From Gracilariopsis chorda (Eukaryota; Rhodophyta; Florideophyceae; Gracilariales; Gracilariaceae): 64,000 nt of DNA. The translations under genes were made by a program, and so were the position numbers. The DNA lies in the NCBI GenBank assembly GCA_003194525.1, contig NBIV01000149.1, positions 62,001 to 126,000 on the forward strand, in the 5' to 3' direction. Of the stretch, positions 1-64,000 are shown one piece after another; position 1 is the stretch's first letter, and each line of letters opens with the position of its first letter. Below the pieces are notes generated by a model. It ran no database searches, was not told where the DNA came from, and was given only the letters and a program-made list of their open reading frames with translations.

Positions 1-756
1 GTATATGAACTACGCCCCACAATGGTGGGTATGGACACGTAGGACACGGTTTTGGGCCAATTGGCGGTTGGCCACAGTAGTGGATGTTGCCACGAAATGT
101 GGAGTGTTTTAGTTAATATTATTTATTATTTTCACACCCATTTCTGGGAAGCTAGTACTTAGTGCAACGGCGCACTGCCGTCGCACCAGTAAACCTTCCC
201 CAACAAGGGACCCCAACTTGGGGAATTGGCTCTAGTTGTTGCCGCTTGCGCGCGTGCTCTACTCCTCCTTGGAGGGAAACTCCGTAAACCACGGGACATC
301 TAACCCCCTTGCTCATCTAAAGAAGCCCATCCTTGGGAGTATAATTGTTCCAATCATATTGGTGTTTCGCCCTGTATAGGGAGTCCTGTCCACCGGCATT
401 GCTGTATCTGTTCGTCGCTCTCGCCACTCACTTTGTCCTTCCTTCCTCCTCTTCGCCCTTCCTTTTTTCCCCTTTTTAGGGTAGCACCTCCCGCTATCCG
501 CGGCCCTCGTGTGCGCATCCGCTCACACATCCCCACTTACGTGGAAATATACCTCTACTGAGGACCACACCCCGCTCACGCGGATACCGATTCTTCGCCT
601 TCACCTCCCTGCGCGAGTCGCGACAGGTGTCCCTGGTCTTACAAACCGGCTTCGCCGTGACACCTCTGGGAGGGCTCTACCCAACTGGGTTCACCTCGTG
701 AGAGGAAGATCCCGAACGTCTTTCGGTGTTTTTCCCCTTTGGGGCATTGCACCACA
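1..756 (+). repeat. H-family LTR, truncated at the window edge
   Basis: This is the reverse complement of the LTRs at 33644-34467, 42465-43289, 60531-61354 and 20507-21332. It ends at 756 with TTGCACCACA, the family's terminal CA. The other terminus lies beyond the window. Its sense strand is plus, so it does not belong to the minus-strand Gag-protease next to it. It abuts and truncates that protease, which makes it a solo LTR or the 3' LTR of an element to the left. Near 385-440 it shares a variant block with the 42465-43289 LTR that the other three copies lack. Confidence 0.9.
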
Positions 757-1146
757 TTGATCGAGCACATCCATTCCCATTAAGGCAGGAACGTCGGCTG
801 ATATCACATCAAACAAAACCGGTATGGTGGGTATCCCCGGTGGTGTGTCCAAAGGGATCATCACTCTTCCTAAGGAGTCATATACTGAGTCCGCTAATCT
901 GAACTTGCGATTGGATCGCAGTAGTCGTAACCTTTTCCCAATGCGGTGATATATCCTACGGGCTTCCATGATACCGATAACGGAGCGCGGTGCGCCTATG
1001 TCAACGCAAAAGCCAGGACGGAATCCCTTTTCAGTCCGTTTTGTGGACGAAGAACTGTAGACAGGAGTGAGGTCTACGAATTCCTTCCTGTGCCGGTTAC
1101 GTTCGACGCGTTTGCGCCTGGGGACGGTGCTGCGGTGGGCAGACAC
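757..1146 (-). pseudogene. Retropepsin-like protease, cut off by an LTR (element G)
   Basis: The frame encodes a retroelement aspartic protease, the enzyme that cleaves the Gag-Pol polyprotein. It has VDIGAPRSVIG as the active-site region, with D-I-G where D-T/S-G is usual, and ALMGMDVLD as the C-terminal signature. It follows gag in the -1 frame, starting right at the gag stop codon, as expected for a gag-pol arrangement. The coding sequence breaks off after MDVLDQ exactly where the H-family LTR begins at 756. No reverse transcriptase or integrase follows. The loss may lie beyond the window rather than be a true deletion. Confidence 0.7.
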
Positions 1147-1178
1147 TTTAATTGGATGTCTAGGAGCAAGCGCACCTT

Positions 1179-2944
1179 CTAGGCATCCTGACGAAAATCC
1201 GAACGGTTCTTGAAGCGAACCTGCTTCCTTGGCACGATGTTAACCATAGGAGGTGAAGAAGTTGTGGAAGACAGATGCGTCTGGAATTCCCTTTCGTCCA
1301 TATGGTTGGTCAGATTAATTTCCTCTGAGGTATTCGGTTCATCCAAGTGGTCAGTAGATGTCATCGCGTAGAACGTTTCCGAATCTGTTGTCTCTTGTGG
1401 TTCCGGATCGGATTCAGATGAAGTTTCATCTTCCCTTAAGGCATTAACGACCTCTGAAAGGACGTGGATAGCTGGTGTTCCCTGTTTGAGGGATTGAGCT
1501 ACATTATTCCGAAGGCGGTTGAACCTCGAACCAGTTGGATGGTCCTTGGCGAAGTGTTCTTCGCTTCCACATGTATGGCACTGCATACGCTTGCCATCTT
1601 TCCCGATGGGGTTGCGGCGTTTGTTAGGCGTCCAAAAACGGCCCTTGTAACGGTTGGGAGGTATACCATATTGCTGGTAGAATGTACCGGTAGAGGAGTA
1701 TGAGGCACCACCAGAGACAGTCTTCTTATCTTCCTCTAATTGGATTTGTTCCCTAAGAGCGGTAACAAACCTATTAAAGGTGAACCTAGCGGTAGTCATC
1801 TGCGATATAGGAGTCTCTGCCCAAGATTGGGTAAGAACGGCCTTACGCAGGAACCGTTTCTTGTGCTCATCCGAACCGAATTGTGGGGGAGCCTGAGGAG
1901 TAAGGGCATTGATCTTGTCAACCAATTTGGTCAAACCTGAATCAGAGTCGGTCAGTTCTTTGTCCTTCATCACCTGATCGATGGTGATGCGTTCCAACTC
2001 TGCCTGTGCGGCGAGTTGAAGAGCGTCATTATCATACTCGTTGAGCATGACCTTCACCATTGCCTGAAAAGACATATCCGGTGCGGTGTTCTCGAAGAAC
2101 AAGTCCCGAGCGGGTCCACCAAAGACGTTCACTAAGAGCTTATGGCGCTGTTCTTGCGAAAGCTCGAACTGGTGAGCGCAAACTTCGAAGTTTCTAAGGG
2201 TGTACCGAATGGACTGTTCCTTGGAACCAGTGAACTTCGAATCCTTGAAGTAGATCGCAACAGATGCAGCCTTTTTCGATGTATCTCTAGTGGGATACTG
2301 TGGGGAAACCGAAGCGGTCATGTTTCCTGAGGGTGGAAGAGTACCTTGGTGGATTCCTTTTGCGGTCGGTGCACTTGGAGCAATTCCGTTCTGGTTCCCA
2401 GTGGTCTCGTTTTGGGCAACCGAATGCGGAGAGTGCTGATTCTGCAAGTGGAAAGACGGCAGAGGTTGGAGAGGAGAATTGTATCCAGGTGGTTGGGCGT
2501 AGTAGAGATTTGAGAAACAAATCTTCCTGTAGGCTTCGACCATTTCGAGGTTCTGCGTCTTGTCGTAGCAATATGCGGAGGCAATCTACACAAATTCCAT
2601 AATGGTTCGACTAGCTTGATCAGTAGCAGTGAGAGATTCGAAGACGGTCAGTGGAATCGGGAAAGCGTTGAAAACCCGTGTGGTGTCGTGCAGTAGTATA
2701 ACTGCATATATACCATAACGGTAGGTTTCTCGGCTGAGTATGACGACCGATGCCGGTAGAATTGCTTCAATGTCTGCCTGTACCATTTTTTGGTTGTGCG
2801 TCCCATCAGCTGGGTACAAATTCAACAAGAAATTCGCCAGGTCCGAGACGGAACTTGACACATAGTCACGAGAGTTGAAATTATCCAGACGCTTGAGAAT
2901 GTGTCACGTTGCGCGTTACGCGCGTCGTTAGAACTGCCCGCCAT
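1179..2944 (-). pseudogene. Gag polyprotein of LTR retrotransposon G
   Basis: This is a Gag-like structural protein of about 580 codons. The likely start is the ATG at 2944 (MAGSSNDAR). A 1-nt frameshift near 2900 joins it to the long frame, and an in-frame TAG lies at 2586-2588. The middle is a capsid-like helical region rich in charged residues. Next comes a zinc-knuckle-like motif CHTCGSEEHFAKDH, in which the last cysteine of CX2CX4HX4C is replaced by His. The tail is acidic and Ser/Thr-rich. The protease follows in the -1 frame. I cannot place the element firmly in gypsy or copia without RT. The breaks mark it as inactive. Confidence 0.7.
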
Positions 2945-3300
2945 GAGGTAGTACTACGAAGAAACAAAATCATGATTGAAGATTTCTCCGATGACGGGCC
3001 CTTTGCACTGGCACGGCGGTAGGCGCACTCCTGTAGGTTTAGACTACAATCGGTATGCGGCAACCTGTAGGTCGAAATAGCTACAATAGAGCGATGCGGT
3101 AGAGTAGGATAGACTTAGAAGACCAGAGCTGACAACAGCCTCTGTACGCAGCCGGATACGGACAACCGTATGGTCCTTTACTGCTAATCTTCTACTTGTC
3201 TGTCTTCTTCCTCAAGGGTGGAGACCGAGACGGTGTAGTAGCTAGACTAAATAAAATTACTCTAGCTGGTACTGCAGCTTCCACCCATGTGGGAGCTCAC
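2945..3300 (-). other. Leader or LTR side of element G, no gene
   Basis: This stretch lies 5' of the Gag start on the minus strand, so it should hold the leader and perhaps part of the 5' LTR. I found no second copy in the window to mark an LTR edge. A 6-bp stem (ATACGG/CCGTAT) lies near 3156-3171. No ORF is convincing. Confidence 0.35.
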
Positions 3301-3981
3301 GTGAAAGTACAGCTTACAGCCACACATTCACAGTGAAGGTGCGTGGCGGTTGGGGAGCACGCTCCACGTGGCGAAGCGCTAAAACATACAGTGCTCGAGC
3401 GAGCGCGCGTCACGGCGGCGCAAGGCGCCACAGCTGTGCTCCGTGGCGCGGCCGCCGTTGCTTCACGCGTGTCCACGTGCACGGTTCACTGAAGCTGACA
3501 GTGGCCTCTTTTTTCAATCAAAAATTCGCGCGTCGCACCCAAGGAGGCGCAGATGCGCGCCTTCGCGGGCACGCCTCACGTGGCCGACTGCAATTATTGT
3601 TGACAGTGTCGCTGCTAGTAGATACGAGCGGCGGTGAGGGATAGCGTAGGGAGTCACTGGCGCAGTAGCACTTGTTCAAGTGCAATGATATATATATATA
3701 TATACTTTTGGTTTATTGAGAGGGAATGGGGCTGCTGTTATACGCAAAATTTGGCTGGAGTATACAATTAGGTGAAGCTACACCTGCGTTGCAATGTTCA
3801 TCGCTGCTGATATTATTATCACCTCATTGCCCAACAAAACTTCATCTCAACAGACAGTTGCGCCGCTTTCTCGCGCCGTGCGTCGCGCCCGCACCTCCCC
3901 CCAGTGTGCAAGCGCGTTTCTGCTTCTCGCTTTCGCGTCCCCTCCGCGTCGCCAGCGTGCGAAAATAAACGAAAAAAAAAA
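3301..3981. other. GC-rich intergenic DNA with a (TA)n tract
   Basis: No convincing gene is seen. The first 350 bases are GC- and CpG-rich, like the host island that follows. A pure TA dinucleotide run occupies about 3688-3704. The short plus-strand ORFs here have arbitrary composition and no recognisable motif. The 3' end of the zinc-finger gene lies at the right edge, where its coding strand runs into a T-rich stretch just past the stop. Confidence 0.4.
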
Positions 3982-4177
3982 TTACAAGTGCTGCGATCGA
4001 ACGCCCCACGAAAACGGAGCGTCCGATGGTGCGCGCGACGCGCACGCACGCGTGCCACTTGCCGATGGCGTCCGGCTGCCGTCGGCGCCTTCGCTGCTCG
4101 CGTTGCTATCCGACACAAGCCGCTGGCCCAGTCGCGCCGGCGCGCTCAAGCTGGAAACGCACGCTTGCGCCCGTCGC

Positions 4178-4230
<53 letters not shown>

Positions 4231-5055
4231 CTGCTGTTGCTGTCGCGCGTGCACCTTGACGTGCACGTTGAGATTGGAGCGCTGTCCAAAGCGCTTCAAG
4301 CACACGGAGCACTGCAACGGGCGCTGTTTCAAGTGCACCGTCTGTCGGTGGATGTTCAAAGGGCGTTTGCCTCCAAAACTCTTGCAACACATGTCACATT
4401 TGTACGGCCGCTGCTTGAGGTGCACCGTGTTCATGTGGATGTTCATGTTGTCCTTGCGCCCAAAGCGCTTGAAGCAGAGCGCGCACTCAAACGGCTTGCT
4501 CTTGAGGTGCACCGCCGTCACGTGCCGCTCCAGACTGCCCTTCTGCCCAAAGCTCAGCGCGCAGTGCGCGCAAGAGAACGGACGCGCCTTGTGGTGCGTT
4601 CGCGACACATGACGGTTGTGCGACGAGATGCCGCTGAACGTCTTGCCGCATAGCGCGCACTGCACGCGAGCCGAGCGCGCCGTCGTCGTCGTCGTGGAGG
4701 AGCACCACGAGCTGCGCGTTGCGCTTGACGTGCTTGTGCTGCATGACGGAGTTGTGCCAGTAATAGTGCTTGTTGCTGTTGTTGCTGTTGTTGTTGTTGT
4801 GGTTGTTGTTGGTAACGGTAACGGTAACGGTAATGGCAGTGGTGCGCCGGCGGTGGAGGCACTGCTTGTGGTGCACGTTTCAAACGGCCGCGGAAACGAT
4901 AACGACGCCAGAGCGGGCGCAGAGTGATGTGGCGGACCATCGTGGTACGAGTTCAGCAGCAGCGGCAAAGCCGGCGTGGAAACGGACGCCGACGCGGACG
5001 CCGAAACGTGAGCATCCGATGCAGAGTCATCACAAACAAGGTGACTAATATCCAT
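3982..5055 (-). CDS. C2H2 zinc-finger protein with five fingers and a poly-Q tract
   Basis: This intact 357-residue ORF starts with ATG at 5055. Residues 1-130 are low complexity, with Ser/Ala runs, a Leu-Pro repeat and Thr runs. Five consecutive C2H2 fingers follow at about 133-275. Each begins CX2C, and fingers one to four use HX4H spacing. Linkers such as HLKQRPYKC resemble the TGEKP type, which is typical of sequence-specific DNA binding. A glutamine tract interrupted by one His follows the last finger, and the tail is Ser/Ala/Arg-rich. The likely role is a nuclear transcription regulator, but its targets cannot be read from sequence. It is divergent from the permease gene. The overlapping plus-strand ORFs are shadows of the repeats. 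Confidence 0.85.
4176..4243 (+). repeat. TGT trinucleotide repeat encoding poly-Q
   Basis: Tandem TGT/TTG units on the plus strand encode the glutamine tract of the minus-strand zinc-finger protein. The CAA/CAG mix and single His codon interrupt it slightly. A second, shorter TGT-rich tract at about 4764-4812 encodes a Thr run in the N-terminal part of the same gene. Confidence 0.85.
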
Positions 5056-5062
5056 AACAACG

Positions 5063-5100
5063 AGGGGTGGGGCGGGGGGCGGGGGGCGGGGGGAGGGGGA
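5063..5100 (+). promoter_or_regulatory. G-run tract just upstream of the zinc-finger start
   Basis: Five or more runs of 4-6 G, separated by single C, T or A bases, begin 8 bp upstream of the zinc-finger start codon. The G-rich strand is plus, which is the template for that gene. The pattern meets the usual sequence rule for a G-quadruplex. Folding and any regulatory effect are inferred. Confidence 0.5.
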
Positions 5101-6261
5101 AGAAGAGGAGAGGGGCGTGGCGTGTTGGGCGTTGGCGCTGGGTTAAGAGCAGCGAGCAAACAGGCGGGGCCGGAAGCGCACGGCCACGCGCGCATTGTCA
5201 GAAGCGAGCCTTTTGGCTAAACGGAGAGGGCACACGCGTGTGCGTCACTTTGAGCGGCGCTTTCCACGCCGCTTTATACGCGCGCTGCAACGTTGACGTC
5301 GACTGCATCAGCGCGCGCGCGGTGCGCCCGCTGCGCCGCTGCGCCGCTGCGCCGCACAAACTGCTGCGTGGCAGCAGCGCTTTGTGCGCCGCGCTGAGAA
5401 ACAGCGCCGCGCGCTCCAACGGCTGTATGTTTTTGCTGCTCTCGGCGCTCAACTTTTAATTGCGCGCGTCTCATACTGTAGATACAACTGTACAACGCAG
5501 CGCGCACGCGGCGCGTGCGCGCTGTGCTTTCGTGCCGCCGTTCGCTCAACCTCCGCCACGTTGCGCCCCCGGCCTCGCTGTCACCGCCCCCGACACCCAA
5601 CGCAGCGCGCCTATAGCGCTCGGCCGGCCACGGCTGCTCGTACACAACCGCACCAACCCACCCCCCCACCCCCCCCTCCTCCTCCCCCTTACAATGCCCG
5701 CGCCGCCCTCCCTTCTCCGCGAGAGAAGACTCACCATCGCGCCAGGCGTCCCGCCTCCCCGTCAATCACCCCCCCTCTACCCCCCGCTCCATCCCGTTCA
5801 CTCCCTTCCAGCCCGCTCCTCCGCCACCATCGTCCCCCCGCACCCCCCGCCCCCCGACGCCCACCCCACGCTCCGTTCCGCCCGCGTCGTGTTCGTCGCC
5901 CGCCGCGCCTATCCGCACTGGCTTGCTACAGTGTCGCGCGCTGTGCGCGCTTGCTTGCGCCACTTGTCGTTCGCCGACCAGCCCTGACCATTCGCCCGCC
6001 ATTGTCATAGCCCCCCCCCCTGTGATGCATCGCCCCTCTCGTCCACACACAAACGTGTTTAATTTTTGCATATCCCATTCCGCCTTCCTGCCCTTCCGCG
6101 CCTAACTTTGTAACACTCAGCGCCCGCACTCATTTTTTTAACACCTTTTTAACACCCAAACAAAAAACCACCAAACAGCACACGCCCCCCACTTCTTGCC
6201 TGCTTCCTTCACGCGTCATGCCCTTCAGCATCCACCTCCACCCCCCACCCTTCCGTGCGCT
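5101..6261. promoter_or_regulatory. Divergent intergenic region between the two host genes
   Basis: The region separates the minus-strand zinc-finger gene from the plus-strand permease gene, so it must hold both promoters. From about 5540 to 6260 the plus strand is strongly C-rich, with many C6-C8 runs and CCACC words. Near 5060-5160 the plus strand is G-rich. Relative to each gene's coding strand, both upstream regions are therefore pyrimidine-rich. A T/A-rich patch at about 6130-6175 could be near the permease transcription start. No TATA box is clear. The long ORFs here are Pro/Arg-rich by-products of composition. Confidence 0.5.
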
Positions 6262-7890
6262 ATGCTCACCACTTCAACAACAACCATGCTCACTTCACCT
6301 TGCGCCTTTCTGTCCCCGCAACACCTCCTCATCCGCCCCACCCCCTCTACAACTCTCCGCGCCCGCAATGCCGCCCACCGCCCACTGTTTTGCAAACTCT
6401 CCCGTCCAAACCATGTCCAATCCGCATCCAACCCATCCCCAAAACCCCCACCCCCACCCCAACAACACAGTCAGTCTTCAACGCGAATGTTTTCCAACAT
6501 CGCCCCGACCAAAGACGGCTCCCTACGACGACAACATCCCTCTCAACTCGCCTGCACAGCCCTCGTAGCAGTACGTCTGTCATCTCATCATCACGCCCGC
6601 AATTCGCCCTTCCTTCCCGCACCCCTTCTAACACCAACGCGCCCCAATTAGGGAACCATGATCGGTGCCGGAGTACTTGCATTACCCACCGTCACAGCCC
6701 CCGCAGGTTTCCTGCCCTCCTCCGCAGCGCTGCTAGCCGTATGGCTCTACATGCTCACCACGGGCCTTCTCATCAGCGGTACGTCCACTTTCAACGCCTC
6801 AACCCAACACAACGCAACCGACCACATTCTCTGACAACGCGTCGTCCAAACCAGAGCTCACCATCAACACCGCCTGCTCCCTAGGTCGACCCAACGCCAT
6901 CTCAATCCTGTCGCTCGGAAAACTCACGCTGGGAAATTTTGGCGCCTCCCTCACAGCCGTTTCGTACACCCTGTTACACTACGCCATTCTCACCGCCTAC
7001 ACCTCTCAAGGCGCTGCCCAAGCCGCCACTCTACTCGACCACCTCCTCTCCTCACTACACGCCCCTTCCACCCATCCTCCGCATCGCCCTTGTTCAGCTC
7101 CGTGCTCTTCGCCGCCATCATCGGCACCTCCATGTACACACTCTCTTCACAGCGCGTGCAAACCATCAATAACGTCCTCGTCGCCGCTGTCATAGCTTCT
7201 TTTCTCTCCGTTCTACTCGGCAGCGCTGCCGATTTACACCTCTCCAACCTTCTAGACCGCCACTGGGACATGCTGACACACGGTCCATTGCTTCCCGTCT
7301 TATTCGTCTCCTGCGTCTATCACAACGTCGTCAGCACCGTCACAATGCGTTTAGAAGGCGATCGTTCAAAGATTCGTAACACAATTTTGGCGGGCTCTCT
7401 CATCCCGCTCTTCATGTTCATGGCGTACGACGCCACAATGCTCGCAAGTGCTTCGGCCCTGTCACACGCCCCGTCCAATCAACTCGCCGTGGCAGCCTTT
7501 TCGCTTCTCGCCATCATCACAAGTTTCATAGGCTTTGTAGAAGGCTTGACTGAACTCTGGGCCGACGTGCGACAAACCTGCTTTTCAAGCGGGCTGCTTT
7601 CCAAAGCGAGGTGGGCCGATTTTGTAGCCACCATTGTCCCCCCCTCCGTGTTTGCGGGCTTGTGGCCGGATGTGTTTTTGAATGCCTTGGATGCGGCAGG
7701 AACTTATGGCATTGCTGTCTTGTTTGGTGGATTACCTGCTGCCATGGCTTGGCGTAATCGACGAGAGGAACGGACCAAAGAATTTGAACGAGCTGTTGGA
7801 GGGGGTGACGCCATCCTCGCTCTGGTTGGCATCATTCCGGTCGTTCTCATTGCCCATAAGATTTGGGAAAACGTTCATACAGCTGTATAA
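6262..7890 (+). CDS. Plastid-targeted aromatic amino-acid permease (Trp/Tyr permease family)
   Basis: This is a membrane transporter of the TyrP-like aromatic amino-acid permease family, spliced from exons 6262-6570, 6652-6778 and 6855-7890 (about 490 residues). The first 80 residues look like a chloroplast transit peptide: rich in Ser, Thr, Pro and Arg and poor in acidic residues. The family signature follows across exon 1-2 (ALVAGTMIGAGVLALPTVTA), then TAPAGFLPSS and, after intron 2, LLISELTINTAC. Exon 3 encodes a chain of hydrophobic helices to the stop at 7890. Both introns fit GT-AG rules and keep the conserved protein in frame. One problem remains: exon 3 needs one extra nucleotide between about 7000 and 7090 to join its two halves. 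This may be a sequencing error or a real lesion. The substrate is inferred from the family. Confidence 0.8.
6571..6651 (+). other. Intron 1 of the permease gene (81 nt)
   Basis: The intron starts GTACGT and ends AATTAG, with a good branch-site-like TTCTAAC about 20 nt before the acceptor. It lies between codons (phase 0). Removing it joins ...CTALVA to GTMIGAG..., restoring the conserved first helix. Confidence 0.75.
6779..6854 (+). other. Intron 2 of the permease gene (76 nt)
   Basis: The intron starts GTACGT and ends ACCAG. It is in phase 1. Removing it creates a GAG codon and the family-like LLISELTINTAC. The donor hexamer is the same as in intron 1. Confidence 0.75.
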
Positions 7891-8180
7891 AACCCTTCTC
7901 TCACGCCAACTCACAACCTCCGAGTAACCCTTTCCTGTATCGATTGTCCGTCTTGTTGCAGATCGCTCGACTTTATGGGCCTGCAACGCTTCACTTGAAA
8001 CTCCATATCGGCTTGTCTTACCACTTATCGTCCACTGATCACTTGTCGCTAGATCGTAAGAACATCTACCTGAAACCCGTCCTACGCAGAAAAGAGCTCG
8101 CTTGTAAGGCTGCAAATACAATCAAGAACAACAATCAATCTAGGTTTGCAGGCCTGCCAGAAGTTAGGTGTTATACATCG
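7891..8180. other. Downstream of the permease gene, nothing seen
   Basis: No gene or repeat is recognised between the permease stop and the next minus-strand ORF. No clear AATAAA signal is visible immediately downstream of the stop. Confidence 0.4.
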
Positions 8181-8663
8181 TTACGCATAATTCTCATCAA
8201 GTACTGTGGTACCTTCTATGTCGCAACCACAATTCGTCGGACGTTCATCTGATGCGGTCTGCGAGGAGGCCCAAATTTCGCCATTCGCTATACGGTCTGT
8301 TGATGGAATTGCATACAAGTTACTAACACCTGCCTGTACTATGACATCCACAAACCTTGGATCAAGCCTTGCTGCTTCGGGTATCTCAAATAGCAGTGTC
8401 AGATAGGCCACCCGCTCCTCGGAGTCCTCGTTACCGCGACCGCAACGCATCCGTCCAGGAGAGGAAGAACTGCAGTTTCTCCGATCAACAAAGATTTGAC
8501 GTTTTAGGGACCCGGTTGCTATCAGAGAGCATGCCAATTCCCTACTTGTAGCTTTCATTGTCTTCTTCTTTTCATCCTCATCTAAGGAATGTTTGAATAG
8601 GCGTTCCAACAGTGTAGATATTGTGCCATGAAGGCGCAAACGCGGTAGAAAAGTGCCATGCAT
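8181..8663 (-). CDS. Hypothetical protein, about 160 residues
   Basis: This is an open frame from the ATG at 8663 to the stop at 8181. A slightly longer version would need a non-ATG start. The product has a basic N-terminal third and then a better-balanced segment containing VAYLTLLFEIPEAARL and FVDVIVQAGVSNLYAI, which looks like real helical protein. I recognise no domain. It sits alone between the host island and transposon debris, so it may be a small host gene or a fragment of a mobile element. Confidence 0.35.
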   Translation of the reverse strand: MHGTFLPRLRLHGTISTLLERLFKHSLDEDEKKKTMKATSRELACSLIATGSLKRQIFVDRRNCSSSSPGRMRCGRGNEDSEERVAYLTLLFEIPEAARLDPRFVDVIVQAGVSNLYAIPSTDRIANGEIWASSQTASDERPTNCGCDIEGTTVLDENYA

Positions 8664-8699
8664 GGTCAATGCCGGCAGAGACAAAAAGCGGCGGGCGGC

Positions 8700-9584
8700 A
8701 CCAAACTCCTTAGACTAGTGACTTGTATCTGGCTGGAAGGTTATGGATCTAATGTGGCTGGTGAACAATCAGCACGATAACTACAATAGATACCTTGAGT
8801 CCACTAAGAATGAGAAACACCAAGCAGGGTGATTCCTTGACGACCACGAATGTAGCTACGACTACCTACCAGTAATTGAAACTTATGGCTATAAAAGCCT
8901 TAAGACAGGATGCAGCGAGTATAAGTAAAAGTGTAAAGCATCAACAACCCACCAATAGCCTACCCTACCTATCTCTTTGCATACCACAACGTAGTTGTTC
9001 TAATAAGGAATAGTTTCCTCTTAAAAAGGAGTCCACAAGGGCGGAAGCTTCAAGCGCATGACTGCCAATGTGCCAAACTACATTCAAAAGCATTTCCAAG
9101 GTGACACCACCTTCCGATACCCATGAATTACCCTTCGCTGGCAAAAAGTCTCAGCCTACTAACTTGTGTCTACAAGATAGGACTAATTCCATCAGCCACG
9201 TTTTCGATACTATGTAACTCTTCCTTTCGTCAAACATGCCGTACAAGTTGGTGTGAGCGGAAAAAGCAGTATGAATTATCTCTAAGACTGGTCCTTTAAG
9301 CTCCACGTAGAGCTCCCTGTGGGTTTCTTACTCGTTCTGGCTAAGGAGTTGGTCACTTAGGTGCATAACTACTCCATCTCTTTCGGTAATACGATTCAAA
9401 GCCGTAGCAAGCCAACAGTTCAGGTCGCTCAACTCGTAGTACTTGTGGTTTGTGCCATAAATCGCAACCATAGCTCCGATCCATTAGAAAAAAGAAGTTG
9501 GCATAACATGGACATTCCAACCACTTCTACTCAAAAATTCATGATGACACACTGGCAATGCCTTTCCCTAAGCAAAGAAGCGAG
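8700..9584. other. Intergenic stretch, nothing recognised
   Basis: Composition is mixed and moderately AT-rich. I see no ORF with a motif, no long repeat and no RNA gene. The small ORF at 9361-9657 runs into the GC-rich patch that follows and has no recognisable content. Confidence 0.35.
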
Positions 9585-9990
9585 GACCCGGGAGGTCGTT
9601 AAACTCGTCCAGGCGATCGGCGGACTGATCGCCTCAACGGACCCGGGATGTCCGTAAAATCGCCCCAGCAGTCGGCGCACCGACAGCCCGAAGACCTGGG
9701 CGGTAGCGTCGGAAAAAGACCCCCGCTTATCTGTGCGAAACAAAAGGGACGAGGCACGTGCAACCCTGCGGATCTTACCAACCTTTCCCTAACTTTTCCC
9801 AGGAGGATCATGGAGGTTCCCACGGAAACTCTGGCGAGACCGCAGTGGGTCTCCAACGGAGACCAGGGTTTGAGGAAGCGGCAACACCGCCTGTACAAGG
9901 ATCTGAATGGTTTTACAGGGTTTTTCTGGACTTACGCTGAGAGCTACAGCACACACGGGCCCCAACCCGATCTTACCGCCCTTTATCGCC
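9585..9990. repeat. GC-rich, hairpin-dense fragment resembling family H in style
   Basis: An island of about 400 bp with perfect short stems. AGGCGATC/GATCGCCT is at 9611-9634 (8-nt loop). GTCGG/CCGAC is at 9671-9684. GGTCTCC/GGAGACC is at 9848-9864. GCGG/CCGC lies just downstream. The style matches H elements (33644-43289), but I cannot align it to them by eye. Short ORFs on both strands carry no recognised domain. It may be a fragment of a related element. Confidence 0.4.
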
Positions 9991-11880
9991 AAGGATAAAG
10001 AGAAAAGGGAGGGTAAGATGTCACCAGATCTTCTGGGTGGCGCGAACGTGGTACATGGAATCCGCCTTGTCGTGGTGTACCCCTTACCTGGCGTTCTCTC
10101 GAGTTGAGGAAGGATTAGCAGAGCAAAGTCTGGAAGAGGCGAAACGCGCCAGAACGAAATGGATTATACATTCGGGTCTCCCCGTAGAAGTTTTGCACCA
10201 TTCTACTACGTCTTGGAATACCAGTTGGTGAGCGTAACATGGCTGCTGCAGGGTGGGAGCACGCAACAGCTATCAACAATATTTTGAGTTGGAAGTTAAG
10301 AATAGTGTAACGGGGTAGAGAGAACTTGTCATTCACGAGGAGTAGCTAGCGGTTAACCTTAGTTGAGAGATTGAGAAGGAATTATGATAAGTTCTACCAC
10401 AGCGTCGCAATTAGACAATGTGCGCCCATAAAGAACAACAACAACAACAAAGAAGCGAGTGTCCGACTTTTAACTCTCAACCCTACGAGGAGCAGATAAA
10501 TCAGGTCGAAGACAAGGAAGCTGAAGGCTGTGCGGTATGGCCCGTCCTCGCAGTTTTCCGCCTTATCGCGTGTTCCCTGTGAGCTTCTAACATGTTTCTC
10601 ATACCGTTCCAGAGCAAAAATACCTTTCACACCTGCGGTAGAAACTGCGAAAAGCTCATTGAACGTCGCAAATCTGCTGAATGCCAGAAGAGTTGAATAA
10701 CAAAGAAAGAAAAGACGGGCATATCTTCAATCCACAAATTGATTTCAAGAAACATGATGCTGCTGGCAATGTTCTTATAGAAAGGCTAACGACATGCAAT
10801 TTCCAAAAGGACAACGATACTAAGGTTTCTGCATATTGATGCCAATAATATCTGGATAAAAACGTTTTTTGGAAACATGCCCACAAGTCAACCAGCAAGA
10901 GGTTCTTTGATGCTTTAAACCAGGAAAGTATAGCAAAGAATAAAAAAAAGGAAAGTAGAGGAAGGAAAGGGAGTTAAAATCGTTCTAAATGTTGATACCA
11001 AACCGTAGAAGAAGAAGAAAACCATACAAGCAGTGATTGAATCGGGATGTGAAGCTGACGCATATATACCAAGAAACATGTGAAACCAAAGACATGCAAC
11101 GAACATACTCCCAAATAATATCTGCCTACCTTTCCAAGTGGTCGTCGGAACTGGCAAGAGCTGCATATATACGGCATGGCCGACGTACAGCCGTCGCCCA
11201 CTCAGATAACGACGGCTCAACCTCTACCGCGCCGTGATACCCATCGAAACGAGTCGTAATGGACGATTTCCTTGCGTCCAATAGCACTACAAGATAGCCG
11301 CTCTCCACCAGTACCGTTAGGGGCACAGCCTCCAGCACCACTTCTGCAAACCACCAGATGACAAGTCAGGACATGTGTGCATCAATTGTAGTCAGCGTGT
11401 AGCTGCAATCACACGAAGACGTCGCTGTTTTGCCAACTCTTCCCGAAACTGCTCTTTTCTTCCTCGGAGCTTCTTCGTTTCTCCACCTTCCATCTCTTAT
11501 GTGTAGCTTCATTATAACGACCAATATCATCAACAATCATACTGCTCATCATAAAGCAGACGCTAATTACGGTATATCATCACACATCTCATGAGTTTTA
11601 CGAACAGTACGCGTTTTTGATGCTCTTTCTAACCCTTTTTGATATTTCCATCATGACTTACCATTCTTTACTCATTAGATTTGAATAGTTCTATTCTAGA
11701 TTCATTGCTTTCACAAGATCTTGATCAAGCAGCTTCAAGAATATACAAGATCTTTTGTATTAACCTGGAACATTATGGAAGTATCAAGATAACTGAGAAC
11801 CTTGACCGATTGCAACTCATTCATTGACATGTATACAAAGCTAAGGCAGCAGAGTACCACCAGGATAGGCCAGTTTCTTT
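9991..11880. other. Intergenic stretch of about 1.9 kb, no gene recognised
   Basis: AT-richer than its left neighbour, with several short ORFs under 105 codons on both strands. None shows a domain, and none has a second copy in the window. I see no tRNA-like cloverleaf, terminal repeat or simple repeat worth listing. Confidence 0.35.
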
Positions 11881-11936
11881 GGTTCATAGCTCTCAACGCG
11901 AGGCATTGCTTTGCGCGGATCTTCTTTCTGCGGATT

Positions 11937-12136
11937 TGATGAATATGAAGCCCAAACCAGGTGTCTGTATCTTTCCTTTCGATACAGGGGCGACACTATC
12001 AGGTAGCGTTAACGTGTTGAAGTCCGATGCTTCGCAACGCACCAGTGTCATGGAACGTTGTAAACTTCGTTTCAAAGAAACGTATCTGGTAATTTTACTA
12101 CTCCGATCCACACAGTATTATTACCATTGTATATGA
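11937..12136 (+). pseudogene. Possible protease remnant of an LTR retrotransposon
   Basis: The frame reads KPKPGVCIFPFDTGATLSGS, which resembles a retroelement aspartic protease active site (hydrophobic residues before D-T-G-A). It compares loosely with the protease of element G, which has FRPGFCVDIGAP. Only about 60 codons look relevant before the frame ends. No other retroelement part is recognisable next to it. The match rests on a short motif and could be chance. Confidence 0.25.
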
Positions 12137-12510
12137 GAGGAGAACATTGGAGAATACTAATCGGTAAGCCTTTCATAGGTCCTGAGCGGGCGCCTCGCGA
12201 GCGACCTACAGTGTAATTTGGCGACAGTTTCGGATAAAGATGCCAAGCGGACGGTATGAAACTGTTTAAGGAAACATTCGAGTATGCCATCCTGGGTGGG
12301 TAGAAGGCGGTTGTGTCACCGAATAACTATATGCTCGACTTGCACAAGTATAGGAAGTAACCGGATGAGTATACCTGTAGGATTTACGTTATTTGTTTAG
12401 CTTCAGAGTTTGACACTGACTCGGGTTTTGCCCCAAAGAAAACCTTTAGAAGTGGTAATAGCCCACATCTCTCGGAGCACTACCGCTGAATACCCGTTAG
12501 ATGTAGAATC

Positions 12511-13761
12511 TTGCAAATCCTTATGATGGCAGTGCTTCTCAAGACAGACAAGGTCTGCGATACAAATGTGTATAACTTTCTCATCTCGCACCGTGATGAT
12601 TACTTTAAGTGTCGAGAAATGGCTCGATCTCATCTGAAGAAGATGAAGAATCCTATTCTACAGCACAGTGATCTGATGGTCGGGAATAGAGAAGAAATTC
12701 TAATGACGTTAAAGAACTACGTTGAGAACGATGCTGTCGGGACTGAATGTCATTCAGCGAATGCTGTTGATCATGAAAATGATGCGCCTGATTGTGCTAA
12801 ATCGGAGCGTTGTACGTCTGCTCGTTGTGGTGCTGGGGTGACGGACATGGTGAACGCTGAGAATGGTGGAAATGTGAGTACCAAGAGCGCTGCTCCTCCT
12901 CTTTTCTCCTCCTCTGGTTGAATTGATTGACTCGATGGACGTGCTTGATAAGACTAGTGATGATGAATTCGAAGAATCTCCTGTTAGAAGGAGACATTCG
13001 TTGCCCAGGAGACCTTTCCAATCTCGAGCACGTAAAAAAGCAGTACAATTAAATGCCAATCTCTGTGCTCTGCCTTCACGAAAGTCTATGCGAAGGTTGA
13101 GGTTTCTAGACTGCTATTTAGCGGCGCAGTCGGTGGTCAAGGACATTATGGAGGCTGTTTTGACGAAAACCACTGGCAATTATCGCATGGAGGATGAAGA
13201 GCTGGATACAAGGGAGGAGGGTGAATCATTTTCTATTCTTAGAAAAGACTAGAATAATTCGTTGCACTTTACCGGAGACGTTGAAGATGTACTAGAGCTA
13301 CTCGTTTCTATCAAAAGAAGAAAGGGCTTTATGTTGGATTGCACTACTACCGTTACGTTTTGGTGAACTCTAAACGTGATCCCCGCATAGTATGTGCGCG
13401 TTTTCGATGTCTGAAACACAAAACAGGTTCGTATCAGTCCAATATCATGTTATACTTGCGAAAGCTGAACGCGTACTGGTCTTTACGAATGAACTTCAAC
13501 CACTCCCATGAGTCTATCGTTTTATCAGAGGACCAAATACTGAGTCGGAGTACTATTTTACAAGAAGCAATGCAGGAAATATTCTGGAAGTGGCCTGCGA
13601 AAGATCGCCGAAAGGACACGGCCTTCTGGGGCACTCTATACGAGAAGTGTTTTCCTGGTTCTTCAGCGCCTGAGAAAGTCCGGAGCTACATGCCTGAAAA
13701 AGTAGTAACCGTGCTTAACGACGGAGGGCACATGCAACTCGCCTTCCCGCGGTGTGCCTGA
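12511..13761 (+). pseudogene. FAR1-like DNA-binding protein remnant or spliced gene
   Basis: Three coding-looking blocks lie in a row. Block one (12511-12873) contains VYNFLISHRDDYFKCREMA. Block two (12953-13250) is acidic, then basic. Block three (13339-13761) contains GLHYYRYVLVNSK then RIVCARFRCLKHKTG, the kind of Tyr/Cys-rich segment seen in FAR1/WRKY-GCM1-type DNA-binding domains of Mutator-derived proteins. Blocks one and two join cleanly if a 79-nt GTGAGT...AAG intron is removed. Block three needs a frameshift near FYQKKKG (about 13310). It lies just upstream of a MULE pseudogene and may belong to a related element. Confidence 0.4.
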
Positions 13762-14115
13762 CTTCTCTACGATCCTGTCGCAGAGAAGCGAAATGAGTTC
13801 GCGATCGGGTCTCCTACGGAGGCTAACAACTTCACGACTAGGAGAGAGAGGTTTTTCTCATAAAAAGAAAAAAAAAACCTCTATCAATATGCCGTAATCA
13901 GACATATTGAACCCAAAATAAAGAAAGAAGAAGACGGAGTGACGATGTACGACGGGGTGGCCCCGGAGGGAGTCTTTTATAGCCCTGCTTCCCTTTCTGC
14001 TCATCATGATGCTCATAAATCGATCATGGAATCATGCAAGAACTCTTGTTCTGCGGGCGACGCCGGCGATGTAAATGGGCGGCCACCTAGCAAAAGTGAC
14101 AACGTTTGAAATGAC
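13762..14115. other. Spacer between FAR1-like block and MULE, no gene
   Basis: It contains an A-rich run near 13861-13880 and AATAAA near 13917, which could be a polyadenylation signal for the upstream gene. No other feature is recognised. Confidence 0.3.
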
Positions 14116-16050
14116 ATGAGAGAAACCCCTCTAGCAGAAGAAGAGACTGTCACAGAAGCCGTTGCTTCTGCAGAGGCTTTGCTCATGAGACGTTCATCGA
14201 GAAACGACGTCAGAGAAAGCGGTACTGTCCGCTTGGAGAGAAACGTAGGTGATGTGGGTGACGTGAACGGGGAGTTGAATATAGGCAGAAGGGAAATGGA
14301 TAAAGGTGCGGGGAATGTGGAGAACGTAGGTGACGTAAGTACTGCGAATGGTTACGACGTCACTGACGTCGAGCTATTGCCCATGATAAATCATCATTTA
14401 CGAGAGAATCTCCTGTATCATTGAAATTCAGCAACGGCGAGAGAGATAGTATGAAATCCTTTTTTCGAATATGGAGGGACAAGTTTTTGACATTGCGATG
14501 TTGCCGTCTGACTACAGCGAGACGTTGCAGCTTGTGCAACGGCTCCTCTTTCTTGATGAAGAAGAAGAAGTACCGTGGGAACTTCTACATGTACCGGAAA
14601 ACGATAACGACTGATATACATGTGGCGGTAGTACTGCTGATTCTACCGATAGAACTGAGCCTCTTGAGGTATCCCACACCGTGGGACTTGAGGATTCGGA
14701 TACGGGAAACACAGTTCTAAAACATGAAGAATGGAAGTCAGGTATTCCCCTCGAGGCCGAAGTCGAGGACTACTTTCAAGCCGCAGTCATCGCATACTTC
14801 AGAAGTCTACCAGTGTATGCTCCTGCTCCTGGGAGGGATGTCATTCGTGAAGTGCGGTTTATTGCTGAAAGCATGGGCTTTAATCTACGTTGTAGAACCT
14901 CCATTTTTGTTGGAAGGAAGACGGTAAAGCGAGACTCAGGCAATTTGGAAGACACACAGGTTCTACAAAAGTGCATTCTCAAACGCAAAAACACGATAGT
15001 GAGAAGCCGTGTCGATTCTCCCTCACTGTGAAGACATTAGAGCCAGAAGATGCTGAAAAAGGACGTTCTTACGCTGTGGATTTTCGCAAATCCAGACACA
15101 ATCATGCTCCGTCGATAAATAAGGCTGGGATTCGTTGTTTACCACCGAAACTGCGACGGGAGGCATTTCATATGACCAACACACTGCAAATGTCTCTTCC
15201 TGATACCGTGAAGTCCGTGAAGTACCTTGAAGAGAAGTACACTATCGCTGTAAACCCCAGATCTGTTCGACAGATGCTGAGTTACGGACGCTCTATCAGC
15301 AATCTGAAATACTTGTGCACAGAATTGTTCGAGACGCTGGTCGCTCTGTATGAGGAATGACAATGAAAACAAATTTTCGTTTATTTGCGACTCAGAAAAT
15401 CGCATGACGACTGCGAGCTGGGCGTTTAAAAAATGCGTTCAGGACTACAAAACGTTCGAAGTCGTACCAGGTATTTCTAGCGACTGTAAAACAGTCTCGA
15501 ATCGACATGGCTTCCCGCTGTTTACAATCAATGGCAGAGCTAATGACAGTGCTGTTCTCACCTTCTTTTCGGAGGAAAAAACGAATCAGACTTTGTAGAT
15601 ACCCTGTCTCGTTTCAAGAGCATGATTCCCGTCTCTCCTGCTGTTATATGTATGTATCAATGCGTTGCTTGTGATTCAGCCACTGAGAAAGTACTCTCGT
15701 CGCCATTTGTCCTCTTAGACGAATAGCATTTAAACAAGAACCAGATGAAGAATGTGATTGCGTATTGTCAAGAAGATAAATGGCCAAACTGGTATGACGA
15801 CGTGTGCAAAGACCTGTTCAACATGCGCAGGTCAATGGCGCTGACAATGTTCGCCGAACGTCGTAGCAGTTTTGAAAAAGAGTATTTTACTGGCCGCAAG
15901 ATGAACCTACTAGTATGGTACAAGCTCTTGTATAGAAACCGGCCTCTATTACTTGTTGCATGCTTTAGAACCAATGGAGGCGTCAAAGTTGTCGTAGCCC
16001 ATCTAAAATCACGATGTTTAATCGCTTTGTGCTGGATACCATTGTGGTGA
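14116..16050 (+). pseudogene. MULE/FAR1-type transposase pseudogene (copy 1)
   Basis: Blocks in several frames align in order with the minus-strand copy at 48660-51865. An acidic leader is followed by EDYFQAAVIAYFRS and REVRFIAESMGFNLRCRTS. Next comes a DNA-binding-like region (14971-15360; PCRFSLTVKTLEPEDAEKG, then PPKLRREAFHMTNTLQ). The catalytic region follows (VVPGISSDCKTVSNRHGFPL, NGRANDSAVLTFF, LLDE then a stop, then HLNKNQMKN). DE-HLNK resembles the C/H-rich WHL segment of MULE transposases. At least four frameshifts and several stops inactivate it. I did not find the terminal inverted repeats. Confidence 0.55.
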
Positions 16051-16655
16051 GGGACCACTGCAAGGTTTTAGCGAGTGCCAGTCAGGGCACATGCAGTTCC
16101 GCGAGGTGAGGTGTGCCGACCTTCCGAAAAGGCTATAAAACACTATAAAGTTAGGCCGGATGAGGAAGCCAACTGAAATGCGATTGGGTCTATTAGGGGA
16201 ATTTAGCCGTGGAATAGATAATTAGCATTCTACGTGTAGAAAGCGAGTATCATTGCCTTGAAATCAGAGGCACGTGCCCATAACCACACACACACACACA
16301 GAACCAATGCTGTTCCAATATAGTACCTCTTTCTGGGAACGGGTTATTGGGAAGTCGTCGTCTGCTGGTTATCGCGCACAAATGCTTTCCAAGAAGGTTC
16401 AATTCAGTCGGATACCTTGGCAACTGCTGTCTTTAACACGAAAAAGAGCAGAGGAGCGTAACTAGGCGCAACTTCGGTCGACTAACGCATTAAACTTTTG
16501 CTAACGATCTATTGGTGATAGCAGGTTACCCATTCCGAACGTACGTTTTGATCAACTGATCTTGAAGCATACAAGCTTTCCTCTAAATAGTTTCAAGGAC
16601 TGGAGCCTAGACCGTTCTGATAATAACGCCATTCAGAACGCATAATTACCATATC
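16051..16655. other. Left flank of element A, no gene
   Basis: Possible MULE tail sequence, then unrecognised DNA. A short (CA)n run lies at about 16285-16301. The last five bases (TTGAT, 16656-16660) are the target duplication of element A. Confidence 0.4.
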
Positions 16656-16660
16656 TTGAT

Positions 16661-17006
16661 TGTCGTGTCATATGTTAGACATGCCGCTGTGCGTGGGTAC
16701 CCCTTACGTGGCTGCATGTTACGAAGACTGAAGAGCCGCACATTATAAGTGCCACCTATGCAGCACAATCTATTTCTTAGTATCTAATCAGGTTGGCGCA
16801 TTTGCACGCATTGTGCCTAGTGGCGGTCACTTGGCACGGCCACCCACATTCGAAACGGGCGGCCGCGCCGTTACAAACGGCCTCCGTTGTTGAAGAAGAT
16901 GCAGTACTTAATAGAACCAAGACGAACTCAGTAAAACGGAAGCGGAGGCAGGCGTCTGATCGTAACCTTTTCCTCTTGCGTGCTCCTTCTCCGTCTTGAC
17001 AACACA
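16661..17006 (+). repeat. 5' LTR of element A
   Basis: It begins TGTCGTGTCATATG and ends GACAACACA, paired with 26601-26944. A/T-rich words near 16743-16790 could hold the promoter. No tRNA-type primer site starting TGG lies right after it, since the next bases are CTTTTTGCG. Confidence 0.88.
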
Positions 17007-17047
17007 CTTTTTGCGATCATCCACACTACTTCTTTCGCTCTCACACT

Positions 17048-17905
17048 ATGGAAAGCGCTGCAGACAACGTTATGGAAGTACTGCTGCGTCGCCAGGAAGC
17101 CGAATTGAAGAATCTTTCTGCCTCATTTGTCAAGGTCGAAAAAGAGTACTACGAATTGGTGATAGTCAACTACGACGAGTTGGATGCCCCTCGGAAAGCA
17201 AAGTTTGATGCTCGCCTCAAAAGGATAAAGGAGAACCGTGTCACCATCATCGAAAACATCCAGGTCGCCAGGAGACGTGTACAGACAACAATTCCGATTA
17301 TTTCTACTACCGGTGGGAGCTCGATTGCGGGTCCATCATCAAGCTGACTTCGCGCACCGAACTACCGCTTGCCACAGCTGCCGTCTGTGAAAGGGAAGGA
17401 CCCAAACGCCGTTAATGATCCTTTCGAATTTTTGGGCAAGGTGAAGTCCTTGCTTGTAGCACACGAGTTGCCAACTGAACGCTGGTTTTCGGCGTTACTC
17501 ACATCGCTGAACGGGTACGACAGACAATGGGTATAGAACAATCTTTCTGGACTCCATTTGCATGATGATCGCTCGAAGTTTCTACACCACTTTGAATCAC
17601 CCGCCATCAGGGACAAGTTAGTGAGAGATCTCATGACCATCTCCCAGCAGTCATCCGAGTCGGTACAGGAGTACAGCGACCGATTCACTAGTCTGATGGC
17701 TCGCACGGGTCAACGTGATGACGATGAAACCCTCGTCGCCGTCTTCATTCAGGGATTGGATGGTAATTTGCAGGAACTCATGCACGTAGCCCGATCAGCA
17801 ACGTTGAACATGTGGAAGCAAACCAGTCAAGGCAGCCCAACTGTCTATAGAAGCTATGAAATTTCGAGTGCCATTACGCTGGATGCATCCTGTACCTCAA
17901 ACTAA
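17048..17905 (+). pseudogene. Gag of element A
   Basis: It starts with ATG at 17048. The N-terminal block (100 codons) is a charged helical segment with MEVLLRRQEAELKNLS, closely like MESLLRRQEMEMKSLS in element B, and ends in a stop at 17345. After about 200 bp in a broken frame, the capsid-like part resumes at 17558. It contains SPAIRDKLVRDLMTI and ESVQEYSDRFTSLMART, the latter a classic Retrotrans_gag-type segment. Its partner in B is at 24374-24610. Stops and a frameshift inactivate it. Confidence 0.75.
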
Positions 17906-17949
17906 AGATAGAGCAAGGTTCTTCGTCGGGCAAGTCGGTTCAGCACAAG

Positions 17950-18722
17950 ATGCATAACTCTAAGTCCAAGAATGGTTCACAAGGAACTCAGAAAAGACAG
18001 GGTTCACAGCGTTCCAGGGATCAACGCAAGGAAACTGATGGAAAAGACGACAAACCTCTTGATGCGGCTACTAGAGAGCAGTTGCGCAGGGAGAAGAAGT
18101 GTTTCAAATGCGGAAAGCCCTGGAAGCGAGGTCACAAATGCGATGACGAGCAGGAGAAAGAACCCCAAGCGGCAACACTGCAGGTCGAACGACCCGCTGA
18201 AGCACAAGAACCAGCACTAGCTGAGCTCCTTGTGACCGACCTAGATCTGAGAGCTCTCCTTGGTTACGAGGCCTACGACACAGCGACCGAGTTTTCAGCT
18301 GGTGATTTAATCGCAGGGGATCTGAAGGATCCAGCCTTGAATGCTCTTTTTGCCGCCCCAGAAGACGCCTCGGAGCTGCTTTACACCCCAGTGCCGATGA
18401 ATGACGTCGAAGGTTGGGCAATGGTTGACTCAGGAGCAACCTCAACATTCTTGTCGGCCGACGTTGCACGGAAACATGGTTTCGAAGTAACGAATGTTTC
18501 AGGTACCGTTGTAGCATTCGAGATGGCCGCGGAAAAGCCATGACAGAACGCAGTGGCACAGCAGAAGTAAAGGTGCGCAACGGATCGCGCACAGCCACAC
18601 TGGCTGTAGAGCTCATGCAGATGCCACCAAAGCGCGACATGATCATTGGCTTGCCACACTTCCGAATCTTCGGATTCTCTGTCATAGGGGTGCCCCAGGT
18701 AATAAGCCAGTCCACAGATTAG
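17950..18722 (+). pseudogene. Zinc knuckle and protease of element A
   Basis: A zinc knuckle of the chromovirus type, CX2CX7HXC (CFKCGKPWKRGHKC), lies near 18100-18143. The protease follows, with WAMVDSGATSTFLSADVA at about 18415-18470; the catalytic motif is D-S-G-A. Further on, RDMIIGLPHF near 18640 is the C-terminal protease segment also seen in B (RDMIIGLSHF). The TGA at 18541 and a frame change near 18540 split the protease. Functionally this would be the RNA-binding and polyprotein-processing part of Gag-Pol. Confidence 0.75.
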
Positions 18723-18866
18723 GATCACCGCACATCAGATCCATTAACCCCGGCTGTAATTATAGACCATATCGCAGACCATTCTGCGGCATCCATCTCG
18801 AGTGATGTGGCAGAAGCTCTCAGCAGGAATCAGGAAATACCGCTCTCTGCGTGATTCACTCACCCC

Positions 18867-19543
18867 TTGGCTTTGCTGCGCGTACAGCCATCGGACACGT
18901 CCCCAATATGGAGTCGCGTCAACTTTGTCTCCAAGAGAGGCGAGCAGAGGGTAAATGAAGAAATCAATCGGTGGCGAGCTGCGCAGGTAGTCGAGCCTGC
19001 CCCTGCAGCGTGTGCAAATGCCTTCTCGTTGCTGAATGTCCCGAAGAAAGACGGGAACGGAAATCTTGTTGATGTTCGTCCATGCATTGACCTTCGCAAG
19101 CTGAACACCTTGCTCCCTGATCCGGACAATCCCCTGCCCCTAGTGCAGGACATCTTAGATGCAGTTGGGTCTGTGTCTGGTCGCCACGCAGTTTTTACTA
19201 CTCTCGATATCAGGGATGGCTATTTCCGCTTCCCCATCCCAGTGGAAGACAGGAACTGGATAGCTTTTCGCTGGAAAGCCAAGCACTACCGGATGTGCGC
19301 TGCACCGTTCGACATCACCATCCAGTACAATTTCAACGTGGTACACCTCCCAGGACCCAACAACGACCTGGCCGACGCTCTTAGCAGAAGAACTTCATGT
19401 CTCTCACTTGCAGCCCTGACGGTGTCCCAACTTGTCTGAGACAAAACCACACCACATTCTCAGAAGGAGCGAGCGTCGCTGGTGAAACGTGCTCACGCCT
19501 TTGGTCACTTTGGACAAGTGGAGGTGTTTAAAAAGCTTTGGCA
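18867..19543 (+). pseudogene. RT with deleted catalytic core, joined to RNase H end and integrase N-terminus (element A)
   Basis: RT fingers and palm start are clear: VPKKDGNGNLVDVRPCIDLR, then FTTLDIRDGYFRF. After YRMCAAPFDI the sequence jumps directly to FNVVHLPGPNNDLADALSRR, which in B lies at the far end of RNase H. The deletion removes the YxDD active site and all of the RNase H catalytic core. The integrase zinc-binding region begins at AHAFGHFGQVEVFKKLWH, where element B is inserted after 19543. The continuation is at 25399. This copy could not have supplied its own RT. Confidence 0.8.
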
Positions 19544-19793
19544 TGTGTTGCTGAGGTTGGGGGTACTGGAGTTCGATCAGACACCTGCCGGTCGTTCTGG
19601 TTTACTGGGCCCACGGAGTCCTTCTTATAGGACTCCTGGGTTGCTCCTGACATCTACTACCTAGGATGCACATTCTAAAGCGCCAAAAGGGGTAACAGTT
19701 CAACCAGGATAGGTCCGTCTGATTCCAGATGAATTCAGAGGTTGCCCGTTGTGTAGCTACTTCAGTCTGCCTGATTGCCTGTCCATCACCACA
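19544..19793 (-). repeat. 3' LTR of element B
   Basis: It runs TGTGTTGCTGAGG to ATCACCACA on the plus strand, pairs with 25149-25398, and is preceded on the coding strand by a G-rich polypurine tract (about 19794-19804). Confidence 0.88.
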
Positions 19794-19814
19794 TTACCCC
19801 CGTCCAGGTCCGTC

Positions 19815-20506
19815 CTACTTCGTTTGCTTCGAGCTACGGGTTGGGTGGACCTTCTTCCAATACCTACGAATCACGTTTATGTCATTGAAGTTTTCCACGG
19901 GCTCCCAACTGGGTTCAATGTTATGGTATTTCCAGGTCACGTAGTAGGTCATTTTTCTATTCTTTCCCATGCTATGGTCAGTTATTTCTTTCACTTTATG
20001 GGTGCTTTCTTCAAATACTGCGTCATTCTGTTCGCGAAAAACGGCTTTCAACTGGCAAGGTGGGACGGTTCTCTTTAGCTGTCCGAGTTCATCTTTCATA
20101 ACATATGCCCCACCACAATTTTTTCTGACCACCGTGAAAGGACCCTCGTAACGCGCGTCCCATTTCGATTCCTTTGTTACATCTTTCATCACACCTAAAG
20201 ATCAAGGTGCAAAAGCGTCTTCTTTGAGCATACGTTTGTTCTTCTTGAAGTAACAGGCATCCTTTTTCTTCAGATCCATGACTCGCTCGCGCACGGAAGG
20301 GTACACAGTTCTAAAGATAATATCCTGATGCTTTTTCCAAAGCTCCAAGTCCAGCGTGGCCTTCGTGTGAGATTTTCCAAATCTTTCGAATCCATTCATA
20401 CTTCGGCCAGACATTGAGAAGAACTGTATGCATCCTGTCAAAGCAGCTACATTGCAGTTGTATGCGAGCTTAACGAACGGTATAAATTCCTCCCACCTAT
20501 GTGTCG
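19815..20506 (-). pseudogene. Integrase C-terminal part and chromodomain of element B
   Basis: Read from the solo-LTR junction at 20506. THRWEEFIPFVKLAYNCNVA continues the integrase core. The GPY/F-type module DARYEGPFTVVRKNCGGAYV follows, and the frame ends with a chromodomain (KMTYYVTWKYHNIEPSWEPV, then VIRRYWKKV). Chromodomains guide some Ty3/gypsy integrases to marked chromatin. The frame changes once near 20195. The same segment in element A is at 26163-26578. Confidence 0.8.
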
Positions 20507-21332
20507 TGTGGTGCAACGCCCCAAAGGGGAGAAACACCGAAAGACGTTCGGGGTCTTTCTTCCGTGGAGTTGAACCCACTTGGGTAGAGCCCCTCTAAAG
20601 GTGGCACGGTGGAGTCGGTTTTTGAGACCGAGGCAACCCTTCGCGAGTAGCGCAAGAGGATTTAGGACAAGAATCGGTATCCAAGAGAGCGTGAATGCAT
20701 CCTCGCCAAAGGTAGATTTCCACGTAAGTGGGGGTGTGTGAGCGGATGTGCACACGAAAGCCGCAGATAGCGGGAGGTGCTACCCTAAAAAGCGGAAAAA
20801 AGAAGAGTGGAGAGGAGGAAGAGAGGACGAAGTGAGTCACCACAGTGACAGGGGCGAACGGCGATGCCTGTAACAATATCCCTATACAGGGTGAAACACC
20901 AATGCAATTGGAATAATATGACTCCCAGTGATGAGTCCCTTTAGATGTGCAAGGGGGTTAGATGTTCCGTGGTTCACGGCGTTTCCTTCCAAGGAGGAGT
21001 AGAGTACGCGCGCAAGCGGCAACAACTAGAGCCAATTCTCCAGGTTGGGGTCCCTTGTTGGGGAAGGTTTACTGGTGCGACGGCAGTGCGCCGTCGCACT
21101 AAGTACTAGCTTCCCAGAAATGGGTGTGAAAATAATAAATAAAATCAACTAAAATACTCCACATTTCGTGGCAACATCCACTACTGTGGCCAACCGCCAA
21201 TTGACCCAAAACCGTGTCCCACGTGTCCATACCCACCATAGTAGGGTGTAGTTCATATACACACTACACAACCGATAATATCGGGAAAGCATTCAAGTAC
21301 CAAGAATCCCTCCCTGAGGGCGTTGCACTTCA
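20507..21332 (-). mobile_element. Solo LTR of family H inside element B
   Basis: An 826-bp LTR begins TGTGGTGCAA and ends TTGCACTTCA on plus. It is flanked by an exact 5-bp duplication TGTCG (20502-20506 and 21333-21337). No internal sequence is present, so it arose by recombination between the LTRs of a full element. It splits the integrase of B, which reads ...ETLLLH...LKQLDRA before it and THRWEEF after it. It keeps the 10-bp stem and most of the short hairpins of family H. Confidence 0.93.
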
Positions 21333-22187
21333 TGTCGCTCTGTCGAGTTGCTTTAATTAATGTAGCAGCAGCGTCTCCACTGTTCCATTAACCCGTTTTA
21401 CTGCGCCATTAGCGCGCGGGTTGTATGCAGAAATGGTGCGATGGTCTATTCCGTTAAGGGTAGTGAGTTCTTGGATAAGTTCGTTCACAAATTCAGAGCC
21501 GTTGTCAGACTACATGACTTTTGGAACTCCAAAGATCGATAGCACTACCCACAGCGCGCGTGCGACTTGTTCTATTTCCTTGCTTTGCAGTGGCTGCAGT
21601 ATTGCCAACTTCGTCATGATGCAAATGATTGTTAACAGTGTGTAATGCCCACTGTCGGATTCTGGTAGTGAAATGATGAGGTCGATCGCAATGTGGTCCC
21701 ATGGTAGACTGGCAACCACCGACTTCAATGGTTGGAATCCCCGCTTCTGAATATTGTAGCGTAGACACGGCAAACAACTGTTGTTCTCTCTTCTGATGTC
21801 CTTTCGGATATTGTCCCACAAGTATCCGTCGTTCCACAGCTTCTTAAATACTTCCATCTCTCCAAAATGACCGAAAGCGTGTGCTCGCTGTACCAAACTG
21901 TGTCGTTCTTTCTCTGTGCCTGGAGATTTCTTGTCCCTAACAAGCTGCGAGACCGTGATGCTTGAGAGCGACACGGTAGGCATTTTGTGGCCGAGGGCGT
22001 CTGCAAGGTCGTTGTGTGGGCCTGGGAGATGAACGACAACAAAGCTGAACCGAATGATCCGATCGAACCATCTGGCCATCATCGAGTTCACAGTTCGCTG
22101 GCTATGCAAAAAGGTCAGCGCTCGATGGTCGGTATAGAGCACAAAATGTCGTCCCGGGAGGTAGCATCTGAATTTATCAATGCCCAA
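21333..22187 (-). pseudogene. RNase H end and integrase core of element B
   Basis: It begins with RNase H (YLPGRHFVLYTDHRALTFL and VVHLPGPHNDLADAL). The integrase zinc site follows (AHAFGHFG with its His pair, then CLPCLRY with its Cys pair). The first catalytic Asp lies in HIAIDLI. The second is in the SDNGSEF region, after a TAG following VPKVM at 21510. The Glu-containing motif NGAVKRV shows K where E is expected in GAVERV. The frame is shifted relative to the upstream RT ORF near 22190. Confidence 0.8.
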
Positions 22188-23548
22188 GCAACGGCAAGGA
22201 GTTCCCTCTTCGTAGCCCCGTAGTTCTTTTCGGGTTTAGACAAGGATCGGGAAGCAAATGCAATGAATCGGAGATTTCCATCTTCGCGTTTTTGGCCGAT
22301 CCATGCGCCGAGACCGTATCCAGACGCGTCCGTGCCTACAAGGTATTGCCTGTTGTCTTCGGGGTACGCCAGTGTTGTTTGATCTGCCATCTGTTTTCTG
22401 ATGTTCGTGAACGCACTTTCCATTTCAGTGGTCCATTGCAACTGCCCTCGTCCCTTTTGGGCGTCATCTAGAGGTTTTGAGAGGTGGGAGAACCGCGGGA
22501 TGAACTGGCGGTAGTAGTTTGCAGCACCGAGAAAGCTCAGCAGTTGCTTGAAATTCTGTGGTCGTTCCCAGCTTGCGATTGCTTCGGCCTTGGCGGGGTC
22601 CTTCCTGATGCCTTCTCCAGTCACAACAAATCCTAAGAGGCGTACTTCCTGCTGCCCAAAACTCCATTTGTCCGTCCTAATCGGGATGTCCCATTCTGTT
22701 AGTCTCTCTATTACTCTTTCCACATTCTCAGCATGCGTCGTCATGTTGGGAGAAAAGATAATGATGTCGTCGATATAAATAGCCACGTATGGCATGTCAT
22801 CAAATATCTTGTCCATTAGCTGCTGGAACTTTGCTGACATCGTTTTAATTCCAAACGGGGCTGCACACGTGCGGTAGTGCGCACCGCGCCAGCGAAACGC
22901 AACCCAGTTGCAGTCTTCTTCCAGTATGAGAAACCGGAAATACCCGTCACGAATGTCTAGCGTTGTGAAAATGGCATCTGGTCCGGTGACAGATCCAACA
23001 GCATCCAAGATGCCCTGTACCCAAGGAAGTGGGTAGTCCGGGTCTGGTAGAAGGGCGTTTAGGCGGCGGAGGTCGATAATGGGTCGTACATCAACGAGAT
23101 TTCCACTACCATCTTTCTTAAGCACGCTGAGGATTGGAAATGAGTTGGCACAGTCATCTGGAGCAGGTTCGATTACTTTTGCTGAGAGCCATCGCTTGAT
23201 CTTTGCGTCGACACGGTCTTCGTCCTTTCGGGAGACAAAATTTACTCGGCTCCATATCGCTGAAGTCGTCTTTGGCTGTACCCGAAGCATTGCCAGAGGA
23301 TGAGAGCATCTCGCAGAGAGTGGAATATTCTGGTTTCGTTTCAACGCCTCTGCTACTTCGGTAGAAATACTCTCGGGTGTATGTACTAAGTCAGGTTGGC
23401 GCTCTTGATCTTCGGGGGACGGGTCCGGCGTTGCCTGGTTCTCGTCGGCAGAACTACATACAGCTTGAGGGACTCCCTCGATGGAGAAACCAAACTTTCT
23501 AAAATGGGATAAGCCAATTATCATATCCCGGTTACGCTTCATATGCAT
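22115..23548 (-). pseudogene. Protease end, RT and RNase H of element B
   Basis: This open frame of 477 codons starts in the protease tail (RDMIIGLSHFRKFGF). RT motifs appear in order: DVRPIIDLRRLNALL, FTTLDIRDGYFRF, CAAPFGIK, and the active site VAIYIDDIIIFS. The connection domain has QNFKQLLSFLGAANYYRQF. RNase H begins with LVGTDASGYGLGAWIGQ and ARSLSKPEKNYGATKREL, with catalytic Asp and Glu visible. RT copies element RNA into DNA and RNase H removes the template. This is the best-preserved RT of the A/B family here. A frameshift near 22190 cuts it from integrase. Confidence 0.88.
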
Positions 23549-24230
23549 CAGTTCGGCTGTGATTGACGCTTTTCGGTCCCGCTCTAACGAGAACTTTCAC
23601 TAGGCCTTTGCGTTCTGCCATGGTTTCTCCTCGCCCATCTCGGATGTTTCCTGACACCCGTTCTACCGGGATAGAGTGCCTTGCTACGACTTCCGCTGAT
23701 ATGAACGACGCCGAAGCCCCTGAGTCCACCATAGCCCATCTTTCTGAGTTGTAAATCAACACAAGAGTGTACAGCAGCTCCTCATCATCTCCGGGGGCCG
23801 CTGACAGCGCGTTAAGGACCGGTTCCCTTGGTGAATTGTTTTCTGCAATATCGGCTCTCAGCTGTGCCTCTGGGTCAAACTGGTCGAAGCCGAGCAAAGC
23901 GCAAAGGTCACCATCGCAGGGGATATTTTCCTGAAGACTGTCGGTTTCCCGGGATTCTGAATGTACTAATTGCAAGTTAGCCACTTGCAGATCCTTCCTG
24001 CCTTTGTCATTGCATTTGTGCCCGGGTTTCCAGGGTTTTTCGCATTCAAAACAACGGGCTTCTTTCCTCAAATGTTTCCAAGTTTCCGCATCAAGATGCT
24101 TTCCTTTCACGTGCCCACCTTCTTCTTTTTTGAACCGATGCTTCTCTGTGGAGTGTTTACTGGATCCAAAATGACTACAGTGCTTCATCTTGGTCTCCGT
24201 TTGCTCCTGCGGTTCAGTCTTGGTCTTCAT
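23532..24230 (-). pseudogene. Zinc knuckle and protease of element B
   Basis: A basic Lys/Glu-rich stretch leads to a zinc knuckle CFECEKPWKPGHKC (CX2CX7HXC). An acidic spacer precedes the protease motif WAMVDSGASASFISAEVVAR. The frame overlaps the start of the RT frame at 23532-23548 and is shifted relative to it. The order and spacing match element A at 17950-18722. Confidence 0.8.
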
Positions 24231-24373
24231 AGAGGTCTGTTTGGTCCTACGACTGGACGTGCGCGACTATTCGAGAGTGATCGCGCTCGATATTTCATCA
24301 GCTATTGACACGGGAGGTGTTCCGTTATTTGTGCGTTTCCACATATTCAATGTGGCTGCATGAGCCACGTGCA

Positions 24374-25102
24374 TCAATTCTTGCAGAATTGGATCCAGTC
24401 CTTGAATAAACACTGCTGCAAGGGTTTCATCATCTTCTCGCGGCTAGTGCGAGTCATCAAGCTGGTGAAACGATCATTGTACTCTTGAACAGACTCTGAA
24501 TTGGCTTGGCGGATGGTCATGAGGTCTCTTATCAGCTTATCTCTGATCGCCGGGGACTCAAAATGATGAAGAAAATTTGCGTGTACCTCTTCCCATGTCA
24601 GGTTGGACAATGTCCGCTCTGCTCATTTTCGGTCATAACCATTCAAGGTAGTCAGAAGTGCTGCAAACAAACGCTGCTGCGGTATCTCATGCGCTGAAAG
24701 CAACGTCCGGATTTTGCCAAGAAATTCAAATGGGTCCTTGATAGATACAGAGTCATAACCTCTAAATGATGGCAGGTTAGGTAAACGGGACGGTGTGGTA
24801 CGAGTAGAGACTGATCCAAGGCTACGTTCCTCTGCATTTGCCAGGGGTAGCAGAGATCTTGTAGTATCTATTCGTCGTTTCGTGTTATCAATTGTCTGCA
24901 TGACATCATTACGTTCCTGTCTAACTCTGTTTATCTGTCGTCTGTATTCCTTGGTCTGTGAGGCGTCCATTTTCTCAACTTTCAAAGCGTTAAGCTCGTA
25001 ATACTCTTCTTTCAACTTCAAATAGGAGGCAGATAGCGACTTCATCTCCATTTCCTGACGCCGTAGCAACGATTCCATCACGGCTGAGGGGCTTTCTGTC
25101 AT
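24374..25102 (-). pseudogene. Gag of element B
   Basis: It starts at ATG 25102 (MTESPSAVMESLLRRQEMEM). A charged coiled-coil-like N-terminal block runs to about residue 100, then SFRGYDSVSIKDPFEFLGKI. The capsid part continues in a second frame (24610-24374) with SPAIRDKLIRDLMTIRQ and ESVQEYNDRFTSLMTRT. One frameshift near 24620 separates them. The start is about 45 nt from the 5' LTR edge. Confidence 0.78.
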
Positions 25103-25148
25103 CGTTCTACCACGCTAACGATAGAGTAATTCGTTCGATCGACAAAAA

Positions 25149-25398
25149 TGTGTTAATGAGGTTGGGGGTACTGGAGTTCGATCAGACACCTGCCGGTCGT
25201 TCTGGTTTACTGGGCCCACGGAGTCCTTCTTATAGGACTCCTGGGTTGCTACTGACATCTACTACCTAGGATGCACATTCTAAAGCGCCAAAAGGGGTAA
25301 CAGTCCAACCAGGGTAGGTCCGTCTGATTCCAGATGAATCCGGAGGTTGCCCGTTGTGTAGCTACGTCAGTCTGCCTGATTGCATTTCCATCACCACA
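25149..25398 (-). repeat. 5' LTR of element B
   Basis: The partner of 19544-19793. On the coding strand it ends CACA at 25149 and is followed by TTTTTGTCGATC, with no TGG primer site right at the edge. Confidence 0.88.
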
Positions 25399-26028
25399 TG
25401 GCATGATGGCTACTGGTGGGATGGAATTCGTAAGAATATTTGAGAAGAAACAGGATCTTGCGTGCCCTGTCTACGTTATAACGTTCAGAGGAGGGTGTTT
25501 CATCCCCTCACGCCGGTTTCGGCGGATCCCCCATGGGACCATATCGCTGTTGACCTTATCACCTCTTTACCGGTCTCCGACAGGGGTCATAACACGTTGC
25601 TCACTATCGTGTGCCTAATGACCAAGTTTGCTATTCTGCGGCCTTTGAAGAGTAAGTAGATGGAAGAGGCGGCCTGCGCCCTTTGGGAAGTATTGTCCAT
25701 TTTTGGGGTCCCTTGCGTGATACAGTTGGACAACGGTTCAGAATTTGTAAAGGACCTCATCAGCCAGCTAACGACTCTCAATAGCATAGACCATCGCAAA
25801 ATCTCACCGTACAACTTGAGAGCAAACGGTGCTGTAGAACGTGTCAAGGGTGTGGTTGAAACCTGGTTGCTCAGGGAAATCGATGGAGCTACGCATAGGT
25901 GGGGGGAGTACGTCCCTTTTGTCCAGTTGGCTTACAATTGTAAGATCGCCGCCCTGACCTCTTCGACACCTTTCGCGTTGATGTTTGGGAGACGCATCAG
26001 TGGTTTTGAGAAGTTTAGCAGGACTTGA
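25399..26028 (+). pseudogene. Integrase core of element A (continuation after nested B)
   Basis: Reading resumes with HDGYWWDGIRKNI, then the second half of the zinc site CVPCLRY. The catalytic core shows D in HIAVDLITSL, D in QLDNGSEFV and E in NGAVERVKG, so the DDE triad is intact. Stops at 25478 (TGA) and 25657 (TAG) interrupt it, and it ends after FEKFSRT. The family inserts element DNA into the host chromosome. Confidence 0.82.
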
Positions 26029-26162
26029 AACTCCTCACGGTTGGCACTACATGCCTGGAAAGTGCATCAGAAGAATTAACGGAAGAAATATTCCCTGTAG
26101 TCTCCGAGAGGATCAAGAATGTTAAGAGCAGAGACTGTAGATAGTTTGAAGCTGGAAAGCTT

Positions 26163-26578
26163 ATGGTAACTGCAAACGCATTCCTCCCTGGATCTCGAGT
26201 TATGATGCGAGATGTTACGAAGGAATCAAAGTCGGACGCCAGATACGAGGGTCCGTTTTATTGCGTGCGCAGAAACCGTGGCGGGGCATACGTCTTGCGC
26301 GATGAGCTTGGAAAGCTCAAGAGAGCCGTGCCAGCAGACCACTTGAAGTTATTTTGAGAATGGATGCTGGACGAGCTGTAGAGGAACCAACGTTTTAAGT
26401 TCAGAAAACCACCGCTCACCGCACAGAGAAAAATGGAAAGATGAGCTACTTTGTGGTGTGGAAGGATCGCAACGTAGAACTGGGATGGGAGCCAGTAGAG
26501 AATTTTAACAACATTAAAGTTATCCGGAAGTATTGGAAGAAGGTCCGCCCTACCAGAGCGAGTAAGAAGTCTGAGTAG
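26163..26578 (+). pseudogene. Integrase GPY/F module and chromodomain of element A
   Basis: DARYEGPFYCVRRNRGGAYV is the GPY/F module. After a stop at 26355 and a frame change, the chromodomain reads MSYFVVWKDRNVELGWEPV, then VIRKYWKKVRP, ending at 26578. A polypurine tract follows at 26590-26600, directly before the 3' LTR. Confidence 0.78.
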
Positions 26579-26600
26579 TTTGGACCTGGCGGGGGTGATG

Positions 26601-26944
26601 TGGTGTCATATGTTCGACAGGCCGCTGTGCGTGGGTACCCCTTACGTGGCTGCATGTTACGAAGAACGAAGAGCCGCACATTATAAGTGCCACCTATGCA
26701 GCACAATCTATTTCTTAGTATCTAATCAGGTTGGCGCATTTGCACGCATTGTGCCTAGTGGCGGTCACTTGGCACGGCCACCCACAGTCGAAACGGGCGG
26801 CTGCGCCGTTACAAACGGCCTCCGTTGTTGAGGAAGATGCATTACTTAATATAACAAAGACGAACTCAGTAAAACGGAAGCGGAGGCAGGCGTCTGATCG
26901 TAACCTTTTCCTCTTGCGTGCTCCTTCTCCGTCTTTACAACACA
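26601..26944 (+). repeat. 3' LTR of element A
   Basis: It begins TGTGGTGTCATATG and ends TTACAACACA, paired with 16661-17006. The TTGAT duplication follows at 26945-26949. Confidence 0.88.
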
Positions 26945-27169
26945 TTGATTACTTCCACTGGCCCAAGCTCCAATTGCAGACGAGCCAGACCTTCAGAGCT
27001 GTGGCCTGTTTTGAGCTCACATGGAGCATAAAATACTTAAACGAGTTTCCAGATCCAAAGCCCTCGCTACTAGCCACACCATTGAAAGTTCTTTTCGTCA
27101 GAATAGATTTTGAAGATAGTGGCGAAGAAGATAATCAACTGGGTGAAAGGCGTGAAGTAACTTGCGAAG

Positions 27170-28014
27170 TCAGCTCCTCATTTCCGGGTTAATGGTACCG
27201 TAGAAGTCTTCAATCGAGAATTGCTAAGGACTATGCACCATCGTTTGTCATAATATCAACTACGAATCGCTTGCTGGCCCAAAATGCTACCCGTAGTTCA
27301 GTGTGCGCTGAATAGAATTAGCTTGACGCGCTTGAGTAGTGGCTGCCCTCCCACCGTGTTTACTAGGAACACCCAGGACACTCCGCATACAGCCCTAGCG
27401 CAAAACGTACGTCGCAAGATGATGGTGATGAAAGTGGGATACGTATGATTACGGCAAGTACAGAACATTGAGAGTACTATCTGGGCATTGGAAGGTATTT
27501 ACAAGGGCGTTGCAAAGCAGACGACGAATAAAGGTCAGTAGGCAATCAAAAGACGCGACTGCAAAACTAATGAGCGAGCAATCAACTTCACAGACGAACA
27601 TTTTGTACTAAGAAACGTTATCAAGCCATCAAATAGTCCTATACCAGCGCTGAATTGGACAGGCCCCTACTGTGTGATTGAATGCAAAAGTGAATATGTA
27701 CTTTTGGTGGAATCTCTGTCGGACCGCGATCGGATTGTACTGCATGGTCACAGACTCAAACGTTTCAGAACACTGATATCGTGATAACTGAAAAACGTAT
27801 CCATTACTTGACCTATCAAGAAGGTGAGATGCTACTCGTAGAATATTTTCTTGACATAAGGCGACACGAAGGGGCTGTAGAACTGCTCCTCAAATGAAAA
27901 GGAATAGCAGAGAACAAAACAGACTTGGCGAGTCTTGATTCTTTGCAGAAAAACGTACCGCTGCTTTTCAAAGAATATCTGGCCAAAATTTTTTTCCAGC
28001 GAGACTTTTAGGCA
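27170..28014 (+). pseudogene. Integrase C-terminus and chromodomain of another Ty3/gypsy element (F)
   Basis: Degenerate frames match element D (52034-56129) in order. FRVNGTVEVFNRELLRTM corresponds to the integrase Glu region. INFTDEHFVLRN and NWTGPYCVIECKSEYVLLVE correspond to the C-terminal SH3-like part. A chromodomain-like segment follows (VEYFLDIRRHEGAVELLLK, stop, KGIAENKTD). The stop sits exactly where chromodomains have a conserved Trp, as a TGA that would come from TGG. Element A is inserted to its left, perhaps within this older element. Confidence 0.5.
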
Positions 28015-28945
28015 GAAGTAAGTTGTTGCTTCTGTTTAATTCTCTGCATTTTTCATTTAGAGAACTACGGGGTGCTGTTGTAGCCAAATGAGGCATCATC
28101 TGACCTTACAGAGTAGGTAGTACTCTCCATAACGTAGCAACTGCCTAGACAACAACTTAGTTGCCAGCAAATCCGCAGTTTTCAACTGTCTAAGTAGCAA
28201 AACTTGTGGCTGGCAATTGCGTGTGTCACGTTCAGACTATGATATCTGGAACAGATGGACGTTTGGCAAGCGTGTGAGCATTTATTCACCGCTGGAATAC
28301 TTTGCATGTTTCGTGGTGTGGCGCTGGTGGCCGTGCCGCCCAGCAACTAAAAGGTATAGACCACAAGCGTGGTGAACTACATTGATCATATTGTTTGTAC
28401 TTTAAGATCCTATGGTACTTAAGGCAGGAAGGCCTTGACGTTTTACCTCGTAGTAAACGAAAGCTGTGAATCCATTCTGAGTGTATCTTTTTCGTGAACT
28501 GACTGACTCCTCTCAGATTCTCACTGTGTTCGTTCTCGGTATACTCAGCGAACAGTGTCTTTTGCGACCTCTTATCTGTTTATACTGTGAATGTACTTAT
28601 TGTCAACTGCCATTACAGTTATGCTTACTTTTATTCTCTTAGGAACAAATAGTAGATCCATTCAATATTGAGCTTTCCCGCGCCGGCTGAATAAACATCA
28701 CGCTAACCGTTGCATCTCTTTCGGTTTTCCGTACGGCCAGCCGGGCTGTAACTGTTTCGTTTGGTACTTTCTCGTTTTCTCCTTTTATCTTTTAGATTCT
28801 CCTTGGGCAGAAACACCACTGATTCGGATGCCCACCTCAACTCAGCCACTTGGTTCACGAATTCCTGCTCACCATAGTACGTATAACCAGCAGCCACCAA
28901 CCGAACACCGTGCGGTATGGATTCCTTTAAAACGGAGCCTACCTT
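28015..28945. other. Unrecognised stretch, perhaps LTR of element F
   Basis: No gene is seen. It may contain the 3' LTR of remnant F, but I found no second copy to define edges. The ORFs here are short and without motifs. Confidence 0.3.
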
Positions 28946-29878
28946 TCAAGAAATCAAGGCCGCGGACACCTTGGGAGGACTTCCCGTCAAGAGAAGATGC
29001 TCCACGTTTTTCTTCCCATCACTCCATGCCAAATTGTATCTTTCCAGGCTTCTTATTTTTTGCTTGCACCATCGGCTTGGGGCTTTGTGTATGGCTGCGA
29101 TTTTCTCTAGGTGTACATGAACTCCTGCCTTGTCCACAATGTGTTCTAATAATCTGACTATGGGCTGGGCGAAACTAAACTTTGCAGCCTTCAATCTGAA
29201 CCCATTGTTTCGGATCCGATCAAACATACTTTGGCAATGTGTCAGATAGTCGTCTATACACTCTGAATATATAACGAAATCATCTAAATATACCCGGACA
29301 TACTTCAATCGTCTGAGGACTACATCCATCATCCGCTGAAATGTAGCTGGCGCGTTCATTAGCCTGAACGCCATTACGTCGATTTTGTATATCCCAAATC
29401 TGCACACAAAGGCAATAGCGTCCTTACAGTTCTCCGATACCCGAACCTGCCAATATCCAGAGAAAAGGTCTACTGTGGTGAAGATGTTTGCTGCTGCTAC
29501 GTCGTCGAATATCTCTCCAATCTTCGGGAGAGGCCATCTGTGAGCCTTAATCTTGGTATTGAGAGTTCGTTAGTCCACACAGAAGCCTGGCTTGACATCT
29601 TTTTTAGTGGCTATGACAATAGGGAAAGATCATGCTGAGGTGGCGGGCGTAATGATACATTTCTTCAACATGTTCTCAATTTCTTCTTTGAAGAGGTCGT
29701 TATGGCGTTGTGAGAGGTGTCTTGCAGGGTAGTGGATTGGGTTAGTATCTGTGAGCTCATACGAATGCTCCACTGGTACGTCCGAAGGACGCAAGTCATT
29801 TAGCGACTGGGCCGTGAGATTCTTATCTCCTAACATCTTCATGCATTTTCTTTGAATCTCTGTTTGTAAATGCCTCAA
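28946..29878 (-). pseudogene. RT fragment of a Ty3/gypsy element (E)
   Basis: One reading frame with scattered stops shows RT motifs in order: PVEHSYELTDTNPIHYPAR, PIVIATKKDVKPGFCVD, FTTVDLFSGYWQVRV, VMAFRLMNAPATFQRMMD and the active site VRVYLDDFVIYS. Stops at about 29628 and 29571 interrupt it. The connection region begins at VRLLEHIVDKAGVHV. No protease, integrase or LTR of this element is recognised. It is distinct from A/B, D and H. Confidence 0.75.
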
Positions 29879-30005
29879 TTTTGCTGCGAGAAGTAGGAAC
29901 TACTCTTCATCATCATCTTGGTCTTGCATAAAATCCCCTAAAATCCCCTAAAACTCAAAACAGCACAAGTACCAATGTACGCAAAGCTCTAATGACCTGC
30001 AAAGA

Positions 30006-30720
30006 TTGACGATGAAAAAACAGAGCAAAAAATTCCAACGCTATGCAGCTAGGATCCCATCTTCTACGTTGGAAGAATATGCCGCTGTCGGTAAAGAATA
30101 TATTTCGTTCGGAGCGATCGCTCATGGCCCAAAACAAAAAGCGTCACGGTGGTCATTCGAAGATGTATGCGAAAACATATCTACATTGAAACCAAGGCGA
30201 CTTTTATCGTCTTTGGTGAACCGTAGAAATATCTTATTGGAATCTTCATCCAATTCATATCGTTCTGTAACAAATGAGTTTAATTCAATGGCTGCTTTGA
30301 AACTCGAGCTGGCACCAGAAAGAGAACACTCTTTCAAGTAGAGGGCAAAACTGAACGATCTGGATACTCGTTTGTGAATCAACAACATGTTTTCTGTTTC
30401 AATACTTTCTCGTAAACCAGGCAAAAACCTGTCCTATTAGATCGCCGTTGTTTTGGGTCCGGACTTACACGATCAACTACAAACGATGTTTAAGATGTTC
30501 GAGCGAAATTTTAATCTCGACTACAAGTCAACTTCGCACCGCGTCAAGTCTGGGCTATGCTGTGCCATGCGGAACAGTTATGTTACCTTGCTTTTCGATG
30601 GATGGACTGATACTAACAACGTGAATGTGGTCAATATTATGCTTTCTGTAACGGAAATTGAATGAGTTCGACTGAAATGTTTTCTACGATCAGGTTAATC
30701 TGGATCTCAAACGTGTGATG
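30006..30720 (+). pseudogene. hAT-like (DUF659-type) transposase remnant
   Basis: Two blocks in related frames. The first contains AAVGKEYISFGAIAHGPKQK. The second (30453-30665) reads LHDQLQTMFKMFERNFNLDY, then YVTLLFDGWTDTNNVNVVNI. The LLFDGWTDxxN motif, with its conserved Asp and Trp, is typical of DUF659/hAT transposase cores. Stops separate the blocks, and the sequence degenerates beyond 30720. Terminal inverted repeats were not identified. Confidence 0.5.
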
Positions 30721-31347
30721 CAAACTACTTTGCTTCGTTGCTTGAGAATATTATGTCATAATTTAGATTATTGAGATCTGTTTGCGGTGTGAGAAGAGAC
30801 AACACTATTTGTTGAGTCAAAGCCAAACAAATATTAATTGAGATACACAAACACTCGCTCACAAGCCAAGATCACACTCATGTCGCAAAAATTCTAATGG
30901 CGGATATAGGCTCGATATATCGGATACATGAATTATCGAAAAGGATTTCAGATCTGGTCTTGAAACTTAGACGAAGCACTATTACATATATAAAGAACTG
31001 GAAGACATTTTGAATCTTCAACTGCTTTCAAAACCCGCGTCGCTCGCACCCAGAAAATGTATTTGATCAATACGGCAGGCTCATGCTTCCTCAAACCGCC
31101 ATTCCTCGATCTTAGATGACCAAAACATATTCTGCTTCTTCTGAGAATATCCTATGCTAGGTAATAAGGATCATAAAGGTGTTTGGAAGAGTGGTGGGGT
31201 GCCCTGATTTTTTTCTGACCTATTCCGCGGTCGAGATGCGCCTAATTGGGAGAAAATTATCGCTTTTGAAACCACCGTTCGAGACTGAGTTCTTTTTAGT
31301 AACGTTCTTGATTTCTAACATGTGCTCCATATTTTGAGACTGTACCT

Positions 31348-31917
31348 TTGTCGTCAAATGAAGAGAGGATGCTAGTATTAGAAGTTTACCTGGCTACCAA
31401 ACAGTTGTACTGCCGACTAACATCTCTTCCTGTCAGGTCTTTTTTCACCGCATCTCACCATGATGGAGTAATTTCTGTCTTTCACAGACGCATTTCAGGT
31501 AGACCACGATGCATCCCGCTACTTATGATTTTGCAAAGCTTAGCTTTTTACTTATGTATCAGGAGCTGGTTTGAAAATATGGGCGATGATTTGGAGTTAA
31601 TTTTCATTATGATACGTGATTGCGTGTGCTCTGACGTTCTTCATTTGGACGAGAAAGAAAATGAAAGGGGTGGTGAGGATAGAGCAGTGCAGATTTTATT
31701 GCAAGAGCCACGCTTACAAAGCTTTTCGAGGAGACCATTCGGGGATGATTTGACACAGAAAAATATATTGTGGTTATTTCCAGACATTTTTGTGGTCTAC
31801 TGGATCGAGCTTCCCAAGAAAAGCCCCCTTCTTCGTCAGTTTGATCTGCGTGTGCTAGGTACGAGTCCATCTTTATCAAGTTTAGATACAAGTGTTACTC
31901 ATCAGCCGCCAATTTGA
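31348..31917 (+). CDS. Hypothetical ORF of 189 codons
   Basis: An open frame without an ATG at its upstream edge. It contains SFFTASHHDGVISVFHRR and a hydrophobic segment LLMILQSLAFYLCI, then charged and Ser-rich sequence. No domain is recognised. It follows the hAT-like remnant on the same strand and could be a tail of it. The frame may also be open by chance. Confidence 0.2.
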   Translation: MSSNEERMLVLEVYLATKQLYCRLTSLPVRSFFTASHHDGVISVFHRRISGRPRCIPLLMILQSLAFYLCIRSWFENMGDDLELIFIMIRDCVCSDVLHLDEKENERGGEDRAVQILLQEPRLQSFSRRPFGDDLTQKNILWLFPDIFVVYWIELPKKSPLLRQFDLRVLGTSPSLSSLDTSVTHQPPI

Positions 31918-32315
31918 ACTGCCGTTCGTAACAGCTTGAACCATGTGAGGGTTTGAAATATAACGTTTTGTTCACTTATCGATGTGCTTTTGAGCGAGCA
32001 GTTGAAGAATGTACCTCAATTACAAACAAGAAGCTTTCAGAAGGTATTATCCTGAGATTGGAACCGAAGTACACGGTTTCTTGGTGATGTGAGTACAAGA
32101 GAGATGAATAGTATGCATTTGCAGAGTGTTCTTTGGGGAAATGTTAATTCTACAGGTTGCAGCGACAACTCCTACATGTTCATACATAGCTTTTTCGTTA
32201 GCCAGGTGGTGCCATTTATGAGGATCGGATGGGCCAGAATACCGGTGATACTCTTAAGACACGAAAATATGGTGACGCTTGTACGCAAGGATATATAGAG
32301 AATGGGTGGTAATTA

Positions 32316-32943
32316 TAGGTTATTTATTTATATAGTTGCACTCCGAGAGTTATACTACTTAGTGCGACGGTCTCGTGGCCACTGCACCAGTAACGCCTCC
32401 ACAACAGAGTTTCCTCATCCAAGGATATTGGCTTTAAGCTCTCGGGACTTCGGCTGTACTCAACTCCATCTAGGAGGGATACCCTTTTGTTCACACATTG
32501 CTCAATCTTCTTGCACGCTCAGTTATCCATCTACTGGACACTTTCCCTTGTTGCGGGTTCGCCCATGTATACGGTATAATTATAGGCAGTGTCGACCTCC
32601 CCTGAGTCACCCACGTAACTCGTTGTCATTCCTCCTTCCTACCTTACATTTTCTTCATTCCCCCTTACTTTCCCCTTTTTTGGGTTGCTGCCACTATCTA
32701 CGGCCCATACCGAATAAGGTTGCGTGTGCACCACCTTGTGGAATCATTCCCTTTAGTGGGAGTAATACCATGTCGTGACAGGTTCTTTTTCATCTTCTTG
32801 CGCTAGTCGCGAAGGTTAACCTCTGCTTACAACCGAAACAGTCGTGTCATCCCTGGAAGGGCTCTTTTGCTGAGTTCAACTCGTAAGATGAAGATCCCGA
32901 ACATCTTCGAAGTGCTTTCTTGTGGCACGGCAATGTCATAGAA
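32316..32943 (+). repeat. Old, diverged H-type LTR
   Basis: It aligns by eye with the sense strand of H LTRs such as 100-756: ACTTAGTGCGACGG, GCACCAGTAA, CTAGGAGGGATAC, CGCTAGTCGCG, AGATCCCGAACATCTTCGAAG and the terminal GGCACGGCAATG all occur in order. Overall similarity is low. The 10-bp LTR stem and many short hairpins are broken. This is the oldest copy of the family in the window. Confidence 0.65.
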
Positions 32944-33638
32944 ATGTTTCTCCCGACCTTGAAGACTAACTGGTGTACTAATCTCACTTTAAGGCCGAAC
33001 ATTTCTGTACAGGAAACCGGTGAATATGAGCGACCTGAAGTGTTCTCTGAGGTTTTCAATCACAAGAATGACTCTGATTTCAACGGGGAGGAGAATGAAG
33101 TTGTCAGCATTGATCATTTAGAGTTAGAGGAAATGTCTTTGAGTTCGACGTCTCAAGTCATGCAACTACGTGGCTGATACGGGATTCCATTTCAAGTATG
33201 GCGGCAAGATTACCAAAAATCCCAGAAGGTTGTTCGGTTCCCGCCAAATACAATTCCATGCCTTTGCTTGCCCGACACAGAGCCTCGGCTACCTTTTCGA
33301 ACACAACGCCAGTTTTAACCCCAGCATCACCATCTTTTGAAAGGTCCTCCTTTTCAGTCCAGATAGCATCCAGTCTCTTCACTGCATTTGTGACTTCCGT
33401 GCTCTTTGCGGCTTGAGTCCGATTCACGGTATGCAAAATGCTGAAAACAGTACGCCGGACTGGTTTGGGAAACCTACCAAAACCAATGCCAATGTTATGT
33501 GTGGGATAATCTTTGATATGAACCTGGAAACGCCTAGAGATGGTCTTGAATGTGAAAAAGTTTACTGGAGGGGTTTAAAATACGTTTCGTAGGACGCTTT
33601 CATAAAAAATTAAATGTCAAAAACTATTCAAAAAGCTT
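32944..33638. other. Unassigned flank of the full-length H element
   Basis: It holds an acidic ORF on plus (to 33177) and a 92-codon ORF on minus (33158-33436, with KRLDAIWTEKEDLSKDGDAG). Neither has a recognisable domain. TAGGT at 33639-33643 is the left target duplication of element H. Confidence 0.3.
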
Positions 33639-33643
33639 TAGGT

Positions 33644-34467
33644 TGTGGTGCAATGCCCCAAAGGGGAAAAACACCGAAAGACGTTCGGGATCTTCCTCTC
33701 ACGAGGTGAACCCAGTTGGGTAGAGCCCTCCAAGAGGTGTCACGGCGAAGCCGGTTTGTAAGACCAGGGACACCTGTCGCGACTCGCGCAGGGAGGTGAA
33801 GGCGAAGAATGGTATCCGCGTGAGCGAAGTGTGATCCTCAGTAGAGGTATGTTTCCACGTAAGTGGGGGTGTGTGAGCAAATGCGCACACGAGGGCCGCG
33901 GATAGCGGGAGGTGCTACCCTAAAAAGGGGAAAAAGGAAGGGTAGAGAGGAGGAAGAGAGAACGAAGTGAGTCGCGAGAGTGACAGGGGCGAACGGCGAT
34001 GCCTGTAACAATATCCCTATACAGGGTGAAACACCAATGCAATTGGAATAATATGACTCCCAGTGATGGGTCCCTTTAGATGTGCAAGGGGGTTAGATGT
34101 CCCGTGGTTTACGGCGTTTCCTTCCAAGGAGGAGTAGAGTACGCGCGCAAGCGGCAACAACTAGAGCCAATTCCCCAGGTTTGAGTCCCTTGTTGGGGAA
34201 GGTTTACTGGTGCGACGGCAGTGCGCCGTCGCACTAAGTACTAGCTTCCCAGAAATGGGTGTGAAAATAATAAATAATATTAACTAAAATACTCCACATT
34301 TCGTGGCAACATCCAGTACTGTGGCCAACCGCCAATTGACCCAAAACCGTGTCCCACGTGTCCATACCCACCATTGTGGGGCGTAGTTCATATACATACT
34401 ACACAACCGATACTATCGGGAAAACGATCAAGTACCAAGAATCCCTCCCTGAGGGCGTTGCACTACA
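33644..34467 (-). repeat. 3' LTR of element H
   Basis: It begins TGTGGTGCAA and ends TTGCACTACA on plus, so the ends form an imperfect inverted repeat of about 10 bp. In one variant block (near 33971-34012) it groups with the 20507 and 60531 LTRs, not with its own partner. It contains the 10-bp stem GTGCGACGGC/GCCGTCGCAC. Confidence 0.92.
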
Positions 34468-34480
34468 TATCCCCCCCCCT
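34468..34480 (-). other. Polypurine tract of element H
   Basis: On the coding strand an A followed by nine G and ATA directly precedes the 3' LTR. This is the expected start site for plus-strand DNA synthesis. The copy at 61355-61367 has AGGGGGGCGATA in the same place. Confidence 0.8.
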
Positions 34481-34524
34481 AAGACGGGAAAACGACCGCA
34501 GAAGCGGACGGTTCCCAGACAAAA

Positions 34525-34575
34525 ATGGGGGATAAAAGCGCGTGCGCCGTCTCCGGTTCTTCTCTCCTGGCATAG
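34525..34575 (+). pseudogene. Deletion remnant of the antisense gene of family H
   Basis: The ATG and first codons (MGDKSACAVSGS) match the start of the antisense ORF at 61411 (MGDKSACAASGS). The frame then runs into sequence matching the region just after the end of that ORF (63286 onward) and stops at once. About 1.84 kb is missing relative to the other copy. The junction lies at GGTTCT, which occurs at both ends of the missing segment there. Confidence 0.8.
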
Positions 34576-34724
34576 CCAGCTATTGTAGTATAGTGTTGTG
34601 GGGAGCTAGCTGCTCACTTGAATAAACTTTTCCGTTTAGAACGGTGATTCTCGTTTGAGTTCCCCGTCTTCGACGGACCTTGCCTTGTTATCCTTTCCTA
34701 TCGCCCTCCGCTTGCGCGGCAACG

Positions 34725-36365
34725 TTACCCAACTTGGGCATTTACCAGCGTGGCTGGAGCTGCAGTTCCCGTTTGACGGCGGTATCGCACGACCTGCGAC
34801 CGTGGGAGGTGTTCGATTGATTCCCACGTATCCCCACTGGGGTCATACCCGTACCAGCGGACGCAGTATTGTAGAATACCATCCTGGTCCCAGGTGTGCC
34901 CGACAAGTCGGTCTACTACGAACTCTCGTTCGTAGACATGCCGGCCGTGCCGGGTGGTGGTTGTATTCCCTTGCGTGGGCCGTCCACTGTGCGGTATATT
35001 GCCCCCTATCCGGGTTGTCGGCGAAGTCTCCGGCGTTGCCGTGCGCTGTCCTAGTGGCCGCTGCTCATGCGGGAAAATATCCCTCAAGAGGGTGTGTGGC
35101 GTCACGATTTTCACCGGCAAGTCATTCCCCAGAGGGGCGCCGTTGTTCCCGTCATCACGGTAGGCCGGGCGAACCGCCAGTCGGCGGGAGACTTGGGCTC
35201 CGCCTTCGCGGTTGAGCTCACGAACCGCGAGTTTGCGGGAAGATGACCGCTCCTGCGGAATCGGCATTTCCACAATCCCCTGGGGGGTCCCGTGCGACAC
35301 GGTGATTGGGTGGCAAACCGCCTCCCTGCCAGGCGCACGAGCGCTCTGCTCCATACGTTCCGGCGATGCCGTGGTGTCCCCGGCTACTGACGGGTTGCCT
35401 GGGGCTAACTCCGGTACACCGGTATTTTGGTCAAAATTCCCCTTTGGGGGGTGCCGAGCAGGTGCCGATGACACCCTTTTCAGGGGCTTGGCCGCTACGT
35501 GCGGTTCACCGTCTCCACGCGGAGGAGCAGCGTCCGGTATGACCGGTTTCGAGCGTGCGATGGCGTGTGCTTTTTCCGAGTTTCTCGGTTCTTCCCGGCA
35601 GCGTTGCGGGAGGTGGTGCAAATTATTCCCCGGAACGGGGGCTTCAATTCCGTCGACAACGGGAGGCGTTTCCGGCGCTTGCGGGCCAGGGCCTGAAGCT
35701 TTGGCTGCGGCTTGGCTGCCTTTTTCCCCAAGAGGGGTGTGGGGATTTCCCATTGGCGCTGGTGTATCTGGGCGCCTCTTCTCCACAAGGCGCGGGTCTG
35801 ATCGACCTGATTGAACCGCTTTCGTGGGGGCTTCCGCCAACGGCGGCTTCGAGGCATCGCTCTGCTCAGGGGATTGAGGGCGATCGTCGCCGTAATCCCG
35901 TAACGGGGATTCTTCCCTGATAGGGGTGTGCGGTAGCTGCGTTTCAACTTCCCGTTGCGACGGCGATATCGTTCCTCGAAAACGAGTGTTCTCCTCCCCC
36001 TTCTTAGACGGAGCAGCGGGATAAGGGATAACATTCCTCGACTGGCGGGTGTAAATTCGCACCAGGGGGGCGGGCGCTGAGAGGCCCGAATTACCCGGCT
36101 GAGCCAGTGAGACCGACAGGGTCGGTAGGTCTGAGAGTCCCTGGCTGGGGTGTGTTAGTACCGTAGGCCTAGTACTCCCGGAGGATTCCGGTGTTGCAGA
36201 GTCCGTAGAAGCGGGATGTTCTGAATCCAGGATTACCTCTGAGGAGGGAGGGGGGGCAAGGACAACACGATCACGGGAAATCCGTTCGTGCGTGTCGCCC
36301 ATCTCTACCACGACAGTGTCGGTGTTCACAGAGATGACCTTGAATGGTCCATCCGCCACAGGCAA
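34725..36365 (-). CDS. Integrase C-terminal module with a very long linker and a terminal chromodomain (element H)
   Basis: This open frame of 546 codons continues integrase after a frameshift near 36565. Residues 5-45 are the GPY/F module (ADGPFKVISVNTDTVVVE). A Pro/Ser/Arg-rich linker of about 430 residues follows, containing repeated short peptides (RKLAVRE, RRLAVRP, HTLLRDIFPH). The last 70 residues hold a chromodomain (YEREFVVDRLVGH, QYCVRWYGYDPSGDTWESI), with the aromatic cage Tyr and Trp visible. In typical chromoviruses the chromodomain sits close to the integrase C-terminus, so this spacing is unusual. The linker DNA is one of the most hairpin-dense parts of the element. Confidence 0.82.
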   Translation of the reverse strand: MPVADGPFKVISVNTDTVVVEMGDTHERISRDRVVLAPPPSSEVILDSEHPASTDSATPESSGSTRPTVLTHPSQGLSDLPTLSVSLAQPGNSGLSAPAPLVRIYTRQSRNVIPYPAAPSKKGEENTRFRGTISPSQREVETQLPHTPIREESPLRDYGDDRPQSPEQSDASKPPLAEAPTKAVQSGRSDPRLVEKRRPDTPAPMGNPHTPLGEKGSQAAAKASGPGPQAPETPPVVDGIEAPVPGNNLHHLPQRCREEPRNSEKAHAIARSKPVIPDAAPPRGDGEPHVAAKPLKRVSSAPARHPPKGNFDQNTGVPELAPGNPSVAGDTTASPERMEQSARAPGREAVCHPITVSHGTPQGIVEMPIPQERSSSRKLAVRELNREGGAQVSRRLAVRPAYRDDGNNGAPLGNDLPVKIVTPHTLLRDIFPHEQRPLGQRTATPETSPTTRIGGNIPHSGRPTQGNTTTTRHGRHVYEREFVVDRLVGHTWDQDGILQYCVRWYGYDPSGDTWESIEHLPRSQVVRYRRQTGTAAPATLVNAQVG

Positions 36366-39300
36366 GAGTTTATGGCGCTTCTACCGTTCCCGGTTGTAGT
36401 ACTCCTTCCTGATGAAGATGTAGTTATTCGCCCGAATTGGGGACGGTTTTCCTCGCAAGCGAGCATTAAACTCCCGCTTGTAAGCGGCTTGGGCCCGTGC
36501 CATAGACTTCTGCGCAGCGGGGACCAGCTTGGAAGGCCATTGCTTCCATTACTGCCGGTAGATACCCACTGATGGGAAATTGTCCAAGGTAGCTTGGGGT
36601 TCAGCGCCACAGGCGGGGGTGTTCTAGATAGAACCAACTCGAATGGCGAAACTCTGGTAGTCCGGTGTACCTGCGTGTTGTGCGCGTAGGTTAACGCATC
36701 AGCGTACATGTCCCAGTTCTTTGGGTGGTCTGCGACGTAGGAACGTAACGCCGCGAGTAACGTCCGGTTAAACCGTTCAACTTGCCCATTACATTGGGGG
36801 TGGTAGGTAGTCGTGACCAAGTTCTCGACATACAGGATGCGGCAAACATCCTGGAAGAACTTGCTCGCGAACTGTTTCCCGTTATCGGAGAGCACCTCCA
36901 CAGTGGGATCGTAGACGAAAATCCAGTGCGTCACCAGAGCCTGGGCCACCGTGAGAGTGGTTATCCTCCGAAGAGGGACAGTCCGTACCAGCTTAGAAAA
37001 GCGGTTGGTAATGACAAGTAGAAACTTCTTTCCACGTTTCGTGGTGAGTAGTGGTCCGAGAATATCGATTGCGATAAACTGTAGCGGCGCCCTTGCAGGG
37101 AATAGTTTCATCTTCTTCGCATTTTTGCGGAGTTTCACGCGATTCTTCGCGCATTCGCTACAAAACCGCACGGTTGGGTAGCAATCCACCGCCATGGCGG
37201 GCCAACAGAAATCCCTTCGCTGGGTTAGGTAGAGTTTCCTCTCACTTGGGTGACCTCCAATGGGGGCATAGTGTGATAGATGTAACACCCGCGACTGCAG
37301 GGAATGAGGTACCACAATCTGTGGGCGGGCTTCGACCTTCTTTACGAGGTAGCCTTTTTCGTTTACCCCGAAAGGGAGATCTTCACCACCGTTCAGACGG
37401 GCACGAATCCTCGTACAGAATGGGTCGCCAAACTGTTCTCAGATCATCTCTTCCGGTGATACGGGTACAAAGTTTCCCGGTAAGGGGTTCTCAGATTTAT
37501 CTCGCGATGCGAGTAGTTCGTCAAAGTCAGCATCGTCGTCCCAGTTTTCTGGCCCAGCCTCGACGGCACATTCCGGATCATACGGGTCTATGGCCATGAA
37601 ATATGGGACTTCATCATCCTCCGTTGGGAGTGCTTCCCCACTTGTGGGTAACCGCGACAGAGCGTCGGCTTGGGTGTTCTGAGCGCCCTTTTTATAAATG
37701 ACTTGAAAGTCATATTCCGCGAGGCGGAGTCTCCAGCGTATGAGGCGTCCCGACGGGTCGGAGATATTCATTAACCACCTCAATGAGGAATGATCCGTGT
37801 ATACGGTGAAGTGAACTCCCATAAGGTAGGGGCGCAGAGTGGTCATCGCCCATACGACGGCGAGGCACTCTTTCTCCGATACGGAGTAGTTCCGCTCATG
37901 AACATTGAGCGAGCGCGACTAATAAACAATTGGATTTCGTTCCCCCTCGGGGGTGGTTTGAAAAAGAGCACACCCGACTTGGTAGTCGCTCGAGTCCGTA
38001 TCTACCGAGTATGGCAACCCAAGTTTTGGAAGATGTAGGATTGGTGCTGATGTGACAGCCTCCTTCAAGGATTAAAAGGCTTCCGATTGCTCGAGCGTAA
38101 ATGTTCCCAGTTTTGGGGGGTTCCGCTTTCGCAACAACGCGTTCAGGGGCGCCGCAGTATCCGAAAAGTTCGGGATAAACCGTCGAGAGACGTTGACCAG
38201 CCCCAGAAAGGAGCGCATTTCCGTTTGAGTACGGGGCTCTTTTGCCTCAACGAGGGATCTGACTCGAGCTTTCTCGATCGCTAACCGTCCAGGACGGATA
38301 ATGTGACCCAGACACTTCACAGTATCTGTGAAAAACTCGCATTTCCTCAACTTGAGGGGAATTCCCGCATCGCGGAGTACGGTCAGCACGTCTTGGACGT
38401 GAGTGAGATGGTCGTCCAACGAGTTGGAGAAGATGATAATATCATCAAAGTAGACCAGACAACTCTGCCACTTAAAGGGGTTGAGTAGAATATCTACTGC
38501 ACGCTGGAAGGTGGCGGGGGCGTTGGTCAGCCCAAATGGCATCCGCTTGAAGCGGTAGGTCCCTACGTGGCAGGTGAATGCGGTTTTGTCGCGATCCTTC
38601 TGTCTGACAGATACTTGCCAATATCCCCAATTGGCATCGAGAGCCGTGAACACGGTGGCGTCTCCAAGGGAGTCAATACACTCGTCCATACGAGGGATAG
38701 GGTACGTGTCCCTAACAGTCACAGCATTGAGCCGGCGGTAGTCGACACAGAACCTCCAGGTTCCGTCGGCCTTTAAAGCCAGTACAACTGGGGATGCCCA
38801 GGGTGATTGAGCGGGCTCAATCACACCTGCGCGGAGCATCTTGTCCATTTGGGACTGCCCCTCTTCCCGAGCTTTCGGACCTGCCCTGTAAGGGGGTTGT
38901 GCAACCGGTCGCGCACCGGGGATTAAATTGATCCGGTGTTCCGTTGCGTTAATCTCGCCAAGCGAGCCATCCCACATTGTGGTGAATTCCCGTAACATTG
39001 TACGGAGTTTGTCACGGTGCGACTGTGGCACGTGGCTGAAGTCCAGCGCTTCAAGTGTTTTTTCCGGGTCAGTCCGGTCGTTGCTCGATGGAACATTGTC
39101 CTGTGGAACAGGTGTGGTTCGCAATTCCGAGTTACTCGGTGTGTTCGACGCTGAAGTAGCGGTTTCCTCCCTCTCCTTAGACTTGACGTCTTCGGACGGC
39201 GGGGCGAACTCCTCAGAAGAGGTGGTAACTCTGAGTACATCGGCGGCTTTCATCTTCGTTGGCAGCATTACCATAGGATGGGGGGTTACACTCCCAATTA

Positions 39301-40138
39301 CTTGGTGTTTTACCAGATACTGGGGGTGTTTGCCAAGGTTGGCAGCCAATATCCGGAAAGGAACATCCGGGGAAATGGAGACAAATCCATTAGCCAGCGC
39401 CAGCTGGGATTTCTCGTACAACGAGGCGAGGGGTTGTATAACCCAAAGACCGTGTTGACGGGAATTTACCTGCACCCAAACTTGGGACTCAGCTGGTATA
39501 GAAACCGAGGCAGCGACGTGGAGCTTGGAGGACTCGCGGGACGCGAGCGGTGGTTCTTGCGCAGCAGGGAGCGGAACTTGTTTCCGAGAGCACCGCTTTA
39601 GCGGGCGGCGAACAATCGGAATTGACGATCCGTCGTCAAGTTCTACACGCCTGAGGCGGGGCCTGATTGCGTCGACAAATCTGTCGCAGTAATCACATCC
39701 CAGTATGACTGGTGCTGCCAATGAACGGCAAACGATGAAGTCCAACTTCACCACAGAGGTACCAAGTCTTACGACGAGGTCCACTGTGCCCACCGTTTGT
39801 AACGGATTGTTGTTCGCATCCGAAATGTCAGGGACCGCGTCAGAGCGGATACGAGACCGCACAAGCAGGGGTAACCATGATTCCACAACAAATTTGGGGC
39901 CTGCACCTGTATCCAGGACGGTGTGAGACCTCACCATAAACTGGGGGTCAAGGCCAAGGTCGGCATAGACCTTACAGTTGCGCTTGGCCAAGACCAAGAC
40001 TCTACCGGGAATCCGGGGATTTTTACTCCGTATCCACGGGCAACGCAACACACCGAGGTGCGCAGAGTCCGCGTCAGCGCTGTCTTTCCTCGAGAGGACT
40101 TTCACCGGGGAGCGTGGTGAGGACGCCTCGGGCGCCAA
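36326..40138 (-). pseudogene. Pol of element H: protease, RT, RNase H, integrase
   Basis: A single frame of about 1,270 codons with three in-frame stops: TAA (38069-38071), TAG (near 37919) and TGA (37436-37438). The protease motif is VLDTGAGPKFVVES. RT shows VLALKADGTWRFCVDYRRLN, FTALDANWGYWQVSV, GLTNAPATFQRAVDILL and active site CLVYFDDIIIFS. RNase H shows YSVDTDSSDYQVGCALFQ and FTVYTDHSSLRWLMN. The integrase zinc site is HLSHYAPIGGH then CSECAKNR. Its DDE triad lies in FIAIDILGPL, VLSDNGKQF and GQVERFNRTL. Apart from the stops all catalytic residues are kept, so the lesions look recent. A frameshift near 36565 leads into the chromodomain frame. Confidence 0.9.
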
Positions 40139-40185
40139 CAGCCTCGTTTTTGAGGACCCCTCTCTCGAAGGGGAGACTCCCTCAG

Positions 40186-42359
40186 TTAGTTTTCCGCCTT
40201 CGGCGGTGGGTTGGTTTCCTCGAAAACGAGTGCTTCATCCCGTTGACGGGGGTTTCTATCCGTATAAGCGGGGGTTGCAACGGATGGTTGCGTGATCTCC
40301 CGAATCGGGGTGTATGAAGCTTGCCGCGCACGCGGGGTCTGTGGTAGGGCATGGGAAAAGTCCGTTTTGGCACGGAGGTAGGAAGCTGTCGGGACGGAAC
40401 GTTTCTCTTCTGGAGTGAGGGCCTCATAATTTTCCACTACCTCGGCCATATCTTTCAGTGAACAAATACACTGAGGTGAGGTATGGCCATGGGCATAGCA
40501 CAGGTGGCAAATGAGAGCCAATACCGCGACACGCGGATTATTATTCCGAGTATCGGAGAAGCGAACAGCAGGGCGGGTGTCAGTCCATCCAGGCCGTTGA
40601 TAACGGGAATGACCGTTTGAAAACGGGAGTCGTTGGGGTTGAACCAGACTGTTACCACCGTACAAAACGGGGTCTTCTGTTTCCGTATCACGGGTCATCT
40701 CCGTCGTTGACGGTAAATCACTGGTGGGTATCGACACACCATCCTCCTGCACTAGATGCACGGTATCAAATCTCTGTCCAGGATTCCCATCCGCGGTGAG
40801 CGGGAGAGAGGAAGCTTCGCTTTCCAGCAACAACGCCTTAACGGACTTAGACCGATTGTTCGGAGTTCTTGCACGAAGTGCATCCCCTTCCGCTCGAGCG
40901 TGGTGGACTAGCTCAAGGTAGGTGATCCTCCGCTTGTCCTCCCGATAACGGGCAACTAAACTCCGGATTGCCGGGTCAAGACCATCGATGAACATGGTAC
41001 TGCGCTCCTCAGCGGGGTATACGTTACCACATCTGTGGAAAGCCTTGTTAAGGCGCACCGAGTAATCGGTCTCGGTCTCTCCAGCACGCTGGCGTGTATC
41101 TCGCAAAGCGAGGATAGCCTGCTGAATAGCGGTGTTCGTGGCGTAGGAGCGCAGAAGATACTGCACAGCCTCCGGCCAGCAAGTAACTCTTCCCTCGGAG
41201 GCACGAGAAGATCCTCTGACAGAGTTGTATTGGTCCTCCGCCACTCCCCGTAGGAAATACGGTAAAGCTAAATAGGCTTGTCCCTCATTCATACCGAGGA
41301 TATCGGCCTCCGCTACAAAGCGGGATAGGAAATTTAGTACTAGAACTGGGTCCTCTCCAGTAAAATACTGGTTGCGGAGCGAGAGCTGCATTCGCTTAAT
41401 GCATTCTCGCACCTTTCCCGTACCACAGGGCGTACGTACAAGTGACGAATCTTCGAGCCGGTAGTACCGGTATGATAAAAGCTTCCGGTAATCCGGGTTT
41501 GTCGGTTTCAATTCCCGTAGACCGGGGTGTCTTCTCCCCTTCTGGCGGGTTCGGACCCCGCCTTCAGTGGCCGATGACCGCTTCGAGCGGGAGGTGTAGC
41601 CTCGCCTCTCGTCCTCCGAGTCGGAGTCCGAGGAGCTCGAGCTAACCGAATGGTTTCGGGATGAGTCCGACGATGTCGAAGAATCGGAGTCCGAATATTT
41701 TCGGTGGTGTTTCCGTCAATGACGGGGTTTCTTCTTCCCAGCAAGCTGGTCGTTGTGCGATGCCTCGTTTACCGGATCATCTGGGGATGGTTTGTCCATG
41801 AGGACGAACTGCTCCAGCGTCTCCAGGCGGGCACCAATCCGATCAAATCGGGCTTCAACTCCTTCGATGAAGGTGGCGGGTTGTCCCAAACTCTCCACCA
41901 CGGAGTTGACGTCAGACCGTAAAATATGGAGTTCCTTGGCGACCTCCTTTACGGGGGTTGCCAAGACCACCTCTTGGAGGGATTTTAGTTCCCCTACAAG
42001 GGTGTCATGGGCGGTCCACAGAGCGCGGACCTGGGATTCCAGGGAAGTCCCCGGGGGGGTGTTATCACCCGTTCCACGGGGGCTTGAGGCCGCGACAGCG
42101 GGTGCAGGCCGGGGTGCCTGGGGCACTGCGGCAACAGCCGGAGTCGATGCTGCATTCCCCTGCGGGGGTGATAACGAGGGCAAAAGGAGGTTCCGGGGTT
42201 CCCGGTTGGGGTATCATTCCGCGATGAAGTGGCGCCAGCACGGCTGGAACTTGTCCGTATAGGGATACGGGGTACGAACCGAACTTCGGAAGTGTCCGCG
42301 TTGTCGCAGGAGCGACTACGCCTCACCACTGGCTCCGCATCGGAGGGATTTCTCGACAT
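40186..42359 (-). pseudogene. Gag of element H
   Basis: It starts at ATG 42359 (MSRNPSDAEPVV). A frameshift near 42183 leads to a Pro/Ala-rich then coiled-coil block (LKSLQEVVLATPVKEVAKEL). A TGA at about 41715 follows GKKKPRH. The frame then continues through an acidic Ser-Asp-rich stretch and basic residues into the capsid part from 41511, with PYFLRGVAEDQYNSV and ETETDYSVRLNKAFH. The zinc knuckle CHLCYAHGHTSPQC is a regular CX2CX4HX4C near 40460-40510. The in-frame TGA lies inside one of the hairpins (CCGTC-AAT-GACGG, 41713-41725). Pol follows in a different frame. Confidence 0.82.
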
Positions 42360-42447
42360 AAGAAAATACCGTTACGACGGGAAACGATCACGGAACGTCC
42401 ATTGAATGAAAACAAACCTCGTAAGAGGGAAAACAAAAACAGATTTT

Positions 42448-42461
42448 AGGTGGGGAGACCA
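42448..42461 (-). other. Candidate primer-binding site of element H
   Basis: Three bases after the 5' LTR on the coding strand, TGGTCTCCCCACC could pair with a tRNA ending GGTGGGGAGACCA. The position and leading TGG fit the rule. The tRNA identity is not known. Confidence 0.5.
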
Positions 42462-42464
42462 CTT

Positions 42465-43289
42465 TGTGGTGCAATGCCCCAAAGGGGAAAAACACCGAAA
42501 GACGTTCGGGATCTTCCTCTCACGAGGTGAACCCAGTTGGGTACAGCCCTCCCAGAGGTGTCACGGCGAAGCCGGTTTGTAAGACCAGGGACACCTGACG
42601 CGACTCGCGCAGGGAGGTGAAGGCGAAGAATCGGTATCCGCGTGAGGGGGGTGTGATCCTCAGTAGAGGTATGTTTCCACGTAAGTGGGGGTGTGTGAGC
42701 GGATGCGCACACGAGGGCCGCGGGTAGTGGGAGGTGCTACCCTAAAAAGGGGAAAAAGGAAGGGCGAAGAGGAGGAAGGAAGGACGAAGTGAGTCGTGAG
42801 AGCAACGAACAGATACGGCAATGCCGGTAACAATATCCCTATACAGGGCGAAACACCAATGCAATTGGAATAATATGACTCCCAGTGATGGGTCCCTTTA
42901 GATGTGCAAGGGGGTTAGGTGTCCCGTGGTTTACGGCGTTTCCCTCCAAGGAGGAGTAGAGTACGCGCGCAAGCGGCAACAACTAGAGCCAATTCCCCAG
43001 GTTGGGGTCCCTTGTTGGGGAAGGTTTACTGGTGCGACGGCAGTGCGCCGTCGCACTAAGTACTAGCTTCCCAGAAATGGGTGTGAAAATAATAAATAAT
43101 ACTAACTAAAATACTCCACATTTCGTGGCAACATCCACTACTGTGGCCAACCGCCATTTGACCCAAAACCGTGTTCCACGTGTCCATACCCACCATTGTG
43201 GGGCGTAGTTCATACACATACTACACAACCGATACTATCGGGAAAACCATCAAGTACCAAGGATCCCTCCCTGAGGGCGTTGCACTACA
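42465..43289 (-). repeat. 5' LTR of element H
   Basis: It begins TGTGGTGCAA and ends TTGCACTACA on plus. The 10-bp stem with a 5-nt loop is at 43032-43056. In the block near 42793-42830 it shares ACGAACAGATAC with the 1-756 copy, whereas its own 3' partner has a different version. Confidence 0.92.
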
Positions 43290-46040
43290 TGGGTGTATTA
43301 TCGTTAATGTATTTAAACATCATATAAGTCTTAATAAAGCTTTAGGACAGTTCTTTTAGTTTTAACCATCTTTTGTAGTTTTTAACCGGTAGATTATATG
43401 AGACTACCGGTAAAAATGATTCTTTAGAAGTGAGTTTAGATATTGAATAGTTATAGAGCCTATATGTAAAATGTTCTTGTTAGTTTTAGTATAAAAGTAT
43501 AAAGTAATGTATGATCGTAACGTTATTTGAGATTATTTGGACAATTACCCCAGCAAGTTTCTTATTTATATTAGCGATATAATTTTTTAGGTGTTATTTT
43601 GCGATCAGTCCTCTAAATTTGGCACTAAAAGTTTCCAGACTGTCTATAAGCGATGAAGTGTATAGGAAAGAGGAAAATGAAATGCTCTACCAATTAAGTC
43701 AATTGCTCCACAACTCTTTCTGTGAGGGATTCGTAGCTGTAATAACAATTTTATTCATTCCTCAAGCATACAATTTCTTAATTAAATTAAGAAATATGAA
43801 AGAAACGCATCAGTTGCATTACACCGCCTATAAAAATTCAAAATTTGGTATACTTTTGCCTAGAATATCCGTTTATACCACACTTCTAAATTAAGAAAAA
43901 CCCACCCAGTATAAAAATGCAAGAACTGTATAGATTCAAAACATGGTAAAGTTTTGTGCGTATTATAGATTCAAACCACCCTGAATTTCTATATACTAAT
44001 GAAATAATCGGACTGCAACCAAAATTCTTATCGCAAAATTTCACCTGGAAAATTTTCATACAAGTAATCTTCTATTGCTTTTACATTATTAAAATCTCTT
44101 AACTAATATAGCTTTTAAAGAAAGGTTTTTGAAAAGGATTTCTTTCAATATTATAGTAGTTTAAGAGTCAATTATCGCTTTTTGCGAAGCCTTAAAGCAT
44201 GAGAGAGAAAATAGATTATTTACCTCTGTAGTCTTAGTAAAACGTTAATTAACTGTAAATCTTTTAGTAAAACTGTTTTTGATAACTTCTGTTTTAAAGG
44301 AACTTTTTTACTTTTGATTCGTTTAATCCTGAAGAAACTAGTAAATCAAGAGCGTACATATGATACATTTGTACCGTATGCATTGAAAACTTTAGTGACA
44401 ATAAGTATCGATTGTAGTTTGATAAGCGTGACATTGATCGTTGGAATCAATCTAGATTAGTTACAAGCCTTGTCTATGTTTTGCTACATATACGAGTAGG
44501 GTCCTATTAATTGGTCAACTTTTATATGATTTAGTTTACATTTCTGCTGAAGAGTTTCAAGCGGCGTTGAGTGGAATAAAACGATTGGCGTAGTAGACCT
44601 AAAGCGTTTTGTGTCAATGAATGTATAGTGAAAGGATCGAAGGACTATACCTCGAGTAAACGTGCAGTCACTTTTGAAATAACTCGAAATAATCTTGCCT
44701 CCAAACGTTCAAACCACATGATATCATGTTCTTGCGAGTACTATACAGTTGTGAGAATATGCTAATTCACTTAATTCTGCTATTGATTACTATGAACGCT
44801 TAATGCAACATGACGCTACTACATGCCAGTTCACTTAATATTGCTTTTGCTTACTGTGAATGCGTAATGGAAAGTAAAGCTACTACTTGCAACCTTTACG
44901 ATCATGACATCGTAAAGCAGACTACGCAACGAGCAAAAAACGGCTAATGCACATGAGACGAATGCTCGTCCCCGAGAACGCTCCCAAGCAACAAACAATG
45001 CAGAAAGAATGCAGAGCGAGCGCACTTGGGCATTAAGTGCCCAAGAGGCGCGAGCAAATAGTATAAGAACAGCCATAGCTTAGACCTAGAAGTGAAAAAA
45101 GGAGGAAGAACGGGCAGAGAGAAAAGCAAGACCTCTGAGAGCATCTGTGCTCTATTTCGTGCCTGTAGAATAGAACTGTGCCTACTGTACTTTATCCACT
45201 ATCCACCAATGTCTGGCATGGACGTTTCCACAACAGTATAGTGGGTAGTAAAATGAACTTTACTATTGGCTGACCATGGTTGACCTCTGCTTTGCTTTAC
45301 AACTCAGCATTGTGATGCTTGATGATAAAGATAGATAATAAGAGTTGGGTTGCAATGACAGAAAGTACTTGGGGATGAACAAAACGTATTGAAAGAAGAA
45401 CAAGGCGCTTTCTAGGGCTGGTAAACGAAGTATAAATGTGTTTTTCACACAAAATGACTATAACAATAAATTAACCTAGAATGTTATTCTTTTACGATAT
45501 ATACCTAATGCTTAGTAAATGGTTTTCCTTAGTCTCATTCATGTCGCACTGAATCATCTTGACGCAGTACAGAACGCAGATCATAACAGAGCACCCATCA
45601 GCCACATTTATAAAATATTTCTTGCAAGTAGCAAAGCAACTGATTGGAATTATTAATGCCAAAGTCTTAGAAAAGGATCAGCAAGTAGCATTTAACTTGT
45701 AAGATTCTGAAAAATAGCTTAGCTTTCATGAAACGCACCCAAAACAAAAATGGGGCAGTGATGTGCCTATTGTAGACTACATCAGCCATGGTATTGACTT
45801 TGCATTCATTGAGAGTATGGCGTTTACGGCTGGTCAACATATGGGTGAGTTCAACAACATCCTTGTTTGGGAGCCGGTGTTAAACTGCTTTCTTGTAGCT
45901 GTTGGCGACGGAACTCTTTTTGGGCTCTTGCCGACATTGGTGCAGGCTTTTTAAACCAGACAATCAGCTTGTACAATTTTATTGACATGCATCAAGAATT
46001 GTTTCTTAATTTGATTGGATCGAAGATTTCATCCATTTTT
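43290..46040. other. AT-rich region of about 2.7 kb without genes
   Basis: A sharp drop in GC compared with element H marks the boundary. No ORF over 100 codons and no transposon motif is seen. A 64-bp imperfect tandem duplication lies at 44766-44893. The 44980-45240 part has a small palindrome (CTTGGGCATTAAGTGCCCAAG, about 45027-45047) and could be an LTR fragment, but no second copy is present. Confidence 0.45.
44766..44893. repeat. Two-copy tandem repeat, period 64 bp
   Basis: TTCACTTAAT, TTACT, GAA.GC.TAATG and GCTACTAC recur in the same order in both halves, starting at 44766 and 44830. The copies have diverged, so the duplication is not recent. Confidence 0.6.
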
Positions 46041-46124
46041 CCTATTCATTAGAGATGTTGATGCAGACGCGTCGGCCTGGAACGTCTTTTCAGTCCCGTG
46101 CGGCTGGCCAGAGTGTGTGGGGGT

Positions 46125-46335
46125 GTCTGGCCGGGAGAAAACGCAGTGAGCTCGGCCGGCCGCCTCTTTTATACAGTCTATCTTCTCATTACGGAATGCA
46201 CTAATTTGGGAGAGTCTATAAGTACTTCCAATTCGGAGCCCTTCTGCAATTTTAATAATTGCAATGCACCTGTCCCGTGCAACTCCAATACAGCTCTTCC
46301 ATGCAACTACAATGCACCTCTTCCATGCAATCAAA
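46125..46335 (-). repeat. Copia LTR-like repeat with short tandem units (3' side)
   Basis: This is shared with 57828-58025 in the same orientation. Both contain GGCCGCCTCTTTTATACAG or close variants, TTACGGAATGCACTAAT and TTCCAATTCGGAGC. On the minus strand the first is a TATA box (TGTATAAAAGAGGC). A tandem of three units of about 24 bp (CAATGCACCTCTTCCATGC type) ends this copy at about 46260-46333. It lies downstream of a minus-strand copia RT-RNase H, as a 3' LTR would. Confidence 0.55.
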
Positions 46336-46675
46336 ACCCAGCTCCCCCTTGAAACTCTTCACATCGTCCTTCGTAAACATCCTTCAATACTTTGTGGGAG
46401 AAGTTAATTAATGTACAGAAGAATACATTAAGCGTACTAAGCTTTGTTGGCCGCCATATAAAATCTTTGTACCAGAAAAAAAAGATAAGGATAAAAACAC
46501 TACGTACCAAAGAAAAAGGTGTACCCAATAGTTCATTCCAAGCTGCTATATATCATTTAAAGGGTTTTTCCTGTTCATATGTACCAAGTAAAACAATCAA
46601 AAGAAGATAGAGCGTTAGATTACTAATAAAATATATCGTAAACAGCATAAAATAGAAAGCTTGTAGAGTTTTTTC

Positions 46676-48060
46676 TTAAGGTACAGCCTTTGTCATTATG
46701 TCGGCTGGTTGCATTTTGCTCTCAATCTGTGTCATTTTCAAAAAACCATAATACACAAGTTCCTTAACGTGCTGAAATATTAATGATATGTGATTGTTTC
46801 TCTCAGAAGTCTTCGATGGGTGCACAAATGACTTTGTCGTGGAACTAACTGTGTTAATTGAGACTGGATACATTGCATATGGTTCAACGTCAAAGACAGT
46901 TCCATGACAAACTTCTCAGAAACGTATTCGCATCCAGATCAAAAACTTTCCGCCGTACGAGAGAGCAAAATATTCAGCCTCTCCAGAAGACAGAGCGAAA
47001 ATTGTCTGCTTCTTCGTCGTTAATAAGACAGAACAATCGTTAACTTTTACTAATATACCTGTTGTGAACTTTCTAGTTTCCTGACATCCAGCCCCGTCGG
47101 CATAACAATATGCTTCATGTGGAGCGCCACTCTCTGCAGGGAAAAGTATACAAGGTTCCTTGTCCCTTTCAAGTATATTCCCACGCGTTTAGCTAGTGCA
47201 AGATGTCTTACACAAGGTTTTTGTACCTGTCTTGCTAGCATTTAAGCTGCAAACATAATATCCGATCTCGATGCAACTGTCAAGCACATTAAGTGACCAA
47301 CCAATTTGCGATGTTTTCCAAGAGACAGAGGTGGGAGAATTGAGTCACTATTACTCCTTGGTGTGATATTGCAGGGGGGCGGTAATGGCATCTTTGCCGG
47401 GTTCGAGTTACTGAAGTTGTATTCCAGAGTAATTTGTCCACATACCTTTCTTGACTCGCACGAATACCGTGCTTATCGCTTCTCAGTTCTAGGCCAATGA
47501 ATCCATTTGCTTCACCAAATAGTTTCACTCTGAAGAGTTTATTCATTTCGGGCTTGAAGTCTTCTAGGAGCGATTTCGAATCGGACAGGGTCAGAATGTC
47601 GTCAACAAAGACAACAAAAATTAAGATGCCACTTTCGGACCTGTAAATGCACAGGCCACTGTCTGTATTTGACTGCTTGAACCCCAGTCGGACTATCTAT
47701 GTGTGTAAGAGAGATCCTCAGATTTGTCCTGCTTGCTTTGCACCATATATGGATTTTAGCTGTGACCTACTTTACGAGGATCATACAAAGAACCGCAAGC
47801 ATTTTGGGGCTACTCCATTATCAACTGCTCTTCTAGGTCACAGTACAGGTAGGCATTACTTTTTTCCATGGTCTCCAATGGCAGTTGTTGTGCTGCTGCT
47901 TTTGCTAAGACTAGTCGAAGTGTCTCAAGCCTAGCTACTGGTGGGTAATGGTTCTCGGGATCGTAGTCCAGATGTGTTATTTGCATGTTGCCTCGTACGA
48001 CACACAGCGCCTTGGGGAGAACTTCTGGTCTAGAACCGATAATACCCAACGTCACTGTTT
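46676..48060 (-). pseudogene. Ty1/copia RT and RNase H
   Basis: Copia RT begins with HLDYDPENHYPPVARLETL and ELEEQ-like CDLEEQLIME (47810-48055). The active site FVDDILTLSDS is at about 47590-47620. FGEANGFIGLELRSDKHG and SQERYVDKLLW follow. RNase H is marked by KPCVRHLALAKRVGIYLKGT, TTKKQTIFALSSGEAEY and the C-terminal PADIMTKAVP just before the stop at 46676. Many stops and frame changes are present. No copia integrase is seen; the MULE copy at 48660-51865 lies directly upstream. Confidence 0.82.
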
Positions 48061-48659
48061 ATCTAGCTCCAGGCGACCAAACGGCTGGGGCTCAACAAGT
48101 GGTACCCACTTCTTATGACCATAAAGAGCGATTTCCTGACCACCAATCCCAGCCTCGACTTGTCACTCCCCGCCTATTGCTGGTTCAGGCTCAATCTATT
48201 CACTGCCTGAACCCAATGCCATGGAGCCAAATCACTGCACATGTCATGTAACGCCATTTGAACTGGAACAGGAAAGCGCCAAAACGCACTGCCAAGATCC
48301 ACAGTCGTATTCTGCAGTTGTGTTCCCACATCCTCTCATGTTTGCTACTACACCCATCAAGATCAATGAGCATCGTGATCCTTGTGCTCATATATCTTTT
48401 CGCAACGCAAAATATTCGATTTTACTCACTCTTCCTGTTCCCGTAGGGATGAATACTATCTATAGTCTCCAGTCCTTTTCCGACTACCGTATCAATTACA
48501 ACACGAGATGCAACAAGGTTAGAAGGTGTTCCCTTATCTTCTGGTATTCCCGATCGAGACAGAAACTGATCTTGCTGGCTTAACGACGTCTTAGCTTTTT
48601 CTTCAAGCCGAGTGCGTAGCTTCTTGGACAAAAATGTTTCCTTGAAGCTTTTTCTTTCT

Positions 48660-51600
48660 CTTTAAATCCTGAAAGATGGCACATTAGGCGGTAAGGCAAG
48701 AGGAATATCTGTGTGCATATCGTCGCTTGATGAAGTTTGTTTCTGCTCGTTTTGGACCTTCTTGGTGATTTTAAGGGCCCCAAGCATGTTCGAAGAAGGA
48801 CGCTTGCCTATGCTTACTGCTTCCATCCCTGCATTGATGTAGGTTTGTGTAATTTCAAGGACGATGGGGCCAAGGCTCTCGGCTAAACGATCAAATCGTT
48901 CAAACAAGGCTTTCCTGTCCGCCCATTTTTGGTAATCTCTTACTTCTTCTTTGGCCCCTGTCATCGCCAAAGGGAAAGTCTCGCCATCATCATAGTGGGT
49001 CGATCAGAGAATCGAGTTTCTGTTTCATTGCTGACATTCTCACAGTACTAGACTGCCCTCGAAGACTTCATATTCTCTTGAACAAAGTTTTGTTGTTGTT
49101 CGTTTCCACTACTGAACAAAGAAGTTCTCTATCTCAATATATTAATTGAGGATTTCTGTCAACTTTGGCTTTCTGGGTTTCTCTTCACTGTAAACTATAG
49201 TGCAATGAAGAACATGGCGGCAAGGAAAGCCCATTGTCACTTTTTTTCTGGCAGACGCAGCGAACGAGAAGTTCGCTATCGTCTCAATCTTCAGACTGTA
49301 CATCCCATCTGGCAAAAAGTACTGTCACTGGCCCAGGTTCTGACTCAAGGGTCGGCTGCTGGATTTTTCGAAGCAAGAAGTGGTTCCAAGTGAGGTCGAA
49401 GAGAGCAACAGAATCAAGCGAAGCGTTATCCTCTTCTCGTATCTCAGGGCATTTTACCGCGTCCAGTGGAAGACCTGTAGCCCTTGTAACGGCAGAATTG
49501 TCTGATAGATTTATATTGAGTTCTTTGAACTTCATTAGGGCGTAACGTCTATAATCAGCAATCATTTCACCTAGAATTTCACAGGGGATCAGTAGACGAC
49601 AATTACGAATAGCTCTGTGCTTTGAGCTTTAAGGTGACATGGACCAGATTCGTGCTTCGTTTCTTGCAGCAGCACGTTTGAAAGTTAATGCCTTCAGCTG
49701 CCCTGGTATGTTCGGAAAGGAAACTTTCTCTGTCAGTTTGTAGGCCCTCTATCCTGCGTTAGACCCCTCTGTATAACCTGTTCCTTGAAAAAGGTATGTT
49801 CTTGGAACAGCCATATGTGGAAAGCAGAAAAATAGAAGCTGTAGACGGTGTACATAGATATAACTATATCATGGTGGGAGGTTGGCTGTGAAGCCATGGA
49901 AGTATTTTCTTTTGAAGTCATTGGGACGTCCACGGAATTCTATCAGCGTTCGTGATCCTTGAGTATTGAAAAGGTCCTTGGACATGTCATCAAACTATTC
50001 CGAACTAATAATATGAACACACCATCGTGTAACGTTCCTGATCTGCTTTTGATTTAGGTGCCATTCGTCGAGTACAATAAAATACTTGTCGAACACCTTC
50101 TCTTTCGATGCAATGAAAGCCGCACTCTGATGCATTGCTATCATAGCTGGGGAGATGGTAATTAAGGACCTAAAGCGTGTTAAAGCTTCTACAATGTCCG
50201 CTTCGGTCTCACCACTGAGAATAGCCATGAAAAAATCAGCGTAGAACATTCATTTGCTCTCCCGTGAACAGCAAAGAGTGGAAACCCATATGAGTTGGCA
50301 ACCGCTTTACAATCAATAGAGACACCAGGTACTACAACATACATTTTATATTATTCAATCCACTCAGCAAATGCCCAGATTATAGAAGCCAAACGTCCTT
50401 GGGAATCACAAGTGAACGTGAAAGAGGTCTTTGGATCTTCTTCACTCAGTCCTTTAAGCTTCTCCAAGAGCTTCGCGCATTTCAGTTCCTTGGGATGAAT
50501 CAGGGTTCTTTCGTATTCCAGCATCTGCCTCATTGATTTGGGATTGATGATAATGTTATAATTGTCCTCAATTATCTTCACGGTATCTTGTAGGCTCATT
50601 GGAAGATCATATTTCATATGCTTGGCTTCCGAACGCAATCCTGTGGGCAAGTGACGAAGCCCAGATTCCTGATCATTAGAAGGATGCTTCTGATTTGTGT
50701 CGCGAAATTCAGCAACGTAACAATGGCCATCGTTCTCGCTGTGAAAATCCAGGGTTCGTACGGCAAGTGAGAAACCACAACACTGCTCTTCTTTGTCTTT
50801 CCCAAATTTCATGAGATATTTCTTGAGGACCCTCTTGTCTTCGTTTATTCCACTGTCCTTTCTAGTCTGCCCTTTCTAGTCTGCTTGTGTACGAGACATA
50901 TTGAAGTTCTGCAGCGTATGTTAAACCCAAATGTTTCTGCAATAAATCGAATCTCTCGTAACGCAGCCTAATCCATGTATCCACCTCCAAGATTTAAAAA
51001 AAGCAATAACTGCAGCTGTGAATACATTTTTTACGTGCAAGCTCTCCTCGGAATCAAAGTCCTCCCCATTGTGTGTCAGCGCACTCAACTCTTTCCCGGA
51101 AGATTGGCTATTTGTCCTGTCCTCTTCCATTGTGTCCGACGGACTCTTCTCTGCAGGCAATTTAAGCAACTGATTGGGAACTTCCTCATCGTCATCTTAT
51201 AATAAAAACTTTCTAGTAGTGCTGTGCCACTACACACCTCTTCGGGCCCATCATCCGACGCCGTGTCCTTTCTGTCCATATCGTTGTCACTGTGGTAGCA
51301 TTTACTCTCACTTGATAAAGCAGTGAGCACACTATGCTTTTCCAATGAGGTAAAAGTGAGGTCTGATTCGATAGCTGTATCCCTAGTACTCAGATTTTCA
51401 CGTGAAGTGGATTTCCAAAATAGAGATTTGTTTATACGAGCACGATCAAATTAGGGCAGCACAGCACTTTTGACATTGCAGGTGTTGTTGGTCTCACAAA
51501 TTTCGTCATCACAGACGTAACTTGTATCCACTCCAAATCCTTGCGGTTTTCCTTCCAACTGGAGATTAGTAGTGATAAGAACATCGCCCCCTCTTGTTTC

Positions 51601-51865
51601 CATAGCTTTCATACCTCTATAGTCTCCTACAGCAGCTGGTAAGAATCGTACAAACTGCTGTGGGTGGTATACTGTGGCTGGATTTGGCAGGGTTCCAGCT
51701 GAAGATGTAGTGCCACCATTACTCCGTGGTTGCAGGTTGATATTTTTCAATACAAGCTGCATAAGTGGTGCCATAAATACTGCTCGAAGTAAAATCTCTA
51801 AATAAAGCAATCTGTGAGACTGATTCGTGGTTAATAGTGACCGAACTAGTGGTAGTACTCATTTT
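48660..51865 (-). pseudogene. MULE/FAR1-type transposase pseudogene (copy 2)
   Basis: Blocks on the minus strand follow the order of copy 1 at 14116-16050. First comes an N-terminal Ser/Thr-rich part from about 51862, then VFTAAVIAFFKS and, in a shifted frame, LREIRFIAETFGFNIRCRTS. Next is a DNA-binding-like region (50812-50351; QCCGFSLAVRTLDF, LPMSLQDTVKIIEDNY). The catalytic region (50350-49995) ends with VLDEWHLNQKQIRNV, the MULE WHL segment. Further down, CVCQKK and, in another frame, GFPCRHVLHC near 49230 look like a SWIM zinc finger. A C-terminal tail runs to 48662. It is broken by many frameshifts. Confidence 0.6.
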
Positions 51866-52033
51866 CTTTATTGTTTCCTTGTCGCCTGGAATACACTTCC
51901 CACACAACCATTCCCAGAAGTGACGTGGCGTCTAGGGGTACTGTTCCCTCCAGGTATCAATGCGCTCCATAATGGGTCTATTCATATCTTCCTATCGCTT
52001 CCCAATGTCAATCTCCCCGTAGTCTATCCCTTT

Positions 52034-55000
52034 ATGGAAATGACTGAGATTCACGTACACAGTCCACTTCGAAGTGAGAATAGGAAGATATGCCATGAAA
52101 GTAGACACAAAAGAAAATTTCGAGCTAGACACAGCAAAACAAGTCAAACGCATGGCCAATATAATACTCATCGCCCAATACCACCCTGCCCGCATCCCAT
52201 ATGCAAGTCGGAAGGCAAGTTGCACTGGATTGATGATTGCGATCAAGCAAATGAAGCAGAAAAGGAACAAATAAAAAAGGACTTACGACGCAAAAAGCAA
52301 CGACATCGACGACTGCCAAAATGGCACGACCGAAACTCATCAAAAAGCTCAAAGAGCAGTGATGAACATCTGAGAGCGGCTGTTGGACGGCGCACACACC
52401 CCGTAAAGCCTGATAACTCGAGTTTGCGAAACTCTTCATGTCGAATAACCCTCTCGGATGGAACCAAAAACGTCGCAACTGAAGGCCGATGTGATGACGG
52501 CAGTGACCATAGTATTATTTCTCATGAACTCGCTGAAAAAGCTGCTAGCATGGACATCGGAACGCTCACATCCCTCAATCCTGTATCCTTAAAAGTTTCT
52601 CTAAAAACTGGCCAGCAAGCACAACTTTTTCAATTTTCCAGGTCGTGGAAACCACCGAGAACAATACTACAACTTGCCGCGGGCCAACTAGCGCTCATCA
52701 ATGTGACATATCTTGTTGCAGATGACGATCTAACCTGCGAAAACCTCCTCATTGGCTTACCGGTATTGCAGCATTTAAATGTTGATACAAGAACCATATT
52801 GGAGAACAACTGCCTGGCCCTGGATGGCACCGACTGTTCACACATTGGATACCCTTCATCACCGACGCAACAGGGTACAGTGAGTCGTATGATGTTGGAA
52901 GGCCTACAACAAGCAAACGACCCATGCCCTGCCAATGCTCGCCCGCGAGCGAATTACTACCGCCAACGACACGAATCGGATCCATTTCCAGACCCTTCCC
53001 TGCTGGACCCAATAGACCTGGACCAACACAATGACATCCAATCCAGCATCGACGCTATGCTTGAAAAAGCGTTTGAAAGTGGTTTGCCTACAGATTCTCA
53101 TGCAATACTGAAGAAGACGGTATACGATCACATGGATATTTTTCGAACCTCCCTATCCTCGGGACCACCTGCAAAATTACCACTGTTAAAGATTTCCTTG
53201 ACAACCGATGCAAAACCGGTGCGAGTACGCTTGCGCAATTACTCGCAAGATCAACGAAAATTCTTATCAAATTTCGTGGACAAACTCGTAGATCATGGAA
53301 TGGCATATCCAAACCCAACAGCGGCGTGGGCATCCGCCCCATTGCTTGTTCCGAAACCAGGTCCTGCGCGATATTGCTTCACAGTAGACCTTCGACCGTT
53401 GAACAAGTATACTGTTCGACATCACTACCCAATGCCTAACTTGAAGCAAGAGCTGACAAAACTCTCTGGCTCCTCGTATTACGCCACCTTTGACCTCTAA
53501 AACGGGTATTGGCAACTACCCTTGGAGAAATCGTCTCAAGAACTGCAGTCGTTCATCACCCCTGATGGTGTATACTCACCCACGCGTGTCCTACATGGCA
53601 CGACTAATGCAGTTACTCATCTACAATCAGTCATGGCCCAACGCCTACCGAAAGACCTTTGCGAGGCGCTTCTCGCGTGGCTCGATGACATTCTTTTACA
53701 TAACCGAACTGTGGACAGTTTATGCGACAATATACGTATATTCTTCAAGTTCTGCTCTCAATTCAATATCAAACTCCACCCGTCTAAATGTGTTTTGTTT
53801 GCGAAGGAAGTACGATGGTGTGGCCGCCTTATTTCGGCAAAAGGAGTCAAATTCGATCCTCGGAACCTCGATGGTCTACTCTAGATGCAACCACCTCAGA
53901 CGGGATCACACCTCCAACAATTTTTATGCGCACTGCAATGGGTGAAATTGGGAATCCCGGACTTTACCAAGCTAACTGCCCCACTGCAAAAATTTATGGA
54001 ACGCGTATACCAGTTCTGTGGAAAAAGAACCAAACGAGTAGTAGCTCGTGTACGGCTATCTTCACTGGGATGGGGAGACGAAGAAAACGCTGCATTTGAA
54101 GATTGCAAAAATGCGTTAGCAAACCAAATAACACTAATACACAGAGATGAATCCAAGCGCCTCTGTGTTTACACGGATGCGTCCGATAATTATTGGTCTG
54201 GCATAATGACCCAAGTACCAGTAACAGACTTACAAAAACCACACTCTAAACAAGCACATGAGCCACTCGCGTTCTTATCAGGACAATTCAACTCAACGCA
54301 ACTCGGTTGGTTGATTCTTGAGAAAGAAGCATACGCTGTACTAGCAACCCTGAACCGCCTACACTGGCTTGCTTCCACACCGCATGGGTTTGATCTTTAT
54401 ACGGACCATAACAACCTCATTTTCATTTTTGATCCACTATCAGTAGTCCCTGATCTATCTCAAACTAATGTTTGTAAGGTCCTACGATGGGCAATACGCC
54501 TTAGTCTGTACAACTACACTTGCTTTCACATAAGGGGACTTGATCATGTTTGGGCAGATCTACTCGGACGATGGTCAGCTCCAAGCACAGTGCGCCGAAG
54601 TGTTCACATTCCTGCACTTCCCTCAACAACAGACAAAGATTTTGTGTGGCCGAGAGAAGAAGAAATTTCTGATATACAAAACTGTTACAGGCAAAACCGT
54701 CCGGCCAACTTGTCTTGCAAGACCGGTTTATGGCGCAATCCAAATAATGCAGTATGGATTCCAGACGAAGCGGTTGATTTACAGCTGCGCCTGTGCATCA
54801 TTGCTCACTGCGGACCTGGAGGACATCGGGGTCCTTCAACAACAGAACATGTTCTCCGGAAGTACTCTTTTTGGTCCTCATTAACCTCCGATATACGAAC
54901 ATTCGTCAAGGCTTGTATACACTGCATTTCAACCATCGGCGGACAAAAGATCCCTCGACCGTTCGGTCCATCGGTCCATGGCACAAAACCAAATGACCTC

Positions 55001-56129
55001 CTCCAATTCGATTATATTGAAATGGCTCCAAGCAAAACTGGGGAGAAGTATGTCCTCATGTTACGCGACGACCACTCCGATTACAAGTGGTTCTTTGCTT
55101 TCGATATCACCAGTGCCGAAAATGCTGCTCAGGCCATTGTCGATTGGTGTGCCGCATTTGGGGTTCCAAGTGGGTTAATGTCAGATGGACCCATGCATTT
55201 CAGAAACAAAACATTACGTGAAGTTTCCCGTCGTATGAAAGTTCCTCATCACTTCACTCTTCACTATACACCCTGAAGTAATGGTGGTATCGAGAGAGTT
55301 GGTAAGGAACTACTGCGACTGTTTCGCGCCACTCTATCTGAATTGAAAATGGATCATTCAGAGTGGCCAGACTTACTGCCATTGGCACAGAGTGTTCTGA
55401 ACAATACCCCAACTCCTCATCGTGGAAACATTGCACCCATACGCGCATTTACTGGTATGGACCCTCGGCCCCCAATCTCAACATTTATCCGCACCACAAC
55501 TAACACTGCCGTCACAATCTCCGATATTGAGAGGGAACGCTCTTTTAATGTTCAGAAGCTACAAAATCTAACAAATGCTCTTCACCCCATGGTGCAGAAT
55601 ATACTTCAAAAAAAACCGCGCACAATCACCAGCCGCCGCGTCACGAGGCTCCTTGCCCAATTTTATTGAAGGCGATTTTGTGCTCGTAGCCCGTGAGCAT
55701 TTTTGCAAAGGCGAGAAATTAGCACTACGCTGGCGAGGTCCACGTCGTGTCAAATCTGTTCTAAACGAGTACGTTTTCCTAGTAGAAGATCTCCGGAATG
55801 GCCAACTAGAGGAAATACATGGATCCAGACTTAAGTTTTATTGTGATTCATCACTGGACACAAAAGTCATAATGTCCCATGTTTTGTCATCAGAAACGGG
55901 TATGCCTGTATCACGACTCCTCCGTCTGGAAAAAACACCAAAAGGTCTTATGGTCGCCATTAGATGGAAAGGCCTGCCGTCCACAGAGGACACCTTAGAA
56001 CCGATCCGTCAAGTATACGCAGACGTACCAGCAATGTTATTGCGACTGCTATCCCGCAAGAGCACACCTCAAGACCTGGCAAAAGAGGCTCGGCGTACAC
56101 TTGCTCTTGAAGAAGGGGAGTGTAGCTAG
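52034..56129 (+). pseudogene. Gag tail-Pol polyprotein of element D with chromodomain
   Basis: The frame is continuous from 52034 to about 55665, with stops only at TAA 53498-53500, TAG 53882-53884 and TGA 55274-55276. A +1 frame change follows to 56129. A knuckle-like CX4CX6HX4C (CPHPICKSEGKLHWIDDC) comes first. The protease region has RCDDGSDHSIISHELAEK, with D-G-S instead of D-T/S-G. RT has CFTVDLRPLNKYTVRHHYPM, the active site LAWLDDILLHN and FDLxNGYWQLPL. RNase H has LCVYTDASDNYWSGIM. The integrase has CIHCIS, QFDYIEM, LMSDGPMHF and SNGGIERVGKEL. A chromodomain ends it (VAIRWKGLPSTEDTLEPI). RT style resembles oomycete-type Ty3/gypsy families. Confidence 0.85.
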
Positions 56130-56376
56130 GTACACATACACTAGCATACGCATATGCGTGTACTGTAGGTTACGTGCCAAGTTAGCAAATGACCTGGCGC
56201 GCACATTACCTGGACCTGGCCACGTAGTCAGCCACGTAATTAGATTATTCCTGAATAGGATGAATAGAATAATATAGCCTAATCAGGCGACTCTCAAACC
56301 AAATATAAAGAACCTGAGAAGCGAACTGCTGCTGCTCGGGGCATCGAACTGCATCAACATCACGGACTACGCTACA
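56121..56376 (+). repeat. 3' LTR of element D
   Basis: The edges are set by a polypurine tract (GAAGAAGGGGAG) just before it and by perfect 6-bp inverted ends, TGTAGC at 56121 and GCTACA at 56376. The pol stop codon lies just inside the LTR. Confidence 0.7.
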
Positions 56377-56880
56377 ATTGGGCACCGTTCTGTGAGCCTG
56401 CCGGTTTTATCGTACTTGTAGAGTCAAGATGCTTGCGGCGATCCATCTCGGATCTTATCAGTGAAACAACTTGGTCATGTTCTATGTTGTTGGCATCTGC
56501 CAGTAGCATGATGGCCATTAAACAATCTGGTAGCAGTAGGAGTAGACAAGCTGTTCATTCCTTGCCAGATAGCGAATCTCCTAGTCCAGCAAACTCAAGA
56601 AGTATGGTCTCCATATCATGGGGGTGTTCAAGGATGTTACCATCGTCTTTGAAGACCAAACTTTTAAGAAGTTGTCGCAGGTTCATCTTTGTCTGAATTT
56701 TGTCCTTTTTGTGAATAGCTTGTAGCTTGGTCTAGACCTCCAACGTGGAACATTGAATACGTTCAAAATGTTCGGAGACCGCGACATTTGGTTGAGTGCC
56801 AAGGTTTTGCAAAATGTGAGATCGTGCCTTCCTATCGCCTTCGTCCCATCTGCAGCCAGCTTGCGCAGAGCTCTCACTTT
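56377..56880 (-). pseudogene. Ty1/copia Gag fragment
   Basis: On the minus strand one frame reads HILQNLGTQPNVAVSEHFER, then IQTKMNLRQLLKSLVFKDDG, ILLEFAGLGDSLSGKE, stop, LLLLPDCLMAIMLLADANN and VVSLIRSEMDRRKH, and runs to the edge of the D LTR. The L-L-x-x-LP-x-x segment after a helical region is typical of copia Gag (UBN2-like). Two internal stops are seen. The 5' LTR-like repeat of the same orientation is at 57828-58025. Confidence 0.6.
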
Positions 56881-57827
56881 CTTATGGGTGGAGTTCTGTT
56901 AGTACAAAGAGAACTTGGCCAGCGTTCCTGATGTCTATGACATAAACCCTCTACGAATAGTAATCTTCAGAACCCTGAAGGTGTGGTATAGTTCTTTTGC
57001 GTTCTTTTCTACTTCCAATCATGCTTTGTGAATCGGAATAAAAGGAGGAAAATGACCTCTGGTTAGCGAGATTACTTTTATTGATCTTCTTGACCTCTAG
57101 CTACCGGGTTTTTTTTTGGCAGTCGTGTTTTGTTCGGGCCCTCTGACAGGTGAAACTACCTCCCCTACCCTATCCTATTCTGGAGCAGAGGTACTCTCTC
57201 CCTGTGAGCTACGGTTTTTCCAACCTTCCAAGTTCTGCGTGAACACGAGCGGGGTGCGTTTTGTCCCTACAGAACTCCCATGGGAAGTTACTAACAGAAG
57301 ATAAGTGTTCACCAGTTTGCCCCTTCTGGTTCCGTTCCAGAATCGAGCGGGGCTTCTCAGTACATGAACAAAGGCTTGTTGAACAGCTCCAGCCGAAGGA
57401 AGACGCACCGTGTCAACAGAGGTAGACAAAGCACATCCCAGCAGAGCCGGTTAATCGGTGCGATGTCAAATCTTGCAGATCACTTTAAGTGCCCAGTGGG
57501 TTCCTTTCCAGCTACATCTAAAGGCAAGGCAGCTTGAGAGCTGCCCTGCCGGTGGATGTAGATGAGGTTGACAAAAGAGAAGTAGTAGTTTAATGTTAAA
57601 CTGCGGTGGTGGCGATAGATGGGTAACCAACGTTAATATGAGAAGCCAAGGGAGACTGCAGTTAACCAATTGGAGGATACGGTGAAGAGGTGGATGTGAG
57701 AAGTTTCCTGTAAAATGTGTGGTTGATAGGTATGTATCGATAGTACGAATAGTGACTTCTGAATTCTGTGTAGCAGGGTTGCAGTCGTGGGAGGAAGAGA
57801 GCGATGCAAACATTTGTGAGAGTGTAT
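56881..57827. other. Copia leader region or unassigned
   Basis: Minus-strand ORFs (57175-57429 and others) could hold the start of the copia Gag, but I cannot join them into one convincing protein. No other gene is seen. Confidence 0.3.
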
Positions 57828-58025
57828 GGCAAGGAGAAAGTGCCGTCGGGTTAGCCGGCTGCCTCTTTTATACAGTTTATCTTCTAATTACGGAATGCAC
57901 TAATTAACTCTGTACGTTCGCAATAAAGAGAACCATTAAATGGTAGCATAAAATAAGATATGTAGTTCCAATTCGGAGCTCTCTTACAATTGTAATAACT
58001 ACAATGCAGCTCTCCCGTGCAACTA
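57828..58025 (-). repeat. Copia LTR-like repeat (5' side)
   Basis: It aligns with 46125-46335: GAGTGTATGG, GCCGGCTGCCTCTTTTATACAG, ATTACGGAATGCACTAAT, TTCCAATTCGGAGC and CAGCTCTCCCGTGCAACTA. It differs by a 40-bp insertion containing AATAAAG. It carries one 24-bp unit. On the minus strand it precedes copia Gag. Confidence 0.55.
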
Positions 58026-58305
58026 TCATCGAATGCACGAAAAATAAGTCAGTGGACTAAATTTGGTCGGACTAATTCCTAATTTTACCCATGTTTTGCG
58101 AAATTAGTAGCCCTTCAGATCTTGAAATTAGTCTAGCTCCAAAACGGCTCAATTGGTTTTGAGTTCGATGCTACCATCGAGTTTGGCGCCCTTTTTTCAA
58201 TTGACATATAACTTTTCGTGTTATCCTCCAGTGCTACACCGGTCGACCAAACTCGAGACTTTCATTGACCCTGTGTTTTGGCTATTTGTTTCATCAGTTG
58301 CCTCC

Positions 58306-59946
58306 ATGCCTCGCAAACGAGTTGTTGCCCCAAAACAACGATATCAATATGAAAACTATGCACGAGCTCTTTATGACCATCGCCATTCAATTATATCAGT
58401 CCGCAAATGTGCGATTGCATATCACCTGCCCTAATCTTCACTGCAGCGACGCACCAAAGCTCATTAGAATAACACGCTGTGTAAACACCAAGGAAGACCA
58501 CCAATCTTCTCGAGACAAGAAAAGAACTTACTAGTAAAATCTGTGTTGTCGTTTTCTCACAAAGCAACACCATTGTCACGCAATTGCTTCGAAGACCTTG
58601 TCCAGCACTACGTCCAATCGGTACCAGAGAAGCGAAGAGCAAAATTTCCTTTCATTAATGATAGACCTGGTAATGGTTGCGTTCGATCTTTTCTTAAGAG
58701 CCATTCTCATCTTGCTCTGAAGAAAAGGTCGAACCTGGAAAAACATCGTCAAATCCTCATGTCAGTGACAAATCTTGCCAAGAATTTTGCGAGTTTACGG
58801 CAGGCGTACAAGGAGTACGACATCAAATCCCCGGAAAAAATTTTTAGAATTGACGAGAGTGGGTTCTCGACAAAAACAGCGGCAAGATCTCGAGCGAAAG
58901 CGCTTCTCGACGGCAAAAGGTCCAAGCAACTTTGTCGAGCTTAAATGGTCTGCCAACTCTGAGCATAGAACCGTAATGTCAGTCGTGTCAGCAGACGGTC
59001 GCGATTGGAGTTCTCTTGCTGTAATTCCTGGAAAACAGGCCAAGTGTAGAAAGCGATACAAGGGTGCCATCGAAACTCGATCCACATTTCTCCCGCCAAC
59101 AGTACGCTGTATATATCGGGGGAGAAGGCAGGTGTCGACATGGACATATTAACTACTTAGGAGGAAACCTTTGTGGAAGAAACGAAATCGTTACGGGAAA
59201 CGTACCTCAACATACTCTTAGCATTCGATGGCTATGGCGCAAACTGTTCCTACAAAGTCCTTCTGTTGTTGCAAGAAAACCATGTTTTCGTTATTGGGCT
59301 TCCTGCGCATACTAGTCATTGCCCACAGCCATTAAACTTCAATGTATTCTCTCCGTATAAGACGGCGTTCCGTAATGACCTAAAGAAGGGTACAATAGTT
59401 GTGAGGGACGGTGACAAAAATGACATGTACACATTCTGTGAGCTGCTCACAAACGCCTAAAATCAAGCAGATACCTTATAGAATATTATTAGTGGCTTCA
59501 AGGCTTTTGGATTGTGGGACAAGCATTCAGGTGGATTTCACCCAGAGATTATAAAGAAGACGAACATAACAACGTTCGAGGATTCAGCATCGCAAGCAGA
59601 AGCTTTCAAGACCTACCAATAGTTGGTTAATTCTTTCACAAGCTCCTGTAATATGCTCAGAAGTGATGGAGAGGTGTTGTTGATTGGAACTCTAAAGAAA
59701 ACGAGTGGCATGTTGTTAACCGAAGCCAGGGTACTTACCGTCTTGAGAGACCATGGGGCACAAAAAGCACAGGCAGAGAAGGAAAAGCAAGAGAGTGCGG
59801 TGCAAGTGGAAGCAGGACGTTTACATAAAAAGCACAAAGTTACTGAGTGTCAAAGACAGCGTGTTCACGCAGAACGGGAGAAGCGCTTCCATGTTTTGTG
59901 GTTAGATCAGCGCCCCCAGCGGGCACGGGTTCTTGCTTTGACTTGA
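58306..59946 (+). pseudogene. pogo/Tigger-like DDE transposase
   Basis: It starts MPRKRVVAPKQRYQYENYAR (helix-turn-helix region), then GRPPIFSRQEKNLLVKSVLS. A CENP-B-like part follows (NGCVRSFLKSHSHLALKKRS). The catalytic core has the first Asp in FRIDESGFSTKT and the second in LLAFDGYGAN. The third position is LPAHTSHCPQPLN, where the family has PLD, so the last catalytic residue is Asn. The C-terminal NIISGFKAFGLWDKH matches the family's NIISGF-GLW segment and is followed by a Lys/Glu-rich coil. Several stops and at least two frameshifts are present. Terminal repeats were not found. Confidence 0.75.
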
Positions 59947-60530
59947 GCAAACCGTCGCAGCGCCGCAAGGCTACGAGGTCGTTTGGTGGCGTTAGGAATT
60001 GAAGAAGTTATCTAAAACTAATTCTTTTCGGACACATAGCTACGTCACTCCTGACCCATGTTTCGTGCACCATTGAGTCTTTTGAGGATATCGAACTCAT
60101 TTAATGTAATGCTGCGTTTGCTGGTTTTGCTTTGTTACTGTTTCTATCTCCTCATTATAACCTATAGCGGCCTATTTCACTGGTATGCAGAAGAAATCTG
60201 AACTCATACGGCCTAAGTTATCTATATATGGTTTGAAAATATCCAAAGTGACCCATGTTTGGTGTTTGATGAAACAATGCACCTCTCCCGTGCAATTGGG
60301 GAGTGAAGTGTTGCACGATTACAAGGGACCGAACGAAAACAGCCCTTTTTGTACCCTTCTTTGCTGGAGAGTAGCTTGAAAATATATTCGTAGCTCAAGA
60401 ATACCAGCACTGGCGTGCAATACCAATAGATAGTAGACCAAAAAGGATTAATATCAACCTGAGTACTGCGGCGAATGGCGCAAGAAAGGAACGGCCTCGA
60501 CTAAGACAAGGGGGAAATAGAAGATAATAA
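59947..60530. other. Spacer with one copy of the 24-bp unit, no gene
   Basis: CAATGCACCTCTCCCGTGCAA at 60277-60297 matches the tandem unit at 46260-46333. Nothing else is recognised before the H LTR at 60531. Confidence 0.4.
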
Positions 60531-61354
60531 TGTGGTGCAAGGCCCAAAAGTGGAAAAACACCGAAAGAAGTTCGGGATCTTCCTCTCACGAGGGGAACCC
60601 AGTTGGGTAGAGCCCTCCCAGGGGTGTCACGGCGACGCCAGTGTGTAAGACCAGGGACACCTGTCGCGACTTGCGCAGGGAGGTGAAGGCGAAGAATGAT
60701 ATCCGCGTGAGCGGAGTGTGATCCTCAGTAGAGGTATGTTTCCACGTAAGTGGGGGTGTGTGGACGGATGCGCACACGAGGGCCGCGGGTAGTGGGAGGT
60801 GCTACTCTAAAAAGGGGAAAAAGGAAGGGCGGAGAGGAGAAAAAGAGTACAAAGTGAGTCGCGAGAGCGACGGGGGCGAACGGTGATGCCAGTAAAAATA
60901 TCCCTATACAGGGCAAAACACCAATGCAATTGGAATAATATGACTCCCAGTGATGGGTCCCTTTAGATGTGCAGGGGGGTTAGATGTCCCGTGGTTCACG
61001 GCGTTTCCCTCCAAGGAGGAGTAGAGCACGCGCGCAAGCAGTAATAACTGGAGCCAATTTCCCAGGTTGGAGTCCCTTGTTGGGGAAGGTTTATTGGTGC
61101 GACGGCAGTGCGCCGTCGCACTAAGTACTACCTTCCCAGAAATGGGTGTGAAAATAATAAATAAAATGAACTAAAATATTCCACATTCCGTGGCAACATC
61201 CACTACTGTGGCCAACCGCCAATTGACCCAAAACCGTGTCCCACGTGTCCATATCCACCATTGTGGGGCGTAGTTCATATACACACTACACAACCGATAA
61301 TATTGGGAAAGCATTCAAGTACTAAGAATCCCTCCCTGAGGGCGTTGCACTTCA
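60531..61354 (-). repeat. 3' LTR of the second H element
   Basis: It begins TGTGGTGCAA and ends TTGCACTTCA on plus, and the 10-bp stem is intact (about 61098-61122). The polypurine tract on the coding strand is at 61355-61367. Confidence 0.92.
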
Positions 61355-61410
61355 TATCGCCCCCCTAAGACGGGAAAAAGACCGCGGACGCGGAGGATTC
61401 CCAGACGAAA

Positions 61411-63259
61411 ATGGGTGATAAAAGCGCGTGCGCCGCCTCCGGTTCTCCGGCAAATCCCTCTGCACCAGAGTCACTAACCCCTGCTACTGCAGCTGTTACT
61501 TCCTCTCCTCCCCTTCGCACTTCCTCGTCACCCAGCGCACTCCGACAAACAACAACAACCACCCTCAAAGAGGGAGAAATGAACAACGACAACAACATCA
61601 ACAACAACAGCCAACCTCCGAAGTCTCTCGGGCGATACACCACCGGTTTCTGGCCAGTTACCCTGCCTCAGGGCGATCAACCTCTGGTAAAACCGGGAAA
61701 TATGGCTACTGCAGCCGACCATCTCTTCGCACTACCACCTTCGGTGGTATTCTCCGGAACCGCTCCGGTGGCCAACTGGCCAACTTACAACAGCCTGGTG
61801 GCGTTCAACCCGATGAATCGGAATCACGCGTTGCGCCTGCACCTTGCCCCGTGGTTTCACCCGGTCGCTGTCCTCAATGAGGGATTGGTCACCGCTTATG
61901 CGGATGGCTCAGACACCCTTCCGATGGATCTGCCCAGAGCAGTCAGCACATCGTGGGATTGGCGTCACGGGATTGCGAATTCCGCATCACCACTCAGTAG
62001 GAATTCGGGCGAGACCATCGCTGTGGCGCAGACCGCGTTGACGCGCTTGGCATACCAACGGCAGAGCCCGGCTCCATTTGATGTACCCGTCCCGCCGGAG
62101 TTTGGCTTCGAAGTTAGCCACTTCCGCACTCGCGGGGAGATTGGGTACGGCGAGAACATGTTCCGCCTCGAGACACTCGCTTGGAGGAATTTCCCCGTAG
62201 CGCGGCAAGAAGCCCTTTGTCGGGAGCGACCGATTATTCGGGCGGAGTTCAGGTATCTTCCCCGGCAATACCGATCCAACTTTCTCCAAAACGTCGTCCG
62301 CTATGAGCGGCGTTGGCGATCCCAATTCGGGTATTTCATCCCGTATCAGAACGCGGGGATAGAGCGGATTGCGCCAACTCACCGACTAGGTCGGTATGTA
62401 GCACTCCCCGAGTGGTGGCGCTTCCATGAAGCCTGCCGGGGGTGCTACATAGAACTCCCACCGGTACTTACGTACCTCGGTTCGCTGCTCATGCAGGATC
62501 CCCGGTCGGGGTTGTGGTCCGTAGTGGTTACGGAGTGGGCGGCCCGCACTGCGGGTTATATCCTCAACGAGGCATACGACCAGTATCGTCTCTGGTTCCT
62601 CCCACCGCGTGTGCGGGCAGCGATCCGCAACTTGGATCTTCGCATCCCCCTTGGGGGCCAGGCCAACAATGAAGAGGTCCTCCATTACTTGGGTACATCG
62701 TCAGCGTTAGCTGGAGTGAGGTCCCGCTGGAGCAAAGCGGTCGTCTGGATGGCGGCAGCGGTAACACCCCGGTGGTCCGGGACTCGGTAGAAACACCGCC
62801 CTTGCGGGGGATTTTTTCTACTTCGACCCCTGGGAGTTCCGGGAAATTTCCTCCGAGGAGGCGCACGAGCTTAGCGATGCGCCCTGGCATGTGCCAGAAG
62901 ACCACCCGGTGGGGTAAGTCGATTCCGACGACTACTACCGCGCATACGGCGGGAATGACCCACTGGTGGATAACGAACCGGAAGAACCCGGGGAGATGGA
63001 CGTAGAGGAAACCAGCGCTAGCGCAGAAGCTTCCCCAGAGGGGATACCTCCGCCCGAGCCGGGTGCTGACCATTCGGCGGCAAGTGCCGGACCTTCTATC
63101 CCCAGCGGGGTGACGGCGAATGAAAACGAGATCATCGCACGTTTTCTCTGGGGTGCCAGTCTAAGCACTGCCGAGGTATCCGGGGATATCACCGCCATGG
63201 CGGACGCGTTGGCTTACCGCCTTGCGGGTGGTTACGCCCCGGACGATGGGTGTAAGTGA
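61411..63259 (+). pseudogene. Antisense gene of family H, unknown protein of about 615 codons
   Basis: An ATG-initiated frame of 459 codons runs opposite to the element's own genes, between 3' LTR and chromodomain. It then shifts frame near 62765-62790 and continues as GDFFYFDPWEFREISSEEAH, through a TAA at 62915-62917, to VDSDDYYRAYGGNDPLVDNE and the stop at 63259. Residues 1-90 are Ser/Thr/Pro/Asn-rich. Residues 95-455 are a globular, Trp- and Arg-rich region (WHPVAVLNEG-like, FRYLPRQYRSNFLQNVVRYE, VVVTEWAARTAGYILNEAYD). The C-terminal part is acidic, then Pro-rich. No transmembrane helix, zinc site or catalytic motif is obvious, and I recognise no family. The LTR lies upstream and could supply a promoter. 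Two lesions suggest this copy is dead, but coding character is strong throughout. Confidence 0.75.
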
Positions 63260-63449
63260 AACCTCTAGTGTAGTTCCCTGGTTCTATTTTCCTGGCATCA
63301 CCAGCTAGTGTAGTATAGTGTTGTGGGGAGCTAGCTGCTCCCCTGGATAAACTTTCCTGTTTAGAACGGTGATTTTCGTTTTAGTTCCCCGTCTTCGACG
63401 GACATTGCCTTGTTATCCTTTCCTATCGCCCTCCGCTCGCGCGGCAACG
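63260..63449. other. Convergent spacer between the antisense gene and pol
   Basis: The region is conserved with 34580-34724, including GTGTAGTATAGTGTTGTGGG and GAGCTAGCTGCTC. GAGCTAGCTGCTC is nearly palindromic. It lies where transcripts from both strands should end, so it may hold both termination signals. This is inferred. Confidence 0.4.
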
Positions 63450-64000
63450 TTACCCAACTTGGGCATTTACCAGCGTGGCTGGAGCTGCAGTTCCCGTTTG
63501 ACGGTGGTATTGCATGACCTGCGACCGTGGGAGGTGTTTGATTGGCTCCCACGTATCCCCACTGGGGTCATATCCGTACCAGCGGACGCGGTATTGTAGA
63601 ATACCATTCTGGTCCGAGGTGTGTCCGACAAGTCGATCTACTACGAATTCTCGTTCGTAGACCTGCCGGCCGTGCCGGGTGGTGGCTGTACTCCCTTGTG
63701 GGGGTTTCCCGCGGTGCGGTATAACGTCCCTTAGCAGGGTGTTCGGCGATAACTCCGTGGTTGCCGTGCGCTGTGGTAGTGGCCACTGCTCGTGAGGGAG
63801 GATATACCTCAAGAGGGTGTTTGGAGTCATGGTTTTCACCGCCAAGTCCTTCCCCATTGGAGCAGGGTCGTTTCCGTTTTCCCAGTATTGCGGGCGAACC
63901 GCCAGTTGGCGGGGGAATTGGGCTCTGCCTTCGTGGCTGAGCTCACGAACCGCGAGTTTGCGGGAAGACGACCGCTCCTGCGGAATCGGCGTTTCCACGA
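63450..64000 (-). CDS. Linker and chromodomain end of pol, second H element (partial)
   Basis: It matches the C-terminal third of the ORF at 34725-36365. The linker has two copies of a peptide module (TPNTLLRYILPHE and SPNTLLRDVIPH). The chromodomain follows (YEREFVVDRLVGH, QYRVRWYGYDPSGDTWEPI) and ends at 63450. It is open to the window edge. Confidence 0.82.
   Translation of the reverse strand, partial: VETPIPQERSSSRKLAVRELSHEGRAQFPRQLAVRPQYWENGNDPAPMGKDLAVKTMTPNTLLRYILPHEQWPLPQRTATTELSPNTLLRDVIPHRGKPPQGSTATTRHGRQVYEREFVVDRLVGHTSDQNGILQYRVRWYGYDPSGDTWEPIKHLPRSQVMQYHRQTGTAAPATLVNAQVG

What the first reader, a model, noticed from the sequence alone, without database searches (positions are those of the whole stretch)
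33644..43289. Family H is saturated with short, polarised hairpin modules, in LTRs and inside genes
Seen directly: perfect short stems follow each other every 15-40 bp. LTR: CCCC-AAA-GGGG 42477-42487, CCGAA-AGACG-TTCGG 42495-42509, CCTC-TCAC-GAGG 42516-42527, ACCC-AGTT-GGGT 42531-42542, CGGC-GAA-GCCG 42564-42574. Gag: CCGCT-TCG-AGCGG 41578-41590, CCGTC-AAT-GACGG 41713-41725. RT: CCGAA-AAG-TTCGG 38161-38173. Linker: CCGGT-ATG-ACCGG 35534-35546, CCGAG-TTT-CTCGG 35576-35588, CCCCG-GAA-CGGGG 35628-35640. Many share a polar frame on plus, TTCC + stem-loop + GGGGTGT: 35724-35740, 35913-35930, 40299-40313, 41512-41530, 42675-42697, 43068-43085. With equal base use, a perfect 5-bp stem with a 2-5 nt loop is expected about once per 256 bp. 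The other retroelements here do not show it. Inference: the modules are either a proliferating palindromic micro-repeat or selected RNA structure across the whole genome of the element. I know of no described retrotransposon with this property.
Basis: partly seen in the sequence, partly recalled or inferred. Interest (0 to 1): 0.88.

Follow-up and report, generated by a model that had tools for sequence, protein, structure and literature searches.

The report
Hairpin lattice across red-algal retrotransposons
A group of mobile elements in a red seaweed carries tiny perfect hairpins from end to end, even inside its genes, spaced by about 20 letters or multiples of that; the pattern looks selected, but what it does is not yet known.

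Summary
Element H (33644-43289, minus strand) is a full-length but decayed Ty3/gypsy chromovirus in Gracilariopsis chorda. It has 304 non-overlapping perfect hairpins (stem >=4, loop 3-6) against 114 in shuffles. The stem >=4 excess survives codon shuffles in all four ORFs tested. Four things go beyond the finding. (1) It is a clade trait: four more families of the genome (K, M, N, O; 63-73% nt identity) and one contig from another assembly show it; the other Ty3/gypsy families tested do not. (2) Stems are mostly 4-5 bp, loops mostly 3-4 nt, and pairing is strictly Watson-Crick: G-T fares no better than A-C. (3) Hairpins follow a period of about 20-22.5 nt, strong in H, K and N, weaker in M and O. 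(4) Each family has its own foot and flank dialect (H: CC..GG, A-rich flanks in sense). Seven positions are shared by three or more families with different arm sequences. Hairpins arise by substitution, so a proliferating micro-insertion is not supported. Best reading: a selected array of small hairpins recognised on the element's own single-stranded nucleic acid, most likely by Gag. The mechanism is unproven.

The parts
33644..43289 (-). Element H, full-length but decayed Ty3/gypsy chromovirus; TG...CA ends; flanks TAGGT / TGGGT look like a 5-bp target duplication with one change
   Evidence: ends and LTR pair; domains; LTRs 95.2% identical (37 mismatches in 826), so an old copy
42465..43289 (-). 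5' LTR (sense on minus strand): 35.2 hairpins/kb, 24.2 CC-hairpins/kb
   Evidence: 40 near-full-length places scored in the genome, this one included, the others 95-96% (a lower bound)
33644..34467 (-). 3' LTR: 32.8 hairpins/kb, 23.1 CC-hairpins/kb
34470..34479 (-). candidate polypurine tract (G-run in sense) next to the 3' LTR
   Evidence: read; inference
41512..42464 (-). leader and upstream gag side, 37.8 hairpins/kb (densest of eight parts)
40186..41511 (-). gag-side ORF (441 aa); hairpins 38 vs 18.4 in codon shuffles
40468..40509 (-). CCHC zinc knuckle of Gag (C-X2-C-X4-H-X4-C); one such match in the pieces held of each of H, K, M, N, O
   Evidence: regular-expression scan of three frames
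38072..40138 (-). protease/RT ORF, RVT_1 at about 38297-38773; hairpins 67 vs 28.4 in codon shuffles, z 9.7
36326..37315 (-). integrase ORF (H2C2 and rve); hairpins 28 vs 12.6
34725..36365 (-). long linker plus chromodomain ORF, Chromo at about 34797-34922; hairpins 50 vs 25.1
38161..38173 (.). example hairpin inside the RT ORF, CCGAA-AAG-TTCGG
35724..35740 (+). example of the H flank dialect, TTCC...GGGGTGT on +; the pattern TTTCCCCNNNNGGGGTGT has 305 matches genome-wide vs 3 for the reversed control, the listed ones mostly copies of this one site
1..756 (.). part of another H LTR (92-94% to the H LTRs)
   Evidence: 19 CC-footed hairpin sites in 1-1000
20507..21336 (.). H-type LTR copy, 87-90% to the H LTRs
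60531..64000 (.). second H-like element running off the window: LTR 60531-61354, H-like linker 63280-63998; hairpin ratio 2.18 in 61340-64000

Best explanation
A clade of red-algal Ty3/gypsy chromoviruses carries, from LTR to LTR, a selected array of small hairpins (mostly 4-5 bp, loop 3-4 nt, C-rich 5' foot and G-rich 3' foot in the five G. chorda families) whose centres tend to lie multiples of about 20-22 nt apart. Shown by computation: density, geometry, Watson-Crick-only pairing, periodic spacing, family dialects, clade restriction among the rows tested, and compensatory change at some positions. Inferred: the hairpins are read on the element's own single-stranded nucleic acid (genomic RNA or minus-strand cDNA) by a protein that packs side by side on them. 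The likeliest reader is the element's Gag. The array would then be many weak, redundant packaging and condensation sites (one CC-hairpin per 59 nt on average in H, 68 in K, 96 in M). Family-specific feet and flanks would let each family's Gag prefer its own RNA among related ones, and redundancy would let single sites come and go, as seen.
For: Stem >=4 excess over codon shuffles in coding DNA of H, K and M. In K the excess starts at the LTR edge. Five families plus L065 have it, and one 100/100 branch separates these six rows from the twelve labelled as without. P(stem >=6 given >=5) is 0.12-0.18 in six of six families vs 0.25-0.29 shuffled. Period of CC-hairpin pair distances: H 21.5 nt z 4.8, K 20.0 z 4.5 (0 of 300 nulls each), M 20.5 z 3.1 (p 0.057), pooled 20.5 z 6.0; non-CC hairpins z 0.3 at 20.5. 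In N and O, fetched later, with C-footed hairpins: N 22.5 z 6.3 (0 of 200), O 20.0 z 3.1 (p 0.03). CC dinucleotides alone: 20.75 nt in H (z 5.0), 21.25 in N (z 5.6). CC..GG feet with both inner pairs matched: 160 vs 15.5 (H), 158 vs 12.9 (K); GG..CC 17 vs 13.9 and 19 vs 13.8. Positions paired in >=3 of 5 families: 17 windows, i.e. 13 distinct centres, vs codon-shuffle mean 1.0 windows (max 3 in 60 shuffles); 9 windows (7 centres) have different arm sequences vs 0.5; one uses all four pair types over five families.
Against: Nothing here shows binding by Gag, or that the hairpins form in cells. The lack of G-U tolerance on either strand is unexpected for an RNA-only signal and fits DNA-level or two-strand explanations equally well. 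The period depends on the hairpin class: with CC-feet only, O shows none (top 33.25, p 0.65, 32 pairs); with all hairpins K and M are marginal (p 0.085, 0.045); L065 shows none. Raw CC spacing peaks at 14.75 in M (z 2.1), and for GG dinucleotides K peaks at 13.5 and a control stretch reaches z 4.5 at 14.75, while G+C content shows no 20-nt period in H. L065 has no dominant CC foot. Only 14 of 101 H hairpins are kept in K, and H-K co-location of CC-hairpins equals a null that keeps shared codons (9 vs 8.1). Codons under family-private hairpins have lower aa identity, which a mutational origin also predicts. CC-hairpin density is lower in integrase (11.6/kb) than in LTRs (23-24/kb).
Confidence: 0.42

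Rival explanations
1. Mutational origin: the reverse transcriptase of this clade folds back or switches template at near-palindromes and perfects their arms, so palindromes accumulate without selection.
For: Watson-Crick-only pairing and equal treatment of G-T and A-C are what arm-copying gives. Such a process is in print for cellular DNA (PMC8794818, passages seen; PMC8604942, abstract and outline seen). Codons under family-private hairpins have lower aa identity than codons outside hairpins (0.57-0.69 vs 0.68-0.73; choosing private hairpins may itself bias this).
Against: Arms rarely exceed 5 bp. CC..GG is strongly favoured over GG..CC in H and K, dialects differ by family, and spacing is periodic. 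Loop inversion, a mark of arm-to-arm switching, is 0 of 107 co-located pairs, 29 of them with identical loops. Density stays high in the RT ORF (32.4/kb). Changes between copies gain hairpins at about the random rate in K (6 vs 5.5), H linker (26 vs 23.7) and H LTR (23 vs 19.9), but above it in M (20 vs 10.2) and H gag (31 vs 16.2); mutations private to the reference copy could cause that, which I did not check.
Confidence: 0.2
2. Anti-silencing: hairpins spaced at about small-RNA length on both strands make small interfering RNAs fold on themselves and their targets inaccessible. Strict Watson-Crick pairing follows because both strands must fold.
For: Period 20-22.5 nt is close to small-RNA length (general knowledge; no data for this alga). 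Symmetric rejection of G-T and A-C and equal folding of both strands fit a two-strand target.
Against: Does not explain CC..GG rather than GG..CC feet or the family flanks. No small-RNA data were available. Counts per bin are Poisson-like and gaps between CC-hairpins reach 348 nt in H, so many 21-nt stretches hold none.
Confidence: 0.15
3. General genome-scale ordered RNA structure (GORS) for RNA stability or escape from dsRNA sensing.
For: Folding energy below dinucleotide shuffles: mean z in sense -1.31 (H), -0.67 (K), -0.52 (M) vs -0.03 and -0.01 in two control stretches.
Against: No sense/antisense difference (paired -0.20 +- 0.15, 0.14 +- 0.14, -0.11 +- 0.13). No preference for G-U over A-C. 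GG..CC feet, equally stable, are hardly enriched in H and K. Stems rarely exceed 5 bp.
Confidence: 0.08
4. DNA-level function: double-stranded palindromes on one face of the helix (2 x about 10.3 bp) bound by a dimeric or chromatin protein.
For: Strict Watson-Crick symmetry; period near two helical turns in H, K, M and O.
Against: A dimer reads half-site letters, not complementarity of arbitrary inner bases, yet inner bases pair far beyond their marginal frequencies (160 vs 61.8 at the second inner pair in H). N's 22.5 nt does not fit two turns well.
Confidence: 0.1

Closest known systems
Dispersed RNA packaging signals of ssRNA viruses (e.g. enterovirus-E, PMC7793301; abstract read)
   Same: Many degenerate sites along one genome, proposed to be recognised by the structural protein; sites partly conserved
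   Different: Here the carrier is an LTR retrotransposon; strict Watson-Crick stems, 4-5 bp length, about 20-nt period and family dialects; no binding shown
Genome-scale ordered RNA structure of RNA viruses (PMC3950689, PMC3695492; listing with start of abstract only)
   Same: Structure spread over the whole genome including coding parts
   Different: No strand asymmetry, no G-U preference, short stems only, sequence-specific feet
Yeast Ty3 genomic RNA structure by SHAPE-MaP (PMC11381356; abstract and one section read)
   Same: Ty3/gypsy element; structured regions dispersed over the genome
   Different: The section read reports a mosaic with stable regions up to 30% of the RNA; no repeated hairpin module or period is described in the parts I read
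Template-switch palindromes (PMC8794818 passages; PMC8604942 abstract) and coding palindromes of Nematomorpha mitochondria (PMC6649704 abstract)
   Same: Perfect inverted repeats, also in coding DNA; arms kept complementary
   Different: Nematomorpha repeats are long (up to 284 bp); here 4-5 bp, periodic, with fixed feet, and no loop inversions seen
Chromoviruses (Ty3/gypsy with chromodomain)
   Same: gag with CCHC, RT, integrase, chromodomain, LTRs
   Different: The hairpin array; not a described trait in the listings of my ten paper searches

Membership tests
Ty3/gypsy chromovirus | RT of RVT_1 type, integrase (H2C2, rve) downstream of RT, chromodomain at the end | tested here: met
   Pfam hits above cut-off in that order on the minus strand
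Ty3/gypsy chromovirus | LTR pair with TG..CA ends and short target duplication | tested here: met
   LTRs 33644-34467 and 42465-43289, 95.2% alike; flanks TAGGT/TGGGT, one mismatch
Ty3/gypsy chromovirus | Gag with CCHC knuckle (present in many members) | tested here: met
   one C-X2-C-X4-H-X4-C match in each of five families
Genome-scale ordered RNA structure | folding energy below shuffles along the genome | tested here: met
   mean z -1.31, -0.67, -0.52 in H, K, M; near 0 in two controls
Genome-scale ordered RNA structure | sense strand folds better than antisense; G-U pairs accepted | tested here: not met
   no strand difference; single G-T stems 0.97-1.41x vs A-C 1.11-1.51x, Watson-Crick 2.6-3.7x
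Dispersed packaging signals | many similar hairpins with a shared recognition feature along the genome | tested here: met
   CC..GG feet in H and K, shifted or mixed feet in M, N, O; family flanks in H, K, M
Dispersed packaging signals | bound by the structural protein and needed for assembly | not testable with these tools
   needs protein and RNA
Template-switch palindromes | loop inversions | tested here: not met
   0 inverted loops in 107 co-located pairs
Template-switch palindromes | excess of hairpin-making changes | tested here: inconclusive
   near random in K, H linker, H LTR; above random in M and H gag, cause not resolved
Template-switch palindromes | Watson-Crick arms without wobble | tested here: met
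Mobile palindromic micro-repeat | whole modules present or absent as insertions | tested here: not met
   101 (K) and 100 (M) H hairpins lie in ungapped aligned stretches (gapped ones not counted); only a 5-nt gap in the linker alignment read

The most novel reading that the evidence does not exclude
A retroelement clade has turned its whole genome, genes included, into a periodic lattice of small two-strand hairpins with a family-specific 'signature'. This is a nucleic-acid code laid over the protein code, used to tell its own RNA (or cDNA) from that of rival families and/or to make both strands poor siRNA guides and targets.
Probability: 0.3. Interest if true: 0.92.

Novelty: new variant of a known kind. 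Interest (0 to 1): 0.82.

Why it matters
If the array is selected, it is a dense structural code laid over protein code along a whole LTR retrotransposon, replicated in at least five families of one genome. That makes two open questions testable: how a retroelement's Gag finds its own RNA among related ones, and whether mobile elements shape their sequence against small RNAs. If it is mutational instead, it points to an unusual reverse transcriptase that writes palindromes.

Tried and rejected
Proliferating micro-insertion: not supported. Codon or dinucleotide artefact: rejected for stem >=4. Property of all DNA around, or of all retroelements of the genome: rejected for the stretches and families tested. 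Regular spacing as under-dispersion of counts: not found, counts per bin match a random hard-rod null; order shows only in pair distances. Column polymorphism in stems vs loops among H copies: mixed, lower in linker stems, not in gag. Co-location of CC-hairpins vs a null that keeps shared codons: H-K 9 vs 8.1, H-M 9 vs 6.1 (max 9), K-M 12 vs 6.4 (max 10). G-U vs A-C as a strand test: no clear difference. IMG/VR scan: 15 stretches matched a pattern, none a relative. GTDB scan: 7 loci; L065 has the excess (1.99x), L066-L071 do not (0.92-1.27x). Paper searches: ten, with narrow term sets; none of the titles listed describes such an array, but the library lacks most subscription papers. The G. chorda genome paper is recalled only and was not seen.
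Full report
What the thing is. The window lies in a 194-kb contig of Gracilariopsis chorda, a red seaweed: a host permease ORF at 7090-7890 is 100% identical to a protein named from that species on a contig of the same length, 194473. H, 33644-43289, is a Ty3/gypsy chromovirus read from the minus strand: gag with a CCHC knuckle, RT, integrase, long linker, chromodomain. Its LTRs are 95.2% identical and its frames are interrupted, so this is an old copy; other copies with long open frames exist. Forty near-full-length LTR places (this one included) and 65 RT places were scored in the genome; the tool calls such counts lower bounds.

The observation. The 11 listed stem-loops are exactly where stated. 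The excess is 2.7-fold for stems >=4 and 3.3-fold for stems >=5 over dinucleotide shuffles. For stem >=4 it survives both kinds of codon shuffle in each of four ORFs; for stem >=5 two ORFs fall to z 1.4 against the stricter shuffle. It is spread over the element: 26.5-37.8 hairpins/kb in eight parts, while the CC-type is densest in LTRs (23-24/kb) and leader (22) and lowest in integrase (11.6). Strand polarity of the flanks is real in H.

It is a clade trait. Of the 30 RT loci returned by the genome search, 7 form family K and 23 family M; two loci of each were scored, ratios 2.26-2.44. Twelve more places, chosen by hand from the list, were fetched: two M, three N and one O copy with excess (1.92-2.41), five without (0.85-1.29), and one mixed piece that carries an H LTR fragment (1.72). 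In K the excess starts at the LTR edge (1.5 and 0.9 per 750 nt outside, 3.2 inside). In M the step is less clean: the host flank itself is raised (1.6, 1.94). L065, a stray contig in a Robiginitomaculum MAG with an RT 48% identical to H, has 1.99-fold excess with a different mix of feet. On an RT tree of 33 rows one branch (100/100) separates the six hairpin rows from twelve rows labelled as without. That label rests on hairpin ratios or ORF tests of the DNA; the mixed piece L082 was counted as without for its RT, whose flank was not scored apart, and two window ORFs sit on long branches. Fifteen protein rows have no DNA here and are untested.

Geometry and pairing. In six of six families P(>=6 bp given >=5) is 0.12-0.18 vs 0.25-0.29 shuffled. 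Stems of 4 and 5 bp are 1.6-4.5 times the shuffle, 6-bp stems 0.5-1.9 times in the five G. chorda families and 3.2 in L065. In H, where CC and GG stand at hairpin distance and the first inner pair is Watson-Crick, the second is Watson-Crick 160 times vs 61.8 expected from its own base use, G-T 8 vs 23.5, A-C 20 vs 36.1. In stems with one mismatch, G-T does no better than A-C in H, K, M or L065 (the two differ by at most 0.25-fold, either way). This rejection of wobble on both strands is the least expected fact, since it does not fit plain RNA folding selection.

Dialects. In sense orientation H favours C|CC..GG|AAA with A-rich flanks, K T|CCG..CGG|CT, M an extra outer pair around CC..GG; feet enriched in N are CC/TC/CT/CG, in O CG/CC, in L065 GG/CA/CC/CG/TC. 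GG..CC is hardly enriched in H or K (17 vs 13.9, 19 vs 13.8).

Period. Pair distances between CC-hairpins have a preferred period: 21.5 nt in H, 20.0 in K, 20.5 in M (p 0.057), pooled 20.5 with z 6.0; the non-CC hairpins show nothing (300 jittered nulls that move in steps of 3 and exclude overlap). N and O were fetched afterwards. With a wider class of C-footed hairpins, N peaks at 22.5 (z 6.3, 0 of 200 nulls) and O at 20.0 (z 3.1, p 0.03). With CC-feet alone N stays at 22.5 (p 0.035) but O shows none (32 pairs); L065 shows none in any class. Without calling hairpins, CC dinucleotides in H (20.75, z 5.0) and N (21.25, z 5.6) show it, K (20.5, z 2.5) and O (23.5, z 3.3) weakly, M not; three control sets reach at most z 2.1. 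For GG dinucleotides H peaks at 20.5 (z 3.2), but a control stretch reaches z 4.5 at 14.75, and G+C content shows no 20-nt period in H. So the period is firm in H, K and N, and suggestive in M and O.

Evolution. Families differ by 28-37% in this part of pol. Both-sides-changed pairs are Watson-Crick in 243 of 488 cells, G-T in 23, A-C in 52; slid controls give 14-27% Watson-Crick. Seventeen windows, or 13 distinct centres, are hairpins in three or more of five families (codon-shuffle mean 1.0 windows); five windows (three centres) in four or more. The shuffle removes shared ancestry, so the nine windows (seven centres) with different arm sequences are the fairer count (null 0.5). The best, where the protein reads YSxSEKE in H, uses C-G, T-A, G-C and A-T at one pair. 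Yet most hairpins are not shared. Differences between copies destroy hairpins at about the random rate in four of five sets; the H linker loses fewer (51 vs 67.0, sd 5.9).

Mechanism. Limited stem length, fixed feet, family dialects, periodic spacing and replaceable sites together read like an array of weak protein sites on single-stranded nucleic acid; Gag is the obvious candidate. I give that 0.42. The chief rival is an RT that perfects palindromes (0.20): it explains the strict pairing but not the feet, the length limit, the period or the lack of loop inversions (0 of 107). The two-strand anti-silencing idea (0.15) explains strict pairing and the period but not the feet. These are inferences; none was tested at the bench.

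Novelty. As a Ty3/gypsy element H is ordinary. The array fails two tests of ordered RNA structure (strand asymmetry, wobble). Of the tests of template-switch origin, loop inversion is failed, excess of hairpin-making changes is open and strict pairing is met. The array resembles dispersed packaging signals of ssRNA viruses, without proof of function. The titles listed by ten searches of the held library show no such array in a retroelement.

Noticed in passing
L065 (JALZUP010000409.1), L066-L071: Contigs filed under bacterial or archaeal MAGs encode Ty3/gypsy-type RTs; they look like eukaryotic contamination. L065 belongs near the hairpin clade.
   Followed up: partly
window 1001-4000: Mild hairpin excess (1.52x, z 5.2) with AC..GT feet (10 vs 1.7), as in family M, but no nucleotide match there to the fetched pieces of H, K, M, N, O; the ORF 1179-2543 in it shows no codon-level excess for stems >=4 and no Pfam hit.
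   Followed up: partly
window 16661-26900: Repeats 9938 bases apart suggest another LTR element, with an H-type LTR copy inside at 20507-21336; no overall hairpin excess.
   Followed up: no
L021: An H LTR beside a diverged H-like LTR (about 68% at 900-1496), perhaps a further subfamily.
   Followed up: no
window 7090-7890: Host permease ORF, 100% to a Gracilariopsis chorda tyrosine transporter; names the host.
   Followed up: yes
window 3982-5055: ORF with C2H2 zinc fingers in a GC-rich stretch with TGT/TTG trinucleotide runs.
   Followed up: no
H stems, gag pieces of loci L003-L026: Singleton changes among copies are denser in stems than outside (0.11-0.12 vs 0.07 per column in gag with hairpins defined on L003, L004, L006), possibly CpG decay.
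   Followed up: no
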